Source of the DNA: Phycisphaeraceae bacterium
GTDB taxonomy: Bacteria; Planctomycetota; Phycisphaerae; Phycisphaerales; UBA1924
Direction: 5' to 3'
Assembly (NCBI GenBank): GCA_019636495.1
Contig: JAHBXL010000007.1
Location: 62,001 to 126,000 of the forward strand
Length of the DNA stretch: 64,000 nt
A model generated the notes under the pieces. That model made no database searches. It saw only the letters and a list, made by a program, of their open reading frames with translations, and was not told the origin of the DNA. The position numbers and the translations under genes were made by a program. Position 1 is the stretch's first letter; each line of letters begins with the position of its first letter. Positions 1 through 64,000 of this stretch are shown here, one piece after another.

Positions 1-1229
1 CGGATGCCCGCCCGCTCCAGCACGTCGAGTTGCGCCGCATCGCCCACGATCGCGCGCTCCCCATCGTGAACACGCCCGGCTTCCTTCTCCACCACGCGGC
101 ACTCGATCCCGCGTTCCCGCAACGCGCCGGCCGTCGATCGGCCGACACGCCCGCCGCCGATGATCATCGCCGGATCGCCCGAGACGTTGTAGATCGCAAA
201 GTGCTCGTCGTACACGTCGAGTTGCGACCGCGAGGCCGCGAGCACCAGGATCGCGCTGTCCTCGATCATCAGGTCGGGCCGGGCCAGTTCGAACCGGCCG
301 CGGTTCCACACGCCGACAACGCTGACACCCAGTTCGCTCAGGTGGTTCTCGCGCAGCGACTTGCCCACCAGCGGCGTCCGCGCCGCGCTCGCCTCGGCGA
401 TCAACACGTCGTCCACCTCCGCCACGACGTGCGTCACCGCGTCGCCGCCGACAGTGCAGCGGGCCAGCGCCTGCCCCATGAGTTCGCTCAGCCGCAGCGC
501 GTGCGAGGCGCCGGCGCGGTGCAGGATATCGACCGCCGCGGCGGAGTTCGCGGTCGCCACGATTGTCAGCGACGGCGCGACCCCCCGCGCCGTGAACGTG
601 ATGTTCGTGTTCAGCGGGTCGCCCTGCGCCGTCATCAGCATCGCCGCCGCGGGCGCGCGAACCCGCTCGTACGTCTCCGGATCGTCAAGGTCCCCCACCA
701 CCACCCGAAGCCCCAGGTCGTGCAGTTCCAGCGCATCCTTCAGTTCCGGCACGATCAGCGCATAGTCCGTCCCCGCCGCGACGAGTCTGCGGATCAGCGC
801 GGACGATACCGGGTCGTTGCTCGTCAGCAGCACGTGCCCGCGCGTCTCCTCCGGCAACTGGTGCGGCGCGCGGGCCGCGTGCTGAGCCTCCAGCCACGGC
901 GCATAGAAGAACCGAATGAACGTGAACGGCAGCATGATGAGCAGGAACACGATCCCCGATGACATCACCAGCATGGCGAAGGCGCGCCCGAGATCACTCG
1001 TGAACGCGATGTCCCCGTAACCCAGGGTCGACATCGTGGTCAGCGTCCAGTAGAACCCGGTGAGCCACGAGTGGCTCTGCCCCTCGTAGGCCATGAGGAA
1101 GTGGAAAATCACGCTGTACAGCACGAACATCCCCGCCAGCGCGCCGAGAAATCGCAGCAGCGACATGATGTTCCGCTGCGAAGCGCGGTGTGTGAGAAAG
1201 ACCGCGAACTGGGAGGGAAGGTACTTCAT
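1..1229 (-). CDS. TrkA-type potassium channel protein (C-terminus cut by window edge)
   Basis: This inner-membrane two-helix K+ channel carries cytoplasmic nucleotide-binding RCK domains. Residues 1-409 are in the window. A first membrane helix lies at about 23-46, then a pore loop with the K+ selectivity signature TLGYGD at 68-73, and a second helix at about 84-106. A TrkA-N/RCK domain follows (start RGHVLLTSNDP), then a TrkA-C-like stretch. A second Rossmann domain begins MIIGGGRVGRS and runs off the left edge at GDAAQLDVLERAGI. Two tandem RCK units on one chain resemble BK/Kch-like or GsuK-type channels that gate on NAD or ions; ligand identity cannot be read. The ATG at 1229 precedes the first helix directly and no better start was seen. 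The gene stands alone, leftward, upstream of unseen sequence. Confidence 0.9.
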   Translation of the reverse strand, partial: MKYLPSQFAVFLTHRASQRNIMSLLRFLGALAGMFVLYSVIFHFLMAYEGQSHSWLTGFYWTLTTMSTLGYGDIAFTSDLGRAFAMLVMSSGIVFLLIMLPFTFIRFFYAPWLEAQHAARAPHQLPEETRGHVLLTSNDPVSSALIRRLVAAGTDYALIVPELKDALELHDLGLRVVVGDLDDPETYERVRAPAAAMLMTAQGDPLNTNITFTARGVAPSLTIVATANSAAAVDILHRAGASHALRLSELMGQALARCTVGGDAVTHVVAEVDDVLIAEASAARTPLVGKSLRENHLSELGVSVVGVWNRGRFELARPDLMIEDSAILVLAASRSQLDVYDEHFAIYNVSGDPAMIIGGGRVGRSTAGALRERGIECRVVEKEAGRVHDGERAIVGDAAQLDVLERAGI

Positions 1230-1400
1230 CCGGTCGGCAGGCTTCCGCACGCGGGCCGCTCTGCGCCCGGGCAGCGGATGCTACCAGAGACCGTGAACCC
1301 CCGCCAGAGTGCCGCGCGACACACGCCCGACAGGTCCCGGGCCACCCTCGCAACCATGCGCACGCACCCACACCCGCCCCCGGGGCACACCCCCGCGCGG

Positions 1401-2144
1401 TCAGTCGCCGCTCATCAGCGATTCGGGCCGTACGCGGACATCCGGGCCGTTCTGCCCCGCGATGATCCGGTCGATCAGCCGCGAGAATGCGCGACGCTCC
1501 GCCCGCGCCACCACCTGTTCCGCGGCCGATTGCGCCGTGTACCCGTTGGCGATCTGCCAGCCGTCGTCGCTCCCCGCACCATCGAACACCAGCCCGCCGC
1601 CGCCCGTGAGAACGATGATCCCGTGCACCGTGCACGCGCACGTCTTCTGAACCGTCGGCGCCAGTCCAACCGTGAACAACAGCGGGAACACCCACATGTC
1701 ATTCCCCTGCACCGTGTCGTACGTCACCACCAGCAGAGCCTCGGCATCGAGTTGCCTCGCCGCGGCGAGCAGTTGCTCCTCCTGAACCCGCGTTCCCGCC
1801 GGCAACAGCCTCGACAGCGGCTGCGCATCGACGCCCACCGTCCGCACCCCCAGCCGCGCAAGTTCCCGGATCTCGATCTCCGACAACTCCACCGTCTCGA
1901 CCAGCCCCGCATGGTCCCCATATCGGGAGACGGCACGGACCTTCACGACCGCGAGCGTCCGCGGCAACTCCCTCGGCGTCAGATACACCTCGCCCGCCGC
2001 GTGCAGCACGTCTCCGCCGCCACGCAGGGTCGCCATGTGCCGAAAGCCGTCGAAACTCGCCGCGACGGAGCGTGTGTCGTGCCAGCAGCCGCTCAGGAAC
2101 ACCACGCAGCCCAGCAGCGCTGTACAGAGCAACTTCGCATGCAT
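1401..2144 (-). CDS. Small secreted lipoprotein, unknown function
   Basis: The 247-residue protein opens with a short signal peptide and a lipobox (LSGC at about 18-21), so it should be a lipid-anchored envelope protein. The body contains VKVRAVSRYGDHAGLVE and a segment (LDAEALLVVTYDT) followed by a hydrophobic strand, reminiscent of planctomycete lipoproteins that test a variable or parameter value, but no family is recognised. The ATG at 2144 has a strong ribosome binding site (GAGGAGG, 8 nt upstream). It lies 59 nt after the VIT/vWA lipoprotein gene on the same strand and is probably the last gene of that operon. A longer reading frame extends upstream, but it overlaps the preceding gene and lacks a ribosome binding site. 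Confidence 0.75.
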   Translation of the reverse strand: MHAKLLCTALLGCVVFLSGCWHDTRSVAASFDGFRHMATLRGGGDVLHAAGEVYLTPRELPRTLAVVKVRAVSRYGDHAGLVETVELSEIEIRELARLGVRTVGVDAQPLSRLLPAGTRVQEEQLLAAARQLDAEALLVVTYDTVQGNDMWVFPLLFTVGLAPTVQKTCACTVHGIIVLTGGGGLVFDGAGSDDGWQIANGYTAQSAAEQVVARAERRAFSRLIDRIIAGQNGPDVRVRPESLMSGD

Positions 2145-2203
2145 ACCTGCCGACCTCCTCGCTTGCGGCACTCCGTGCGATACCGCGCGCCTCCGCGTTC
2201 CTC

Positions 2204-4843
2204 TCACCGCTCCTGCACCGTCGTGTCGTAGCGCGTGCCGAAGGGCACATTCACCGGCACGGGCACGGTCGTGCCGAAGGTCCCCGCCGTGCGCGAGGCG
2301 CCATCGACCGCGACCAGCGATGTGTACGCCGACACCAGCCCAAAGCGCAGCGCGATGTCCTTGATCTCGCCCTGGTTGGTGTTCCAGCCCGTTGTCTGCG
2401 TCCCGCTCCCGGCGGACTTGGACCGGTCGTCGAGTTCGCCGATCCGCTGTCGCGCCCACACCAGCGGCAGACCGCGGGCCTGCCCGCGCGTCGCGCCGGT
2501 ATCGACCGGCACGAGGATCGTGTGCTTCTCGCCGCGCTCGCCCATGCGGCCGCTGATCTTCACCGTCGTCGCGCCGCTGCCCCTGAAGCGCCCCGTCACC
2601 ATGATCGGCCGATCGACGTACAGGTCCGGCAGGTTCGAGGGGTAGACCTCGCTCACCCGCAGGCCGCCGAAGTCGATCTTCAGGTTCGACATCGATGCCG
2701 CGCACACGCGCTGCATGAACAGGTCCATCACTTCCGCGGCGTCATCCCCCGCCGAGAGATACGCCACGGCACCGCGCCCCAGCCGCGCCATGGCGTTGAT
2801 CAGCGTGCGATTGGGCGCGCTGCCGATGCCCACGCTGAACACCCGCGCCTCGCCCAGTTTGCTCCGCAGTTCGCCCAGCACCTCCGCCTCGTTGCCAATG
2901 AAACCATCGGTCAGGAAGCACACGAACCGCCGCCGCTTCCAGTCGGTCGGCATGTCCAGCGTCTGACGCATCGGCGTGATCATCATCGTGCCACCGCCGG
3001 CCGAGAGACCGCGCGTGAACGCGATGCCGCGGTCGATGTTCTCCCAGTTCGCCGCGAGCGGTCGCGGCGACATGGCCCGTGCCGAAGTCGCAAACTCCAC
3101 AATCTGGAACGAATCCTCCGGCCGCAGATGCCGGAGCGCGGTCTCCACCGCGCTCTTGGCCAGCGCAAGCGGCTGGCCGCTCATGCTGCCCGAAGTGTCG
3201 ATGACGAACACGAACTCCACCGGGTCGCGCTTCAAGTACTTCAGGTCCTCAGGCGGCGTGATGAGCAGGCTGAAAAACCCGCCGCGTTCATCGACGTGCG
3301 TGACCATTCCCGCCCGTGGCTGCCCGCCCGCAACGCGGAAGCGCAGCACGAAGTCGCGGTTGGGGATGTCATCCCGCGGGTCGAGCCGAACGCTCGCCAG
3401 GTGCGGCGCTGCGCGGTCGTGCACCACATTCAACGTGTGCGAGGGGCTCTCGATCTTCTCAATGGGCACGCCGGCATCGACCTCGATGCTCAGCGAGATG
3501 TCGTGGCCGCTGCGCTGCGAGGGCCGCAAGTAGGAGATGTTCGTCGCCTGGCCCGATGCCACGGGATTGCCGTAGGCCACCGCCCCCACACCACTTCCCG
3601 CGGCCGTGTTCGTGCGGCTTGCGGGCGGGTTGAAGCGCGGGCCCACAACCATCGGGAACACGAACTCAAAGCCCCCTTCCTCGCCGCCGCGATACGTCAG
3701 CGCGCCGAAGTACGTGATCGTGATGTCGATCTTCTCGCCCGGCTCGATGTTGGCGACGCGCTGCGTGAAGATGTTGGACCGCTCCTGACTGAGCAGCGCG
3801 GCGTGGTGGCCCTGGTGCTTGGCCTGCTCGTAGATCTGCCGCGCCTCCTCGCGCTCGCGGATCACCGCGCGGATCTTCCGCGCGCCGATGGTCATCACAA
3901 AGTCGCTCACCGCGGCATCATCCGGCAGCGGAAACACATACACCGCCTCGATCTTCGAACTGAACGGGTTGGCGAACGTCTGCGTCACCTCGACGCTGGA
4001 GATGTTGCAGGCGATGCTCGCCTTGACATCGGTGTGCGCCAGCGGGATCGGTACCTCGCGCTCGGCTCCCCCCTCCTCACCCGGCGGGCACCAGCGCGTC
4101 ATCAGAGCGCCCGAACCGGGAGCATCATCAATGGGCGAGCACGGATCGCCCGCGCGCGGGCCGCGGCGCTTCTCGATGACCCACAGTTCCTCGCCGGGGA
4201 GGAGCGTGATCTCGGTGGGGGCCGGGCGGGTCTTCAAGGCCGCGTAGTAGTCGGCGATCTCGCGATAGTCTCGGGCAAGGGCCGCGGTCTCGGGGCGACT
4301 CTCAATGGCCTGGAGCAAGTTGTCTGGAATCTGCTCGCCCCGCATCGCCGCGGCTGAGAGAACTTCCGCGATGGCCTCGATGTCGATCGGTCCGTCGACG
4401 TTGGAGTCGGCAATGCTCACCGATCCGGCGCTGGGGCCCGTATCAGAAGGATGGCCCCCGCCCTGGCCCCGTGGAAGGACGGACTGAAGATCAATGCTGG
4501 GAATGTCCTTGTACTGCGGCGCTCCCTCGCGCGACCAAGGCACAAGCCCCTGCGAATCGCGCTTACCTGACAAGTCGGCCTCTCGCGCGATGGTCGTGCG
4601 CCGTGTTTGAAAGCCGGGGGTGAACTGGTCATTGGGAACAACTGTCGCCAGTCCGTTGCTGTTGCTCCTTGCACCGATCGGCGTCCAGCCGCCCGGGTTC
4701 GTCGTCGCCGGCTGGTGCGCTGGCGGCGAGTTCGTCGCGCCGCGCCCCGCAACGCCGCTGCTCTGACATCCCCACACGCCCACCGCCGCGCCCAGCGCCA
4801 CCCACCCGACAATCGTCGCCGCGATTCGTCCGTTGATCTTCAC
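2204..4843 (-). CDS. VIT and von Willebrand A domain lipoprotein
   Basis: The 879-residue protein has a signal peptide with lipobox (VWGC, Cys26), so it is probably anchored to an envelope membrane. After a low-complexity linker and a predicted helical segment (about 155-205), a VIT domain lies at about 265-400, with strand pattern SSVEVTQTFANPFSS and EAVYVFPLP. A vWA domain follows at about 543-715 with an intact MIDAS start, DTSGS (549-553), and a later LTDGFIGNE. The order VIT then vWA is that of inter-alpha-trypsin inhibitor heavy chains and bacterial marine-sortase-type surface proteins; such proteins bind divalent metal and partner proteins. The start is a GTG whose GTGA overlaps the stop of the upstream cohesin-like gene, so the two are translationally coupled. 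Its specific partner is unknown. Confidence 0.9.
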   Translation of the reverse strand: MKINGRIAATIVGWVALGAAVGVWGCQSSGVAGRGATNSPPAHQPATTNPGGWTPIGARSNSNGLATVVPNDQFTPGFQTRRTTIAREADLSGKRDSQGLVPWSREGAPQYKDIPSIDLQSVLPRGQGGGHPSDTGPSAGSVSIADSNVDGPIDIEAIAEVLSAAAMRGEQIPDNLLQAIESRPETAALARDYREIADYYAALKTRPAPTEITLLPGEELWVIEKRRGPRAGDPCSPIDDAPGSGALMTRWCPPGEEGGAEREVPIPLAHTDVKASIACNISSVEVTQTFANPFSSKIEAVYVFPLPDDAAVSDFVMTIGARKIRAVIREREEARQIYEQAKHQGHHAALLSQERSNIFTQRVANIEPGEKIDITITYFGALTYRGGEEGGFEFVFPMVVGPRFNPPASRTNTAAGSGVGAVAYGNPVASGQATNISYLRPSQRSGHDISLSIEVDAGVPIEKIESPSHTLNVVHDRAAPHLASVRLDPRDDIPNRDFVLRFRVAGGQPRAGMVTHVDERGGFFSLLITPPEDLKYLKRDPVEFVFVIDTSGSMSGQPLALAKSAVETALRHLRPEDSFQIVEFATSARAMSPRPLAANWENIDRGIAFTRGLSAGGGTMMITPMRQTLDMPTDWKRRRFVCFLTDGFIGNEAEVLGELRSKLGEARVFSVGIGSAPNRTLINAMARLGRGAVAYLSAGDDAAEVMDLFMQRVCAASMSNLKIDFGGLRVSEVYPSNLPDLYVDRPIMVTGRFRGSGATTVKISGRMGERGEKHTILVPVDTGATRGQARGLPLVWARQRIGELDDRSKSAGSGTQTTGWNTNQGEIKDIALRFGLVSAYTSLVAVDGASRTAGTFGTTVPVPVNVPFGTRYDTTVQER

Positions 4844-5379
4844 CGGTCGTCTCCTGTCGCGTTCTGCGCCTCATCCGCCGGGCTCGCCGGCGCAAGTTGA
4901 ACCTTCGCCTCGAACTTCTTCCCATCCGCATCTGCCGCGGCTTGAACCACAGCCCTGAACCGCGCCAGAATCTCCGCGCCATCGCCCGCTGTCGCATCCA
5001 TCCGCACGTGCAGCCGCGCGATGCGCGTGCGCCCCGTCGGCAGTTTCGCGGCATCTTCCAGGCTGAATGACGCGATGATCACGCGGTCGTTCATGAGCGC
5101 GGCGGGGTCATAGGTCGGCGGCGCGGCGTAGACACCGGCCGTTTCCCCGCCCTCGACGCCCGCCAGTTTCGCGCCCGCGCCCAGCCGCACCTCCACCTGC
5201 CACGCCGCCAGAGCCGCCGCGCCCGAATCGACGAACACATCGACCGCGATAAACCTCGCCCGCGCGGGCTGGCCCGCGGCGGCATCGGCGGGCTGGCTGG
5301 GCCGCGCGCCCATGCCCGCCGCGCCCAGCACAAGCAGCACCGAGGCCAGCAGCATCAACATCGCGCTGCGCTTACTCAT
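4840..5379 (-). CDS. Secreted cohesin-like protein
   Basis: The 179-residue protein has an N-terminal signal peptide (about residues 1-22, ending MGARPSQPAD). The mature part is a beta-rich domain with VDVFVDSGAAALAAWQVEV, then GVEGGETAGVYAAPPTYDP, then RVIIASFSLED and a final strand RIARLHVRMDA. By eye this is the strand order and the GVEGG...PPxYD pattern of cohesin-like carbohydrate-binding folds; this is an inference from pattern, not a database match. The gene sits between a membrane protein with a dockerin-like domain and a VIT/vWA lipoprotein, overlapping both by 4 bp (ATGA and GTGA), so all three are probably made together. The ATG at 5379 was chosen over the upstream in-frame start because it overlaps the previous stop and directly begins the signal peptide. 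Confidence 0.75.
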   Translation of the reverse strand: MSKRSAMLMLLASVLLVLGAAGMGARPSQPADAAAGQPARARFIAVDVFVDSGAAALAAWQVEVRLGAGAKLAGVEGGETAGVYAAPPTYDPAALMNDRVIIASFSLEDAAKLPTGRTRIARLHVRMDATAGDGAEILARFRAVVQAAADADGKKFEAKVQLAPASPADEAQNATGDDR

Positions 5380-5864
5380 GCCCCACCCCCTGCGCGATCG
5401 AGCCGGACCGCCATCGCCCTCAGCCGCTCGACATCCTGCTCGTCGACCGCGCCGTCGCGCGTCACATCCCAACTGGCATCGACCGCCGCGCCATCGCGCA
5501 GCCGCCTTGCCAGCGTGAATGCATCGACAATGTCCACCTGCCGCGCCGGGTCGAGCGCGGCGATGTTCACCCCGCGACTACCGCCACCACCCTGCCACCA
5601 CAGCACCGCCACCAGACCCAGCGCCGCCGCCGCGGCAATCCCCGTGCCCGCACGCAGCAGCACCCGCACCACCGGCCGCGTCCGCAGCCGCGCCCGCGCC
5701 ATGCCCAGGATGTCGTCATCAAAACCCGCCGGCGCGGCGAAGACCCGATCACACGCCGACAGGCCCCGCAGGGCCGCCTCCAGCCGGGGCGGAACGCGCA
5801 CCTCGCCGGGTCCGGCTTCGCCCGGCATCGGGTCCTGGTCGGGTGTGTCGCGCATGTGTGCCAT
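5376..5864 (-). CDS. Single-pass membrane protein with dockerin-like domain; probable anti-sigma factor
   Basis: The 162-residue protein has a cytoplasmic N-terminal part of about 68 residues (RLEAALRGLSACDRVFAAP...), one membrane helix (about 70-89, GTGIAAAAALGLVAVLWW) and an extracytoplasmic C-terminus holding two EF-hand-like dockerin repeats (QVDIVDAFTLARRL and SWDVTRDGAVDEQDVERL). The topology matches membrane anti-sigma factors, and the gene is divergent from an ECF sigma gene 124 bp away, so a role in holding that sigma factor is inferred; no zinc anti-sigma motif is visible. It overlaps the cohesin-like gene by 4 bp. ATG at 5864 was chosen; an internal ATG at 5855 is the alternative. 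Confidence 0.75.
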   Translation of the reverse strand: MAHMRDTPDQDPMPGEAGPGEVRVPPRLEAALRGLSACDRVFAAPAGFDDDILGMARARLRTRPVVRVLLRAGTGIAAAAALGLVAVLWWQGGGGSRGVNIAALDPARQVDIVDAFTLARRLRDGAAVDASWDVTRDGAVDEQDVERLRAMAVRLDRAGGGA

Positions 5865-5987
5865 CGAGCATGAAGCGCGCGCCGAGGGCCAAAGGTTCAA
5901 CGCGTCCAGAACTTTCTTCGAATCGGGTGCCCTTCCCTTCGCTTTCCGGTGCGACTCCCACGCGCCCCCGCCGGTACGCTGTCCTCC

Positions 5988-6557
5988 GTGACCGGCCCAA
6001 CGCACGCCAACCCCGAGCCCTCGGACGCCGTGCTTGTGGCCCGGGCCCGTCGCGGCGACCACCAAGCGTTTGAGACGCTCTACCGGCGCTACCGCGATTG
6101 GTGCGTGCGCATCGCCTTCCGGTTCTGCCGCGATGAGTCCGCCGCGTGGGATGCGACACACGACGCGTTCGCATGGTTGATCGGCCGCCTGCCCACGCTC
6201 ACGCTCGATGGGCGGCTGGGCTCGCTGCTCTACCCGGTGATCAAGAACGCCGCGACGACCGCCGCACGCAAGGAGTCGACGCGCACGCGCCACGAATCCG
6301 CCGCGGCAGCCCGCCCCGCCGACCAGCGCCCCGCGCACGACCCGGATCTGGCCACGATCTTCGACGCCGCGCTCCGCACGCTGCCCGAGCCCCAGCGCGA
6401 GACGCTGCTGATGCGCACCTCCGACGGCCTGAGCATGGAGGAGATCGCCCGCGCGCTGGGCGTGCCGGTGGGCACGGTCAAATCGCGCCTGCATCATGCG
6501 CTGGCCGCGCTCCGGGAGAACAACCGCCTCCGCGCGCTGTACGACGACCATTCATAA
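5988..6557 (+). CDS. ECF-family RNA polymerase sigma factor
   Basis: The 189-residue protein (from the GTG at 5988) has sigma region 2 (FETLYRRYRDWCVRIAFRF, then DATHDAFAWLIGRLP) and region 4 (SMEEIARALGVPVGTVKSR) joined by a short Arg/Ala-rich linker, with no region 1 or 3: the extracytoplasmic-function architecture. Region 4 ends in a helix-turn-helix that would read the -35 element. The start is uncertain: GTG at 5949 in the same frame adds 13 residues, and neither start has a clear ribosome binding site. It is divergent from the dockerin-type membrane protein and is probably controlled by it. The gene ends 16 bp from the convergent S9 peptidase gene, with a short AT-rich palindrome between. 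Confidence 0.9.
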   Translation: MTGPTHANPEPSDAVLVARARRGDHQAFETLYRRYRDWCVRIAFRFCRDESAAWDATHDAFAWLIGRLPTLTLDGRLGSLLYPVIKNAATTAARKESTRTRHESAAAARPADQRPAHDPDLATIFDAALRTLPEPQRETLLMRTSDGLSMEEIARALGVPVGTVKSRLHHALAALRENNRLRALYDDHS

Positions 6558-6558
6558 C

Positions 6559-6568
6559 ATCAATTGAT
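6559..6568. other. AT-rich perfect palindrome at convergent gene junction
   Basis: The decamer ATCAATTGAT is a perfect palindrome in the 16-bp gap between the stop codons of the ECF sigma gene and the S9 peptidase gene, in an otherwise extremely GC-rich sequence. It is too short for a conventional terminator stem. Its only clear property is location. Confidence 0.4.
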
Positions 6569-6573
6569 TCGCA

Positions 6574-9147
<2,574 letters not shown>

Positions 9148-9173
9148 GCCGCGGATTGTTGCCGCGCCAATGC

Positions 9174-10709
9174 TCACGCTCCGCCGCCCGATTCGCCCGG
9201 CGGCTGACCGCCCGTCCCGCCTCCACCCCCATCACCGCCACCTCCCCCGCCCCCCCGGCGGCGGCGGCGACGTCTGCGCTTTCGCGGCCGGTCGCCGCCC
9301 TCGCCCGCCGCGCCGGAGTCGGCCGGGCCATCGCCCGGTTCGCGCTCGAATGACCCGGGCGCAGAATCGTCGGGGCCGTCGCTCTCGCCATCAAACTCGC
9401 CGCGAGACTCGCCCATCGGCGGTGCGCTCTGCGGCGCATCGGAACCCATTGCGCCATCGACGCGCGGCTGGTCGGGTCGCTGGTCGCCCTCGCGTCCGCG
9501 TCCGCCGCGCCGGCGGCGCCGGCGTCTCCGCTCGCCCTGGCCCTCCGTCCCCTCCTGCAGCGGCGCATCTTCGCCGATCTGCTCGCGCGGCGCATCGGGC
9601 GCGACAACGGGCGGCGCCTCTCCATCCATCCGCCGCGGCGGGCGATCAGGCCCGCGCCGCATCTCGCCCGGCCTTGCCGCGCCGGTTCGCGGCGGGCCGC
9701 CCGCACCCATCGGCCCGCGCGGCCCGGGAGGCGGACCAAAGCCCGGCGGCGGGGGCGCGGGTGGCGGCGTCTCGCCATCCTTGATCAGGCTCTCGATCGG
9801 CACCGCCACATCCTCGCCGTTGGAGTCCATCCGCACCAGTGCCAACTGCGTGAGGATCTGCGTATCCAGCACCGTGCCCCAGCCATCGGGCGTCTTGACT
9901 CGTGTCTTCTTCTTCGGCAGCCGCGCGCGCAATTCGTCATAGGTCGAGTCCTCGTAGCGCAGGCAGCACATCAGCCGCCCGCAACGACCGGAGATCTTCA
10001 AGGGGTCGAGCGTGGCCTTCTGGATCTTGGCCGACTTCATCGAGATCGGCTTGAGCACCTTGAGGAACTGCTTGCAGCAGCAGTGCTGGCCGCACTTCTC
10101 GTAGTCGGCCACGAGCCGCGCCTCGTCGCGCGCGCCGACCTGCCGCATCTCGATCCGCGCGTGATGCTCCGCCGCGAGCATGTTGACCAGTTCGCGGAAA
10201 TCCACCCGGTCCTCGGATGTGAAGTAGAAGGTGATGCGCTCGCCGCCCAGCAGCGGCTCGGCATCGACGACCTTCATGGGCAGGTTGAGCGTCCGCGCCA
10301 TCAGGTTCGCGCTGCGGGCCATCTGCGTGCGCGACTCGTCGATCGCGCGCTGCCGGGCCATGTCCTCGGCGGTCGCCAGCCGCAGCACACGCCCCTGGTT
10401 GAAGAACGGATAGTCGCGCCCGCCGGAGTTCTCGATGTACTCCAGCATCTCCTTGCGCGTCACGCTCTTGGAGCAGCCCGCGTTCGGGCACGTGCTCGTC
10501 AGCATCTCGGCCAGTTCGGTCCCGCGGTGCGTCCGCACGACGAACTTGCTCCCGCACCCGGGCTTGGCGTCGCCCGAATACGGGAACTCGCCGACCATGC
10601 TCATCACGCCAAAGCGCACGACGATCGATGTCGGCGGCTTCAGGCGCTCGTAGATCTTGCGGTCTTCTTCGAGGTCGGCCTCGAACTGCGGCAACGGATG
10701 TATGGGCAT
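9174..10709 (-). CDS. PSP1 domain protein (RicT/YaaT-like) with Arg/Gly-rich tail
   Basis: The 511-residue cytoplasmic protein contains a PSP1 core (about residues 25-285) with cysteine-rich signatures CGQHCCCKQFL and SGRCGRLMCCLRYED. In Bacillus, RicT carries comparable cysteines, forms the Fe-S Ric complex and acts on RNase Y; that role is assumed by family. Beyond about residue 330 the chain is low complexity: a Pro/Gly stretch, an Arg block (RRRRRRGGRGREG), acidic patches, a second RKRRRRRRRRGG block and a poly-Gly end. Typical PSP1 proteins (about 270-300 residues) lack this, so the tail is an RNA-binding-like extension. ATG at 10709 begins MPIHPLPQFEADLE; longer starts read into non-coding sequence. 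It stops 4 bp into the possible GTG start of the peptidase gene. Confidence 0.88.
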   Translation of the reverse strand: MPIHPLPQFEADLEEDRKIYERLKPPTSIVVRFGVMSMVGEFPYSGDAKPGCGSKFVVRTHRGTELAEMLTSTCPNAGCSKSVTRKEMLEYIENSGGRDYPFFNQGRVLRLATAEDMARQRAIDESRTQMARSANLMARTLNLPMKVVDAEPLLGGERITFYFTSEDRVDFRELVNMLAAEHHARIEMRQVGARDEARLVADYEKCGQHCCCKQFLKVLKPISMKSAKIQKATLDPLKISGRCGRLMCCLRYEDSTYDELRARLPKKKTRVKTPDGWGTVLDTQILTQLALVRMDSNGEDVAVPIESLIKDGETPPPAPPPPGFGPPPGPRGPMGAGGPPRTGAARPGEMRRGPDRPPRRMDGEAPPVVAPDAPREQIGEDAPLQEGTEGQGERRRRRRRRGGRGREGDQRPDQPRVDGAMGSDAPQSAPPMGESRGEFDGESDGPDDSAPGSFEREPGDGPADSGAAGEGGDRPRKRRRRRRRRGGGGGGGDGGGGGTGGQPPGESGGGA

Positions 10710-10910
10710 GGTGAGGGCGGTGCGGGGTGCGCAGCACGGCCCGCGGCCATCGCCGCACGCCGTCGCGCAGGGTTGTCGCCGGCAAGGGGTGGGTTCCGAC
10801 GCCGCGGCCGGCACGCCGCGTCGGCTCAAGACGCACCGATCACGGGCCCGATCCGGCCCGAATCCCCATCGTACACGATCTCGGCCGGGCGCAGCGCCCC
10901 GCCCCGCGGG

Positions 10911-11264
10911 TCAGCGCCGGCCCGTGCCGATGCGCTTTCCGATCGCGAACAGGTCCTTCACGTCGTACACGCCCAGCAGTTCCAGGCGGTTCTGGTTCTG
11001 AATGCGGTAGGCGAACAACTGCTCGCCGCGCCCGTCCAGCACCGCCAGCACGTCGTCGCTGCCCGAGTTGAACGTCAGCGTGGTGTAGTCGCCGACGCGC
11101 GAGACCACGTCGCCCCTGGCGATCGCCCCGCCCAACGGGCCCCACGCGCGGTCGCTCGCCAGCCTGCCGGCCTGCACCACGACCAGCGCGGCCAGCACGA
11201 ACGCGCTGGCCCACAGCCCGGCCGTCGCCAACGAAACCCGCTGAGATGGATTCGGCGTGTTCAT
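10911..11264 (-). CDS. Small single-pass envelope protein, paralogue of the next gene
   Basis: The 117-residue protein has a short polar N-terminus, one membrane helix (about residues 11-32, ATAGLWASAFVLAALVVVQA) and an external domain of about 75 residues: GDYTTLTFNSGSDDVLAVLD, then LFAYRIQNQNRLELLGVYD. No known family. It shares its whole external layout with the neighbouring 114-residue protein (GDYT..., LD.....ELLAL..N, LGL..F), so the pair looks like a tandem duplication. A GGAGA ribosome binding site lies just upstream of ATG 11264. It is 20 bp downstream of its paralogue and is probably cotranscribed. Confidence 0.7.
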   Translation of the reverse strand: MNTPNPSQRVSLATAGLWASAFVLAALVVVQAGRLASDRAWGPLGGAIARGDVVSRVGDYTTLTFNSGSDDVLAVLDGRGEQLFAYRIQNQNRLELLGVYDVKDLFAIGKRIGTGRR

Positions 11265-11283
11265 GGGTTGGTCTCCGTTGGTC

Positions 11284-11628
11284 TTAGCGTGGCGGGGCCA
11301 GGCGGCGGCCGTCATCGACGAAACTGCGCAGCCCCAGCGGCGTGAACTCGTTGCGGTTCCGGTTCCACTCCAGCGCGAGCAGTTCCTGGTTCGCGCTGTC
11401 CAGCAGATACACCATGTTCGCCGTCCCGCCCTGGTAGCGGCCCGAAACCATGGTGTAGTCGCCGCGCCCGCGCTGCGCCGCCCCCCCCGCGCCCCCCGCC
11501 CCGGGCTGCGCCCCCGCGGGTGTCTGCAAACCCACGATCGTCAGCACGGCCAGCGCGCCCAGCAGCACCGCGTTCGCGGCGATCAATCGAACGGGCGGGC
11601 CCTGCCGCACGGCGTTGTGTGCGTCCAT
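11284..11628 (-). CDS. Small secreted or membrane protein, paralogue of its downstream neighbour
   Basis: The 114-residue protein has a signal or membrane segment (about residues 15-40, ending PAGAQPGAGG) and an external domain with GDYTMVSGRYQGGTANMVYLLD, then ANQELLALEWNRNRNEF and LGLRSFVDDGRRL. These blocks line up in order with the downstream 117-residue protein; the function of the pair is unknown. The ATG at 11628 has a clean GGAAGGAGA ribosome binding site. The organisation suggests an operon with the genes on either side. Confidence 0.7.
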   Translation of the reverse strand: MDAHNAVRQGPPVRLIAANAVLLGALAVLTIVGLQTPAGAQPGAGGAGGAAQRGRGDYTMVSGRYQGGTANMVYLLDSANQELLALEWNRNRNEFTPLGLRSFVDDGRRLAPPR

Positions 11629-11746
11629 CTGCGTCTCCTTCCAAGCCGATCACGAAAAAAGGAGCAATGGAGCCGCGGATGGACCTGTCGGACCGCCTGG
11701 GCGACGATCCACTTCCGGCCTCCGCACTCCGCCTTCCGACTTCGAA

Positions 11747-11998
11747 TCAGTCCTGGTGGCCGCGCTTGCTCGGAATCAGGTTCACCGCGACCGTCGCCCC
11801 GGCCAGCACGATGCCCAGCAGCATCGGGAAAACAATCCCGTCCGTCTTCGCCTGGCCGGGGACGGGCGGCTCAAGTTTCTCCACCGTGCGACGACCGCCC
11901 GTTGTCGATTGCGCCGACGCCTCTCCGGCAAAGACCAGCAACCCCGCCGCGAGCGCAAGCCCCGAAACAACCATCGTGTGTCTGCAAAAACGGTTCAT
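11747..11998 (-). CDS. Small exported membrane protein, unknown function
   Basis: The 83-residue protein has a signal peptide (about 1-29, ending AGEASAQS), a short polar stretch and a second hydrophobic helix (about 56-74, IVFPMLLGIVLAGATVAVNL) ending in SKRGHQD, as in small planctomycete membrane proteins of undetermined role. Its ATG overlaps the stop of the upstream HYExAFE gene as ATGA, which decides the start. No homologue is recognised by eye. Confidence 0.65.
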   Translation of the reverse strand: MNRFCRHTMVVSGLALAAGLLVFAGEASAQSTTGGRRTVEKLEPPVPGQAKTDGIVFPMLLGIVLAGATVAVNLIPSKRGHQD

Positions 11999-12639
11999 CT
12001 GGACCAACCTCCGATCATGGATTCCGGGGCCGCGGCCCACGAAGCCAGCGCGGGCGCTTCCGGGCCGATGTCCGCCGACCCGCGAAGATGGTACGCCCCG
12101 GATGCCGCCGCGCTCCCTGCACCGAACGCCTGCCCGACAAAGGGGTGACTGATGCGGACAAACTCGCGCGTCGGCACATCCACCGTACGCCACCGGGCGC
12201 TGCGCTGTTTCATCACCCGCGCATAGTCGCCCACGCGCACCGATCGCAGCGCGTACCACTGCCCCTGGTGCGCCACCACCTCCTCAAACAGCGCGTCGGC
12301 CGGCTGCTCCGTCCACCAGTACATGAACACGAACGTCGCCTCGAACCCCGCGCCGAACAACGCCTCCCACCGGCCCAGCGATTCCACGTCGTCGAGCGTG
12401 ACCCACGACTCCAGACGCGTGCCGCGCCCCGAGACCCGTCGCCCCTTCACGTCGACCAGCAGGTTCCCCGCCTCCCCGTAGATCACAAAGTCGAACGACT
12501 TGAGCGCGGGGTCCGCGTCCTGCGCGCCGGCACGCGGCAGGAGCGTCTTGCGGGCCTCGTCCACCGCGACATACGGAATCCGCCGCGCCCGCAAAAAGCC
12601 CTCGAACGCTCGGTCATAATGGTCCCGCCGGTGCGCCAT
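11995..12639 (-). CDS. HYExAFE family protein
   Basis: The 214-residue soluble protein opens with HYDRAFEGFLRARRIPYVAV, the diagnostic start of the planctomycete HYExAFE family (here HYDRAFE). Following blocks FDFVIYGEAGNLLVDVKGRR and WEALFGAGFEATFVFMYWW are reminiscent of the D...(D/E)xK core of restriction-endonuclease-like folds (D in KSFDFVIY, LVDVKG); that link is inference from pattern. No catalytic role is established. The ATG at 12639 begins MAHRRDHYD; longer frames run into C-rich non-coding sequence. It is the first gene of a leftward run with three small envelope proteins. Confidence 0.8.
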   Translation of the reverse strand: MAHRRDHYDRAFEGFLRARRIPYVAVDEARKTLLPRAGAQDADPALKSFDFVIYGEAGNLLVDVKGRRVSGRGTRLESWVTLDDVESLGRWEALFGAGFEATFVFMYWWTEQPADALFEEVVAHQGQWYALRSVRVGDYARVMKQRSARWRTVDVPTREFVRISHPFVGQAFGAGSAAASGAYHLRGSADIGPEAPALASWAAAPESMIGGWSR

Positions 12640-12749
12640 CCGATCCAGCCTAGCACCCCCCGCCCACCCCCACAAGCCCGCCCCAACTCCACCCCCCACC
12701 CGAAACCGTCGCGGCGATATTCTCAACAACTCCGCGAAAGGACCCCGCC

Positions 12750-13034
12750 ATGCCCTGCCTTGTCGCCGCGATCGCCTTCTTCTTCCCGCGCCTGGCGATC
12801 ATCCTGATCGCGATTTTCTCCGACTATCTCGGCCGCGCGTTCTCCGGCGAGTGGCTCTGGCCCGTGCTGGGCTTCTTCTTCATGCCCTACACGGTGCTGG
12901 CCTACGCCTTCGCGCAGAACGCCGGCGGCGGCGTGCACGGGCTCTACCTCGTGCTGGTCATCGTGGCCGTGCTGCTCGACCTGGGCGTGATCGGCGGCGG
13001 GGCCGACTCATCGCGAAAATGGCTGAAGGAGTAA
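12750..13034 (+). CDS. Small integral membrane protein
   Basis: The 94-residue protein is mostly hydrophobic, with three likely helices (about 2-24, 35-54 and 65-83) separated by short loops containing SDYLGRAFSGEWLW and AQNAGGGVHG. This is the layout of small conserved actinobacterial and planctomycete membrane proteins of unknown function. A GAAAGGA ribosome binding site lies 6 nt before ATG 12750. It is divergent from the HYExAFE gene and followed by a hairpin-rich repeat block. Confidence 0.75.
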   Translation: MPCLVAAIAFFFPRLAIILIAIFSDYLGRAFSGEWLWPVLGFFFMPYTVLAYAFAQNAGGGVHGLYLVLVIVAVLLDLGVIGGGADSSRKWLKE

Positions 13035-13099
13035 CAGCCCGCAGTCACCCGCCCCCCTCTCTCACGCCAGGCACGCGCGCCGAGGTCCCGCCTGCCTCT

Positions 13100-13370
13100 C
13101 GCCCCTCGGGCGCTCGGCCCTCGCGAGTGCATTTGCCTTTCACCCTCGAGTGGCTGAAGCCACTCGCAATCACCGAGCGCCCAAGGGGCGAAAATGTGAT
13201 TGACTGGTATGTCTTTCGCCGCTTCGGCGCACGATCGTTGCGAGCGACTTCAGTCGCTCGTGAACGCCCGGCTCGATCGGTTCGCGGCCCCTTGGGCCGA
13301 TGTCGATGTTCCAAAACGCCCCAGTGCCCATGGGGCGAAAGGCACCAATGCCTTCACCTTCGAGTGGCTG
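13100..13370. repeat. REP-like block of short hairpins
   Basis: The non-coding interval between the small membrane protein and the M1 peptidase carries at least six short perfect inverted repeats of two shapes. Long type: CGAGTGGCT-GA-AGCCACTCG (13147-13166) and CGAGCGACT-TC-AGTCGCTCG (13241-13260), with a half copy at 13361-13370. Short type (5-bp stem, 3-nt loop): at 13100-13112, 13180-13192, 13217-13229 and 13286-13298, the last three with AAG or CTT loops. The two long copies are in opposite orientation and differ at two stem positions that change in both arms. A further variant, TGCCCATGGGGCGAAA, is at 13326-13341. This is the architecture of REP/BIME intergenic elements. Confidence 0.65.
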
Positions 13371-13378
13371 CCATCCCC

Positions 13379-15421
13379 TCACCTCCACACATTGTTCCGC
13401 GGCTCCACATCAGGCATCGCCTCATCCGGATCAATGGTCACCGACTTGATGCGCCGGCCCTGCACATCCCACGTCGTCGTCCACGTGTCCCCCTGCGCCC
13501 ACACCTGCACCGGCAGTTGCCGCACCTCGCTCGTGCCATCGGTGTAGTCCACGCGGAACGTCACCGGCATCACCAGTTCGCCCAGGTTGGCGATCGTCAC
13601 GCGAGCGTTCCTGTTCTCGCCCTCGGCCTGCATCACGCCCGTCACCGCCTGGTCCAGCACGCCCGTGCCGTAGAACCACCCGCGCCAGAACCACCCAAGG
13701 TCCATCCCCGCCACATCCTCGATCGTCCGCGCAAAGTCCCACGGCCGCGGCGACTTGAACGCCCACCGCCGGATGTACTCGCGGAACGCCGAATCAAACC
13801 GCTCCTCCCCGAGAATGCCCTCGCGCAAAAGCACCAGCCCCACCGCAGGCTTGGCGTATTGCGTCACGCCCAGCGTGCCGCGCAGCAGCAGATCCGGCGG
13901 CGTGTCCACCGGCTGCGCAAACGGCCGCGGCTGCTCCCGTGCCCAGCGCCGCGGGTGGCCCCGCCGCGGCAACTCATCGGGGTTGCGCTCCAACGCGTGG
14001 TAGTAGTTCATGAATGTGTTGAAGCCCTCGTCCATCCACGCGTGCCTGCGCTCATCCGTGTTCACGATCATCGGGAACCAGTTGTGCCCGAGTTCGTGCG
14101 TTGTCACGCCCCAGAGCGCGCGCTCATCATCCCGCGCGCGACAGAACGCCACCATCGGGTACTCCATCCCGCCCACGATCCCGTTCACGTTCGTCGCCGT
14201 CGGATACGGATAGGCGTACCACTTCCGCGAATAGTGCTCGATCGACTGCCGCACCATCTGCGTGCTCTTGCCCCACTGCGCAACCGCCTCGCGCGGATAG
14301 AAACTCTGGCACAAGACGCCCCCGCCCCGCCCAAACACCCCATCGGACCCCGGCCCCGCCCCCGGCAATATGCACGCATCCCACGCAAACGCCGCCGACG
14401 AGGCCCACGCGAATGTGCGCACGTTCTCCGCCCGGAACCGCCACGTCAGCCGCCCATCGTCCGAACGCGGCCGCGATTCCGCAGACCCGATCTCGTCAAC
14501 CCCGCGGATCGTCACCGTCTGCGCCGACGACCGCGCCGCGCTCAGCCGTTCCACCTGACGCGCAGTCAGCACCTCCGCCTCATTCCCCAACTCGCCCGTC
14601 GCGGCGACCAGATGCGTGTCCGGCACGTCGATCATCACATCAAAGTCGCCAAAGTCCGTGTAGAACTCCCCCGTGCCCAGATACGGAAGCGTGTTCCACC
14701 CGTGCACGTCATCAAACTTCGCCACCGCCGGGAACCACTGCGCCAGTTGAAAGATCGGCCCGTCGCGGACATCGTCGATGCCCAGCCGGTCCGATCCGTA
14801 GCCCGGCACTTTCGCCGTCCACACGATGCTGAGCGAAACCGTCCCGCCGCGCGGCGCGATCGGCGCGGGCAGGTCGATCCGCGCCACCGTGTCGTACACG
14901 TGAACCTCCAGCGCGTCCGAGACATCCGGCAGGCCATCGGCCCGCGCCCCGGTCGATGCCGCAATCACCTGCACGCCGCCGCGAAACCCGTCGCGGTTGC
15001 CGAACCGGTCGCCCGGACCGGTCATCTGCGCACCCAGACTGTCCGGCCGGAACAGGTTCTGCTCCAGGTGCAGCCACACGCTCGACAACTCCTGCGGCGA
15101 GTTGTTCGTGTACACGATCGTCGACCGGCCGACAATCGACCGCGCCGCCTCGTCCAGCATCACGTGCATCGTGTAATCGCACCGCTGCTGCCAATACCCC
15201 GGGCCCGGCGCGCCGTTCGCCGCGCGCACATCGTTCGGCGCCGGCCACGCCGGCGGCGCAAACCTCGCGGCGAAATCTCTCGCCCGCGGCACATCGTCGC
15301 CGCTCGCACGCGAACCTGTTGACGCCGCGCCGCCGCCCGTTGCGCACGCGCCCAGCACACAGCACGCCACCCACGAAACGCCCGACCCGGCCACACGCAC
15401 GATCGATCGAAGTTGCAACAT
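13379..15421 (-). CDS. M1 family zinc metallopeptidase, lipoprotein
   Basis: The 680-residue exported metallopeptidase has a signal peptide with lipobox (VLGAC, about residue 25). The N-terminal half is the beta-saddle of M1 aminopeptidases; the catalytic domain carries HELGH with the third zinc ligand Glu exactly 18 residues on, in WMDEGFNTF. The usual GxMEN exopeptidase motif is replaced by GGMEYPM, as in several bacterial M1 lipoproteins, so strict aminopeptidase activity is uncertain. The C-terminal part ends in a beta domain (VDYTDGTSEVRQLPVQV). The ATG at 15421 directly precedes the signal peptide. The gene ends at the half-repeat of the REP-like block. Confidence 0.92.
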   Translation of the reverse strand: MLQLRSIVRVAGSGVSWVACCVLGACATGGGAASTGSRASGDDVPRARDFAARFAPPAWPAPNDVRAANGAPGPGYWQQRCDYTMHVMLDEAARSIVGRSTIVYTNNSPQELSSVWLHLEQNLFRPDSLGAQMTGPGDRFGNRDGFRGGVQVIAASTGARADGLPDVSDALEVHVYDTVARIDLPAPIAPRGGTVSLSIVWTAKVPGYGSDRLGIDDVRDGPIFQLAQWFPAVAKFDDVHGWNTLPYLGTGEFYTDFGDFDVMIDVPDTHLVAATGELGNEAEVLTARQVERLSAARSSAQTVTIRGVDEIGSAESRPRSDDGRLTWRFRAENVRTFAWASSAAFAWDACILPGAGPGSDGVFGRGGGVLCQSFYPREAVAQWGKSTQMVRQSIEHYSRKWYAYPYPTATNVNGIVGGMEYPMVAFCRARDDERALWGVTTHELGHNWFPMIVNTDERRHAWMDEGFNTFMNYYHALERNPDELPRRGHPRRWAREQPRPFAQPVDTPPDLLLRGTLGVTQYAKPAVGLVLLREGILGEERFDSAFREYIRRWAFKSPRPWDFARTIEDVAGMDLGWFWRGWFYGTGVLDQAVTGVMQAEGENRNARVTIANLGELVMPVTFRVDYTDGTSEVRQLPVQVWAQGDTWTTTWDVQGRRIKSVTIDPDEAMPDVEPRNNVWR

Positions 15422-15548
15422 GCGACAAGCGTAACGCGCCCGCGGCACTGCGCTCCGGGGCAGCGCGTGATTGGCCCCTCTGCCCCGGTCTCCAGACCGG
15501 GGCCACCAGAGTCCGGGGCCATCAGGTTCGAATCAACATGACCAACGC

Positions 15549-15815
15549 TCAGCCCGTGGCGGCTCGCGCCGCCGCCCCCGACTCGATCCGCTCCTGCGCC
15601 ACGCTCCCCACCGCCAGCCCCTGGTCCTCGATCCACCGCACCAGGTCGCCGATCGTCACCAGCGCGCGGTCAAACCGCACCGTCATCGCGCCGCTCGCCG
15701 GGTCCACCGTCGCGCACCGAACTCCACGGATGCGCAGCACGGACCCCGCCGCGAACACCGGGGGCGACTCCGCCGAACAACGCTCGATCTGCATGGCGAC
15801 CGCGTATTCGACCAT
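15549..15815 (-). CDS. Small HMA-like protein lacking the CxxC metal site
   Basis: The 88-residue protein resembles the second half of a heavy-metal-associated domain: VLRIRGVRC, then VDPASGAMTVRFDRALVTIG and LVRWIEDQGL, equivalent to the beta-alpha-beta end of copper chaperones. The CxxC loop that would bind metal is absent; single cysteines occur at residues 13 and 34. It may therefore be a degenerate or non-metal HMA fold. GGAGG stands a few nt before ATG 15815. It is flanked by the M1 peptidase and tRNA-Leu with no evident operon. Confidence 0.55.
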   Translation of the reverse strand: MVEYAVAMQIERCSAESPPVFAAGSVLRIRGVRCATVDPASGAMTVRFDRALVTIGDLVRWIEDQGLAVGSVAQERIESGAAARAATG

Positions 15816-16020
15816 GGGGCCTCCGTGCCGCAAGGCCCCGGCAAACACACCCAACGCACGGGGCGGTTGATGTGTCGGCCCAAACACCGGCCGCTCGTGA
15901 TAAAGAAACAGTGAAGCCCAACCCGCCCGGGTCGTGCAAGTCGATGCCGTCTTTGGGGATAACTCACACCCCGCCGCGGGCCGCGCCGATCGCGTGCGCC
16001 GATCGCCGCATGGCCGAAAA

Positions 16021-16104
16021 TGCCCAGGAGAGGATTTGAACCTCCATGCCCTTGCGGGCGCTACCACCTCAAGGTAGTGCGTCTGCCAGTTTCGCCACCT
16101 GGGC
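16021..16104 (-). tRNA. tRNA-Leu (GAG)
   Basis: Read on the minus strand the gene runs GCCCAGGTGGCGAAACTGGC... with a 7-bp acceptor stem closing on CCTGGGC, discriminator A, a D-arm typical of class II tRNA, anticodon arm ACTACC-TTGAGGT with anticodon GAG, a variable arm CGCCCGCAAGGGCA and a T-arm GAGGTTCAAATCCTC. The 84-nt length and long variable arm fit leucine. CCA is not encoded. It stands alone, with M1/HMA genes downstream. Confidence 0.95.
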
Positions 16105-16503
16105 GGTGGTTCCGGTCGTGCCGGAAGGGCCGAACTCTACGGCCCGCCGCGGCGGGCGTCTACGGGCCGCTCCGCGCACCGCGAAATCACATGGCACCGG
16201 GTGCGACAGGCTTGAAGGCAGGAAACAGAGATCGTGGCCATTGCAGGCCTTGAACCACCGGACAAGCCCGGCGGCAGACCCCATTCCCTCGACCGATCGA
16301 ACCGCGCGCCTTCTTCCCGCGCATCGGTGCGAGAAGTTGCACCCGCCCCGCCGATCGGGCCGACGATCCCTCCACCCCCCCACCCCCCACCCCCCGACCT
16401 CCCCCCTCCACCACAGTCCTCATTCACGCAGCGCGGCCGACCCCGCGCCATCGGACCCACAACGGCTAGACAACCCTCCGGTGAAGGCTGAGAATCACCG
16501 CCG
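16105..16503. other. Intergenic region, no gene seen
   Basis: These 399 bp lie between the start of tRNA-Leu (leftward) and a rightward secreted protein. They must hold the tRNA promoter and that of the rightward gene. A C-rich low-complexity tract occurs near 16369-16412 (runs of CCCCCC broken by A/T). Several open frames cross it but none has a credible start or family pattern. I see nothing else. Confidence 0.4.
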
Positions 16504-17940
16504 ATGCGAAGCCCCATCCCGCAAGCACTTGCTGCACGAACCGCCTTCGCGGTCGGCGCAGCCCTCGCGCTCTGGGCCTCGCACGCGGCCGCACTCGACG
16601 ACCCGCCCCCCACGCCCGCTCCCCAGGCCCCCGAACCAACGCTCCAGGAAGAGGAACGCGAAGCCGTCGTCACGCTCCGCAGCGGCCAGCGCATCCAGGG
16701 CATTCTCGTCAAGGCCGATGGCCAGCACGTCGTGATCCGTGTCGCCGGGATCGAAGCCCCCTTCGCCGCGGCGGATGTCGAACGCTACGAACTGCTCCCG
16801 CCGCTGATGGAGCGCTACCGCGACCTCCGCAAGGCCGTGGGCGATGACCCCGACCAGATCCTCGCGCTGGCCCAGTGGCTGCGCGAGCGCGAGAAGTTCG
16901 AACTCGCGCTGGCCGAGGTCGACCGCGCCCTCTCCCACAACCCCGAGCACGGACCCTGCCGCCGCCTCAAGCACGAACTCGAACAGCAGATCCTGCTCAA
17001 GATGCGCGCCATCCGGCCCACCACGCCCAAGCCCGAGCCCGAGAGCGATGTGCCCGGCGGCGCCGAGGCCGGGCCGCGGCGGCCCCGCGCGACCGATGTC
17101 CCCCTGCTCAATGCCGCGCAGGTCGCACTGCTCAAGGTCTACGAAGTCGACCTCGCAGAGCGTCCGCGCCTGGTCGTCCCGCGCGAAACCATCGACCGCA
17201 TGCTCGAAAAGCACGCCGGACACCCGCTCCTGCCCACCACCAAGGAAGGCCGCGACGCGCTCTACCGAAAAGACCCGGCCCACCTGCTCGACCTGATCTT
17301 CCGCCTCCAGGCACGAGACCTCTACCCGCAGGTGCAGGTCCTCGACATGCCCGGCTCGGTCCGCAAGTTCCGCGACGGCGTGCAGGCCACCTGGCTGCTC
17401 AACTCCTGTGCCACCATCACCTGCCACGGCGGGACCGATGCCGGCCGACTCGTCCTCGCCACCCGCCGCCCCAACGCCGAGCCGACCGTCTACACCAACC
17501 TGCTCATCCTCCAGCGCTTCCGAACCGCCGATGGCAAATCCCTCATCGACTGGGAACACCCCGAGCGCTCCCCGCTCCTGCAACTCGGACTCCCGCGCAA
17601 GGACTCTCTCTTCCCGCACCCCCCCGCGCCCATGGGCGTCTCCGGACGCGAAGGTTGGAAGCCCTTCTTCCGCTCCACCGATGACCGGACCTTCGAACGG
17701 TCCGTCGAGTGGATCCGCTCTATGTACCGCCCGCGGCCGGAGTACCCGATCGAGTACGAGCCCATCAAGCCCTTTGTCGCACCGCCACCCCCCGCCCCCC
17801 CCGCCCCCCCCATCCCCACGGCCCCCACGTCTCCACCCCCGCAGCCCACCCCGGGAAGCAACCCGCCCGAATCGGCGCCCGGCCCCTTGCAGCCCCAGCC
17901 TCCACATTCAACGCCTCCGGCGGAACCGCCGCCGCGATAG
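16504..17940 (+). CDS. Secreted protein with CX4CH motif and proline-rich tail, unknown function
   Basis: The 478-residue protein has a signal peptide (about 1-32, ending HAAALDD), then a short beta segment (VVTLRSGQRIQGILVKADGQ), an alpha-helical part that looks TPR-like (AQWLREREKFELALAEVDR), and a C-terminal domain of about 170 residues containing NSCATITCHGG. The pair of cysteines followed by His (CX4CH) is suggestive of cytochrome c-type heme attachment but the spacing is not the standard CXXCH, so heme binding is only a possibility. Residues from about 420 on are almost pure proline and alanine. ATG at 16504 begins the signal peptide. It is the first of three rightward exported proteins of unknown role. 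Confidence 0.75.
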   Translation: MRSPIPQALAARTAFAVGAALALWASHAAALDDPPPTPAPQAPEPTLQEEEREAVVTLRSGQRIQGILVKADGQHVVIRVAGIEAPFAAADVERYELLPPLMERYRDLRKAVGDDPDQILALAQWLREREKFELALAEVDRALSHNPEHGPCRRLKHELEQQILLKMRAIRPTTPKPEPESDVPGGAEAGPRRPRATDVPLLNAAQVALLKVYEVDLAERPRLVVPRETIDRMLEKHAGHPLLPTTKEGRDALYRKDPAHLLDLIFRLQARDLYPQVQVLDMPGSVRKFRDGVQATWLLNSCATITCHGGTDAGRLVLATRRPNAEPTVYTNLLILQRFRTADGKSLIDWEHPERSPLLQLGLPRKDSLFPHPPAPMGVSGREGWKPFFRSTDDRTFERSVEWIRSMYRPRPEYPIEYEPIKPFVAPPPPAPPAPPIPTAPTSPPPQPTPGSNPPESAPGPLQPQPPHSTPPAEPPPR

Positions 17941-18129
17941 GTTCGCACCGAACAGGAGTTTTGCGGCCCGCTGGTCCGCTCGCTTCACACATCCCCGAAT
18001 CCTGATAGAGTGTGACACCCTTCGGGCGGCCGTCGCCCCGACAATTGCCCGAACGCCGCGGCAGACGCTCCACGACCCAACAATCCGCCCTCCACCGACC
18101 TTCCCTCGACCTCTCGACCCGGAACGACC

Positions 18130-20325
18130 ATGAGCCGACGAACCAACGCCCGCATCTCCAAGGCCGCCGCCCTGCTCGCGGCGTGTGCGCTCGGCCTTTC
18201 GCTCGCCGCGTGCGACCGCGCCGACCCCGTGCAGGCCGAGATCGACCGCGTCAGCACCGGCCTCGACGCCATCAGCACCTCCGGCGGCAACCCGCTGCCC
18301 AGCGTCGAGCAGCGACGGCGCGTGTACGAGTGGTCCATCAACCGCCTGACCGGCCGCTCCAGCCCGCGAAACGCCGTCGAATCCGACATCGCCGACCCCG
18401 AGCGCGAACTCAAGGCGCCCTACGCCGGGCGACAGGCAACCAACGTCGCCGACCCCGCGCCAACCAACCCGCCCGCCGTCGACTCAAAGAACGCCGGCCA
18501 GGCCGCCGCGGCCAACCTCCTCCTCGCCCGCGGACACGCTGGCCTGGCCGAGATCGCCGCGCAGGAGGCATCGCGGCTCGAGGCCGTCGCGCTGGGCAAG
18601 GTCCCCGCGGTCCGCGTCGCGCTCGACCAGTGGCTCTCGCTCAACGCCGCGGCCGACGCCCTCGCGCTCTACGACCCCGCGCCCGAGATCGCGCGCATCG
18701 AGACCCAGATCGCCGAACGACAGCGCATGGCCGACGAGCAGCGCGCCGCCAAGGACCGCCAACTCGCCGTCGTCCGCAGCATCGAGAAGCAGGCCGACGA
18801 TCTCAACGCCCGCGCACGCACTCTCCGCGAGCAGGAAGCCGCGCTCCGCGCCTCCGCCGCGGGACAGAGCGAAGTCCGCCGGCTCGAGATCCTCACCGAG
18901 GCCACGCGTGTCCGCCGCGACGCCGACGCACTCGAGAAGCAGGCCGCCGACCACGTCGCGCAGGCCGCGCTCGAGAAGCCCCGCGCCGACGAAATGCAGG
19001 CCCGCATCGATGAGTACACCATGCAGGCCCAACTCCTCGGCCAGGAGCGCGAGAACGTCCGCAAGCGCGGGCAGGACCGCGCCGCGGCCGCACAGGCCGC
19101 GCGCGACGAGGCCCGCTCCGCCGCCGCTCGACTGAACACCCTCGTCGCCGATCTCGACGCGGCCCGCAAGGAGGCCGACGGCCCCGCCGAGGCCGCCGTC
19201 CGCGGATATCTCCAGGCCGTCGGCGCCGCCCGAAAGGCCGTGCAGAACGGCCCGCGCGAGTCCCAGGCCATCGCCGCCGTCTCCCTGGGCAACTACCAGC
19301 ACCTCGTCGGCGAAGCCCACCGCACACAGGCCTTCGGACGCGCCGCCGTCGCCGACATCCTCTCCGCGGTCGCCGAGGCGCGCCCCCCGCTCCCGCAACG
19401 CGCCGAGTACGCCGCAAAGGCCGCCGAGTTCGCACGCCTCGCCGCCGAGTCGTTGAGGGAATCCCGGAGCGCGTACGGCGAAGCGCAGAGTTCCTACTCC
19501 CGCGGCAACGCCCAAAGCCTCGCCGACTCCATGCGGCACCTCGCCGGCGATCAGGCCGCCCCCGCCCCCGCCGATGATCCGGCTCCCGCCGATGACCCCG
19601 CCGCCGCAAGCGCGCCCAGCCCGCCCGCGGCGGCCATGGTCGCAACCGCCGGCAGCGCCGAGCAGGGTGTCCGCGCCGCCGTCGATCGTCTCATCACGGC
19701 CAGCCGCGCCATCGACACCGCCGCCATCAAGTCCATGATCCACCTCGACAACGCCGAGGCCCGCGCGGTCCTCGACACGCTCATCGATGTCAGCGAGGGG
19801 CCCGCCAAACTCAACGCCGCCGCCCAGGCGACCTACGGCAAATCGCTCAAGGAACTCATCGAGCAGAGCAGCGTCCCCTCGGTGCGCTCCAGCCCCCTGC
19901 TTGGTCAGTTGCTCCAGCAGTCCGACCAGTTGTCCATGCTCCCGGGCGACCTCGATTCGGTCACCGCGGCCGATGCGGTCATCCAGATGCAGGGCGACGA
20001 CCGCGCGATGGTCACCATGCCCGGAAGCGACGACGATGTCTCCGAGCCGTCCACCATCGACTTCGTGAAACACGCCGGAGAGTGGAAGATCGACGCCGAT
20101 TCCCTGCTGGCCGAGATGGGCGGCGTCCAGGGTCTGGCCATGCTCGGGCAGATGATCGGCCCCATCAAGGCCATGAGCGGCGCGTTCGCCACCGTCAACG
20201 CCAAACTCGCCGCGGGCGAGTATGCCGACGCCGACCGCATGCTCACCGACCTGAACAAGGAACTCATGACCGCGATGATGCGGTCCGGCGGACTCGGCGG
20301 GCCGGGGGGGCCGGGCGGCGGTTGA
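18130..20325 (+). CDS. Large coiled-coil lipoprotein, unknown function
   Basis: The 731-residue protein begins with a signal peptide and lipobox (SLAAC, Cys28). Residues about 140-480 are alanine-, glutamate- and arginine-rich heptads (KQADDLNARARTLREQEAA), predicted long coiled coil. After an Ala/Pro linker, a compact C-terminal domain (about 510-700; VDRLITASRAIDTAAIKSM, then DFVKHAGEWKIDADSL) resembles the small alpha/beta domains used by secreted planctomycete proteins to report processing or sensing; no family is assigned. A glycine-rich tail ends the chain. The ATG at 18130 is preceded by a purine-poor leader without a strong ribosome binding site, but it starts the signal peptide exactly. 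Confidence 0.75.
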   Translation: MSRRTNARISKAAALLAACALGLSLAACDRADPVQAEIDRVSTGLDAISTSGGNPLPSVEQRRRVYEWSINRLTGRSSPRNAVESDIADPERELKAPYAGRQATNVADPAPTNPPAVDSKNAGQAAAANLLLARGHAGLAEIAAQEASRLEAVALGKVPAVRVALDQWLSLNAAADALALYDPAPEIARIETQIAERQRMADEQRAAKDRQLAVVRSIEKQADDLNARARTLREQEAALRASAAGQSEVRRLEILTEATRVRRDADALEKQAADHVAQAALEKPRADEMQARIDEYTMQAQLLGQERENVRKRGQDRAAAAQAARDEARSAAARLNTLVADLDAARKEADGPAEAAVRGYLQAVGAARKAVQNGPRESQAIAAVSLGNYQHLVGEAHRTQAFGRAAVADILSAVAEARPPLPQRAEYAAKAAEFARLAAESLRESRSAYGEAQSSYSRGNAQSLADSMRHLAGDQAAPAPADDPAPADDPAAASAPSPPAAAMVATAGSAEQGVRAAVDRLITASRAIDTAAIKSMIHLDNAEARAVLDTLIDVSEGPAKLNAAAQATYGKSLKELIEQSSVPSVRSSPLLGQLLQQSDQLSMLPGDLDSVTAADAVIQMQGDDRAMVTMPGSDDDVSEPSTIDFVKHAGEWKIDADSLLAEMGGVQGLAMLGQMIGPIKAMSGAFATVNAKLAAGEYADADRMLTDLNKELMTAMMRSGGLGGPGGPGGG

Positions 20326-20458
20326 CCCGGGGCGGCCCATGCGGCTACGTTCATCCCCCCGTGGGGTGTGGACACAAGGGGCGGAGGGACCGGCGCGTGC
20401 GGCGCGGCGGAGTTCGAACTGGTGGTTTTGGGCCGCGGCCCGGGAAGCACGTCAGCGC

Positions 20459-21538
20459 ATGATCACGAGCCGACGACCCAGCACGCTCTTGGCCTTGGTG
20501 GTGTGCGCGGGCATTGCCGCCGGCGCGCCGGGCCAGACCGCCTGCAACATCCCCGACGACGTCGCCCGCTCCCGCAACATCTCCGAGTCCGACCGCACGC
20601 TCATCCGCGACTGCGTCAACAACAACCGCGCCGCCCTCGCCGCCGAGTACGACGCCGTCCGCCGCGCGCGAGTCGCCATGCTCGCGCCACTGCGCGTCTC
20701 CGGCGTGTCCATCGAGTTCCGCGCCGCCTACTCGGCCGAGGCCGAGCGCGCCATCGCCCCGCTCGTCCGAAGCGAACGCGACGACGTCGCCATCAACGCG
20801 CTGCGCATCGCCGGCGAACTCGGCACCGAGCAGGGCGCGCGACTCTGCGCCGCCGCGCTCGCCGACAAACGCCCCGGCGTCCGCATGATGGCCGCCGCGG
20901 GTCTGGCACGCACCTTCAGCATCCTGCACAGCGATGCGACCATGACCGCCCAGCAGATCGTCCGCGTGCTCAGCGACCTGGCCCAGGCCGCCCGCTCAGA
21001 GCCCGACCCGCTCGTGCTCGACGGCCTGGCGATGACCTACGAAGCCGCGTTCGGCCTGCCCACCTCCACCTCCGAACTGGCCCAGGCCCGCAACCGCGCC
21101 CTGCTCGACGCCGCGACCGAGTTCGGCAAGCGCGCCCGCGACGGCAAACTCGGACCCGAGGCCGTCCCCGCCATGCTGCGCATCAGCCTCTCGCTCCGCG
21201 AGCCCGTCCTCAACAGCCCCCCGCCGCCGGCCAACGTCCTCCGCGAAGTGTCGGGAATGGCCGGCGACTTCCTCGCCCACGTCCTCCGCCGAACCTCCGC
21301 GCGCGACGTCGGAGAGACCGAACGCGCACAACTCGGTGTCCTCGTCGCGCAATCCGAGAACCTCGTCTCCTTCGCCGCACGCGGCCTCAACGCCGCCTAC
21401 GCCCCGCGAAACCTGAGCGAACTGGTCGCCTCCGGCCGCGACACCGACTTCGCCCGCCGAGCGCTCGACGTCATCGGCGCGGAGGGCGAACTCACCAAGC
21501 AGCCCTTCGGCCACCCGCGCGACCGCTTCGTCCGCTGA
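20459..21538 (+). CDS. Secreted HEAT-repeat-like protein
   Basis: The 359-residue protein has a signal peptide (about 1-24, ending APGQTAC). A helical segment follows (AALAAEYDAVRRARVAML), and then repeated pairs of alpha-helices (VRSERDDVAINALRIAGELG, LADKRPGVRMMAAAGLAR) that look like HEAT repeats. The rest is helical without clear catalytic residues. A scaffold or partner-binding role is inferred from the fold alone. The start was placed at 20459; the in-frame start 40 codons upstream produces a non-signal N-terminus. The gene follows the coiled-coil lipoprotein at 133 bp and may share its transcription unit. Confidence 0.7.
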   Translation: MITSRRPSTLLALVVCAGIAAGAPGQTACNIPDDVARSRNISESDRTLIRDCVNNNRAALAAEYDAVRRARVAMLAPLRVSGVSIEFRAAYSAEAERAIAPLVRSERDDVAINALRIAGELGTEQGARLCAAALADKRPGVRMMAAAGLARTFSILHSDATMTAQQIVRVLSDLAQAARSEPDPLVLDGLAMTYEAAFGLPTSTSELAQARNRALLDAATEFGKRARDGKLGPEAVPAMLRISLSLREPVLNSPPPPANVLREVSGMAGDFLAHVLRRTSARDVGETERAQLGVLVAQSENLVSFAARGLNAAYAPRNLSELVASGRDTDFARRALDVIGAEGELTKQPFGHPRDRFVR

Positions 21539-21607
21539 CCGCGCGACCACCGCGCCAATCCGCGCGCTCCCCGCGACTCCATCGCCCCCCACCGGTATGC
21601 TTGGGGC

Positions 21608-23599
21608 ATGGGCCGTCTGCTTGTCCCAATCGCGCTCCTCGCCGCGGTCCTCGTCGCCGTCGTCGCCGCCGACAGGCCCGCCCCGCGCGCCGACTTCGTC
21701 TTCATCAACCGCGGCGACATCTCCACACTCGACGTCCAGAAGGCCTCGTGGATGCAGGACCTCCGCGTCATCCGCCTCCTCTTCGAGGGCCTGGTCCGCA
21801 ACAACGTCCTCGACCGCGACTACACCATCCAGCCCGCCGCCGCCGAACGCTGGGAGATCTCCGACGACGGACTGGTCTACACCTTCCACCTGCGCAATGA
21901 CGCCTGCTGGAACGTTCGCGGCGAGGCCGTCCCCCTCACCGCGCACGACTTTGTCTTCTCCTGGCGACGCGCCATCCTGCCCGACACCGGCAGCGACTAC
22001 GCCGGCCAGTTCCACCTCATCCGCGGCGCACGCGAGTTCGCCGACTGGCGCGCCGCACAACTCGACGAGATCGAGACCCTGCCCGCCGGCCCCGCGCGGC
22101 GCGACCGCGCCGCCGCCCTCTGGGCCCTGACCGAGCGCACCTTCGACCAGATGGTCGGCCTGCGCGCGCTCGACGACCGCACCCTGCGCGTCGAACTCGA
22201 ACGCCCCACCGCCTACTTCCTCGACCTCTGCGCCTTCGCCGTCTTCTACCCCGTCTACCCGCCACTCGTGCGGCAGTACGACCGGCCCGACCCCGCCTCC
22301 GGCCGCCTCGACCAGCAGCAGGGATGGACCATGGCCGGAGTGCTGGTCGGCAACGGACCCTTCACCCTCGAATCGTGGCGCTTCAAGCGCGAGGTCCGCC
22401 TCGCCAAGAACCCGCTCTACTGGAATCGCGACTCGATCAACATCGACACCATCTCCATCCCCAGCAGCGAAGACGCCAACGCCCAGGTCCTCGCCTTCAC
22501 CTCCGGCGGCGTCGATTGGGTCAGCGATGTCACGCCCCCCTACCGCCGACACATCGTCGACCGCAAAAAGCAGTTCTACAACGAGCACCGCGAGCAGTAC
22601 CAGGCTCTCGTCGCCCGCGGGCTCGACCCCATCGAGATCGACCGCCAACTCCCGCCCGACCCCCGCAAAAACATCCACACCTTCCCCGCATTCGGCACCT
22701 ACTTCTACAACTTCAACTGCCAGCCCAAACTCACCGATGGTCGCGACAACCCCTTCGCCGACCCGCGCGTCCGCCGCGCCTTCGCCCTCGCCGTCGACAA
22801 GCGCCGAATCGCCGAGCAGATCCGCGGCACCGGCGAGCAGGTCGCCGCGACGATTGTCCCCCGAAACTCGATCGCCAACTACCCCTCGCCCGCGGGCCTG
22901 CCCTACGACCCGCCCGCGGCCCGCGCACTCCTGGCCGAGGCCGGATACCCCGGCGGCAAGGGCTTCATCACCGTCGAACTGCTCTTCAACAAGGACGCCG
23001 GCCACGACGTCATCGCCCAGGCGCTCGCCAAGGACTTCCAGGAAAACCTCGGCGTCTCCGTCGTCCTCGCGCAGAAAGAAGTCAAGGTCTTCCGCCAGGA
23101 CCTCAAGTCGCAGAACTTCATGCTCTCCCGCGCAGGGTGGTTCGGCGATTACGGCGACCCAACCACCTTCCTCGATCTCAACCGCTGCGACGATGGAAAC
23201 AACGACCGGAAGTACTGCTCGCCGCGCTACGAAGCGCTCATGGACCGCGCCGCGGCGGAAACCGACCCCCTCACGCGTCTGCGCATTCTCGCCGAGGCCG
23301 AACGCCTCGTCGTCGAAGAAGACCTCCCGATGATCCCGCTCTTCCAGTACGTGCAGGTCTACCTCTTCGACCCCCACCGTGTCAGCGGCATCTCCTCCCA
23401 CCCGCGCCAGCAGCAGGACATGTTCCTCATCGACATCATCGGCGACGGCAAGGGCGCGGAAGTGCCCCGCGCTCTGCCGCCACTCCCGCCCGCCGACGAC
23501 CCGCGCCGGGTCGACGGTCCGGTTTCACTCTTCCCGGGCGGCTCGGCGGCGTCGCCCCTCGGCCGCGCCCGGACCGGAGGCCGCGCATGCTCGGCCTGA
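21608..23599 (+). CDS. Periplasmic peptide-binding protein of an ABC transporter (SBP family 5)
   Basis: The 663-residue extracytoplasmic binding protein of the oligopeptide/dipeptide (OppA/DppA) family has an N-terminal signal segment (1-21) and an SBP_bac_5 core: DISTLDVQKASWMQDLRVIR, WEISDDGLVYTFHLR, the pair RVRRAFALAVDKRRIAEQI, and a C-terminal NFMLSRAGWFGDYGDPTTFL. Typical members are about 520-600 residues; the insert around 165-200 accounts for the extra length. The gene overlaps the permease gene by 13 bp, so the two are probably coexpressed. Substrate is unknown; peptides are the default expectation. Confidence 0.9.
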   Translation: MGRLLVPIALLAAVLVAVVAADRPAPRADFVFINRGDISTLDVQKASWMQDLRVIRLLFEGLVRNNVLDRDYTIQPAAAERWEISDDGLVYTFHLRNDACWNVRGEAVPLTAHDFVFSWRRAILPDTGSDYAGQFHLIRGAREFADWRAAQLDEIETLPAGPARRDRAAALWALTERTFDQMVGLRALDDRTLRVELERPTAYFLDLCAFAVFYPVYPPLVRQYDRPDPASGRLDQQQGWTMAGVLVGNGPFTLESWRFKREVRLAKNPLYWNRDSINIDTISIPSSEDANAQVLAFTSGGVDWVSDVTPPYRRHIVDRKKQFYNEHREQYQALVARGLDPIEIDRQLPPDPRKNIHTFPAFGTYFYNFNCQPKLTDGRDNPFADPRVRRAFALAVDKRRIAEQIRGTGEQVAATIVPRNSIANYPSPAGLPYDPPAARALLAEAGYPGGKGFITVELLFNKDAGHDVIAQALAKDFQENLGVSVVLAQKEVKVFRQDLKSQNFMLSRAGWFGDYGDPTTFLDLNRCDDGNNDRKYCSPRYEALMDRAAAETDPLTRLRILAEAERLVVEEDLPMIPLFQYVQVYLFDPHRVSGISSHPRQQQDMFLIDIIGDGKGAEVPRALPPLPPADDPRRVDGPVSLFPGGSAASPLGRARTGGRACSA

Positions 23600-24591
23600 T
23601 CGCCCGCCGCCTCCTCCAACTCCCGCTCATCGTCGGCGTGATCTACACGCTCACACTCACCCTCGCATGGGCCGTGCCCGGAAACCCCGTCGAGAACGAC
23701 GAGGGCCGACGGCCGCCCCAGGCCGTCATCGAAGCCATCAAGCGGCAGTACAACCTCGACTCGTTCGGCCGCTTCTATTTCTCCTATCTCGACAACGCCA
23801 CCGGCCTGCGCTGGACGCGCGACACGCTCTCGGGCCGCGCCGCCCAGCAGGCCGACCAGGCCCGCGCCGCCGGAGAGGCCGCGCCGGTCCGCCGCGTCTT
23901 CGACTTCGGACCCAGCCTCCAGTACGACGACTGGCGCGTCAACCAGATCATCGGCGACGCTCTCCCCGTCAGCATCGCGCTGGGCGCGATGGCCATGCTC
24001 ATCGCCGTCTTCGTCGGCGTCGGCGCGGGAATCGTCGGCGCCATCCGACCCAACTCGCTGGCCGACTTCGCCACCCTCACCGTCGCGCTCGTCGGAATCA
24101 GCCTGCCCAGTTTCGTCGTCGGCACCACCCTCCTCCTCGTCTTCAGCGTCTGGATCAAGGCCTTCCCCATCGGCGGGTGGGGGCTCGGGCAGATGATCCT
24201 CCCCGCCGTCACGCTCAGCCTGCCCTTCGCCGCCTACATCGCGCGCCTCACCCGCATGGGCATGCTCGAACACCTCGGCGCCGATTTCATCCGCACCGCT
24301 CGCGCCAAGGGCGTCAGCGAAACCGGAATCGTCCTCAGGCACGCGCTCAAAAACGCCTTCCTCCCGGTCCTGAGTTACCTCGGCCCCGCCGCCGCCATGG
24401 CCATGACCGGATCCTTCGTCGTCGAACGCGTCTTCACCGTCCCCGGAATGGGACAGCACTTCGTCAACGCCGTCCTCAACAAGGACCTGTTCCTCATCAT
24501 GGGCGTCGTGCTCGTCTACTCCACGATGCTCGTGCTCTTCAACCTCACCGTCGACGTGCTCTACCGCTGGGTCGACCCGCGCATCGAGTAG
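23587..24591 (+). CDS. ABC transporter permease, DppB/OppB type
   Basis: The 334-residue inner-membrane permease opens with IARRLLQLPLIVGVIYTLTL and has about six helices. A large periplasmic insert lies between helices 1 and 2 (about 36-125). The EAA loop appears as FIRTARAKGVSETGIVLRHA, which contacts the ATPase. It forms a transport unit with the preceding binding protein; neither a DppC-like second permease nor an ATPase follows, since the next gene is convergent pgpA. Those subunits would have to be encoded elsewhere, or the permease acts as a homodimer. Confidence 0.92.
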   Translation: MLGLIARRLLQLPLIVGVIYTLTLTLAWAVPGNPVENDEGRRPPQAVIEAIKRQYNLDSFGRFYFSYLDNATGLRWTRDTLSGRAAQQADQARAAGEAAPVRRVFDFGPSLQYDDWRVNQIIGDALPVSIALGAMAMLIAVFVGVGAGIVGAIRPNSLADFATLTVALVGISLPSFVVGTTLLLVFSVWIKAFPIGGWGLGQMILPAVTLSLPFAAYIARLTRMGMLEHLGADFIRTARAKGVSETGIVLRHALKNAFLPVLSYLGPAAAMAMTGSFVVERVFTVPGMGQHFVNAVLNKDLFLIMGVVLVYSTMLVLFNLTVDVLYRWVDPRIE

Positions 24592-24599
24592 CCCGCCGG

Positions 24600-25136
24600 T
24601 TACCACGCCAGCCGCACGAACACCTGCACCACGATCATCGTCTGCACTCCCGCGACCAGGTCGTCCAGCAGGATGCCCCACCCGCCCCGGACACGCTGCA
24701 GCCCGTTCGCCGGCGGCAGTTTCAGGATGTCGAACACCCGGAATCCGAAAAACACCACGCAGCACGTCACCGCCCCGTGCACCAGCGTGTCCGCCGCCGA
24801 CGCGGGCAGTAACAGCAGCGGGATGCACACGCCCGCCGTCTCATCGGCGCACACGCTCCCGGGGTCCTTCTTGCCGAATCGCGCTTCGGCCGCCTCGCCA
24901 TACACCACGCACCCGATGCAGAACACCACCAGCACCAGCGCGATCACCGCGTTGAACACCCACTGCGCCGCCGGCCCGTCCGCCGGGCCATACCCCGCCA
25001 GTATCATCGCCGCGGCGAGCGCGACCGGCGGAATCGAGCCCCACGTCCCCGGCGCCGGCCGCAGGTGCCCCAGCCCGAACGTCGTCACCACCGCGCCACC
25101 CAGCGGCGAAAGTCCCGCGGTCGCTTCGCCTTTCAT
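24600..25136 (-). CDS. pgpA: Phosphatidylglycerophosphatase A
   Basis: This 178-residue membrane phosphatase dephosphorylates phosphatidylglycerophosphate to phosphatidylglycerol. Family landmarks visible: FGLGHLRPAPGTWGSIPPV at about 20-38, then KKDPGSVCADETAGVCIPL (about 89-107) with the conserved acidic residues, and RVRGGWGILLDDLVAGV near the C-terminus; hydrophobic segments between. The length is that of PgpA. Its ATG overlaps the stop of pgsA as ATGA, so the two successive enzymes of one pathway are translationally coupled. Confidence 0.92.
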   Translation of the reverse strand: MKGEATAGLSPLGGAVVTTFGLGHLRPAPGTWGSIPPVALAAAMILAGYGPADGPAAQWVFNAVIALVLVVFCIGCVVYGEAAEARFGKKDPGSVCADETAGVCIPLLLLPASAADTLVHGAVTCCVVFFGFRVFDILKLPPANGLQRVRGGWGILLDDLVAGVQTMIVVQVFVRLAW

Positions 25137-25891
25137 GCGCCCGCCCCCGGCCCGCGCCCGTCGCGCACAACATTCCACGCGCGCCAGATGTACGGCAGGC
25201 CCGACCACACCGTCGCCGCCATCGTCGCCCACACGATCGTGTCGATCAGCACGCGACCCAGCCGCGCAGGCTCGGCAACGTGGTGCGGGCTCTCGCCCGG
25301 GTCGGCCAGCGCGATCAGCACCAGCACCGCCGGCACGCACACCGACTGCAGCACCATCTTGATCTTCCCGCTCTTCGACGCCCCGAACGACACCCCCGCG
25401 CCCTCGAACGCCGCGCGGATCGATGTCACCAGCAGTTCCCGACCAAGCACCACCACCACCATCCACGGGTACACCCCGCTGATCTGCTCCGCCGGCCGGC
25501 CATCGGTCGTGAACCCCGGTCCGGCCAGGAACACGAACGCGCCCACCACCAGCAACTTGTCCGCGAACGGGTCCATGATCCGCCCGAACACCGAGACCTG
25601 CTGCCAGCGCCGCGCAAAGTACCCGTCCAGCGCATCCGTGATCGCCGCGACCCCGAACACCGCCGCGGCCCACAGCAGCAGCCAGTCCGCACCCGTCAAC
25701 ACCGATCCCTCCCGACCCGGAGCGACCGACGCCCTGTGCCGGTACCACGACAACAACACGAAAAACACCACCGCCAATAGCACCCGCGACGTCGTCAGCA
25801 GGTTCGGCAACGATCGGTACACCCACCCCGCGGCGGGATGATCAGGGCCCGCAACAGGGGCCCGGCCGGGGTGTCCTTCGGTCGGCGGCAT
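25133..25891 (-). CDS. pgsA: CDP-diacylglycerol-glycerol-3-phosphate 3-phosphatidyltransferase
   Basis: This 252-residue integral membrane enzyme makes phosphatidylglycerophosphate from CDP-diacylglycerol and glycerol 3-phosphate. The CDP-alcohol phosphotransferase signature is intact: DALDGYFARRWQQ followed by GRIMDPFADK, giving the D-x2-D-G-x2-A-R and G-x3-D-x3-D metal-binding residues. Several hydrophobic helices surround it. The ATG at 25891 starts MPPTEGHPGR, a little long before SLPNLLTTSRVLLA; the in-frame start 42 codons earlier is unlikely. It is upstream of and coupled to pgpA. Confidence 0.92.
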   Translation of the reverse strand: MPPTEGHPGRAPVAGPDHPAAGWVYRSLPNLLTTSRVLLAVVFFVLLSWYRHRASVAPGREGSVLTGADWLLLWAAAVFGVAAITDALDGYFARRWQQVSVFGRIMDPFADKLLVVGAFVFLAGPGFTTDGRPAEQISGVYPWMVVVVLGRELLVTSIRAAFEGAGVSFGASKSGKIKMVLQSVCVPAVLVLIALADPGESPHHVAEPARLGRVLIDTIVWATMAATVWSGLPYIWRAWNVVRDGRGPGAGA

Positions 25892-26017
25892 CGCTCGGCC
25901 ATGGTAACGCCTGTCCGCGCTCCGCACGCGCCCCTCCCCACGCCCCCGGCTACCACCCACCCGACCGACCATCCAAACAAAACCCTTTGAACCTCCGGGC
26001 CACACCCATCTCTCCAT

Positions 26018-26045
26018 TTGACCGATGGTTGGAGGCTTCTATCAT
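26018..26045 (+). promoter_or_regulatory. Probable promoter of the tRNA-Thr / tuf unit
   Basis: A -35 box TTGACC (26018-26023) is separated by 16 bp from a -10 box TATCAT (26040-26045). This is close to the sigma-70 consensus and stands out in GC-rich sequence. A transcript starting near 26052 would enter tRNA-Thr about 40 nt later. Pattern reading only. Confidence 0.5.
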
Positions 26046-26090
26046 CCGCGCTTGCTCGGCGGGCTGAACCCTGCCCAGCGGCGTGCGAGT

Positions 26091-26162
26091 GCCGCTGTAG
26101 CTCAGTGGTAGAGCGCACCCTTGGTAAGGGTGAGGCCGTGGGTTCAATCCCCACTAGCGGCT
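26091..26162 (+). tRNA. tRNA-Thr (GGT)
   Basis: A 72-nt tRNA without encoded CCA. The acceptor GCCGCTG pairs with TAGCGGC with one G-T pair; the D-arm is GCTC-AGTGGTA-GAGC, the anticodon arm CACCC-TTGGTAA-GGGTG gives anticodon GGT, and the T-arm contains GTGGGTTCAATCCCCAC. It lies about 160 bp upstream of tuf; tRNA-Thr next to tuf is a classical bacterial arrangement and both may be on one transcript. Confidence 0.95.
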
Positions 26163-26325
26163 TTGTCAGCAGTCTCGGGGTGGGCGGGGGGCAGGGTTCG
26201 ACGCACGGCCGCGGCGAACATTGTCCGGAGTGCCGGCCACACACTGGCGGCCGTACTGTCGTTGTCGCCAGTCTTGAAGCAGAAGAACCAACACACCGTT
26301 TTCAATCACGCGGAGGTCGTCAGAC

Positions 26326-27528
26326 ATGGCAAAGGGCGTATTCGAGCGGACCAAGCCACACGTCAACGTGGGCACCATCGGGCACATTGACCACGGCAAG
26401 TCCACCTTGACCGCGGCCCTCTCGGCGCGCTCCGCCGCGAAGTACGGCGGCGCGATCAAGTCGTACGCCGAAATCACCAAGGGTGGTACGGTCCGCGACT
26501 CCAACAAGACCGTGACGATCCACTCGTCGCACACCGAGTACGAAACCGACAAGCGGCACTACGCCCACGTCGACTGCCCCGGCCACGCCGACTTCGTCAA
26601 GAACATGATCACCGGCGCCGCCCAGATGGACGGCGCCATCCTGGTCGTGTCCGCCGCCGACGGCCCCATGCCCCAGACACGCGAGCACGTCCTGCTCGCC
26701 CGCCAGGTCGGCGTCCCCTACATCGTCGTCTTCCTCAACAAGGTCGACCTCGTCGACGACCCCGAACTCCTCGAACTGGTCGAGGTCGAGGTCCGCGACC
26801 TGCTCAACAAGTACGGCTTCCCCGGCGACACCACGCCCATCATCCGCGGCCAGTCCAAGGCCGCGCTCGAAAACCCCAAGGACGACAAGATCTGCGAGCC
26901 GATCGACAAACTGTTCGAGGCGATCGACTCCTACATCCCCGAGCCCCAGCGCGAGACCGACAAGCCCTTCCTCGTCTCCGTCGAAGACGTCTTCTCGATC
27001 AAGGGCCGCGGCACCGTCGCCACCGGCCGTATCGAGCGCGGCGTCGTCAAGGTCGGTGACGCCGCTGAGATCGTCGGCCTCCGCAAGGAGAACAAGACGA
27101 CCACCGTCACCGGCGTCGAAATGTTCAACAAGACCCTCGACCAGGGTCAGGCCGGCGACAACGTCGGCGTGCTCCTCCGCGGCGTCGAGAAGGACGACAT
27201 CGAGCGCGGCCAGGTCATCTGCAAGCCCGGCTCCATCAAGCCGCACACCAAGTTCAAGGGTCAGATCTACGTCCTGACCAAGGAAGAGGGCGGCCGGCAC
27301 ACGCCGTTCTTCGCCGGCTACCGCCCGCAGTTCTACTTCCGCACCACCGACGTCACCGGCTCGCTCAAACTCCTCGGCGGCGCCGAAATGTGCATGCCCG
27401 GCGACAACGTCGAGATCGAGGTCGACCTGGTCGACAAGCCCGTCGCCATGGAGCCCGGCCTCCGCTTCGCCATCCGCGAGGGCGGACGCACCATCGGCTC
27501 CGGAACCGTCACCTCGATCATCGAGTGA
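26326..27528 (+). CDS. tuf: Elongation factor Tu
   Basis: This 400-residue translational GTPase carries aminoacyl-tRNA to the ribosome. The P-loop GHIDHGKST, the G3 DCPGHADF, the G4 NKVD and the typical second and third beta-barrel domains are all present; the end [15 protein letters not shown] is canonical. Length is standard (about 395-400). The gene is preceded by tRNA-Thr and followed, after a strong stem-loop, by rpmG. Codon use is strongly biased toward C-ending codons, as expected for a highly expressed gene. Confidence 0.98.
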
Positions 27529-27581
27529 CCGACCCGTCCGACATCTCGAGAATCGGAGGGGGCGTACGCATCACACAACCT

Positions 27582-27607
27582 GGCCCATCGGCGCGAGCCG
27601 GTGGGCC
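27582..27607 (+). terminator. Stem-loop between tuf and rpmG
   Basis: An 11-bp stem GGCCCATCGGC / GCCGGTGGGCC with one T-G pair encloses the tetraloop GCGA (GNRA type). It is followed by GGTTTGACG, with only a short T run, so it may partly terminate or attenuate transcription rather than end it, which would fit lower L33 and NusG levels than EF-Tu. Stem and loop are exact in the sequence; the role is inference. Confidence 0.55.
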
Positions 27608-27646
27608 GGTTTGACGAACAGACCGGCCTGAAACGAGGTAACAACA

Positions 27647-27832
27647 ATGGCAAAGAAGGGTAAAGCGCTCGCCCGCGAATACGTCTGGCTCCAGTGCTCC
27701 GAGTCCGGAGACATGAACTACCGCACCGAGATCAACGTCAAGGGCGGCATCGCCGAGAAACTCAAGGCCGGCTTCAAAAAGTACAGCCCGCGCCTCCGCA
27801 AGCACACGCTCCACAAGATCAAGCGAAAGTAA
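27647..27832 (+). CDS. rpmG: 50S ribosomal protein L33
   Basis: The 61-residue protein shows the L33 pattern: [20 protein letters not shown] and the conserved end [15 protein letters not shown]. The zinc-type CxxC is reduced to a single Cys (CSES), so it is a zinc-free form. GAGG lies 8 nt before the ATG. It is placed between tuf and tRNA-Trp/secE, the usual neighbours. Confidence 0.95.
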
Positions 27833-27892
27833 CCAGTCAATCCCGAGCCGAAGCCCGCCCGGATGCCCCGGGCCGGATTCCCGCTCCTTCGA

Positions 27893-27965
27893 ACGCCGGT
27901 AGCTCAACTGGTAGAGCAGCGGATTCCAAATCCGCAGGTTGCGGGTTCAAGTCCCTCCCGGCGTG
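27893..27965 (+). tRNA. tRNA-Trp (CCA)
   Basis: A 73-nt tRNA with acceptor ACGCCGG pairing with CCGGCGT and discriminator G. The D-arm begins GCTCAACTGGTAGAGC, the anticodon arm is GCGGA-TTCCAAA-TCCGC with anticodon CCA, and the T-loop TTCAAGT is standard; one T-stem pair is mismatched, as in many tRNA-Trp genes. CCA is not encoded. tRNA-Trp between rpmG and secE is a conserved bacterial order. Confidence 0.95.
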
Positions 27966-28007
27966 TTGTTCCGAGTCCTTGAACGTACCGATCACGGGAA
28001 CGATTCC

Positions 28008-28712
28008 ATGTCGCTGGGCATTTACAAGCAGGGCCAGGGCTACTGGGTCCGCGTCATGACCGCGGTCCTCCTCGCCGTCGCCACTCTCGGCGCCGCCGGA
28101 TGGGTCGCCAACCAGGTCTCCGTCTTCGAAACCCGCCTCCCCAGGAACTCCTGGCGCCTCACACTCGACAACGTCTCGGGAACCGTCAACCCCGGCGACC
28201 GCGTCGAACTCATCGGCAAGGCCGAAGTCTCCGGCGCGCCCGCGCCGATCCTCGGTACCGCCGAAGTCGTGTCCTACGCCCCCGCGCAGGAGGAACTCAT
28301 CCTCCGCCGCGTCGAAATGTCCGTCGCCGGTACCGGGCCCGATTCCTCGGTCCGCGTCGCTCACCCCGCCCGCTCCTTCGCCGCCGACTACCGCGTGCGA
28401 CCCGCCGGAATCCCGCTCATCGAGCCCAAACTGCTCATCGGCATCTCCGTCGGCGTCGTCCTGCTCCTGGGTTCCATGCTCGCGTACTACTTCGTCGGTG
28501 TCCGCCGCGGCAGCGTCGAGTTCCTCATCAACACCGACATGGAAATGAAGAAAGTCAACTGGTCCACCCCGCGAGAGGTCCGCGGATCGACCATCGTCGT
28601 CATCTGCGCCTGCTTCATCATCGCCACGTTCCTCTTCGGAATCGACCTCATGTTCCAGTGGTTCTTCCGCGTCATCGGCATCCTCGTCGACGTGCAGTCA
28701 ACCACCGTGTGA
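28008..28712 (+). CDS. secE: Preprotein translocase subunit SecE with long N-terminal extension
   Basis: The SecE core of the SecYEG channel occupies the last 65 residues or so: EFLINTDMEMKKVNWSTPRE, then the membrane helix TIVVICACFIIATFLFGIDL. In front of it lie about 165 extra residues: a first membrane helix (about 12-34, RVMTAVLLAVATLGAAGWVA), a beta-rich domain (about 38-140, VSGTVNPGDRVELIGKAEV) and a second helix (about 147-170). Most SecE proteins are 60-130 residues; here 234. ATG at 28008 (MSLGIYKQGQGYW) was chosen; upstream frames overlap tRNA-Trp. Position between tRNA-Trp and nusG confirms the identity. What the external domain does is unknown. Confidence 0.9.
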   Translation: MSLGIYKQGQGYWVRVMTAVLLAVATLGAAGWVANQVSVFETRLPRNSWRLTLDNVSGTVNPGDRVELIGKAEVSGAPAPILGTAEVVSYAPAQEELILRRVEMSVAGTGPDSSVRVAHPARSFAADYRVRPAGIPLIEPKLLIGISVGVVLLLGSMLAYYFVGVRRGSVEFLINTDMEMKKVNWSTPREVRGSTIVVICACFIIATFLFGIDLMFQWFFRVIGILVDVQSTTV

Positions 28713-28722
28713 GTCGCCGCGT

Positions 28723-28760
28723 GGGGTTCGGGGGGCGGGGGGGGAGGGGGGGGGAGGGAG
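28723..28760. other. G-run tract between secE and nusG
   Basis: Five closely spaced runs of 3-9 guanines sit on the coding strand in the 53-bp secE-nusG gap, interrupted only by single A, C or TTC. Four or more G-runs with 1-5 nt spacers meet the pattern of a G-quadruplex in the mRNA. The last part (GGGAGGGAG) is also the ribosome binding site of nusG. Confidence 0.6.
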
Positions 28761-28765
28761 TCGCC

Positions 28766-29410
28766 ATGTCGAACGAAACAACAGAGCAGACCGCCCCATC
28801 CGAGCAGCCGGTCAAGGCCGACATGATCTCCGGCGACGAGCCCATCCGCCGCGAAGGCATGGACTGGTTCACGCTGCGCGTCGCCTCCAACAAGGAGAAC
28901 TCGGTCCGCGAGACGCTCCTCCGCAAGGTGCAGATCGAGAAGATGACCCACCTCGTGGGCCGGATCCTCGTCCCCACCGAGAAGACCAAAACCATCAAGG
29001 GCGGCAAGCAGAAGATCGTCGAGACCAAGTTGTACCCCGGCTACGTCTTCGTCGAGATGCGCCTCGAACCCGATGGCCGAATCCCGCAGGACGTCTTCTT
29101 CCTCATCAAGGAAACCACCGGCGTGGGCGACTTCGTCGGCACCGCCGGCCGGCCCACCCCGCTCCGCGAGCACGAGATCGAGAAACTCCACGTCGACTCG
29201 CGCCGACCCGAGGAAGAGCCCGTCATCAAACTCGTCTTCCAGAAGGGCGAGCCCGTCACCATCAAGGAAGGCCCCTTCCAGGGCTACGAGGGAACAGTCG
29301 ACGAACTCGTCCCCGAGAAGGGCATCGTCCGCGTCCTCGTCACCATCTTCGGCCGCCAGGCCCCGATCGAAATCGAGGAGTGGCAACTCGCCAAGGCCGG
29401 GCAGGAATAG
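28766..29410 (+). CDS. nusG: Transcription termination/antitermination protein NusG
   Basis: The 214-residue transcription factor binds RNA polymerase and couples it to the ribosome or Rho. The NGN domain (about 32-150) starts DWFTLRVASNKENSVRETLL and contains YPGYVFVEM; a KOW domain follows (KGEPVTIKEGPFQGYEGTVD). An acidic/polar N-terminal leader of about 30 residues is added. ATG at 28766 has a strong GGGAGGGAG ribosome binding site inside a G-run tract. The usual next gene rplK is absent; a convergent glycosyltransferase follows. Confidence 0.96.
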   Translation: MSNETTEQTAPSEQPVKADMISGDEPIRREGMDWFTLRVASNKENSVRETLLRKVQIEKMTHLVGRILVPTEKTKTIKGGKQKIVETKLYPGYVFVEMRLEPDGRIPQDVFFLIKETTGVGDFVGTAGRPTPLREHEIEKLHVDSRRPEEEPVIKLVFQKGEPVTIKEGPFQGYEGTVDELVPEKGIVRVLVTIFGRQAPIEIEEWQLAKAGQE

Positions 29411-29437
29411 ACCCGCCCCACACCCGCACGCACCCCG

Positions 29438-29463
29438 CCGGCCGCTCCTCATCGGGCGGCCGG
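29438..29463 (+). terminator. Stem-loop downstream of nusG
   Basis: Perfect 8-bp GC stem CCGGCCGC / GCGGCCGG with a 10-nt loop, 28 bp after the nusG stop and followed by TTGGTCCTT. It ends the tuf-nusG unit and could also serve the convergent glycosyltransferase transcript. The T-tract is weak. Confidence 0.5.
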
Positions 29464-29483
29464 TTGGTCCTTGCAGCCGTCGA

Positions 29484-31130
29484 TCACGCCGCGCACGCGG
29501 GCTCCGGCCGCGACCCCGCATCGCTCGTCGCGTCCGCGGGCGAGAGCGGGTACACCGCGTGCACCCGCAGGCCCTGCCGCTCATACACCCCCCGCCGCTC
29601 CCAGATGCTCCGCTGGTGAATGTAACTTGAGATCACCACGTCGGTCGCGCCGTGCTCCGCCGCCGACTCCGGCGCGATCACCGGCCAGCCCAGCAGCCGC
29701 GAACCCCAGCGCTGCCGGTCATCGTCGCTCACCGCGACGATCTCCGCCCGCGAGTTGGCCAGCGCCGAAGCAAGTTCGATGGTGTGCCGACCCGCCCCGT
29801 GCAGCACGACCCGCCGGCCGGCGAGCCGCGCCAGCGCCGCGACCATCCGCCGCGCCCCCTCCGGGCCCACGCTCCCGGACATCCCAGGGCTCGTGCGCGA
29901 CGAACTGAACGCGCTCGGCCAGTCCGTCCGCCACCACCGCGCCGGACCCGCCGCCGCGTCATCGATCGCCCGCCCCGCACGCTCCACGTGCCGATCGATC
30001 GAAAAATGCTCCCGTGCCGCCCGCCACGCCGCCAGCGACATCGCGTCGCGGTCCATCGCCAGGAACCGCTCCAACCCCTCGGCCAAACTCGCGGCGGTCG
30101 CGGCCTCGTCATCCTCCGGCCGCGCGCCCACGAACACCGCGCTCTCACCATCGCACAGGCCGCTCGTCGCGCCGCTGTTCGCCGCCGTGATCACCGGCAC
30201 GCACCCCTGCGCCATCGCCTCGATCCGGCTGATGCACAGCCCCTCGAACCGCGATGCCAGCACAAACGCATCCGCCCCGCGCAACATCTCCCCGATCTGC
30301 GCGGCATCCGCCCTCGCGATGCGATGCACCCGCGGCCGCTTCGAGATCAGCCTGTCCACGTCCCCCTCCGCCGGCCCGCTCCCCACCAGCGTAATCCGAT
30401 GATCGATGCCCCGAGCGCCCAGTTCGTCGCTCAGCAGCGCCAAGGCGCCCACGCGCTTCTGCCGGTGCTCCATCCGACCCGTGTACACCAGCCGCAACGG
30501 CCGACCCGGCAGCGGCGGACGCGCCGCCGCGGGCGTTGCCGGCACCTCCACCCCGTGCGGGATCGTCTCGATGTCACCCTCCCGTCCCGGGAACATCGCG
30601 CCCAGCGAACGCACATACCGCTCATCAATCGCCACATACCGCGAGATCACCGGCTCATACCGACGCAGGATCGACGTGTCATACTCCGAGTCCGCGTGCT
30701 GCCACGCCAGCACCCGCAGCGTCTCCGCCTGCGTCGCGCACAGCGTGGCGAACAACCCGTACGAATCACCGAGAATGTTCGGCATCACGACCACCGGCCC
30801 CCCGCCCGGGCCATACGCCGCCCGCGCCAACCCCGAGATCGCGCGACGATACTCCGATACAAACGGCGACAGGTCCCCTTCCGCCTCCCCCATGTGCGGC
30901 CAGCCCGAGGGCTCGATCCGCCGGACCGCCGCGTGCAGCCGAATCTCCGCCGCGGGCTGGTCCGCCGCGCGCGGATGCACAATCAGCGCAACCCCCCGGC
31001 CACGCTCCGCCAGCCCGTTGGCCAGCCGTACCGCCCAACTCGTCACGCCGCCAAGGTCCAACCCATGGGGCAGACTGATCAACAGCGGCGCGAGCCGGCG
31101 GCCCTCGCCCTCTTCGCGGCACTCATCCAT
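29484..31130 (-). CDS. Family 4-type glycosyltransferase with C-terminal GAGRHT module
   Basis: The 548-residue protein is a GT-B retaining glycosyltransferase: N-terminal LISLPHGLDLGGVTSWAVRL, then the donor-binding half with RLVYTGRMEHRQKRVGALAL, FVLASRFEGLCISRIEAMAQ and the conserved Glu in EGL...EAMA. After about residue 435 a linker leads to a roughly 100-residue Rossmann-like module: RRVVLHGAGRHTIELASAL, EIVAVSDDD, LGWPVIAPES, TDVVISSY, ending LRVHAVYPL. The same module closes three neighbouring proteins of unlike catalytic type. ATG at 31130 lies just before the first strand; in-frame starts at 31235 and 31310 are less likely and no ribosome binding site decides. It is divergent from the next gene by 155 bp. 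Confidence 0.85.
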   Translation of the reverse strand: MDECREEGEGRRLAPLLISLPHGLDLGGVTSWAVRLANGLAERGRGVALIVHPRAADQPAAEIRLHAAVRRIEPSGWPHMGEAEGDLSPFVSEYRRAISGLARAAYGPGGGPVVVMPNILGDSYGLFATLCATQAETLRVLAWQHADSEYDTSILRRYEPVISRYVAIDERYVRSLGAMFPGREGDIETIPHGVEVPATPAAARPPLPGRPLRLVYTGRMEHRQKRVGALALLSDELGARGIDHRITLVGSGPAEGDVDRLISKRPRVHRIARADAAQIGEMLRGADAFVLASRFEGLCISRIEAMAQGCVPVITAANSGATSGLCDGESAVFVGARPEDDEAATAASLAEGLERFLAMDRDAMSLAAWRAAREHFSIDRHVERAGRAIDDAAAGPARWWRTDWPSAFSSSRTSPGMSGSVGPEGARRMVAALARLAGRRVVLHGAGRHTIELASALANSRAEIVAVSDDDRQRWGSRLLGWPVIAPESAAEHGATDVVISSYIHQRSIWERRGVYERQGLRVHAVYPLSPADATSDAGSRPEPACAA

Positions 31131-31285
31131 GCAGATTCGATCGGCCCGCGCAGGGCCTTCGGGCCCAGTTTTGGTGGTCGTCCGCCGCACGGGTCGATAA
31201 CCACTCCGAGGTTCCGGGGGAACGCGCGCCATCATGTCGCGCCCCGCGGCGGTGCGCGCCCGCCGGGACCGTTGCGGAGCAGTTC

Positions 31286-34123
31286 GTGCCCGGCGCACAG
31301 ATGCGGACATCTTCTCCCCCGCCCGTCGTCGCGCTGGTGCAATACGCCGCCGATGCGGATCACTTCTCCGGCGTCGACAGCGCGCTCGCCGCCCGCAGCA
31401 TCCGCCCGGTCCGTGTGAACGAGTGGGAACTGCCCGATCTCGACGCGCTCGCGCCCGGCGCCCTCGCCGTCAAGGACACGCAATCGCCCCTCGCCCTCGC
31501 CGCGCTGCGCTGGGCTCGCGCCCGCGATGTCCCCACGCTCCTGCTGATGGACGGCATCGTCGAGCACCGCAACACCTTCCACAACCCCGATGCGGGCGAC
31601 GCCTTCCTGCGCCCCGCGCCCGTCGATGTCGTCGCCTGCGCCGGCGAGACCGACCGCGCCAACCTCTGGTCATGGGGCAACTTCGCCATCGCCACCGGCC
31701 TGCCGCGCATCGAGGCCGCCTTCCCCGCGCCCCTCCCGCTCGATCGCCGCGGCCCGCTGCTGGTCGCCACCGCGAAAAGGCCCGCCTTCAACCCCGCCGA
31801 GCGCGACCGCCTCGCCGCCGCCCTCATCGCCCTGCGCGATGCCGCCGCCGACTCTCCCTGGCGCGGCCGCATCCTCTGGCGACTCACCGCCGGCCTCGAC
31901 GATGCCATCGGCGTCGCCAACACCCACGGCCCGCTGGCCGATGCGCTCCGCGCCTGCGCCGCCGCGGTCCTCACGCCGTCCACGCTCCTGCTCGAAGCCA
32001 TGGCCGCCGGGCGACCGTGCGCCATCCTCCACCCGCACGATGGCCCGCTCTGGCAGGATGCCATGACCGTCTGCCGCGATGCCGACCCGCGCTCGCTGCG
32101 CGCCGCGCTCACCACGCTCGCCGATCCCTCCGACGCCGATCGCGCACGCCAGGCCGCCGCGCACGCGCGGATGTCCGCCGCCGCCGTTGGCACGACCGCC
32201 GCCGACCGCGTCGCCGATGCGCTCGACCGCCTTCTCCGCGGCGAGATCGGCGCGGGGCCCGGCCGCCGGCGCGAGTTGCAGCCCGTCGCGCGCATCCCCG
32301 CGCCCCTGCCGCGCGGCCCGCGCGCCCGCGTCGTCTCCTGCGTCGCCTGCGAAGACACGCCCATCGGCGGCGTGATGACCTGGTCCCTCCGAATGGGCCG
32401 CGAGTTCGCAGCGCAGACCAATGACCCGCGATACGACTTCCGCACCCTCGTCATTGCCATGCAGCCCGGCGCCTGGCGCAGCGACGACTTCGACCCGATG
32501 GCCGATCCCCACACCCACCTCTGCGCCGTCGACCCCCTCGCCCCGCACCACGAACGCGTCGAGACCATCCGTCGCGCGCTCGAAGCCCTCGCGCCCGACA
32601 TCGTCCTGCCCAACTACAACGACGCCTGCTCCATGGCCGCGGCCCTGCTCCGGCCCCGCGGCGTCCGCACCATCGCCGTCGCACACTCCGACAACGACTC
32701 CTACCGCGATCTCGCTTCGACCTACGACACCTGGTCCGCCGGCGTCGGCGTGAGCCGGGCGTGCATGTCGTGGCTCGCCCCGATCGCCGCGCACAGGCCC
32801 ATCGCGCAGATCGTCTACGGCGTGCCCGTCGCCACCCATGACTCACCCCGCCCCGGCGCGGCCCATCCCGCCGCGCCCCTCCGACTGGCCTACATCGGGC
32901 GCATCGTCGAAGAGCAGAAACGCGTCGGCGACCTCATCGTCCTTCTGCAACATCTCGCACAGCGCCGCATCCCCTGCGAACTGCACCTCGTCGGCGACGG
33001 GCCCGACCTCCACGCCTGGCGCGCCAGACTCTCCACGGCCGATCTGCCCGGCATCGCCGTGCGAATCCACGGCCGACGCAGCCCCGCGTGGGTCGAGCGC
33101 TTCCTGCCCACCATCGATGCCTGCCTGCTCGTCAGCGCGTACGAGGGCACCAGCGTCGTCATGCTCGAAGCCATGGGCCGCGGCGTCGTCCCCGTCGTCA
33201 CCGCCGTGCGCTCGGGCGTCGCCGAGTGGGTGCGCGACGGCGAGAACGGCGTCATCGTGCCCATCGGCGCCATGGCCGACATGGCCGCGCGTATCGGCCG
33301 ACTGCACGCCGACCGCGCGCTCCTCGACCGTCTCGGCCGCGCCGCCTGGCAGACCATCCGCGACAGCGGCCTGAGCATCGCCGCCACCGCCGCGGCATAC
33401 GCGCGCACCTTCGATGCCGCGCTCGCCGCGCCCATCGACCCGCGACCCTCCGACACCGCGCTCCGCCCCGCCGACCTCTGGCGCTGGAACCTGGGCGGCC
33501 CCTCCCCACGCGCCGCCGAGGCCGATGCCTGGTGCGAGCACGCCCTGCGCGATGCCGGATTCACCCGCATCGCCCTCGACCACTGGCGCGACAACTGCGA
33601 CGCCGTCCTCGTCCGCTCCTCACGCAACGAGCCCGTCAGCGCGGAAGAGATCGCCGCGTGGCGCGCCCGCGGCGTCGGAATCGCCGTCTCGCCGCACCTC
33701 CGGCAGGACGGCCTCCCCGCCCGCGCCCTCGCCGCGGTCCGCGCGGCCATCACCGCCGGCGCGCAGCGCATCGCCGTCTACCCGCCCGGCCGACACACCC
33801 GCCGCATCGCCGCGATCTTCCGCCGCGAACTCTGGTCCGATTCGCCCGGCGGCTTCCCCTTCGTCGGCTTCCTCGACGACGACGCGCGGCCCGGCCGGCA
33901 GACCCTCGGCCTGCCCGTCGTGCCGCCGCGCCAGGCCCTCGACACGCTCCGCCCCGACACCGTGCTCCTCTCGACCGATGCGCACGAGGACGCGCTCTGG
34001 GCGCGCGCTGCGCCCCTGCGCGCTGCCGGCGTCAACGTCATCCGCCTCTACGGCCCCGGCCCCGTCCCGCCCGACGTCGAAGTGACCATGCAAGGAGCCG
34101 CCCATGCCCATGGCGCCCGTTGA
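31286..34123 (+). CDS. Double glycosyltransferase with C-terminal GAGRHT-like module
   Basis: This 945-residue protein joins two GT-B-like units. Residues about 1-320 are a degenerate glycosyltransferase (tail TPSTLLLEAMAAGRPCAILH). Residues about 345-700 are a GT4 unit with PIGGVMTWSLRMGREFA, LAYIGRIVEEQKRVGDLI and EGTSVVMLEAMGRGVVPVVT. After a 110-residue domain (about 720-830) the C-terminus carries the island's shared Rossmann-like module, but with the glycine loop as PPGRHT, then FVGFLDDDAR, LGLPVVPPRQ, DTVLLSTDAHEDA and NVIRLYG. The GTG at 31286 has GGAG 6 nt upstream; ATG at 31301 is the alternative. It overlaps the next gene by 20 bp, the first gene of a four-gene operon. Confidence 0.85.
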   Translation: MPGAQMRTSSPPPVVALVQYAADADHFSGVDSALAARSIRPVRVNEWELPDLDALAPGALAVKDTQSPLALAALRWARARDVPTLLLMDGIVEHRNTFHNPDAGDAFLRPAPVDVVACAGETDRANLWSWGNFAIATGLPRIEAAFPAPLPLDRRGPLLVATAKRPAFNPAERDRLAAALIALRDAAADSPWRGRILWRLTAGLDDAIGVANTHGPLADALRACAAAVLTPSTLLLEAMAAGRPCAILHPHDGPLWQDAMTVCRDADPRSLRAALTTLADPSDADRARQAAAHARMSAAAVGTTAADRVADALDRLLRGEIGAGPGRRRELQPVARIPAPLPRGPRARVVSCVACEDTPIGGVMTWSLRMGREFAAQTNDPRYDFRTLVIAMQPGAWRSDDFDPMADPHTHLCAVDPLAPHHERVETIRRALEALAPDIVLPNYNDACSMAAALLRPRGVRTIAVAHSDNDSYRDLASTYDTWSAGVGVSRACMSWLAPIAAHRPIAQIVYGVPVATHDSPRPGAAHPAAPLRLAYIGRIVEEQKRVGDLIVLLQHLAQRRIPCELHLVGDGPDLHAWRARLSTADLPGIAVRIHGRRSPAWVERFLPTIDACLLVSAYEGTSVVMLEAMGRGVVPVVTAVRSGVAEWVRDGENGVIVPIGAMADMAARIGRLHADRALLDRLGRAAWQTIRDSGLSIAATAAAYARTFDAALAAPIDPRPSDTALRPADLWRWNLGGPSPRAAEADAWCEHALRDAGFTRIALDHWRDNCDAVLVRSSRNEPVSAEEIAAWRARGVGIAVSPHLRQDGLPARALAAVRAAITAGAQRIAVYPPGRHTRRIAAIFRRELWSDSPGGFPFVGFLDDDARPGRQTLGLPVVPPRQALDTLRPDTVLLSTDAHEDALWARAAPLRAAGVNVIRLYGPGPVPPDVEVTMQGAAHAHGAR

Positions 34124-35246
34124 AGTGCTCGAAGCCGCGGGGCTCGATTCCTGCGCAGGACCCTCTCGCGGCATCGCGCTCGGCGCCGCGCTCGACCAGC
34201 GCCTGTTCCTGCACGCAATCGGCCCCATCTACGACGAGGTGAAGGACTTCAAGCGCACCCGCATGGCCTGGCCGCGCCTGGCCCAACTCGCCGCGCTGGC
34301 CCGCGCCGTCGTGCGACTCGGTATCCCCGGCGACTTCGCCGAGTTCGGTACCTGGCGCGGCGGCTCCCTCTACCTCGTCGCCGAGACCTGGCGACGACTG
34401 GAGCAGAATCGCGACCTGATCGCCTTCGACTCCTTCGCCGGCCTCCCGCCCACAGCCCCCCGCGACGGCGCGGCCCTGCACCAGGGCCAGTTCGCCGATG
34501 TCGATGTCAACGAGGTCCGCGCGTTCTTCGCCGCTCGCGGCCTGTCGCGCGTCCACCTCGTGCAGGGCTGGTTCCAGCAGACCATCAGCGCGCTCGACGG
34601 CCGAACGCTCGCGCTGGCGCACATCGATTGCGACACCTACGACAGCGCCATCGCCGTGCTCGCGCGCGCGTGGGATTCGCTCGCCCCCGGCGGCTTCCTC
34701 GTCGTCGACGACTACGCCCACCCCGACTGCCCCGGCGTCACCATCGCCGTCGAGGAGTTCTTCGCACGGCGCGACGAAATCGTCTGGCAGACGCCCATGC
34801 CCGAAAGCGCGACCGCGCCCGGCCTCAACTGCTCCTGCTGGATCCGCAAAGACGGCGGGCCCGATGCGGACCAGTCCTCGAACGCCGCCCGCGCGGCCCA
34901 CGACCCCGGATCGCTCCGATCACGCCTCGTCGAACTCACCGCGCAGGTCTGCGCCGCCCGTGGCCTCCGCCGAATCGCGCTCTACGGCGCGGGCCGACAC
35001 ACCGAGTCCATCCTCCCCGGCCCGTGGCCCGCGGCGGGAGTACAGGTCGTCGCCGTCCTCGACGACCACGCCGCCGCCAACCGACCCAGCATCGCCGGTG
35101 TGCCCATCGTCCGCCCGGAGGCCCTGCCCGTGCCCATCGACGCGGTCGTCGTCAGTTCCGACCGCTTCGAGGAAGCCATCGCGGCCCGTGCCGCGGCGGT
35201 GTTCGCCCCGCGCGGCGTGCCCGTCCTGAAGTTGTACGGTCGATGA
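34104..35246 (+). CDS. TylF/MycF-type O-methyltransferase with C-terminal GAGRHT module
   Basis: This 380-residue class I SAM-dependent methyltransferase is of the macrocin/mycinose (TylF) type that methylates sugar hydroxyls. SAM loop FAEFGTWRGGSLYL (about 74-87) and metal-binding acids HIDCDTYDSA and VVDDYAHPDCPG are present. Residues about 285-380 form the shared Rossmann-like module: RRIALYGAGRHTESILPG, VVAVLDDHAA, AGVPIVRPEALP, DAVVVSSDRFEEAI, PVLKLYGR. AAGGAG lies 6 nt before ATG 34104. Gene order with glycosyltransferases and a sulfotransferase points to late modification of a surface glycan. Confidence 0.9.
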   Translation: MPMAPVEVLEAAGLDSCAGPSRGIALGAALDQRLFLHAIGPIYDEVKDFKRTRMAWPRLAQLAALARAVVRLGIPGDFAEFGTWRGGSLYLVAETWRRLEQNRDLIAFDSFAGLPPTAPRDGAALHQGQFADVDVNEVRAFFAARGLSRVHLVQGWFQQTISALDGRTLALAHIDCDTYDSAIAVLARAWDSLAPGGFLVVDDYAHPDCPGVTIAVEEFFARRDEIVWQTPMPESATAPGLNCSCWIRKDGGPDADQSSNAARAAHDPGSLRSRLVELTAQVCAARGLRRIALYGAGRHTESILPGPWPAAGVQVVAVLDDHAAANRPSIAGVPIVRPEALPVPIDAVVVSSDRFEEAIAARAAAVFAPRGVPVLKLYGR

Positions 35247-36127
35247 AGATTCTCGGACCGCGCTCAACAAGCCCGGCCGGAGGTCCGATAGTGCATGGGG
35301 AATGGCGGGGGTTGGAGGTGCGTGTGATCCTGCCGCGAATGGACCTCTTGATCGCCGGAATGGGCCGCGCCGGCACGACCGCGCTGGCCAACCTGCTGAC
35401 GACTCCGCCCGACCGCTGGGTGCTCATCGAGCCCGGCCTGACGCGCGACGGCGTGGGCGACCACGTCTTCGAGCAGGCGCGCCGCTTCGGCCCGCCCGTG
35501 GCCGTGAGCGAGGCGCACTGGCGCGCCGGCGGGGACCGCGAGACCGGCCTTGAGCGCTTCGCGCGGACCATCGGGCCCGGCCTCTCGGCCCTGCGCGGCT
35601 GGGGCGTGAAAGAAGTCAACCCCACCGGCCTCGACGAGATCATCCGCGTCTTCGAGCCGCGCAAAGTGCTGCTGGCCGTGCGCGACATCCGCGATTGCGC
35701 CATCAGCGTGCTCGAAAAGTCGAGGCTGCACGCCGCGGAACGCAGGAGCGTGCAGAGCGATGAATGGCTGGCGCGTCGCTTGACCGATGCGGGCGCTGCG
35801 CTGGTGCGCCTGCGCTCGAGGCTGGATCCGGCGCGCGTGCGCACCGTGCAGTACGAGCGCTTCACCACCGATCCGCTGTACCGCGCCGCGCTCGAAGACT
35901 GGCTCAACTGGCCGCTGACGGGCGACCCCGGGCGGTGCATGGACCTGTTCGGCCGCGAGTACGAGGTCGCGCGGCACGCCGGCACGGTCACCGCGTCGAG
36001 CGTCGATCGGCGCGAGCGCGAGCAGTCGCCGGAGGCTCTGCGCTTCGCGGCGGGTGTCGAACGCGCCGCCGCGGCGTACCAGCAGGCGTTCGGCTACGCC
36101 CAGCACGCGGCGGAGGTCGCGGCATGA
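35243..36127 (+). CDS. Sulfotransferase family protein
   Basis: The 294-residue protein shows the PAPS-binding signatures of sulfotransferases: the 5'-phosphosulfate loop LIAGMGRAGTTALANLL (about 34-50, a P-loop variant with GRAGTT) and the 3'-phosphate motif AVRDIRDCAISVLEKSR in the middle. It would transfer sulfate to a carbohydrate or protein acceptor. The ATG overlaps the upstream stop as ATGA. It is the only enzyme of this operon without the GAGRHT module. Acceptor unknown; a sulfated glycan is the natural inference. Confidence 0.88.
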   Translation: MKILGPRSTSPAGGPIVHGEWRGLEVRVILPRMDLLIAGMGRAGTTALANLLTTPPDRWVLIEPGLTRDGVGDHVFEQARRFGPPVAVSEAHWRAGGDRETGLERFARTIGPGLSALRGWGVKEVNPTGLDEIIRVFEPRKVLLAVRDIRDCAISVLEKSRLHAAERRSVQSDEWLARRLTDAGAALVRLRSRLDPARVRTVQYERFTTDPLYRAALEDWLNWPLTGDPGRCMDLFGREYEVARHAGTVTASSVDRREREQSPEALRFAAGVERAAAAYQQAFGYAQHAAEVAA

Positions 36128-36152
36128 GCACCCGGCTTTTTCGGAGCGAATC

Positions 36153-37820
36153 ATGCGTTGTCTGATGGGGTTGAAGCACCGCGAGCGCCTCGTGTCATTC
36201 GTGCCGCCGGGCGGCCGGATGCTCGAATGGGGCGCGGGCGGCTCCACCGTGTGGCTTGCGCGAAACCTGCCCGAGGGTGCAACGCTGACGAGCATCGAGC
36301 ACGACCGCGAGTGGTTCTACGAGGTTGCCAACCATCTGGGCAACGGCGGGAGGGGCCCGCGCGACAACGTGCGCATGCTGCTGCGCGAGCCGACCGGCCC
36401 GCTCGGCGCCAACGCGACCGCCGCGGAGGATGACCCGACCAGCCTTCAGCCGTTCATCGATGGCGCCGATGGCGAGCGGTTCGACGTGATCCTGGTCGAT
36501 GGCTACGCGCGCGGCGCGTGCCTGGAGAGGGCCCGGTCGCTGCTCAACCCCGGCGGGGTCGTCGTGCTGCACGATGCGCAGCGCGAGTGGTACGACACCG
36601 GCAAGGCGCTCTTTGCGGCGCGCGGGCACATGGGCTCGTGCCCCGACTACCCCGGCCCGGAACTGTGGTGGGGCACCAACAGCGGCGATGTCGCCTTCCG
36701 CCCCGCGCGGGCCACGCTCAATCACGAGCAGATGCCCATCGTGCTGTGCTACTTCACCCTCGACACGCCCTACGCGGACGAGGCGAAGAAACTCAAGGCC
36801 TCGTGCCTGCGCCTGGGGCTCGAGCATCGCATCGTGGGCGTGCAGCCGCGAGGGTCGTGGGAGGCCAACTGCGCATACAAGGCGCGATTCGTGGAAGAGC
36901 AGTGGCGCGCCCTCGGCAGGCCCGTTCTGTGGGTCGATGCCGATGCGATCGTGCACCGCACGCCCGATCTCCTTCGCGGCGTCGCGGCGGACTTTGCCGT
37001 GCACCGCGCGCTGGGCTGGATGTTCGCCAGCGGCACCGTCTTCTTCAACCAGACTCCCGGGGCCGAGGCCCTGCTGGTGCGCTGGCGCGAACGCTGCGAG
37101 GCCGACCCCGGGACCTGGGACCAGGTACACCTCGATGCGGCGTGGGAAGATGTGGCGCGCGAGCAGCCGCTGGAGACGCTCTGGCTGCCGCGGGAGTACA
37201 CGTTCATCAACGATCTCGAGGATGTCGCGCTGACCGAAGATCCGGTGATCGAGCACACGCAGGCATCGCGCAGGTACAAGGCGACGGTGTCGGCCGCTGG
37301 GGGCGTGCCCGAGGCGCAGCCGGTGTACCCCGAGGATCTGATCGCGGCGCGGCGGGCCTCGCGGGCACGCGCTGCGGGCGCAGCCATCGCCGCGCCGACC
37401 GCCGCATCGCAGACGACGATGCGGCCGCGCGTGACCATGAAGCCCGAGGAACTCCCCGTGCGCATCAAGATCGCGATGGTCGATCGCCTCGCGCTGGAGT
37501 GCGTGCAGTGCGGCGTCCGGCGCATCGCGCTCTACGGCGCGGGTCGGCACACGCAGGAGGTCGCGCTGTGGCCGCTCAGGTCGCGCGGGATCGAGGTCGT
37601 CGCGATTCTCGATGATGCGCCGAAGATGCCGACGATCAACGACATCCCGGTCGTGCGACCCTCGGACCTTGATGAGATCGTGGACGCGGTGATCGTGTCC
37701 AGCGATTGGCGCGAGGAGCAGATCGCCGAGGCCGCTTCGGAGGTCTTCGGGCCGCGGGGCGTGCCGGTGCTGCGGATCTACCGGTGGGAGGCGCGCGGCG
37801 CGGCCGAAACCGGCCGATGA
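36153..37820 (+). CDS. Methyltransferase / GT-A glycosyltransferase fusion with GAGRHT module
   Basis: This 555-residue protein combines three units. First, a SAM methyltransferase-like domain (about 1-190): MLEWGAGGSTVWLARNLP, LTSIEHDREWFYEV, VILVDGYARG. Second, a GT-A-type domain (about 195-390): IVLCYFTLDTPYADEAKKL and the DxD-like metal site VLWVDADAIVHRTPDLL. Third, after an Ala/Arg linker, the shared module: RRIALYGAGRHTQEVALWPL, EVVAILDDAPK, NDIPVVRPSDL, DAVIVSSDWREEQI, PVLRIYRW. ATG 36153 has a GGAG ribosome binding site. An alternative ATG at 36124 opens a 13-codon frame that stops at 36165 and cannot encode this protein. Confidence 0.85.
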   Translation: MRCLMGLKHRERLVSFVPPGGRMLEWGAGGSTVWLARNLPEGATLTSIEHDREWFYEVANHLGNGGRGPRDNVRMLLREPTGPLGANATAAEDDPTSLQPFIDGADGERFDVILVDGYARGACLERARSLLNPGGVVVLHDAQREWYDTGKALFAARGHMGSCPDYPGPELWWGTNSGDVAFRPARATLNHEQMPIVLCYFTLDTPYADEAKKLKASCLRLGLEHRIVGVQPRGSWEANCAYKARFVEEQWRALGRPVLWVDADAIVHRTPDLLRGVAADFAVHRALGWMFASGTVFFNQTPGAEALLVRWRERCEADPGTWDQVHLDAAWEDVAREQPLETLWLPREYTFINDLEDVALTEDPVIEHTQASRRYKATVSAAGGVPEAQPVYPEDLIAARRASRARAAGAAIAAPTAASQTTMRPRVTMKPEELPVRIKIAMVDRLALECVQCGVRRIALYGAGRHTQEVALWPLRSRGIEVVAILDDAPKMPTINDIPVVRPSDLDEIVDAVIVSSDWREEQIAEAASEVFGPRGVPVLRIYRWEARGAAETGR

Positions 37821-37851
37821 CGCACAAAGTATAGTTGCTATACTTTCTGCG
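37821..37851. terminator. AT-rich palindrome between convergent genes
   Basis: The two arms CGCAcAAAGTATAG and CTATACTTTcTGCG flank a TTG loop; 13 of 14 positions pair, the exception being a C-C mismatch. The stem lies over the 17-bp gap and the stop codon of the convergent GT4 gene. It is unusually AT-rich for this genome. A bidirectional terminator is the simplest reading, although no T-run follows on either strand. Confidence 0.55.
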
Positions 37852-39031
37852 TCGCAGCCGCCGCGGCCGCTTCGTGCACGCGCCAGAAGTGCGAAAACGA
37901 CCCGGCGATGCTCATCGGCAGGATCTTGGCGCGCCCCGCCGCGCCCATGCGCGAACGCAGAGAATCGTCGATCGCGAGCATCGCGATGGTCTCCGCCCAG
38001 CGCGCTTCGGCGGCGCGGGTCGCGGGCAGCACGAAGCCCGTCGAGCCGTCGTCGACGACTTCGCTCGGTCCGCCCTGGTCGGTCACGATCACCGGCAGCC
38101 CAGCGCACTGCGACTCCATGACCACCTGACCGAGCGTGTCGGTGGTCGAGGGGAAGATGAACAGGTCGCTGCCCGCGTAGATGGTCGCCAGTTCGCGCCC
38201 GTGACGGAACCCGAGGAAGACGGCGTCGTGCGGGGCGAGTTCGGCCATCATCCGCTCGCGGTACGGGCCATCGCCCACGACCAGCAACTGCGCATCGACT
38301 CCCGCGCGGGCGCACGCAGCGCGGGCCGCGGGCCATGCGCGGGCGAGCATCGGCAGGTTCTTCTCGATGCTCACGCGCCCGACGTACAGCGCCTTGATGC
38401 TGCGCTCGCGCACGCCGAGCGATGCAAGCGATCTCCAGAGCGCGGGGGCTTCAACCCGCATCGCCGAGTCGAACGCGGCCGTGTCGATCCCGGGCTGCAG
38501 CCGCACGATCCGCTCGCTCCGAATGCCGATGCGCTGCATTCCCGCGGCGTACTCCATCGAGCGCGTGAACACCCGCGCGAACGGGCGGTAGAACCACCTC
38601 ATGTGAGCGCTGCACAGCCAGGTGAACACGGGGTCGTCGAACAGATGGTCGATGTACGCCGGGAAATCGGTGTGGTAGGTGCCGATCAGCGGCAGGCCGT
38701 GCCGCACCGCGAAGCGCCGGCCCAGCGTGCCGACGGGACCGGGCGTCGAGACGTGCACGATGTCGGGCGCGAGCCGCGCGGCGAGTTGCAGCGTGGGGCC
38801 GCGCCTGGGCAGGGCGAGTTCGAGTTGCGGATAGCCGGGCATCGGCCGCGCATGGAGCGGCGGCACGTTGTGGATGAACGCGCGCTCGCCATCCGGCGGC
38901 GCGGGCAGGCGGGTGCTGGTGATGATGTGCAGTTCGTATCCCGCCGCGGCGGCCTGGTCGCCGACATTGCGGATGAAGCGCGAGACGCCGTTGACGTCGT
39001 TGAGCGTGTCGGTGAAAAGGACCAGGCGCAT
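37838..39031 (-). CDS. Family 4 glycosyltransferase
   Basis: The 397-residue GT-B glycosyltransferase opens RLVLFTDTLNDVNGVSRFIR, the N-terminal pattern of lipid-linked sugar and mannosyltransferases (MgtA/PimB-like). The donor half has KALYVGRVSIEKNLPMLARA, DLFIFPSTTDTLGQVVMESQ and GLPVIVTDQGGPSEVV with the conserved Glu. It has no GAGRHT module. ATG at 39031 directly begins the first beta strand; the longer frame up to 39223 overlaps a stem-loop leader. It is convergent with the methyltransferase fusion and divergent from coaD. A role in envelope glycolipid or glycan assembly is inferred. Confidence 0.92.
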   Translation of the reverse strand: MRLVLFTDTLNDVNGVSRFIRNVGDQAAAAGYELHIITSTRLPAPPDGERAFIHNVPPLHARPMPGYPQLELALPRRGPTLQLAARLAPDIVHVSTPGPVGTLGRRFAVRHGLPLIGTYHTDFPAYIDHLFDDPVFTWLCSAHMRWFYRPFARVFTRSMEYAAGMQRIGIRSERIVRLQPGIDTAAFDSAMRVEAPALWRSLASLGVRERSIKALYVGRVSIEKNLPMLARAWPAARAACARAGVDAQLLVVGDGPYRERMMAELAPHDAVFLGFRHGRELATIYAGSDLFIFPSTTDTLGQVVMESQCAGLPVIVTDQGGPSEVVDDGSTGFVLPATRAAEARWAETIAMLAIDDSLRSRMGAAGRAKILPMSIAGSFSHFWRVHEAAAAAATQKV

Positions 39032-39120
39032 CGGTCGGCAGCGTACCCGCGTTTCGCGCCGGCCGCGGGGCGAGGGGCAGGGCAGCGCGTGCCGATTCAC
39101 CAAGCCTTGACACAAAGCGA

Positions 39121-39160
39121 AAGGGCCCGCACCGGGGAGGCAAGCCGGTACGGGCCTTTC
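39121..39160. other. Strong stem-loop in the glycosyltransferase / coaD divergent gap
   Basis: Arms AAAGGGCCCGCACCGG and CCGGTACGGGCCTTT pair along about 14 bp with one mismatch around a 9-nt loop. The shape is that of a rho-independent terminator, but no gene ends here: GT4 (leftward) starts at 39031 and coaD (rightward) at 39351. It could attenuate the GT4 leader or end a small transcript. The rest of the 319-bp gap holds nothing I recognise. Confidence 0.5.
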
Positions 39161-39350
39161 ACAGAACAACGAGCCGTGTCGAGCGTCGCGGGTGCGGAGG
39201 GCGATCCGCCGCGGCCATGACAAAGATGCAATTGAGCGGGTGTCGGGGCCAAGGGGGAAGGCCGCGGGGGCGTGTTGGGCCGTGGGCGGCGCGGTTTATC
39301 CGGGTTGTGCAGCGCGGGGTGAGGATTCCCGGACGTACACTGACGGGCTC

Positions 39351-39965
39351 ATGCCGCCCCGCAGCACCAGACAGCAGAAACAGAGAGCGGGCTCGCGCCC
39401 GACGCCGCACGTGGCCGTGTTCCCGGGATCGTTCGACCCGGCGACGTTCGGGCATCTTGATGTGATCCGCCGCGGCAGAAGGCTGTTTGACCGGCTGGTG
39501 GTCGCGGTGGGGCGCAACCCGGGGAAGGATGCGCTCTTCACGCCCGCCGAGCGGGTGGACATGCTCCGAGAACTGGTCGCGGCGATCGTTCGCGATGAGC
39601 CGGGCGAGGCCGAGGTGATCGTCGAGAGTTTCTCGGGACTGACGGTGGACTTTGCGCGCCAGGTCGGCGCAACGATCCTGCTCCGCGGCATACGGAACCT
39701 GTCGGACCTGCAGAGCGAGGTGCAGCAGGCGCTGACCAACCGCCAGGTGGCGGGATTGGAGACGGCGTTCATCGTCGCGGGGCAGGACTTTGCGTACACC
39801 TCGAGCAGCCTGATCAAGCAGGTGACGGCGATGGGTCGGGATCTCAAGGCGCTGAAGACGATGGTGCCGCCGCCGGTGGTGCGCCAACTGGCAGCCAAGA
39901 AGCTCGCCGGGCACCCGACGCTGTCGCGGCTGATCGAGCATCATGATGCGGCGCGGGAGGGGTAA
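39351..39965 (+). CDS. coaD: Phosphopantetheine adenylyltransferase
   Basis: This 204-residue enzyme of coenzyme A synthesis joins ATP and 4'-phosphopantetheine to dephospho-CoA. The nucleotidyltransferase signature is clear: VFPGSFDPATFGHLDVIRRG with the T/HxGH-type motif as TFGH, then RGIRNLSDLQSEVQQALTNRQ, shortened here, and YTSSSLIKQV. It is longer than typical CoaD (about 160) by a basic N-terminal extension (PPRSTRQQKQRAG) and a C-terminal segment. The start at 39351 keeps the extension; a shorter start before HVAVFPG would match family length but has no start codon. Essential in most bacteria. Confidence 0.95.
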   Translation: MPPRSTRQQKQRAGSRPTPHVAVFPGSFDPATFGHLDVIRRGRRLFDRLVVAVGRNPGKDALFTPAERVDMLRELVAAIVRDEPGEAEVIVESFSGLTVDFARQVGATILLRGIRNLSDLQSEVQQALTNRQVAGLETAFIVAGQDFAYTSSSLIKQVTAMGRDLKALKTMVPPPVVRQLAAKKLAGHPTLSRLIEHHDAAREG

Positions 39966-40028
39966 GGGCGAACGGGGCGCGGCTTGTCGCTGCGCGCCGA
40001 CACTCGATGCCACGCTTACGCTCCCGGC

Positions 40029-40793
40029 ATGACCCGCACCGCACCCGAAGTCCGTGTGATCAGTATTGGAACGCTCGCCGCGAACCCGCTGTGGGAGGAG
40101 CGATCGCCGGTGCGCACGGGCCACGCGACCACGACGCTGATTCGGTCGGGGGATCGGGTGATCCTGGTTGATCCGGGGTTGCCGGATCGCGCAGTGGCCG
40201 CGCGGCTGACGGAGCGTGCGGGCATTCCGGCCAGCGCGGTCACGCACGTGTTTCTCACGTGTTTCAAGCCCGATGTCTTCCGCGGCATTCTGGCCTTTGA
40301 GAAGGCCAAGTGGTGGATCAGCCAGGACGAGCGCGAGCAGATCGGCGTGCCGCTGGTGGGGCAGTTGCAGGAGGCCGCGGCGGCGGGGGATGCGGAGTTG
40401 AAGGCCGCGCTGGAACTGGACGTCGGGATTCTTCGTCGGTGCGAGCCCGCGCCCGATGAGATCGCGCCGCACGTGTCGCTGTTCCCGCTGCCGGGGGCGA
40501 CGCCGGGGCTGGCGGGGCTCTTGGTGGCGATGCCGGGGCGCGGCGGGAGCGGACCGACGATGCTGATCGCCGGGGACGCGGTGCCGACGGTGGAGCATCT
40601 GGAGCGGGGCATGGTGCTGGACAGCGCGGTGAACGTGACGCGTGCGCGGGAGTCGTTCGCGGAGGCGGTGGAGATCGCGGACCTGATTGTGCCGGGGCGG
40701 GACAACCTGGTGGTGAACCCGGTGAAGGTGCGGACCGGGGGAACCGGGGGGACAGGGGGGGGCGGTGGACCGGGGACAGCGGACGGGCGGTAG
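40029..40793 (+). CDS. Metallo-beta-lactamase-fold protein with altered metal motif
   Basis: The 254-residue protein follows the MBL fold: strands TTTLIRSGDRVILVDPGLP, then the region that normally carries HxHxDH as THVFLTCFKPDVFRGIL, where only the Asp remains and the histidines are Cys/Phe/Lys/Val. A later LPGATPGLAGLLVAMP keeps the position of the third metal ligand but His is Ala; LIAGDAVPTVEHLE keeps the bridging Asp. The second half ends in a Gly/Thr-rich tail. The gene follows coaD closely. Loss of several zinc ligands suggests a non-hydrolytic or binding role; hydrolysis is doubtful. Confidence 0.75.
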   Translation: MTRTAPEVRVISIGTLAANPLWEERSPVRTGHATTTLIRSGDRVILVDPGLPDRAVAARLTERAGIPASAVTHVFLTCFKPDVFRGILAFEKAKWWISQDEREQIGVPLVGQLQEAAAAGDAELKAALELDVGILRRCEPAPDEIAPHVSLFPLPGATPGLAGLLVAMPGRGGSGPTMLIAGDAVPTVEHLERGMVLDSAVNVTRARESFAEAVEIADLIVPGRDNLVVNPVKVRTGGTGGTGGGGGPGTADGR

Positions 40794-40821
40794 GAAGGAC
40801 GGGGTTGCCGGGCTCTTCGGC

Positions 40822-40853
40822 GTGTATTACACTTTGGCATTGGTGTAATACAC
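40822..40853. promoter_or_regulatory. Probable operator of the toxin-antitoxin operon
   Basis: The 11-bp arms GTGTATTACAC and GTGTAATACAC are exact reverse complements separated by 10 bp, 20 bp before the antitoxin ATG. Ribbon-helix-helix antitoxins normally repress their own operon through such a site. The arms are strikingly AT-rich against the surroundings and include TATTAC/TAATAC, which may double as -10 sequence. Confidence 0.7.
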
Positions 40854-40873
40854 CGGCCCATGAGGAGCCCGCC

Positions 40874-41188
40874 ATGATCCGTTCGGTTCGACTTGATGAT
40901 GAGACCAATGAGTTGCTGGAGCGCGCTGCGCGGGAGTCGGGCGAGTCGCCATCGGAGGTGATCCGTCGCGCGATCCGCGAGGTGTCGCGCAAGCGCCTGC
41001 CCAAGTCTTCGGGCCAGTCGGTGTACGAGCGCTTTGAGCACCTGATCGGATCGTTTGACAGCGGGAAGGGCAAGGCGGCCGAGTTGCGGCGGCGGCGTAC
41101 ACCCGCGAGCGAGAGTGGCCGCGTCGCGGCGGAAGCGATAGCGAAGAAGTTTGAGAAGCGGCAGCGAGCCCGAAAGAAGCGAACATGA
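40874..41188 (+). CDS. Ribbon-helix-helix antitoxin
   Basis: The 104-residue protein begins with an RHH DNA-binding fold, IRSVRLDDETNELLERAARE then SPSEVIRRAIREVSR, as in VapB/CopG-type antitoxins. A basic C-terminal tail (AAEAIAKKFEKRQRARKKRT) would wrap the toxin. Its GAGGAG ribosome binding site is at optimal spacing from ATG 40874. The stop overlaps the toxin ATG as ATGA. Autoregulation through the palindrome upstream is expected. Confidence 0.9.
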   Translation: MIRSVRLDDETNELLERAARESGESPSEVIRRAIREVSRKRLPKSSGQSVYERFEHLIGSFDSGKGKAAELRRRRTPASESGRVAAEAIAKKFEKRQRARKKRT

Positions 41189-41607
41189 CGTTGCTGGATG
41201 CAGGCCCATTCATCGGGTTGCTGGATCAGCGGGACGAGAGCCACGCGCTTTGCAGAGCGGTGTTTCGCAACCTGAACGACACCTTTCTCACCACGCAGCC
41301 GGTTCTGACGGAAGTGTTCCACTTCCTTGGCCAGAGGGCGGGCAAGCGGAACGCGGCCCGCGCCCAGGAGCGGCTTTGGGAGTTTGTGAACGAGGGGCTT
41401 GTCAATGTGGCCGCGGGCTCGGACGAAGGCCTTCGACGGGCGGCTGTTCTCATGCGGACCTACAGCGATCTGCCGATGGACTTTGCGGATGCGACGATTG
41501 TGGCGGTGGCAGAAGAACTGCGCATCGCCAGGGTCTTCACACTCGATCGGCACTTCCGTGCGTATCGCCTGCACGGCCGGCGTGCGTTTGAGATCGTGCC
41601 GGGCTGA
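41185..41607 (+). CDS. PIN-domain toxin (VapC-like ribonuclease)
   Basis: The 140-residue PIN-domain protein is the likely toxin of a type II pair. The four acidic residues of the PIN active site are visible: LLDAGPFIGLLDQRDES (Asp5), TEVFHFLGQ (Glu), and MDFADATIVAVAEEL (two Asp), with the final VFTLDRHF. VapC toxins cleave tRNA or rRNA; specificity cannot be read. It overlaps the antitoxin by 4 bp. The pair sits between an MBL protein and surE, with no mobile element seen. Confidence 0.92.
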   Translation: MTLLDAGPFIGLLDQRDESHALCRAVFRNLNDTFLTTQPVLTEVFHFLGQRAGKRNAARAQERLWEFVNEGLVNVAAGSDEGLRRAAVLMRTYSDLPMDFADATIVAVAEELRIARVFTLDRHFRAYRLHGRRAFEIVPG

Positions 41608-41636
41608 GCCTGCCGCGTGGGGCCCTACACTCGCGC

Positions 41637-42539
41637 ATGCGCATCCTGCTCACGAACGATGACGGTCTCCGCGCCCCGGGCATTCAGGCTCTGTACGAGG
41701 CGCTGGTCGATGCGCACGGCGAGTTCGGGGACAGCGGCGGGCCGCTGGGCGAGGTGACGTGCATCGCGCCGCTGACGGTGCAATCGGCCACGAGCCACGG
41801 CGTGACATTTCACGAGCCGTTGATGATCCGCGAGGAACGGCTGGGCTGGGCCGGGCGCGAGACGATGTCCGGTGTCGCCGTCGATGGCCGACCGGCCGAC
41901 TGCGTGAAACTCGCCATCGCCGCGATCTGGCCTGAGAAGTTCGGCGCTGGCTCGCGGCCCGACCTCCTGATCTCCGGCATGAACGCGGGGGCGAACGTGG
42001 GGATCAACGTGATTTATTCGGGCACGGTCGCCGCGGCGCTGGAGGGTGCGTTTCTGGGGATTCCGTCGATCGCCGTCAGTCTGCACATCGGCGCGGGGGG
42101 GATGAGCAGGACGGATTTTCGCGCGGGCGCGCGGCACGCGCGGCGGGCGATCGAGCAGGTGCTGCGGAACTGCCCGAAGGCCGGGCCCGATGCGAAGTGG
42201 GGCCTGCCCGAGCAGCACGCGTGCGTGTCGATCAACGTGCCGGTGACGGCGCTCGATTCGCCGGAAGCCGAAGCGGGCTACCGCTACCCGGTGCGCATCT
42301 GCCCGATGAACACGCACGGGCTGAACGACAAGTATGAGCGGCGCACTTCGCCCGGGGGCGATGTGTACTACTGGGCCTCGGGGCACGGGCTCGACTTTCG
42401 CACGACCAACGAGGGGAGCGACGTGGAGCAGATCTTCCGCAAGGTGACGACGGTGACGCCGCTGCGGTATGACCTGACCAAGAAGAGCACGCTGGCGACG
42501 TGGCGCGCGCGGGTCGAGCAGGGCGGCGCGGGGGTGTGA
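41637..42539 (+). CDS. surE: 5'/3'-nucleotidase SurE
   Basis: This 300-residue nucleoside monophosphatase hydrolyses nucleoside 5'- and 3'-phosphates. MRILLTNDDGLRAPGIQAL carries the catalytic Asp pair (NDDG, 7-10); GVAVDGRPADCVKLAI and LLISGMNAGANVGINV are standard metal and phosphate-binding segments; QSATSHGVTF supplies the conserved Ser. The C-terminus (YRYPVRICPMNTHGL on) is about 40 residues longer than average SurE (about 250). It probably participates in stationary-phase survival, as in other bacteria. Confidence 0.95.
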   Translation: MRILLTNDDGLRAPGIQALYEALVDAHGEFGDSGGPLGEVTCIAPLTVQSATSHGVTFHEPLMIREERLGWAGRETMSGVAVDGRPADCVKLAIAAIWPEKFGAGSRPDLLISGMNAGANVGINVIYSGTVAAALEGAFLGIPSIAVSLHIGAGGMSRTDFRAGARHARRAIEQVLRNCPKAGPDAKWGLPEQHACVSINVPVTALDSPEAEAGYRYPVRICPMNTHGLNDKYERRTSPGGDVYYWASGHGLDFRTTNEGSDVEQIFRKVTTVTPLRYDLTKKSTLATWRARVEQGGAGV

Positions 42540-42548
42540 TTGCGGCGG

Positions 42549-43553
42549 TCAGTGGAGGGGCTCGGACTCCGCGGCGGCGAGGACGCGCATGGTTTTGCCG
42601 TGCTGCAGATAGCCGATGACGCGGCGAGCGCGCTGCGGCGTGTCGGCGCTTGATGGGCGCGCAGTCGGGGTGGGCGCGGACAGGTCGGCCGCGCCGAGGC
42701 CATCGCGCGAGAGTTTGAAGGACTTCATCGTCAGCACGCGGGCGAGGCGGGCCTTGGACTGGGCGGCGGAGTTCCCGGCGCCGAGGGGAACATCTTCGAC
42801 GAGCGCGAGGATGAGGACCACGTCGTCGCTGAGGCGCGGCTTGTCGGCGGGCTTTGCGGCGCGTGGGGAGTCGGGCGGGGCGGCCTTGAACTCGACGCGG
42901 ACCGCGCCGGCGGCGGCGGTCTTGGGATCGGGTCGGGCGAGTTTGAGTTCGAGTTTTGCGCCTGCGGGGTCCGCCGCGGCGCGCGCGAGCGCGTCGCGAA
43001 GGCCCGTTGCATCGCCCGCGGCGGGGGTTTCGGCGAGCGAGGAAGACAGGATGGCGACGGGTCCTGGGGCGGCGCGCTGGTCGATCATGGCGCGGGCGTA
43101 GGCGCGGCGGCGTCGGCCGGCCTCGACGGCGACGAAGGGGTCGACATCTTCGGGCGCGGCGTCCTTGTCGGTGGCTGCGCCGAAGCAGACCACGAGCGGT
43201 CGCGGGACGGAATCGGGAGAATCCGCGAGCAGTTCCGCCGCGGCCTGCGCGGCGATGGGCGTGGGCAGGTACAACTCGACGACGGGAGTTCCGGGCATCG
43301 CGGCGGGCGTGGCGGGCCTGGGTTCGGCGGGGCGGCCTGCCGAGGATGCGCCCTCCCACGGCTTTCGGGGCTGGTCGTCGAGGCTGGTGGATCGGCGCGC
43401 GGGTCCTGTGGAGTTGGCGACGGCGACGGCGGTGATCGCTGGGTCGGCGTGGTCGGCGGCGGCGCTGGCGGTGGAGGCGAGATCGAGGAGCATGGCGGGG
43501 AGGAGAGCCAGTGCGAGCAGGAAGCCGGCGCCGACAAGCCGCAGAGAGGTCAT
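42549..43553 (-). CDS. Secreted DUF1223-like protein without CxxC
   Basis: The 334-residue protein has a signal peptide (about 1-30, LVGAGFLLALALLPAML, ending ASTASAAAD). Beyond a linker it follows the order of DUF1223 (thioredoxin-like) proteins: VVELYLPTPIAAQAAAELL where the family has VELFTSQGCxxCPPA, then RRRRAYARAM, a VAI-type segment and VVLILALVEDVPLGAGN with RLARVLTMKSFKL. The Cys pair is missing, so no redox activity is expected; the assignment is by pattern and uncertain. ATG at 43553 begins MTSLRLVGAG. It is convergent with surE, 9 bp apart. Confidence 0.55.
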   Translation of the reverse strand: MTSLRLVGAGFLLALALLPAMLLDLASTASAAADHADPAITAVAVANSTGPARRSTSLDDQPRKPWEGASSAGRPAEPRPATPAAMPGTPVVELYLPTPIAAQAAAELLADSPDSVPRPLVVCFGAATDKDAAPEDVDPFVAVEAGRRRRAYARAMIDQRAAPGPVAILSSSLAETPAAGDATGLRDALARAAADPAGAKLELKLARPDPKTAAAGAVRVEFKAAPPDSPRAAKPADKPRLSDDVVLILALVEDVPLGAGNSAAQSKARLARVLTMKSFKLSRDGLGAADLSAPTPTARPSSADTPQRARRVIGYLQHGKTMRVLAAAESEPLH

Positions 43554-43831
43554 TGGGGTCGCTCCGTATGCCGCCGCGGCGTGCGCTGCGCGCAGCACCG
43601 CCTCAGGAGACAGCATCGGATTGGGGCGGGCTCGCGGCCAGTGGTCGGGGCGTTATCCGGTCCACTGCAACGGGCGGTGAGACGCGCCAGGTGTGCAGGG
43701 TTGTCAGCGGTGCAAAAGCAGCCGCGGCCGGTCCGTGATCGGACCGGCCGTCGGGTGCCTCGGGATTGCGGCGTGGGGCGGACTCACCCTGGCCGCGAAT
43801 CCCCCAGCGGGGCGATCGTGAACATCGAGAC

Positions 43832-44662
43832 TCAGCGTCGGCGGCGCATCGCGGCGAGACCGCCGATGGCCAAGAGGGAAGCCGCGCCGGGCGCGGGGAT
43901 GGCGGGGGTGAAGTCCCAGGAGAGAATTTCGTGGCGTTCGGAGTGCCATTCCTGGCCGGTCGCGGAGGTGAAGCCGACGTAGGCGTTCCCGCTGGAGAGC
44001 ACCATGTGGTTGGTCAGGGTGATGGGGGCGTTGATGATGGGTGTGACGAGGTTGTCGAGGAAGACCTGCATGAGCCCGGGCGTGTAGACGATGCGGACGG
44101 AGTGGATGTTGCCATCGGACATGTTGACCGAGGGGATGGCGCTGGCGAGGGAGTTGGCCTGGCCGGGCAGGTTGGCGCTCAGGCCGTTGGTCTGGATGGA
44201 GACGTGGTTGTCGCTGCCGAAATCGGGCCAACTGCCGCCGTTGTTGAAGGTGTCGAACTCGATGGCGACGCTGTTGCCGATGCCGATCTGCGCGGGGAAG
44301 TTGGGGTTGGTGGCGTAGCCCATCGCGCCGCCTGTCCCGCCGAGAGCCGACAGGTTCTCGTTCTGGATGACGAAGGCGATGCCGTCGGCTCCGAGGCCCT
44401 GGATATCGCGGATGCGGAAGGTGAAGTTGCTGACAAAGCCGGGGCCGACGTTCTGGGGCACGTTGTGCCACATCGAACCGGCGACGGGCCCCGTGGGCGG
44501 CGTCAGGGAGATGGTGTTGCCGGTTTGCGCGGCGACGCCGTTGAAGGTCAGGCCTGCCACCGACGAGAAGTCGGGGTAGTTGAACTGCGCCAGCGCGGGC
44601 GAGGAGAGACCTGCGACCGCGATCGCAATCCCGAGACGAGAACTCACGAATGTCTTGCTCAT
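43832..44662 (-). CDS. Secreted L-type lectin-like protein with PEP-CTERM-like tail
   Basis: The 276-residue protein has a signal peptide (about 1-25, GLSSPALAQ) and a lectin/glucanase-like beta-sandwich: SNFTFRIRDIQGLGADGIAF, FVIQNENLSALGGTGGAMGY, VAIEFDTFNNGG and HVSIQTNG, the D-G and EFDTF pattern of legume-type lectins. The end IPAPGAASLLAIGGLAAMRRRR (last 21 or so residues) has a Pro-x-Pro start, hydrophobic helix and Arg cluster, i.e. a PEP-CTERM-like sorting signal as used by Phycisphaerales. It is probably exported, sorted and displayed or released. ATG 44662 follows a leader of about 510 nt rich in hairpins. Confidence 0.85.
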   Translation of the reverse strand: MSKTFVSSRLGIAIAVAGLSSPALAQFNYPDFSSVAGLTFNGVAAQTGNTISLTPPTGPVAGSMWHNVPQNVGPGFVSNFTFRIRDIQGLGADGIAFVIQNENLSALGGTGGAMGYATNPNFPAQIGIGNSVAIEFDTFNNGGSWPDFGSDNHVSIQTNGLSANLPGQANSLASAIPSVNMSDGNIHSVRIVYTPGLMQVFLDNLVTPIINAPITLTNHMVLSSGNAYVGFTSATGQEWHSERHEILSWDFTPAIPAPGAASLLAIGGLAAMRRRR

Positions 44663-45176
44663 GGACCGATCTCCAAACTCACTGGGCCCTGCTGGGGGCG
44701 GTGGACGAACAACCGAACAACTGCGGGCGCGGCGATCGCGCCCGGAGCCCTGGGGCTCCCTTCGACCTGCCGGGCCGTCGACACACGACGGCCCGACACC
44801 CCAGCACCCTGCGGTGCATGGGGCGCGACGCCCGGGGTGGGGCGACGCAACCTGGTTGTCACGGCTGAACGCCAGCCGCGAGAGAGAGAACCCGCGAACG
44901 AACACGCATCGGTTGATGCGTGCGCGGGGCGGAACTCACGTGCGACCCGGGGGAACCGGGGCGGCACGTCCCGGGTCGGCGCGTCCTCGCGGCGCCGAAC
45001 CGGGTACTTCATGTCTTCGCGGTGTTCGTGGGGAAACCGCGAGCAGAACCAACGCCGCGACCGGGACGTGGCCGTCCCGAGCGACAAACCGGTCTCTGCT
45101 CTCCTCCCCCGCTGGGTGCCCGCCCTCCCAGGCGCACCCATGGTCCCCGTCGGCGGTCGCCTGAACGGGGCACGTG
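44663..45176 (-). promoter_or_regulatory. Long hairpin-rich 5' leader of the lectin-like gene
   Basis: No coding frame of credible quality occupies this interval. Exact inverted repeats are found in succession: 44725-44743 (7-bp stem), 44744-44759 (7 bp), 44771-44795 (10 bp, CGGGCCGTCG/CGACGGCCCG), 44903-44922 (8 bp, CACGCATC/GATGCGTG, with a further outer CCCGCG/CGCGGG pair) and 44944-44977 (8 bp). Shorter pairs occur near 44830, 45040 and 45065. Transcribed from the promoter at 45183-45212 they would be a structured untranslated RNA. No known riboswitch family is recognised. Confidence 0.5.
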
Positions 45177-45182
45177 ACGAGA

Positions 45183-45212
45183 GTATTAGATCACGTCCCC
45201 CGCCGAAAGCAA
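45183..45212 (-). promoter_or_regulatory. Probable promoter of the lectin-like gene
   Basis: On the minus strand a TTGCTT box (45212-45207) and a TAATAC box (45188-45183) are separated by 18 bp. They lie in a local AT-rich patch between the response regulator and the hairpin-rich leader. A start near 45176 gives an untranslated leader of about 510 nt. Box matching by eye only. Confidence 0.45.
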
Positions 45213-45330
45213 GCGAAAACCGCGGAACTTGCGCAAGAACCGCAAGTCGATTTGCGACAGCGGCTTAGCAAAAACGATCGGGCGGATAATCTGTGGACTG
45301 GCCGGGTCGGGAGGGGCTGTACGCCGCGTG

Positions 45331-45753
45331 TTATCCGGACTTTTGCAGTGCGCTGACCAGGGCGTCGCGGAGTTCGCGCTCGGCGATGGGCTTGTGGATT
45401 CGCGTGTGGGCGCGCTGCTTGGCGCTGAGCAGCATTGGGCTGGCATAGCCGGTGACAAACAGGTAGGGCAGTTTGAGTTCGGCCAAGCGTTCGGCGATGG
45501 GCTCGCTGGTCTGTCCGGCGAGATTGATGTCGAGCACGCCGGCATCGCAGCGTCCGGCCTCGATCAGCGGCACGGCCTTGTCGACCGATGCGACGGGCCC
45601 GACGACTCTGCACCCGAGGTCGGAGAGCATGCGGGAGATCGATGCCGCGGCGAGGAAGGAGTCCTCGACGACCAGCACGCGCAGACCCGTGAGTTTGGAC
45701 TCGATCTCGGCGTGTTCGATGGGGGATTGCGGGGGCACGTGCGTAGCGGCCAT
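45331..45753 (-). CDS. Response regulator receiver protein (single domain)
   Basis: The 140-residue protein is one receiver domain with no output domain. RVLVVEDSFLAAASISRML gives the acidic pair, AGVLDINLAGQT the phosphate-accepting Asp, FVTGYASPML the Thr switch, and HKPIAERELRDAL the conserved Lys. The N-terminal 25 residues are a polar leader. ATG 45753 has a GGAGGG ribosome binding site. The gene follows the giant sensor kinase at 113 bp on the same strand and is its likely phosphorylation partner; signals must be passed by protein interaction. Confidence 0.92.
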   Translation of the reverse strand: MAATHVPPQSPIEHAEIESKLTGLRVLVVEDSFLAAASISRMLSDLGCRVVGPVASVDKAVPLIEAGRCDAGVLDINLAGQTSEPIAERLAELKLPYLFVTGYASPMLLSAKQRAHTRIHKPIAERELRDALVSALQKSG

Positions 45754-45866
45754 GGCACCCTCCGAAGTTGGGGTGACTCTCAGCCGTGGGGAGCCGCCGT
45801 GTTGAGATTGAGTCGGGCGGAAAGACATGCCCACCTGAGCATTATGACATGGAAGGGCGTGGTTCG

Positions 45867-48800
45867 TCAAGGGGCGGCATTGGTCGGGCCGCCGAGGCTA
45901 ACTGCCGGCGCTGAGAACGCGGGCGCATCGCGCAGCGGGACGATGAGCGTGCATCGCAGGCCGCCGGGCTGGAAGTCCATGCTGACACTGCCGCCGAGTT
46001 CGTAACTGATCGCGCCCTCGATGAGTTCGGTGCCGAAGCCGCGGCGGGTTGGGGCGACGACGGGCGGGCCGCCGGATTCGGTCCAGACGAGTTCGACGGC
46101 ATCGAGGGGGCCCTCGGCGCCGACGTGGGCGACGATGCCCCATCGGACATGGACGCGGCCGCCCTCGCGCGAGAGCGCGCCGTACTTCACGGCGTTGGTG
46201 CACAGTTCGTTGATGGCCATGCCCATGGACTGGGCGACGCGCGGCGGGAGGACGACGGCGGGGCCGTCGATCGCGGCCTGGGAACTGGCATCCTGGCCGA
46301 AGGCTTCGAGCGTCTGTTGCACGAGGGCGCGGAGGTTGGCGCCCTCCCATCGGGTGGCGGCGAGGGCGTTGTGGAGGCGCGAGAGCGCGCGGATGCGACC
46401 GAGGAAGGACTCGCGGAACTCGGCGTAACTCGAGGTGGCGCGGCCGGATTGCTCGGCGAGGGAGATGACCGCGGCGAGGTTGTTCTTCACGCGGTGATCG
46501 AGTTCGGCCATCATGAGTTGCTGTCGCTGCTGGGCCATGCGCTGCTCGGTGATGTCGTCGCAGATCGACGCGATGGCGAAGACGTGCCCATCGGCGTCGA
46601 CGAGCGGGCTGTTGTACCACTCGCAGTAGATCTCGCGTCCATCGGCGGTGATGTTGGGGTTGGCGCTGCGGGAGCCGCCGCGGTTTTCCCTGAGGGCCTG
46701 CCAGATCTTGTCGACGTGCGGCACGGCGGCGGGCGGGAGGATGAACCGGGCGTGGCGTCCGACGGCCTGTTCGGCGGTCCATCCGAAGATGTGCTCGGCG
46801 GCGGTGTTCCACTCGGCGACGGTGAAGTCGAGATTCCAGACGATGACGCCCAGCGGGCTCTGCTGGACGAGGAGTGCGAGGCGCTGCTGGCTTTCCTTGA
46901 GACGTCGCTCGGCGGTTCGTCGCACGGTGATATCGCGCACGAGGAGGAGGGCCTGCTCCTCGGCGCAGCGGGTGACACGGACTTCCCAGTGCCGGAGGCC
47001 CCTGGGCCCCTGCACCGAGTACTCGTACATTTGGGGCGTGCCGGTGGCGATGGCGCGGTCGAGGTGGGTCATGCATCGCTCGGCGAGATCGGCGGGCATG
47101 ACCTCGCGCACTGTGCGACGGAGGAACTGGTCGGGCGGGGCGTAGAGGTCGCCGGTGTTGGGTGCGTGGAACTCGAGGTATCGGCCGTCGCGGTCGACGC
47201 GGAACATCATGTCGGGGACGGCGTTGAGGAGGTCGCGGAGGTCGGTCTCGCGTTTTCGGAGTTGCTCCTCTGCGCGTCGTCGCTCGATGGCGATTCCGAC
47301 GAGGCGAGCGGCCCAGGAGATCATGCGCAGTTCGCGCTCGCCGGGGCCGCGGACCTCGCGGTAGTACATGGCGAGCGAGCCGAGCACGCGTCCGCCCGCG
47401 CCGATGACCGGCTCGGACCAGCAGGCGCGGAGTCCGTGGGGCAGGGCGAGTTGCCTGAAATCGGCCCAGAGCGGGTCGGCGGCGATGTCGGTGACGATGA
47501 CGCGTTCGCGGCGGTGCATCGCGGTGCCGCAGGAGCCGGCGACGGGGCCGACGTGCGCGCCATCAACGCTGCGGCTGAACTCCGCGGGCAGGCTGGGGGC
47601 GGGGCCGGAGCGGATGGTCCGGCCGTCGGGATCGAGCAGGAGCACGGAGGCCATGCACTCGGGCTCGATATCTTCGAGCGTTCGGACGATGGTCTCGAGC
47701 ACGAGGTTCAGCGGCTTGTCGGCGGCGAGTTGCTCGAGGGCGCGGGCCTGGCCCGCGGCCATGCGTTCGGCGTGGCGCCGCTCGGTGATGTCGGTCATGG
47801 CGCCGATGACACGGACGGTGCGGCCTGCGTCATCCTTGAGGACATAGGCGCGGTCGAGAACGACGGCGTAGGTTCCGTCGATCTTGCGGAAGCGGTACTC
47901 GCTGGACCAGCGCTCTTCGCCGCGGGCGAGCGCCTCGACGAAACTCTCGTGGGCCTTGGCGTAGTCGCTGGGGTGGATTCGGGTTGACCATCCGTCGAGT
48001 CGGTCGCCGAGTTGGGCGATGGAGAAGCCGAACATGGACTCGACGTTGTCGCCCCAGAGGAGTCGGTCGGTTGCGGGCTCGTACTCCCACATCGCATCCG
48101 ACGTGGCGCGCAGCACGAGCCGGTATTTCTCTTCGCTGGCGCGGAGGGCGTCATCGGCGGCGCGGCGCTCGGTGATGTCCGAGATGTGGCCGTGCCAGAG
48201 CACGCCGCCATCGGGCAGGCGTTCGGGCATGGAGTGTCCCTCCAGCCAGCGCACGCCGCGATCCGGCAGGATCACGCGGTATTCCGCGCGCCACATCTCC
48301 ATGGTTTCGATGGACCTGGCCACGGCTTGGGCGACGTGCGGCACGTCGTCCGGGTGGATGCGATTCCAGGCGACGGCGGCGGTGGCGCGCAGTTCGTCGG
48401 GCGAGGCCTCGTAGATCGCGCGGGAGCCCTCGCTGGCATAGGGGAACGTGGTGGTCCCATCGGGCGCCTGCAGGTACTGGAAGATCATCCCCGGCACCTG
48501 GACGGTCAGTTTGCGGAGGAGCGCGTCGCGTTCGCGCAGCCGGGCCTCGGCGCTTTTGCGCTCGGAGATGCTGGTGATGCTGCCGCGGACCAGCACGCGG
48601 TCGCGATCTGGCAGGCGCACGAGCCGGACCTCGCAGGGAATCTCGGTGCCGTCGGCGGCGAGGTGCGTCCACTCGAACCGAGGCTCCTCGCCATCGGCCG
48701 CGCGGCGGATGAACTCCGCGCCCGCCTCCGCGGAGATGCGGCCATCGGGCTGGCGTTCGGGGCTGAGGTCGATGGGGCCGCGCCGGCGGAGGAGGTCCGG

Positions 48801-50783
48801 CGGGAGTTGGAACAGTTCTGCGGCCTGGGCGTTGAAATCCGCGAAGCGCATGGTCTCGAGGTCGAGCACCACGATGGCATCGGGAGCGGACTCGATGAGT
48901 TTGCGGTAGCGCGCCTCGCTGAGGCGGAGGTCGTGCTCGGCGCGGCGGCGATCGGTCATGTCGGTGATGCCGCCGATCATGCGGGTGGCGCGGCCGCCTG
49001 CATCGCGGTCCACGACACGTCCGCGCGACAGGACCCAGCGGTACGAGCCGTCCCGTGTTCTGATGCGGTACTCAGACTCGTACTCATCGGTCTGCCCGGC
49101 CACGGCCTGCTCCAGCAGCGCGAGCACGCGCGACCGGTCGTCGGGGTGCAGGCGGCCTTCCCAGTCGGACTCCGCCTCCGCCGCGGCGGGGTCGTCGTGC
49201 CCGAGCAGTCGCGGCCAGGTCGCGCTGAACATCGTGCGATCGGCCGCGACGTCCCATTCCCAAGCGGGGTCGGGCAGGGCTTCGAACAACGAGCGGTACT
49301 GCTGCTCGCTGTCGCGCAGCGACTGTTCCATGATCCGTCGCTCGGTGATGTCGGTGAACATGGCCAGTGCGCCGGAGAACGCTCCATCGTCGTTCAAGAT
49401 CGCGTTCGTGGCGGCCAAGGTCCAGATCTCCTTGCCGTCGGGCCGCACGAACCGGTACTCATGGTGGGCGGCGATTCCCGCCTCGCGCTCGCGCATGTGG
49501 GCGATGGTCTTCTCGCGCTCGTCGTCGGGCATGAAGTCCAGGACGGTTCTCCCGAGCATCTCCTCGGGCGTTCGGCCCAGCATCTGCGCCATGCGCTGGT
49601 TGACGAACGTTGTTCGCCAGTCGCTGCCGACAAGCCAGACGCCCTCCTGGCAGGTTTCGACGATCATGCGGTACTGGGCCTCGGACTGGCGCACCCGCGC
49701 CTCGGCCTCTCGCCGCTCGGTGATGTCCTGGCAGACGCCGATCATGCGCAGCGGGTTTCCCTCGTCGTCGCGTTCGATCCGGGCGCGCTCGTGCACCCAC
49801 CGCACCGCGCCATCGGCGCGGATGATGCGGTGCTCGATCTCGTACTCGCGCTTCCCGGCCTTCGCATCCTCGCCCGCGCGGCGCACCTGCTCGACATCGT
49901 CCGGGTGCACCATCGCGAAGAACGTCTCGACGCGGCCATCGAACTGCTCGGGCGCGAGGCCGAAGATCCGGCACGTTTCCCTGGACCACTCCAGCGCGCC
50001 GCCATCGCGCGCGTGCTCGGACACCCAACTGCCGATGCGGCCCAGTTCCTGGGCCTGCTCAAGGATCAACTCGTTCCGCTCGATCTCGCGGCGGGCCGCC
50101 TCGTGCTCGCTGACGTCAAGGAACGCGCCGACCGCGCCCGTCACCCGGCCGTCCCGGCCCGTGAGCGGCACGGCGTTGCCCAGCAACTCGCGGCGGCGGC
50201 CATCGTCGAACACCAACTCCTCCTGAAACCCGCGGACCTCCTGCCCGGTCCGGGCAGCGCGCTGCACGGGCAGGTCCTCGGGCGCGAGTTCGCGGCCGCG
50301 TGCGAGCACCCTGAACCCACGCGGACGGTCTCCGCTGGGCGCCGACATGGACAGATTCACGATCTCCTGCTGGCCGAGCATCTCGCGTCCGGCGCGGTTG
50401 CCCTCGATCACGCGGCACTCGGGATCGCGGGCGATCCACACGGCCAGGGGCACGGCGTCGAGCACGGCCTCGAGTTCGCGGGCGCGCTCATCGGACTCGG
50501 CGCGGGCGCGCGTGAGACGGACCAGCGGCCGCGCGATCAGAAGATACAGCACGAACGAGGTCAGGACGATCCACCCCGTGCCCTTCCACACCTCGACGAT
50601 GTTCTCGACGGAGCGCTCGAGATCGAGCGAGTGCAGCACGCGGTCGGAGCCCCAGATCCACGCGAGCGCGACGAGGCAGTAGCCCGCCGCGATCAGGCAC
50701 GCCGTCTGCCGCGGCCGCTCGGGGCGGCCGATGCGTGTGAACGCGCCCAGAAGCCCCGACGCCCCGCGCGTCTCCGTGTTCAT
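45867..50783 (-). CDS. Giant multi-PAS/GAF HWE-family sensor histidine kinase
   Basis: This 1638-residue membrane-linked kinase has two helices near the N-terminus (about 28-46 and 70-88). About nine PAS/PAC units and one GAF domain follow; most PAS/PAC units end in TDITERR-type PAC motifs, and the GAF ([20 protein letters not shown]) lies before the last two PAS units. The C-terminal catalytic part is of the HWE type: H-box [18 protein letters not shown]-box [14 protein letters not shown], and the diagnostic W-x-E as WTESGGPPV, then [10 protein letters not shown]. It is the likely kinase for the downstream single-domain response regulator. Several internal sensors suggest integration of signals; ligands are unknown. 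ATG 50783 has GGAGGAGG 5-6 nt upstream. It is one of the largest genes here. Confidence 0.93.
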
Positions 50784-50797
50784 GGCGACCTCCTCCG

Positions 50798-50892
50798 CCC
50801 CCCACCCTCCTCACCACCCGCCCCCCCACCCTCCTCACCACCCGCCCCACCACCCTCCTCACCACCCGCCCCACCACTCGCCCCACCACTCG
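50798..50892. repeat. 24-bp / 12-bp minisatellite upstream of the sensor kinase
   Basis: Three units of 23-24 bp (50798-50820, 50821-50844, 50845-50868) built on CACCCTCCTCACCACCCG are followed by two exact 12-bp copies of CCCCACCACTCG (50869-50892). On the minus strand each long unit contains GAGGAGG, the core of a ribosome binding site, and the array ends 14 bp before the kinase ATG. Confidence 0.8.
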
Positions 50893-51026
50893 CCTCGGTT
50901 GCCCGTGGCCCGGCCCCGCGGCGACGGCGAGAGAGCGTTCGGCCCTGCGACTGCCCAGCGTACTATGTTTTTATCCCTGCGGGAACCGCCGCGGGGTGTG
51001 CACGACCCTTCATCTGGATGCGCCCC

Positions 51027-52133
51027 ATGCCCACCGACATCGCCGCGATCCTCGGTCCCGAAGCCAAGAGCCTGCTTGGATACGAGTCCAAGACGGTGAG
51101 CAGGGGCACACTGCACCTGCCCGGGCCGGATTTCATCGATCGGGTGTTCAGCCAGACGGACCGCTCGCCGGTGGTGCTGCGGAACTTTCAGACGATCCTG
51201 AACCACGGCCGGCTCGCCGGGACGGGGTATGTGAGCATTCTGCCGGTCGATCAGGGCATCGAGCACTCTGCGGGAGCGAGTTTTGCGCCGAATCCGGAGT
51301 ACTTTGATCCTGAGAACATCGTTCGGCTGGCGATCGAGGGCGGGTGCAACGCGGTGGCGAGCACGATCGGCGTGCTCGGCGCGGTGTCGCGGAAGTACGC
51401 CCACAAGGTCCCGTTCCTGGTGAAGTTCAACCACAACGAGATGCTGACGTTTCCCAACGCGTTCAAGCAGTCGTACTTCGGGAGCGTGCGGCAGTGCTAC
51501 GAGATGGGGGCGGTGGCGGTGGGCGCGACGATCTACTTCGGCAGCGACACCTCGCGCGAGGAGATCGCGTATGTGTCGGACATGTTCGAGGAGGCGCACT
51601 CGTATGGCCTGGTGACGGTGCTGTGGTGCTACACGCGCAACAACGCGTTCAAGGTCAAGGGGGCGGACGGGAAGAGCACCGACTATCACGCGAGCGCGGA
51701 CCTGACGGGGCAGGCCAACCACCTCGGTGTGACGATCAAGGCGGACATCATCAAGCAGAAACTCCCGACCAACAACGGGGGCTACGCCGCGTTGAACACC
51801 GGCGGCTCTTCATACGGCAAGTGGGACAAGCGCGTGTACACGCAACTGGCCGGGAGCGATGAGGCGGGTCATGGCGGGCACCCCATTGATCTGTGCCGCT
51901 ACCAGATCCTGAACTGCTACATGGGCCGCATCCCGCTGATCAACTCGGGAGGGGAGAGCAAGGGCGCGGGCGACCTGGCGGAGGCGATCACGACGGCGGT
52001 GATCAACAAGCGCGCGGGCGGCATGGGGTTGATCTCGGGCCGCAAGGCCTTCCAGCGGCCGATGAAGGACGGCGCGGCGTTGCTGCAGGCGATCCAGGAT
52101 GTGTATCTGGATAAGAGCGTGACGGTGGCGTGA
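51027..52133 (+). CDS. fbaB: Class I fructose-bisphosphate aldolase (FbaB/DhnA type)
   Basis: This 368-residue Schiff-base aldolase of the FbaB/archaeal type interconverts fructose 1,6-bisphosphate and triose phosphates. It is close to E. coli FbaB along its length: [59 protein letters not shown] and [14 protein letters not shown] Lys in the IIKQKLP region is a candidate Schiff-base residue (inference). An insert near residue 270 ([15 protein letters not shown]) and a polar piece near 205 lengthen it slightly. ATG 51027 aligns with the FbaB start; an in-frame ATG three codons earlier (51018) is possible. Confidence 0.95.
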
Positions 52134-52147
52134 GTGTGCGGGCGGCA

Positions 52148-54799
52148 TCAGCGCGCCGATGCCGGCACGTGCCATGTGCTCCCATCGATGAGCAGGACGT
52201 CCTCCGACCTTCCCCATCGCACGCGGTTGGCATAGTTTGCCCGAGCCGCATCGATCTCGATCGTGGCCAGACACTCCGAGCGATCGAGGCTCCACACGCG
52301 CGTCGTCCCATCGCCCGCGCCCGAGAGCAGACGCTTTCCCGCGCTGTCAAAGTCGAGTGAGACCAGCCAGTTGGAGTGACCGCTCAGGCGGGCCGTTTGA
52401 CGAGCGGCCCCGGCATCAAGAATGACCACGTCGCCTGTCGAGGTTCCAACGGCGACACGACTTCCATCGGGGAAAATGGCGACCGATAGGCCGCCCTCGC
52501 AGTCCGGCGACAACACGGTCGCGGGTCGGCCGGTCTGGGTCAATCGGACCAGCAGCACGCCGCGAGTGCTGTGATCCGCACTCGGAACCCACGCATCGCA
52601 GAGTGCCAGCAGATCATTGCGCCAGTCGGCCCAGTCCCAGTCGCTGTGGCGGTTGACAACAAATGGGATGATCGCCGACGCCACCGGCGTCGCGGCGGAA
52701 TCGGCCATGTCGAATGTCAGCAGTTGGGTGCGTGCGGCGCCGGAGGAATCGGGCACGATCAGCATCAATTGGCCGGTGGTGCGGTTCCACACGGCCAGGT
52801 CGGTCTTATGAGGCAGCCGAGCAAGGACCCGGCCGTCTGCCGAAGCTCGAATGACGACTTCCCCGGCCGCATCGTCGAGCAGCGCCAGCCGGTCTTTGAG
52901 CCGATCGAAGGCGATCACGCGTTGACCATCGGTCGGCCACGGAGCGGCTACAGGAGCCAGGTCCGGCAGGGCCGCGTGCCATACCGCGGCGTCGGATTGC
53001 AGGACGGCTGCCCCATTCTGTGCGATTCCGCGGAACGCCGTGCCGCTCAGCCTGGCGATCGGGCCATGATCAAGGAACCGCCCCCCGTCACGAGTCAGCC
53101 TGGTCAGGCTCTCATCTTCGCCGAGCCGCTGCATGAGCGTCCGCAGCCTCTGCACGCGGAACCGCACCCGTTCGTCGCTCTCATCGCCGATGAGACGGAG
53201 GAGCCACAGTGATCGCAGCGCCGTATAGGCGTGGGGCCGCGCATCGGCGTAGCGCTCCTGCCCGATCAACAAGTTCGCGAGCGCATCGCTGGAGATGAAC
53301 CGCACGACGGCGGCGATGTTCCGTTCTCCACCAGAGCGTCCGCCGCGCTGGTGCTCGCCCACGTCGTCAAGCAAAGACTCGTGCGCGGCGATGGACTCGT
53401 CGATCTTCCCGACCGCCGCGAGCCCGTGTGCCTCAATGCAGCGGTTGAAGAAGCCCGCGGCTTCGCTTGAGGCCGGGTTCTCAGACTCATCGATCCCGGC
53501 CCGACCGAGCCGTCCCGCCCCCGGGCCAAGTGTCGCGCCGACAAACGTTGTGAACAGTTGAATGGCGGCCGCGGACTCCCCGGCCCGCTGCCGTTGCGCC
53601 GTGACCGCCTGATCGGCCGAGGCGCGGCTGATGCGGGCCTGAGTGGTCTGCCAGGCCGCGATCCCGCCCCCGATGCCGATGGTCGCGGCGAGCGCGAGGC
53701 CCGCGGCGACCGGGCCGCGGTTGCGCGCAAGGAACTTGCGGAACAGGTAGGCGCGTGACTCCGGAACCGCTTCGAGTGGCCGACCATCGAGGTACCGGCG
53801 CACGTCCGCCGCCAGTGAATCCGCGCTGGCGTAGCGGCGGGAGCGGTCCTTTCGGAGGGCCTTGAGGGGGATCCACTCCAGTTCCCGCCGCAACTCTCCC
53901 GCGATCTTTTCCCGCTCGGCCTGGCGGGCCCGAGCGATCTCGGCGCCTGTGCTCTGGTCGGCGGTGCTCAGTTTCGTGCTCGGCCTGGGCGGTTCGACTT
54001 CGCGGATGATGCGGCGGATCTCGTCGTAGCCGGCGGCGCGGAGCGTCCTGGGATCGAACGGCAGCGTGCCGCTGAGCAGCTCGTAGAGCACCACGCCCAG
54101 CGAGTACACGTCGCTCCGCGTGTCGATATCGGTGGCGCCCATCTCGGCCTGCTCGGGCGACATGTACTCGGGCGTGCCGATCAGTTGCCCGTGTTCGGTG
54201 AAGATCGTCTTATCGGTGAGCGTGTGGCTGATGGCCTTGGCGACGCCGAAGTCGATGACTTTGACAATTGGCGTGTGCTCTTCATCGCCCGGCACGACGA
54301 GGATGTTGCTGGGCTTGATGTCGCGGTGGATGATCCCCTTCATGTGCGCGTGCTGCACGGCCTCGCACACGGGGATGAACAGCTCGAGGCGCTCCTTGAT
54401 CGTGAGCCGGTGCCGGTCGGCGAAGGTCGTGATCGGCTCGCCCTTGACGTGCTCCATTACGAAGTAGGGGCGGCCGGTCGGCGTTATGCCTCCATCGAGC
54501 ACGCGCGCGACGTTGGGATGGTCCATCACCGCCAGCGCCTGCCGCTCCTGCTCGAAGCGCGCGACCACGGCCTTGGAGTCCATTCCCGGCTTGATGACCT
54601 TCAGCGCGACGCGCAGCACCATCGGCTCTCGACGCTCGGCCAGCCACACCACGCCGAACCCGCCCTCGCCGATGACCTCCAGCAGGCGATAGGGACCGAT
54701 CGACTCGCCGGGGCGCTCGCCCGTCATGCTCGCGCCGGCGCGGTGCGCGCCGCCGTGATCGGGCGGCAGGGCGCTGGTTGTGGTCTGTTCGTCACACAC
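52148..54799 (-). CDS. Serine/threonine protein kinase with C-terminal beta-propeller-like sensor
   Basis: The kinase domain (about residues 35-335) is complete: GEGGFGVVWLAE, LKVIKPGMD (ATP Lys), HRDIKPSNILV, DFGVAK and GTPEYMSPEQAE. A membrane helix (about 390-412, VAAGLALAATIGIGGGIAAW) precedes a helical stalk and an extracytoplasmic beta domain with WD40-like blades near the end (VSLDFDSAGKRLLSGAGDGT). This is the usual planctomycete Hanks-type receptor kinase design. GTG at 54799 has GAGG 8 nt upstream; ATG at 54727, giving 24 fewer residues, is the alternative. Signal and substrates are unknown. Confidence 0.92.
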   Translation of the reverse strand: MCDEQTTTSALPPDHGGAHRAGASMTGERPGESIGPYRLLEVIGEGGFGVVWLAERREPMVLRVALKVIKPGMDSKAVVARFEQERQALAVMDHPNVARVLDGGITPTGRPYFVMEHVKGEPITTFADRHRLTIKERLELFIPVCEAVQHAHMKGIIHRDIKPSNILVVPGDEEHTPIVKVIDFGVAKAISHTLTDKTIFTEHGQLIGTPEYMSPEQAEMGATDIDTRSDVYSLGVVLYELLSGTLPFDPRTLRAAGYDEIRRIIREVEPPRPSTKLSTADQSTGAEIARARQAEREKIAGELRRELEWIPLKALRKDRSRRYASADSLAADVRRYLDGRPLEAVPESRAYLFRKFLARNRGPVAAGLALAATIGIGGGIAAWQTTQARISRASADQAVTAQRQRAGESAAAIQLFTTFVGATLGPGAGRLGRAGIDESENPASSEAAGFFNRCIEAHGLAAVGKIDESIAAHESLLDDVGEHQRGGRSGGERNIAAVVRFISSDALANLLIGQERYADARPHAYTALRSLWLLRLIGDESDERVRFRVQRLRTLMQRLGEDESLTRLTRDGGRFLDHGPIARLSGTAFRGIAQNGAAVLQSDAAVWHAALPDLAPVAAPWPTDGQRVIAFDRLKDRLALLDDAAGEVVIRASADGRVLARLPHKTDLAVWNRTTGQLMLIVPDSSGAARTQLLTFDMADSAATPVASAIIPFVVNRHSDWDWADWRNDLLALCDAWVPSADHSTRGVLLVRLTQTGRPATVLSPDCEGGLSVAIFPDGSRVAVGTSTGDVVILDAGAARQTARLSGHSNWLVSLDFDSAGKRLLSGAGDGTTRVWSLDRSECLATIEIDAARANYANRVRWGRSEDVLLIDGSTWHVPASAR

Positions 54800-54926
54800 G
54801 CGGAGAGCCTCGCATGCGGGGCAGTCTACCGGTGGAAGCGATCGCGCACAAGATTTGATGCCGCGAGACCTCACGGCTCCGAAGTGGAAGGCTGCTCGTG
54901 AAGCACGCCGCCGGCGGCGGGAACGT

Positions 54927-55964
54927 CTACCGGCTTGGCTTGAGCAGGTCCTGAAGCGGCACGTCGATCGACCCTGTCCAGAATGAGTCGCGGACGAGGT
55001 CTTCAAATGATGCGCTGCGCGAGCCACTGATTCGGACTCGGGCACGCTGCGCGAACCGGGAATCCTCCAGCACGTGCGCGGGCAATGCATCGACGTAGTA
55101 ACTCGCGCTCGCGGGCGGTGCCCAAGTCTGGCGGTAGTCGACCGTCTGCTTGTGAATCGTCCGGCCGCCGTCGATGATCTCGACCGTCGCGCAGCACGCA
55201 TGGCGGTCGAGAAACGGTGCGATCGCATCGGTCCGGGAGAGGCTGATCCACATCGCGGTGCGCGCCGGGTCGCCCTGGTTCTTGCCGATCAATATTGCCG
55301 TCGCCTCGAGCACCGCATTGTCGAACTCCGGATCGTTCACGGCGGTCATCGATTGCTCGATGCTGTCGACCGATGCAACTGGGACCGTGACCTCGCCGCG
55401 CCATGAGCGCACGCCGCGTTCATTCAAGTCCAACCCGTGCGCCTCGAGGCGTACCTCGAAGGCCACCTGGGTCATATCCGATGGGAGCCTTCCCACGGGC
55501 ATGAAGCGCGTTCTTTGCCGTTCACTGTCGGCGCCGAGTGCGCACTCCATGTAGAGCACGTGGGCAGACGCCTCGGTGCCCTCCGGCAGTTTCGGTCGCA
55601 CTTTGACTCTGCCCGATTGTCCGAGCCAGAGCGGTGCGCGTAGAGAGATTGCAAACGGTCGATCGACGGGCCACCTGCCCCGTGCGGCGATCACTCTGCT
55701 CTTTAGGACCGCCGCGGCGATTTCCGCATCGGTGAGCAGCCCTTTCAACAACCGGCTTCGTAGTTCCTTGGACGCGGGGTGTTCGGTCCAAGTGCTGTGT
55801 TGCTTGTCGAAGACCCACTCCGCTCCGGCCTCTGGGAGCGCCTTGATGAGGCCTTCGTTCGTCGCCGCGGCCATGGCGTGGGGCGTTTCGCTTGCGGGCG
55901 GGTCTACGACCATCGCCGGGCCTGAGCAGGCAATCAATGCGCACATCGTCATGATGGTCAACAT
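54927..55964 (-). CDS. Lipoprotein of unknown function
   Basis: The 345-residue protein has a short signal peptide with a lipobox (LIACSG, about Cys13). The mature part has helical then beta-rich stretches (PFAISLRAPLWLGQSGRVKV, QVAFEVRLEAHGLDLNERGV, VDYRQTWAPPASASYYVDAL). No family is recognised. GGAGG lies 8 nt before ATG 55964, which decides the start. Third codon positions look less GC-saturated than in flanking genes, which may mark later acquisition (eye estimate). It sits between the receptor kinase and the efflux adaptor without evident linkage to either. Confidence 0.7.
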   Translation of the reverse strand: MLTIMTMCALIACSGPAMVVDPPASETPHAMAAATNEGLIKALPEAGAEWVFDKQHSTWTEHPASKELRSRLLKGLLTDAEIAAAVLKSRVIAARGRWPVDRPFAISLRAPLWLGQSGRVKVRPKLPEGTEASAHVLYMECALGADSERQRTRFMPVGRLPSDMTQVAFEVRLEAHGLDLNERGVRSWRGEVTVPVASVDSIEQSMTAVNDPEFDNAVLEATAILIGKNQGDPARTAMWISLSRTDAIAPFLDRHACCATVEIIDGGRTIHKQTVDYRQTWAPPASASYYVDALPAHVLEDSRFAQRARVRISGSRSASFEDLVRDSFWTGSIDVPLQDLLKPSR

Positions 55965-56065
55965 TGTCGACCCTCCAGCCGAGCAGGGCACAGAGCCCCG
56001 TCCGATGAGTACCGCTGACCGGCGGCTACGCTGCACGCCCTCTTGTCGGTCGGCCCCCGATGTGA

Positions 56066-57319
56066 CTAGTTCTCCTCCCTCACCGCCACCGCCATGCCCT
56101 CGGCCAGGTTCGCCGCGCCGGTGCCGACGACGTGGCTGGCCTTCAGCCGCGGCGAGATCTCTACAAAGTCCCCATCGCGCGCGCCCAGTTGCACGCGGTG
56201 CTCGCGGGCCTTGCCATCCTCAACCGTGAACACCCGCCGCACGCCCGCGAAGGTCACGACCGCGCTCTCGGGGACGAACATCACGCCGTCCTCGGAGCGC
56301 AGCTCGATCTGTCCGCGCCCGAACGCGCCCGCCCGCAACCGGCCATCGCGGTTGTCGAGGCCGATCTCGACCACGAACGTTCTCGATGCGGCATCGATCC
56401 GCGGCGAGACGCGTGTCACCGAGCCAACGGTCGGCTCGTCGCGCGATTCGACCCACACGCGGGCCCGCCGGCCCTCGCTCACCTGCCCGGCGAATCGCTC
56501 GGGCACATCGGCACGGAACTTCAGCGTGTCGGAGGCCACCAGCCGGAACATCGGCGTGCCGGGGGTGACATACTCACCGGTGTTCACCAGTCTCGCGGCG
56601 ACGCGGTAGGCGATCGGGCCGCGAAGTTCATCAACTGGGGAGCGCACGGCGGCATCGGTGAGCCGCTGTCGCGCGATGGAGACGGCGGTCTCCTGCGATC
56701 GCACATCGGCGAGCAGCGCCCCCGCCTGCATCAGTTCGGCCTCGGCGTTCTCTCGCGCAACATCAAAGGTCGTGCGGATGTCGGCAAAGTCCTGCTCGGA
56801 GATGAGCGGGGGGGATTGCTCGAAGAGTTGTCGGGCGCGGTCGAAGCGGGCTCGCGCATTGGCGGCTTCGGCGCGGGCGCGGCGGACGGCGGGGAGCGTC
56901 TCGCGGTCGAAGGTCGGGTCGGGCACCTCGCTCAGGCCCAGGCGGGCGAGCGATGCCGCGAGCGCGGCCTCGGCCTCGGCGAGGCTGAGTTCGTAATCGC
57001 GAGCCTCGATTCGGGCGAGCACGGTACCGGAGGAAGCGGCATCGCCGATGTCGAGCGCGATGGACTCGATGCGGCCGCTGAGTTTGCTGGCGATGGTTGC
57101 TTCTTCCTCGCCCATGAGCGTGCCGGTCACATCGACCGTTCGCAGGGCGGGTCCGATGCGCACCGGCACGAGCCCGACCGGGACGGGCGCGGAGTCTCTT
57201 GTGCTTGCGGCGGGGCTTGCGCCCGAGCGGTCGGCCCGCTGGTCGCACGCACCGAGCGCGGCACCGGCGATGACCGCCGCGAGCGCCCATCGGGGCGCAC
57301 TAGACTGCGATGTGGTCAT
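56066..57319 (-). CDS. RND efflux periplasmic adaptor (MFP), lipoprotein
   Basis: This 417-residue membrane-fusion protein has a lipobox (LGAC, Cys25). It follows the HlyD/AcrA plan: lipoyl half (GTLMGEEEATIASKLSGRIE, LDIGDAASSGTVLARIEARD), a long alpha-helical hairpin (about 105-205), the second lipoyl half with VNTGEYVTPGTPMFRLV, the beta-barrel and a membrane-proximal domain (MFVPESAVVTFAGVRRVFTV). It links inner pump to outer-membrane channel. It is divergent from the TolC-like and RND genes with 96 bp between, so expression must be coordinated from that gap. Confidence 0.93.
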   Translation of the reverse strand: MTTSQSSAPRWALAAVIAGAALGACDQRADRSGASPAASTRDSAPVPVGLVPVRIGPALRTVDVTGTLMGEEEATIASKLSGRIESIALDIGDAASSGTVLARIEARDYELSLAEAEAALAASLARLGLSEVPDPTFDRETLPAVRRARAEAANARARFDRARQLFEQSPPLISEQDFADIRTTFDVARENAEAELMQAGALLADVRSQETAVSIARQRLTDAAVRSPVDELRGPIAYRVAARLVNTGEYVTPGTPMFRLVASDTLKFRADVPERFAGQVSEGRRARVWVESRDEPTVGSVTRVSPRIDAASRTFVVEIGLDNRDGRLRAGAFGRGQIELRSEDGVMFVPESAVVTFAGVRRVFTVEDGKAREHRVQLGARDGDFVEISPRLKASHVVGTGAANLAEGMAVAVREEN

Positions 57320-57415
57320 CTTCGCTTTCACGCGCACAACTTCCAAGCCTAGCAGCGGTAAGAACGGATTGCCGCTGTTGAACCGATCGGGGCCGGTCCC
57401 GCTGCAAGACTTCCC

Positions 57416-58951
57416 ATGATTGAAGGTTGCAATCACCACTCTCCGCGCGGGGCCGGGCACGGCGCGCTGCACCGCGCGTGCATCGGCGCGGCGGTTCTGG
57501 CGGTTGCGAGCGGGTGTTCGGTCGATCAGAAGCGCGAGGTCGCGGCGTATCGCGAACTTGCCGCGGGCGGGGCGCCGCTGGTTTTCGCAGCCGATTCGCC
57601 GCTCTCGCTGGAGGTCGCGCTCCGGCTCGCCGCGCACCACAACGAGCGGCTCGGCATCGAGGGGGAGAACCTGGTGCAGTCGCTGGCCGCGCGGCGGCGA
57701 GCGGCGGCGACGCTTCTGCCGACGCTGGACCTGTTCGGCACCTCCACCGTGCGCGAGAACGTGGGCGGGGGCGGCGGCGGGACGGACAGCGGCGGCTCGA
57801 GCAACACGGCGCGGAACACGATCTTCGATGGCGGTCTGCGGGCGCAGTACACGTTGTTGACGGGGATGACGGACTTTGCGGCGGCGAGCGCGCTGGATGC
57901 GACCATCGAGCAGCGGCGCTGGCTGCTTCTCGACCTGCGTGAGACGCTGCTGATCGAGACGGCGCGGGCGTATTACAGCGTGGCGGTCTCGGAGCAGTTG
58001 GTTCGGGTGATCGAGTCGTCGGCCCGGGTGCAGGCCGAGCGGCTGCGCGACATCCGCGGGCGTCAGGAGGTGGGCTTTGCCCGCCCGCTGGATGTGGCGC
58101 AGATCGAGTCGCAGGTCTCGGCGACGGCGGTCGCGCTGCTGAATGCGCAGAACGCGCAGCGCAACGCGCGGTCGGCGCTGTCGTTGCTGACGGGCGCTGC
58201 GGTGCACGAGAGCCCGCTGACCGACGGCTTTGCGCCCGACTCGGGCGCGGGCGAGTCGCTCGAGGAGTTGATCGCGCTGGGGCTGGCGCATCGGCAGGAC
58301 GTGGTTGCGGCGGATGCGGCGGTGCGGGCGGCGCGGCGGACGGTGGATGCCGAGATCGGCCGCTATTACCCGACGGTCACGCTGAACCTCGATTACTTCC
58401 TGACGCGGCAATCGGTGCCGACGGAACGCGACTGGTCCGCGCTGCTGACGCTGAACCTGCCGCTGTTCTCGGCCGGGCGGATCGATGCGGATGTGCGCGG
58501 GGCGTGGTCGCGATTCCGGCAGGAGTTGCTGCGGTTCTCGCTCACGCGGCGGCAGGCGGAGACGGATGTGCGCATCGCGCACGAGCAGTTGCGTTCGGCC
58601 GGGTTGCGGGTGAAGGAACTGGACCGGCAGGTGCGTGCCGCGGCGGAGTCTCTGCGGCAGGCCGAGGCGGCGTATGCCGCGGGGCTGGGGACGAACCTGG
58701 AGCGCATCACGGCTCAGGACCAGGCGCTTTCGGCGGAGTTGTCGCTGGCGCGGGAGCGGTACGCGCTCAAGGTGGCGCATCTGGAACTGCGGCGGTCGCT
58801 CGGGACACTCGCGGCGGACACTCTGGCGGATCTGCCGCGCGCACCGGTGCGGAGGTTCGAGGGCGTGCCGCTGCCGGAGTCGCCGTTCATCAACGCACCC
58901 GGGCTACCGGCCGCGCCGGTCGCCGCGGGCGCGGCAAGGGAAGGGGGCTGA
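57416..58951 (+). CDS. TolC-family outer membrane efflux protein
   Basis: The 511-residue outer-membrane channel has an N-terminal signal peptide with lipobox (AVASGC). The two OEP repeats are seen: EVALRLAAHHNERLGIEGEN and LRETLLIETARAYYSVAVSE in the first half; LGLAHRQDVVAADAAVRAAR and YYPTVTLNLDYFLT in the second, with long coiled helices between. A Gly-rich insert (GGGGGGTDSGGSS) lies at about 118-130. It is followed by the RND pump gene with 3 bp between stop and start, so the two are coupled, and it is divergent from the adaptor. Confidence 0.93.
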   Translation: MIEGCNHHSPRGAGHGALHRACIGAAVLAVASGCSVDQKREVAAYRELAAGGAPLVFAADSPLSLEVALRLAAHHNERLGIEGENLVQSLAARRRAAATLLPTLDLFGTSTVRENVGGGGGGTDSGGSSNTARNTIFDGGLRAQYTLLTGMTDFAAASALDATIEQRRWLLLDLRETLLIETARAYYSVAVSEQLVRVIESSARVQAERLRDIRGRQEVGFARPLDVAQIESQVSATAVALLNAQNAQRNARSALSLLTGAAVHESPLTDGFAPDSGAGESLEELIALGLAHRQDVVAADAAVRAARRTVDAEIGRYYPTVTLNLDYFLTRQSVPTERDWSALLTLNLPLFSAGRIDADVRGAWSRFRQELLRFSLTRRQAETDVRIAHEQLRSAGLRVKELDRQVRAAAESLRQAEAAYAAGLGTNLERITAQDQALSAELSLARERYALKVAHLELRRSLGTLAADTLADLPRAPVRRFEGVPLPESPFINAPGLPAAPVAAGAAREGG

Positions 58952-58954
58952 GGC

Positions 58955-61900
58955 ATGCAGAGACTGGCGGAGGTCTGCATCCAGCGTCCGGTGTTCGCGG
59001 CCATGCTGATCCTGGCGATGGTGGTGGTCGGCGCGACGGCGTATACGAGGCTCGGCGTCGATCGGCTGCCATCGGTCGACCTGCCGACGGTGAGCGTGCG
59101 CACTTCGCTGCCCGGCGCTTCGCCCGAGGAGGTGGAGACGGAGGTCTCGCAGATCATCGAGGAGGCGGTGAACACGGTCGAGGGGATCGAGGAACTGCGG
59201 AGCATTTCGGGGCAGGGCAACTCGATCGTGCTGGTGACGTTCCGGCTGGAGCGTGACATCGAGGCGGCTGCGCAGGATGTTCGCGACCGGGTGGCGACGG
59301 CGGTCCGCCGATTGCCCGCGGATGCGGAGGCGCCGATTGTCTCGAAGTTCGACAATGACTCGTCGCCGGTGCTGACGATCGCGCTCTCGGGCGAACTGTC
59401 GTTGCGCGAACTGACGGAGATTGCGGACAAGACCGCCAAGCCGCAACTGGAGCGTTCGGTCGGTGTGGGAGAGGTCTCGATCGTCGGCGGGCTGGAGCGC
59501 AGCATCAACGTGTGGGTGGATGCGGACCGGCTCGCGGCGTTCGGGATCCCCATCACCGCTGTGCGCGAGGCCATCGCGCGGCAGAACGCCGACGTGCCCG
59601 GGGGGAACCTGACCGGGCAGAGCAACGAGCAGGTGCTGCGGACGCTGGGGCGGATCGACGATCCGGAGGCGTTCAACGACATCATCATCGCGATGGTGAA
59701 CAGCGCGCCGGTTCGCGTGCGCGACATCGGCCGGGCGGAGGACGGGACAAAGGAGCAGCGGTCGGCATCGCGGCTTGACGGGCGGGCAGCGGTGACGTTG
59801 CAGGTGCGGCGGCAATCGGGCGCGAACACGGTGCAGGTGATCGAGGGCGTGAAGGGGCAGTTGGAGACGGTGCGGGCGCAGATGCCGCCGGGCGTGAAGA
59901 TGGAGGTGATCCGCGACCAGTCGAGGTACATCTACGCCGCGCTGCACGAGATCAACGTGCACCTGCTGCTGGGCTCGACGCTGGCGTGCCTGGTGGTGCT
60001 GGCGTTCATGCGGAGTTGGCGTTCGACGCTGATCGCGGGGGTGGCGATCCCGGCGTCGGTGGTTTCGACGTTCGCGGTGATGTGGGTGCTGGACTTCACG
60101 CTCAACAGCGTGACGATGCTGGCGCTGGTGCTGATGGTCGGCATCGTGATCGACGACGCGATCGTGGTGCTGGAGAACATTTTCCGCATGGTGGAGGAGA
60201 AGGGGCTGCCGCCGCTGGAGGCGGCGAAGCGCGGCACGGCCGAGATCGGGCTGGCGGTGCTCGCGACCACGCTTTCGCTGGTGGTCATCTTCGTGCCGGT
60301 GTCGTTCATGTCGTCGATCTCGGGGCGGTTTCTCTACCAGTTCGGCATCACCGCGGCGGTGGCGGTGATGGTGAGTCTGCTGGTGTCGTTCACGCTCACG
60401 CCGATGCTCTCGGCGCGCGCGCTGCGGGGGATGGCGCAGCACGCGCACGGGGCGACGTCGCGGCGCGGGTTCTATCGGTACATCGACGGCGCGTACACCG
60501 CGATGCTGCGCATCGTGATGCGGTTCCGCTTTGTGGCGGCGGTGGCGGGCGTGCTGGTCATGCTCTCGGCCGTTCCGCTCTACGGCCTGCTGCGCCAGGA
60601 CTACCTGCCGAGCGACATCGACGAGGCGGAGTTCGAGATCAACATCATCGGGCCGGAGGGCGTGAGTTTCGCGGGCATGGACGACGCCATGCGCGCGGTG
60701 GAAGAGCGCGTGCGGGCGCACCCCGCGGTGCGGACGACGCTCACGTCCGTGGGCGGGTCGTTCCTGGGGCAGGTGAACCGGGGCGATATCTACGTGCGGA
60801 TCGCCCCGCACCGGGAGCGGGTGCTCGGGTTCTCGCGGCTGTGGGACCAGACGCGCAAGGGCGACCCGCTGGGCGCGTGGCGCGGCAACTACACGCAGCG
60901 GGAGGTCATGCAGGACCTGCGCCGATCGTTGCGGGGCCTGCCGGACCTGCGGGCTTCGGTCCGCAACTTTCCATCGTTCAATGTCGGGGGCGGGAACTTC
61001 GACATCGACCTGGCGATCCGCGGGCCGGACCTGGAGAGACTCGCCGAGTACACCGAGGAACTGCGCCGGCGCGGGCTGGAGTTGGGCGGGATGCCGGATC
61101 TGGACACCACGCTGAAACTCACGACGCCGGAACTCCGGGTGCACATCGACCGGGACCGCGCGGCGGACCTGGGCGTGACGCCACGGGACATCGGCACCGC
61201 GCTGCGCATTCTCGTGGGCGGGGACGACGAGGTGACGCGCTTCCGCGACCCGGCGACGAGCGAGGACTACGACGTGCAGTTGCGTCTGCTGGAGAAGGAC
61301 CGCTCGGACGAGGCGACGCTGCCGCGGCTGCTGGTGCCGGCGAGCGGTCGGCCGGGGCAGGTGGTCGAACTTCGGAGCATCGCGTCGCTTGCGCCGGCGA
61401 CGACGGCGGCCCGTATCGACCGGCTGGACCGTCAGCGCGCGGCGAACGTGCGGGGCACGGTGGGGCCGGGGTATGCGCTCTCGGACCGGCTGGAGGCGAT
61501 GCGGGCCGAGATCGAGGCCATGGACATTCCGCCGGCCTACACGGTGCGCACGCTGGGGCGGGGGCGGGAACTGGAACGAACGTTCGTCGAGTTTCTCTTT
61601 GCCTTCATGCTGTCGATCGTGTTCATGTACATGATCCTGGCCTCGAACTACGAGAGCCTGATCCACCCCGTGACGATCCTGCTTTCGCTGCCGCTGGCGA
61701 TCCCGTTCGCGTTCCTCTCGCTGTATCTCGCGGGGCAGTCGATCAACCTCTACACCGCGCTGGGGATCCTCGTGCTGTTCGGCGTGGTGAAGAAGAACGC
61801 GATCCTGCAGATCGACCACATGAACCAACTGCGTGCGGCGGGCATGCCGCGGGCGGAGGCGATCATCCAGGGCAATCGCGACCGGCTTCGCCCCATCCTC

Positions 61901-62146
61901 ATGACCACGCTGGCACTCGTGGGCGGCATGACGCCGCTGGCGCTGGGCACCGGGCCGGGCTCGGAGGAACGCCGCGCGGTCGCGGTGGTGGTGATCGGCG
62001 GACAGTCGCTCTCGCTGCTGCTGACGCTGCTGTTCACGCCGGTGGCGTACTCGATCTTTGATGATGCCGGCGTGGCGATGCGCCGGATGATGCGGCCGCG
62101 CGGCAGCGCGGCGCTCGCGCCCGCGGCGGCTCATGTCCGGGATTGA
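58955..62146 (+). CDS. RND family efflux pump, AcrB/HAE1 type inner-membrane subunit
   Basis: This 1063-residue proton-driven pump has 12 expected helices and two large periplasmic loops. The first loop begins SVDLPTVSVRTSLPGASPEE; the proton-relay helix 4 shows GIVIDDAIVVLENIF with the essential Asp pair; the signature RGTAEIGLAVLATTLSLVVI and the C-terminal half (MYMILASNYESLIHPVTILL, ALGILVLFGVVKKNAILQI) match the HAE1 group. The GVVKKNAILQIDH form and high charge in loop two suggest the MdtB/MuxB-like branch. It exports toxic small molecules with the adaptor and TolC-like protein. It ends against the convergent methyltransferase with no gap. Confidence 0.95.
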   Translation: MQRLAEVCIQRPVFAAMLILAMVVVGATAYTRLGVDRLPSVDLPTVSVRTSLPGASPEEVETEVSQIIEEAVNTVEGIEELRSISGQGNSIVLVTFRLERDIEAAAQDVRDRVATAVRRLPADAEAPIVSKFDNDSSPVLTIALSGELSLRELTEIADKTAKPQLERSVGVGEVSIVGGLERSINVWVDADRLAAFGIPITAVREAIARQNADVPGGNLTGQSNEQVLRTLGRIDDPEAFNDIIIAMVNSAPVRVRDIGRAEDGTKEQRSASRLDGRAAVTLQVRRQSGANTVQVIEGVKGQLETVRAQMPPGVKMEVIRDQSRYIYAALHEINVHLLLGSTLACLVVLAFMRSWRSTLIAGVAIPASVVSTFAVMWVLDFTLNSVTMLALVLMVGIVIDDAIVVLENIFRMVEEKGLPPLEAAKRGTAEIGLAVLATTLSLVVIFVPVSFMSSISGRFLYQFGITAAVAVMVSLLVSFTLTPMLSARALRGMAQHAHGATSRRGFYRYIDGAYTAMLRIVMRFRFVAAVAGVLVMLSAVPLYGLLRQDYLPSDIDEAEFEINIIGPEGVSFAGMDDAMRAVEERVRAHPAVRTTLTSVGGSFLGQVNRGDIYVRIAPHRERVLGFSRLWDQTRKGDPLGAWRGNYTQREVMQDLRRSLRGLPDLRASVRNFPSFNVGGGNFDIDLAIRGPDLERLAEYTEELRRRGLELGGMPDLDTTLKLTTPELRVHIDRDRAADLGVTPRDIGTALRILVGGDDEVTRFRDPATSEDYDVQLRLLEKDRSDEATLPRLLVPASGRPGQVVELRSIASLAPATTAARIDRLDRQRAANVRGTVGPGYALSDRLEAMRAEIEAMDIPPAYTVRTLGRGRELERTFVEFLFAFMLSIVFMYMILASNYESLIHPVTILLSLPLAIPFAFLSLYLAGQSINLYTALGILVLFGVVKKNAILQIDHMNQLRAAGMPRAEAIIQGNRDRLRPILMTTLALVGGMTPLALGTGPGSEERRAVAVVVIGGQSLSLLLTLLFTPVAYSIFDDAGVAMRRMMRPRGSAALAPAAAHVRD

Positions 62147-62872
62147 TCAGCGGTGCACGAACGCGGCGCGGAGGCGCCGGACCGGCGGGGTCTCGTCGTC
62201 AAGGAAATCGTCGGCTTCGCGGACGGGGTGCATGCCCGCGCTCTCGAAGAGCGACACCAGTTCGCGCGCGCTCAGCGGCCACGGCGGGCCCTTGAACGAG
62301 TCGAGCGGCTGGCCATCGTCGCGTCCGCGGGCGATGCACACGGCCGTGCCGCGGGGGCAGCACAGCGAGGCGATGGCGGCGGCGGCATCGGCGCGCAGGG
62401 CGATCGGGAGCGACTGGATGGTGTAGGCATCGACGACGAGATCGAACCGTCGGCGCATGCGCGCCGGGGGCGCGAGCAGGTCGGCGACGACGAAGTTCTC
62501 GGCGTGCTCCGGGAAGCGGCGGCGCGACCACTCGACGGCGGCGGGCGAGACATCGAAGCCCGTTGCGTCGTAGCCGCGGCCGAGCAGTTCGACGACATCA
62601 TCGCCGAGGCCCGCGCCGACGACGACGGCGCGAGCGCCTGGACGGATCCGGCCTGGCGCTTCGGCGTTGAGCCAAGAAACCAGCGCGGGGTTGGCGCGTT
62701 CATCCGCCCATGGGACTCGGGCCGAGTCGCCATCGGCGGCGCGGTAGACCTCGTCGAAGGACGCGGCGTAGCCCGCGACCGCGGGCGATGGTCGGGGTTC
62801 GAGGACCGCCGCGGCAGTGCCGGAACGATCACGCTGAACAGGTTCTGCGGTTACGGAGTTCGAGATCATCAT
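62147..62872 (-). CDS. Class I SAM-dependent methyltransferase (thiopurine/TPMT-like)
   Basis: The 241-residue soluble methyltransferase has the SAM loop AVVVGAGLGDDVVELLGRG, the acidic end of strand 2 in ATGFDVSPAAVEWSRRRFP, then FVVADLLAPP and FDLVVDAYTIQSLPIALR. The overall order resembles TPMT/TehB-type small-molecule methyltransferases; substrate unknown. AAGGAG is 6 nt before ATG 62872. Tail-to-tail with the RND pump and divergent from a signalling gene; a detoxification role is a guess from context. Confidence 0.9.
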   Translation of the reverse strand: MMISNSVTAEPVQRDRSGTAAAVLEPRPSPAVAGYAASFDEVYRAADGDSARVPWADERANPALVSWLNAEAPGRIRPGARAVVVGAGLGDDVVELLGRGYDATGFDVSPAAVEWSRRRFPEHAENFVVADLLAPPARMRRRFDLVVDAYTIQSLPIALRADAAAAIASLCCPRGTAVCIARGRDDGQPLDSFKGPPWPLSARELVSLFESAGMHPVREADDFLDDETPPVRRLRAAFVHR

Positions 62873-63207
62873 CGCCGACTCCTTCCCCCCCGACCCCCCG
62901 CGGGGACGGCCCCGGGGCGCCCGCACACGTGTGCGGGCAGGAGCGTGACGAACGCAACGCGCCGACTTTCCAACGATCGTCCCGCGGCGGACTCGGGGTG
63001 AGCCCGAAGTTGCAACGCGTGGACGACCGGCCTCGACCACCAAGTGTAACCCAGAACGGACGTTATGGAAAGCAAGTTTGGCACGGTTTCGCGGCCGGCA
63101 TGGCCCATGGGCCGAGTTTGGGGGGCCGGCGGCGCGGGCGTTCGGCCCGCCGGGGCGTACCATGGCGAACCTTCCGCCACGGGATGCGACCGTGCGCGGT
63201 TGCCGGC

Positions 63208-64000
63208 ATGGACGCACACCCCACAACAACCCCCACGACAACCCCCGGCCCCTCGGCTTCGCCATCCCCCCCCGCCCCCCCCGCCCACGCCCACCCGGCC
63301 CACCCGGCCCCCCCGGCCCCCCCGGCTCCGGGGCCCGGAGGGACCATTGCCGAGGGGGCGACGGCCGGCTCCGCGGGCCTCGTGCCGACGCTGGAGAGGC
63401 CCGCAGAGGCGCCTGAGACACCGGACGGCCGGACGGGCGAGGGCGGCGGCGTGGTGGCGATGAGGGACTTTGTGACCGATGGGTCGGTCGCCGGGTTGTG
63501 CGACAACCTGGCGCGGCTAGTGCGAGCACCGATCTGGCTGCGGGACCAGAGCGGCGAGGTGATCGTTCCGGAGTGGAGCGAATCGGAGGATGGGGACGGC
63601 GCGGGGCACCCGTGGTCGATCATCAACGAGACGGCGGGCCGTGCGCGTGCGTTTGCGCTGGTCGGCCGCGGCGAGGAAGAGTGCGAAGAGCCGACGGCGA
63701 TTCCGCTGCGGATTCGCGCGGGTCTGCTGGGTTCGATCGTGATCTGCATGCCGCGGGACGTGGGCGATGCGCTGGCGGAGACGATCCGGCGTGCGCTGGG
63801 ACTGCTGGCATCGTCGGTGTGCGATGTGTGCGAGGCGCAGTGGGCGTTGCGTCAGCGGGTCAAGGAGTTGGATGCGCTGTACCGGCTGAGCGGGATGCTG
63901 TCGCTGGGGCAGGGCGGGAGCGCGGGCGCGCCCGGCGGCGAGGCCGACCGGATGCTGGAGGCCGCGCTGAACCTGGCGATCGAGGCGATCGGCGTGGACG
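63208..64000 (+). CDS. Signalling protein with GAF-like sensor (C-terminus cut by window edge)
   Basis: 264 residues are visible. A low-complexity Pro/Ala/Thr N-terminus (about 1-80) is followed by a sensor-like domain with WLRDQSGEVIVPEWS and LRIRAGLLGSIVICMPRDVG. A helical linker LRQRVKELDALYRLSGMLSL then leads into what looks like a second GAF domain (MLEAALNLAIEAIGVD). Linker plus GAF is usual for SpoIIE-type phosphatases, histidine kinases or GGDEF proteins; the output domain lies beyond the right edge, so which of these it is cannot be said. ATG 63208 was taken as start; no clear ribosome binding site. An internal ATG (MRDFVTDG, codon 85) could also serve. Confidence 0.7.
   Translation, partial: MDAHPTTTPTTTPGPSASPSPPAPPAHAHPAHPAPPAPPAPGPGGTIAEGATAGSAGLVPTLERPAEAPETPDGRTGEGGGVVAMRDFVTDGSVAGLCDNLARLVRAPIWLRDQSGEVIVPEWSESEDGDGAGHPWSIINETAGRARAFALVGRGEEECEEPTAIPLRIRAGLLGSIVICMPRDVGDALAETIRRALGLLASSVCDVCEAQWALRQRVKELDALYRLSGMLSLGQGGSAGAPGGEADRMLEAALNLAIEAIGVD

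Follow-up and report, generated by a model that had tools for sequence, protein, structure and literature searches.

A GAGRHT module carried by unlike glycan enzymes of Phycisphaerae is a separate branch of the PglD_N, CoA_binding_3 and PF08484-C superfamily and may respond to uridine nucleotides

Three described domain families, CoA_binding_3 (PF13727), PglD_N (PF17836) and Methyltransf_14 (PF08484), lie close to the protein module reported here. CoA_binding_3, the DUF of WbaP and the N-terminal domain of CapD/PglF-like dehydratases, is an accessory domain on glycan enzymes; in the proteins examined it connects a PGT or a dehydratase with a membrane bundle. PglD_N has a GAGxH loop and an acidic end of strand 2 and provides the UDP site of the left-handed beta-helix acetyltransferase to which it is fused, while Methyltransf_14 (TcaB9/KijD1) is fused to methyltransferases. 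PglD-family enzymes bind UDP through two adjacent aspartates (uracil, ribose) and the backbone amide at PglD His15; the UDP contacts in PglD are Ser13, His15, Asp35 and Asp36, with Ser13 touching both the ribose and the alpha-phosphate (PMC8040287). UMP, UDP and UTP stabilise a DUF construct of WbaP, the full-length enzyme is inhibited by UMP (IC50 4.1 µM), and control by the DUF was described by its authors as 'one-size-fits-all' (PMC10942596). Support for this regulation comes from one in vitro study together with genetics on a homologue.

In the window, that is, the whole 64,000-nucleotide stretch of Phycisphaeraceae DNA analysed, four neighbouring ORFs have in common a C-terminal module of about 100 residues with the pattern GAGRHT...DD...PV..P...SS...Y. 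The first-pass annotation had reported one tail on four ORFs and its coordinates were confirmed: the four-tail alignment contains 16 invariant columns (including GRHT, DD, P, D.V..S and Y). Searched with the profile of this alignment, the whole 4.08-Mb genome gave exactly four sites, with E-values from 2.8e-48 to 7e-41 and no further match up to E = 10. Chance is excluded as the source of the shared tail, since dozens of further Phycisphaerae genomes encode proteins in which the same profile picks out the module as a fused domain. Two of the motifs first proposed were drawn too tightly. The G(V/I/L/W)PV(V/I)xP motif fails in the fourth tail, which reads DIPVVRP, and the PVxxLYG-like end is a tendency only, the GT4 tail ending in AVYPL and that of the fusion protein in RIYRW.

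The four catalytic parts differ. The reverse-strand ORF at 29484-31310 encodes a GT4-type glycosyltransferase region (30084..31052; Glyco_trans_1_4 E 3.4e-14, Glycos_transf_1 E 1e-12) followed by the module (29532..29849; four-tail profile E 1.7e-43). This ORF is over-extended: its orthologues align from residue ~70 only, and the true start is therefore probably Met61, at about 31130. Divergent from it, on the forward strand, a 945-aa large glycosyltransferase (31286-34123) ends in a PPGRHT variant of the module (33734..34051; E 7e-41), which in the module tree clusters with the tails of other large glycosyltransferase proteins (98% SH-aLRT). It had been called a double GT-B enzyme; Pfam supports this for the second half (32348..33421; Glyco_trans_1_4 E 3.1e-25), whereas the first half (31286-32330) matches no Pfam model and was judged GT-B-like only by eye. 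The divergent, overlapping arrangement of the tailed GT4 gene and the tailed large glycosyltransferase gene is kept in two loci of the same taxonomic family (L053, L057). Next on the forward strand, the TylF-type protein (34104-35246) combines a TylF methyltransferase domain (34272..34769; E 1.1e-32) with a C-terminal GAGRHT module (34938..35237; E 1.3e-44). The fourth ORF (36054-37820, forward strand), first read as a methyltransferase/GT-A fusion, has a Methyltransf_24 domain (36222..36575; E 4.1e-7) and a C-terminal GAGRHT module (37488..37799; E 2.8e-48); its GT-A half is a weak Nucleotid_trans region (37005..37211) that scores 16.1 bits (E 0.011) where the cut-off is 22. The same island holds two genes without the module, a forward-strand sulfotransferase (35264..36127; Sulfotransfer_3 E 5.4e-10) with an 88.6% identical orthologue in locus L005, and a reverse-strand GT4 glycosyltransferase (37838..39223; Glyco_trans_1_4 E 1e-27).

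None of the curated cut-offs of Pfam or NCBIfam models was reached by the four tails. PglD_N scored at best 19.7 bits against a cut-off of 23.4 bits; its scores for relatives reach 20-25 bits, and among all module members in the 81 genomes searched two pass narrowly (25.4 bits in G052, 23.5 bits in G003:C4). CoA_binding_3 gave 12.8 bits for the third tail (cut-off 25 bits) and no match for the other three. Methyltransf_14 matched none of the four tails and scored at most 21.7 bits among all module members (cut-off 23.5 bits); its motifs GA..KG and PWNF..EI are not in the module, which has GAGRHT and SSD.HE instead. Plain membership of PglD_N, PF08484 or CoA_binding_3 was rejected on these scores, and kinship is nonetheless clear. 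In hhalign comparisons with known-family alignments drawn from the same bacterial class, the closest of the three was CoA_binding_3 of the WbaP/CapD type (A6; E 2.7e-12), followed by PglD_N of NeuD/PglD (A4; E 2.5e-10, only 61 columns aligned) and PF08484, the C-terminal half of sugar C-methyltransferases (A5; E 2.2e-9, 99 columns). The likeness to the NeuD/PglD N-domain that had been proposed, and the comparison with PF08484 and CoA-binding folds, were thus upheld, and on these profile-profile E-values the module is a separate branch of the PglD_N / CoA_binding_3 / PF08484-C Rossmann-like superfamily.

Each relative differs from the module in its own way. A DDDP..G...G.PV stretch of CapD-type CoA_binding_3 is also found in the module, but the module is shorter, soluble-looking, attached to other enzyme classes and far below the Pfam cut-off. 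The GAGxH loop and acidic strand 2 end of PglD_N are both present, but no beta-helix follows: the hexapeptide acetyltransferase repeat (Hexapep) has no match in the four window proteins and, among module proteins, occurs only in one of 1417 aa (L065), far downstream of the module. Methyltransf_14 resembles the module in being fused to methyltransferases, but the module's partners are far more varied.

AlphaFold2 modelling of the tail of ORF 36054-37820 (alignment A2, 25 sequences) gave a pLDDT of 93.6 and a pTM of 0.87, with an N-terminal helix followed by a Rossmann-like order of strands and helices. The Rossmann pattern noticed at first reading is thus matched by a Rossmann-like fold predicted with high confidence. 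A single-sequence model of the TylF-type protein has the same strand and helix order in its tail, where alone pLDDT reaches about 70-87; over its full length the protein is modelled poorly (pLDDT 47.5). Foldseek with the module model ranked the WbaP cryo-EM structure 8t53 best, then 2g6t, Rex and 3nkl, with KijD1 and TcaB9 lower. TM-scores were modest (0.5-0.6) and the NAD(H)-binding Rex and dehydrogenase structures rank close by, which counts against reading a uridine ligand from the fold. These same matches to Rex repressors and dehydrogenases would fit an NAD(P)(H) redox sensor or cofactor domain. That reading is nevertheless very improbable, as profile searches of the PDB favour proteins of glycan pathways (3nkl E 2.7e-7, perosamine N-acetyltransferase E 1e-3, against 0.01 for Rex) and the DD pair differs from the single aspartate that is the dinucleotide-binding pattern of Rossmann folds. 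Fold and ancestry are well supported.

The module is spread across the bacterial class. Among 298 Phycisphaerae genomes, 128 match the profile at E <= 0.001 and 53 at about E <= 1e-9; because PglD_N and CapD-type domains turn up among the weak matches, only strong ones were counted. A single-peptide-pattern scan of 84,980 species genomes returned 15 confirmed loci, all in Planctomycetota and mostly in Phycisphaerae. Strong matches are rare in other planctomycete classes, with altered motifs; three loci from such classes (L121, L123 and L130) have a related Rossmann-like C-terminal tail with the motifs GLGRHG, GAGRTT and GAGTAG, in which a single acidic residue replaces DD, and the partners in L121 and L130 are GT2-like by eye. 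Further afield, a stretch of 66 positions in the N-terminal part of the FkbM methyltransferase structure 2py6 matches the module profile (E 0.0055); this is a single weak match with no GAGRHT shown, and a comparable domain fusion may exist outside these loci. Origin from a mobile or phage element was rejected: phages gave no module match, viral contigs no confirmed relative, and plasmid matches were partial, most of them falling in the N-domain of dehydratases from Rhizobium.

The window and the fetched Phycisphaerae stretches together yielded 113 module-bearing ORFs with 109 distinct modules, and no convincing stand-alone module was seen among them. Partners recognised by Pfam were GT4, GT2, FkbM, TylF, Methyltransf_11/24/25, Sulfotransfer_3, a polysaccharide deacetylase with Capsule_synth and, weakly, a GDSL-type esterase. 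One giant protein combines GT4, the module, GT2 and a hexapeptide domain. Inspection by eye added an unassigned GT-A-like family with 11 members and, in L091, a polytopic membrane protein of GT-C-like appearance. GT2/GT4, methyltransferases, NDP-sugar epimerases/dehydratases and DegT aminotransferases abound among the immediate neighbours of the modules, and the setting is therefore glycan synthesis, probably at the cell surface. The view that unrelated glycan enzymes carry the module, usually as a C-terminal tail, holds for the class: it is C-terminal in 82/109, N-terminal in 19/109 and internal in 8/109, and one protein (L010) contains two copies. In partner clusters 9 and 11 it lies at the N-end of one member and the C-end of another, from which we conclude that the sequences record independent fusions.

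Partner family required 24 changes on the module tree, compared with a shuffled mean of 63 and minimum of 58, whereas locus required 47 (shuffled mean 50.9, minimum 46). The tree has few columns and many of its forks are open, and only this broad contrast between partner and locus is used. By this measure module phylogeny tracks the partner enzyme and not the locus, so the fusions are old. Modules of the same locus did not arise from one another recently, and a tail copied within one locus by recent duplication or gene conversion was rejected for this reason. Being class-wide, found at either end, partner-following and no more alike within a locus than by chance, the module is an old, re-used accessory domain and not a handle private to this island. 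The first-pass argument that repetition in one locus implies one dedicated system is weakened accordingly.

In the 32 genomes with at least two strong modules, 42 of the 79 strong modules have another one no more than 10 kb away, where uniform placement would give 0.74. Tailed genes also occur in a row, four consecutive in one locus (L082) and three in another (L060). Since the genes of one pathway cluster regardless, this shows shared pathway membership and is no proof of physical interaction. A docking or scaffold handle, in which modules pair as homo- or hetero-oligomers and keep glycan enzymes on one carrier, would account for adjacent genes of unlike class sharing the module, and most of the WbaP dimer contacts are indeed made by the DUF (PMC10942596). 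The partners also have in common the acceptor glycan and not the donor, which may be an NDP-sugar, SAM or PAPS. We consider such a handle a live rival, though unlikely: just one strong copy is present in 21/53 module genomes (about 40%), the chance-level resemblance of same-locus modules leaves no locus-specific pairing code visible, and conservation falls at the pocket rim and not in the helices.

Information content averages 2.33 bits at the C-terminal ends of the strands and 0.94 in the helices, which places module conservation at the predicted ligand-pocket rim of the Rossmann-like fold. The DD pair is kept in 99%/97% of the 109 sequences and the histidine corresponding to PglD His15 in 87%. 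The PglD Ser13 position is glycine and the next is arginine, so the phosphate contact in the module must differ from that in PglD. We tentatively favour, at a little short of an even chance, an accessory uridine-nucleotide/UDP-sugar domain that, like the WbaP DUF, tunes the enzyme to which it is attached. UMP, UDP or a UDP-sugar would bind in the pocket formed by GAGRHT, the DD pair, SS(D) and the final tyrosine; the module would be non-catalytic, a ligand-binding and oligomerising unit like the equivalent domain of WbaP, and would adjust its partner enzyme to the current nucleotide or nucleotide-sugar pool. Among the partners, methyltransferases and sulfotransferases have no obvious need to sense uridine nucleotides, which counts against uridine sensing.

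The resemblance to PF08484, which covers the whole module, raises another reading, in which the module would hold a nucleotide sugar, or a sugar linked to its carrier, in place for the active site of its partner, as the C-terminal part of sugar C-methyltransferases does. KijD1 and TcaB9 are among the Foldseek matches and many partners are methyltransferases, but GT-B partners have their own donor site, and the module's occurrence both N-terminally and C-terminally within one catalytic family argues against a fixed active-site geometry; we regard this substrate-holding role as a live rival too, but a quite improbable one.

Under the favoured uridine-nucleotide reading, one signal could throttle glycan assembly and decoration together, since glycosyl-, methyl- and sulfotransferases of a single pathway all carry the module. 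The genome's one Bac_transf (WbaP-type) gene (G000:C4) has CoA_binding_3 beside its catalytic domain, and for this reason initiation and later glycan steps might be under the control of related domains. Extending this by analogy, we infer a possible pathway-wide code: a single uridine-sensing and pairing module attached to the enzymes of many surface-glycan steps across Phycisphaerae (chain growth, methylation, sulfation and deacetylation), giving mixed ligand-gated complexes or a joint response. In this full form the idea is doubtful.

To our knowledge, little is known about how bacterial glycan pathways divide scarce nucleotide sugars and the lipid carrier between them. The module is a little-noticed expansion of a recognisable kind of domain, real and well beyond chance, and it could serve as a marker for glycan loci in poorly annotated planctomycetes. 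Its occurrence across many enzyme classes would make pathway-wide allosteric control, or ligand-gated enzyme assembly, directly testable. Four tailed enzymes side by side, together with reuse throughout the class, suggest that one signal or partner acts over a whole sugar-coat pathway; if true, control described for a single enzyme, the initiating WbaP, would be extended to the whole glycan pathway.

Eleven module proteins share a partner domain with GGDDMLPDP in the first ~270 aa, as at L082:9805-10971 (-), L060:9472-10674 (-) and L010:640-1785 (+), three loci from other planctomycete genomes (locus coordinates are local). No Pfam match was found in the scanned members of this family, which looks like an undescribed GT-A family. 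Also at L010, a single protein (1260-3242, +) carries two tandem modules, at residues 448-539 and 561-651, the first being a divergent GAGEFT form. Another partner family (L091, L095, L097, L100, L103 and L106) consists of membrane-protein-like sequences whose C-terminal module takes the GAGRFT/GAGQFT form. Two scanned members gave no Pfam match; judged by eye, L091 looks GT-C-like. A sulfotransferase at L063:7589-8914 (+) bears the module, whereas the window sulfotransferase (35264-36127) lacks it.

The genes for EF-Tu, SecE and NusG immediately precede the island (window 26326-29484). Usually, nusG is followed by the gene for ribosomal protein L11; here the L11 gene lies on a different contig of the same genome (C23:46883), and the nusG-rplK operon is therefore split.

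In other planctomycete classes, a related module forms the C-terminus of ~250-aa proteins (L119, L120 and L122); it has GAAETG/GCAETG where the Phycisphaerae module has GAGRHT. Elsewhere in Phycisphaerae, a full PF08484 (Methyltransf_14) C-methyltransferase adjoins two more ~400-aa genes, each with a partial PF08484-type domain (genome:contig:position G008:C1:13273-16149, G022:C35:113662-116635, G056:C1:3150641-3153587, G070:C54:143712-146651, G076:C102:5355-8205 and G017:C165:15395-18325). These groups parallel the GAGRHT island, in that a single Rossmann-like domain recurs on consecutive genes.
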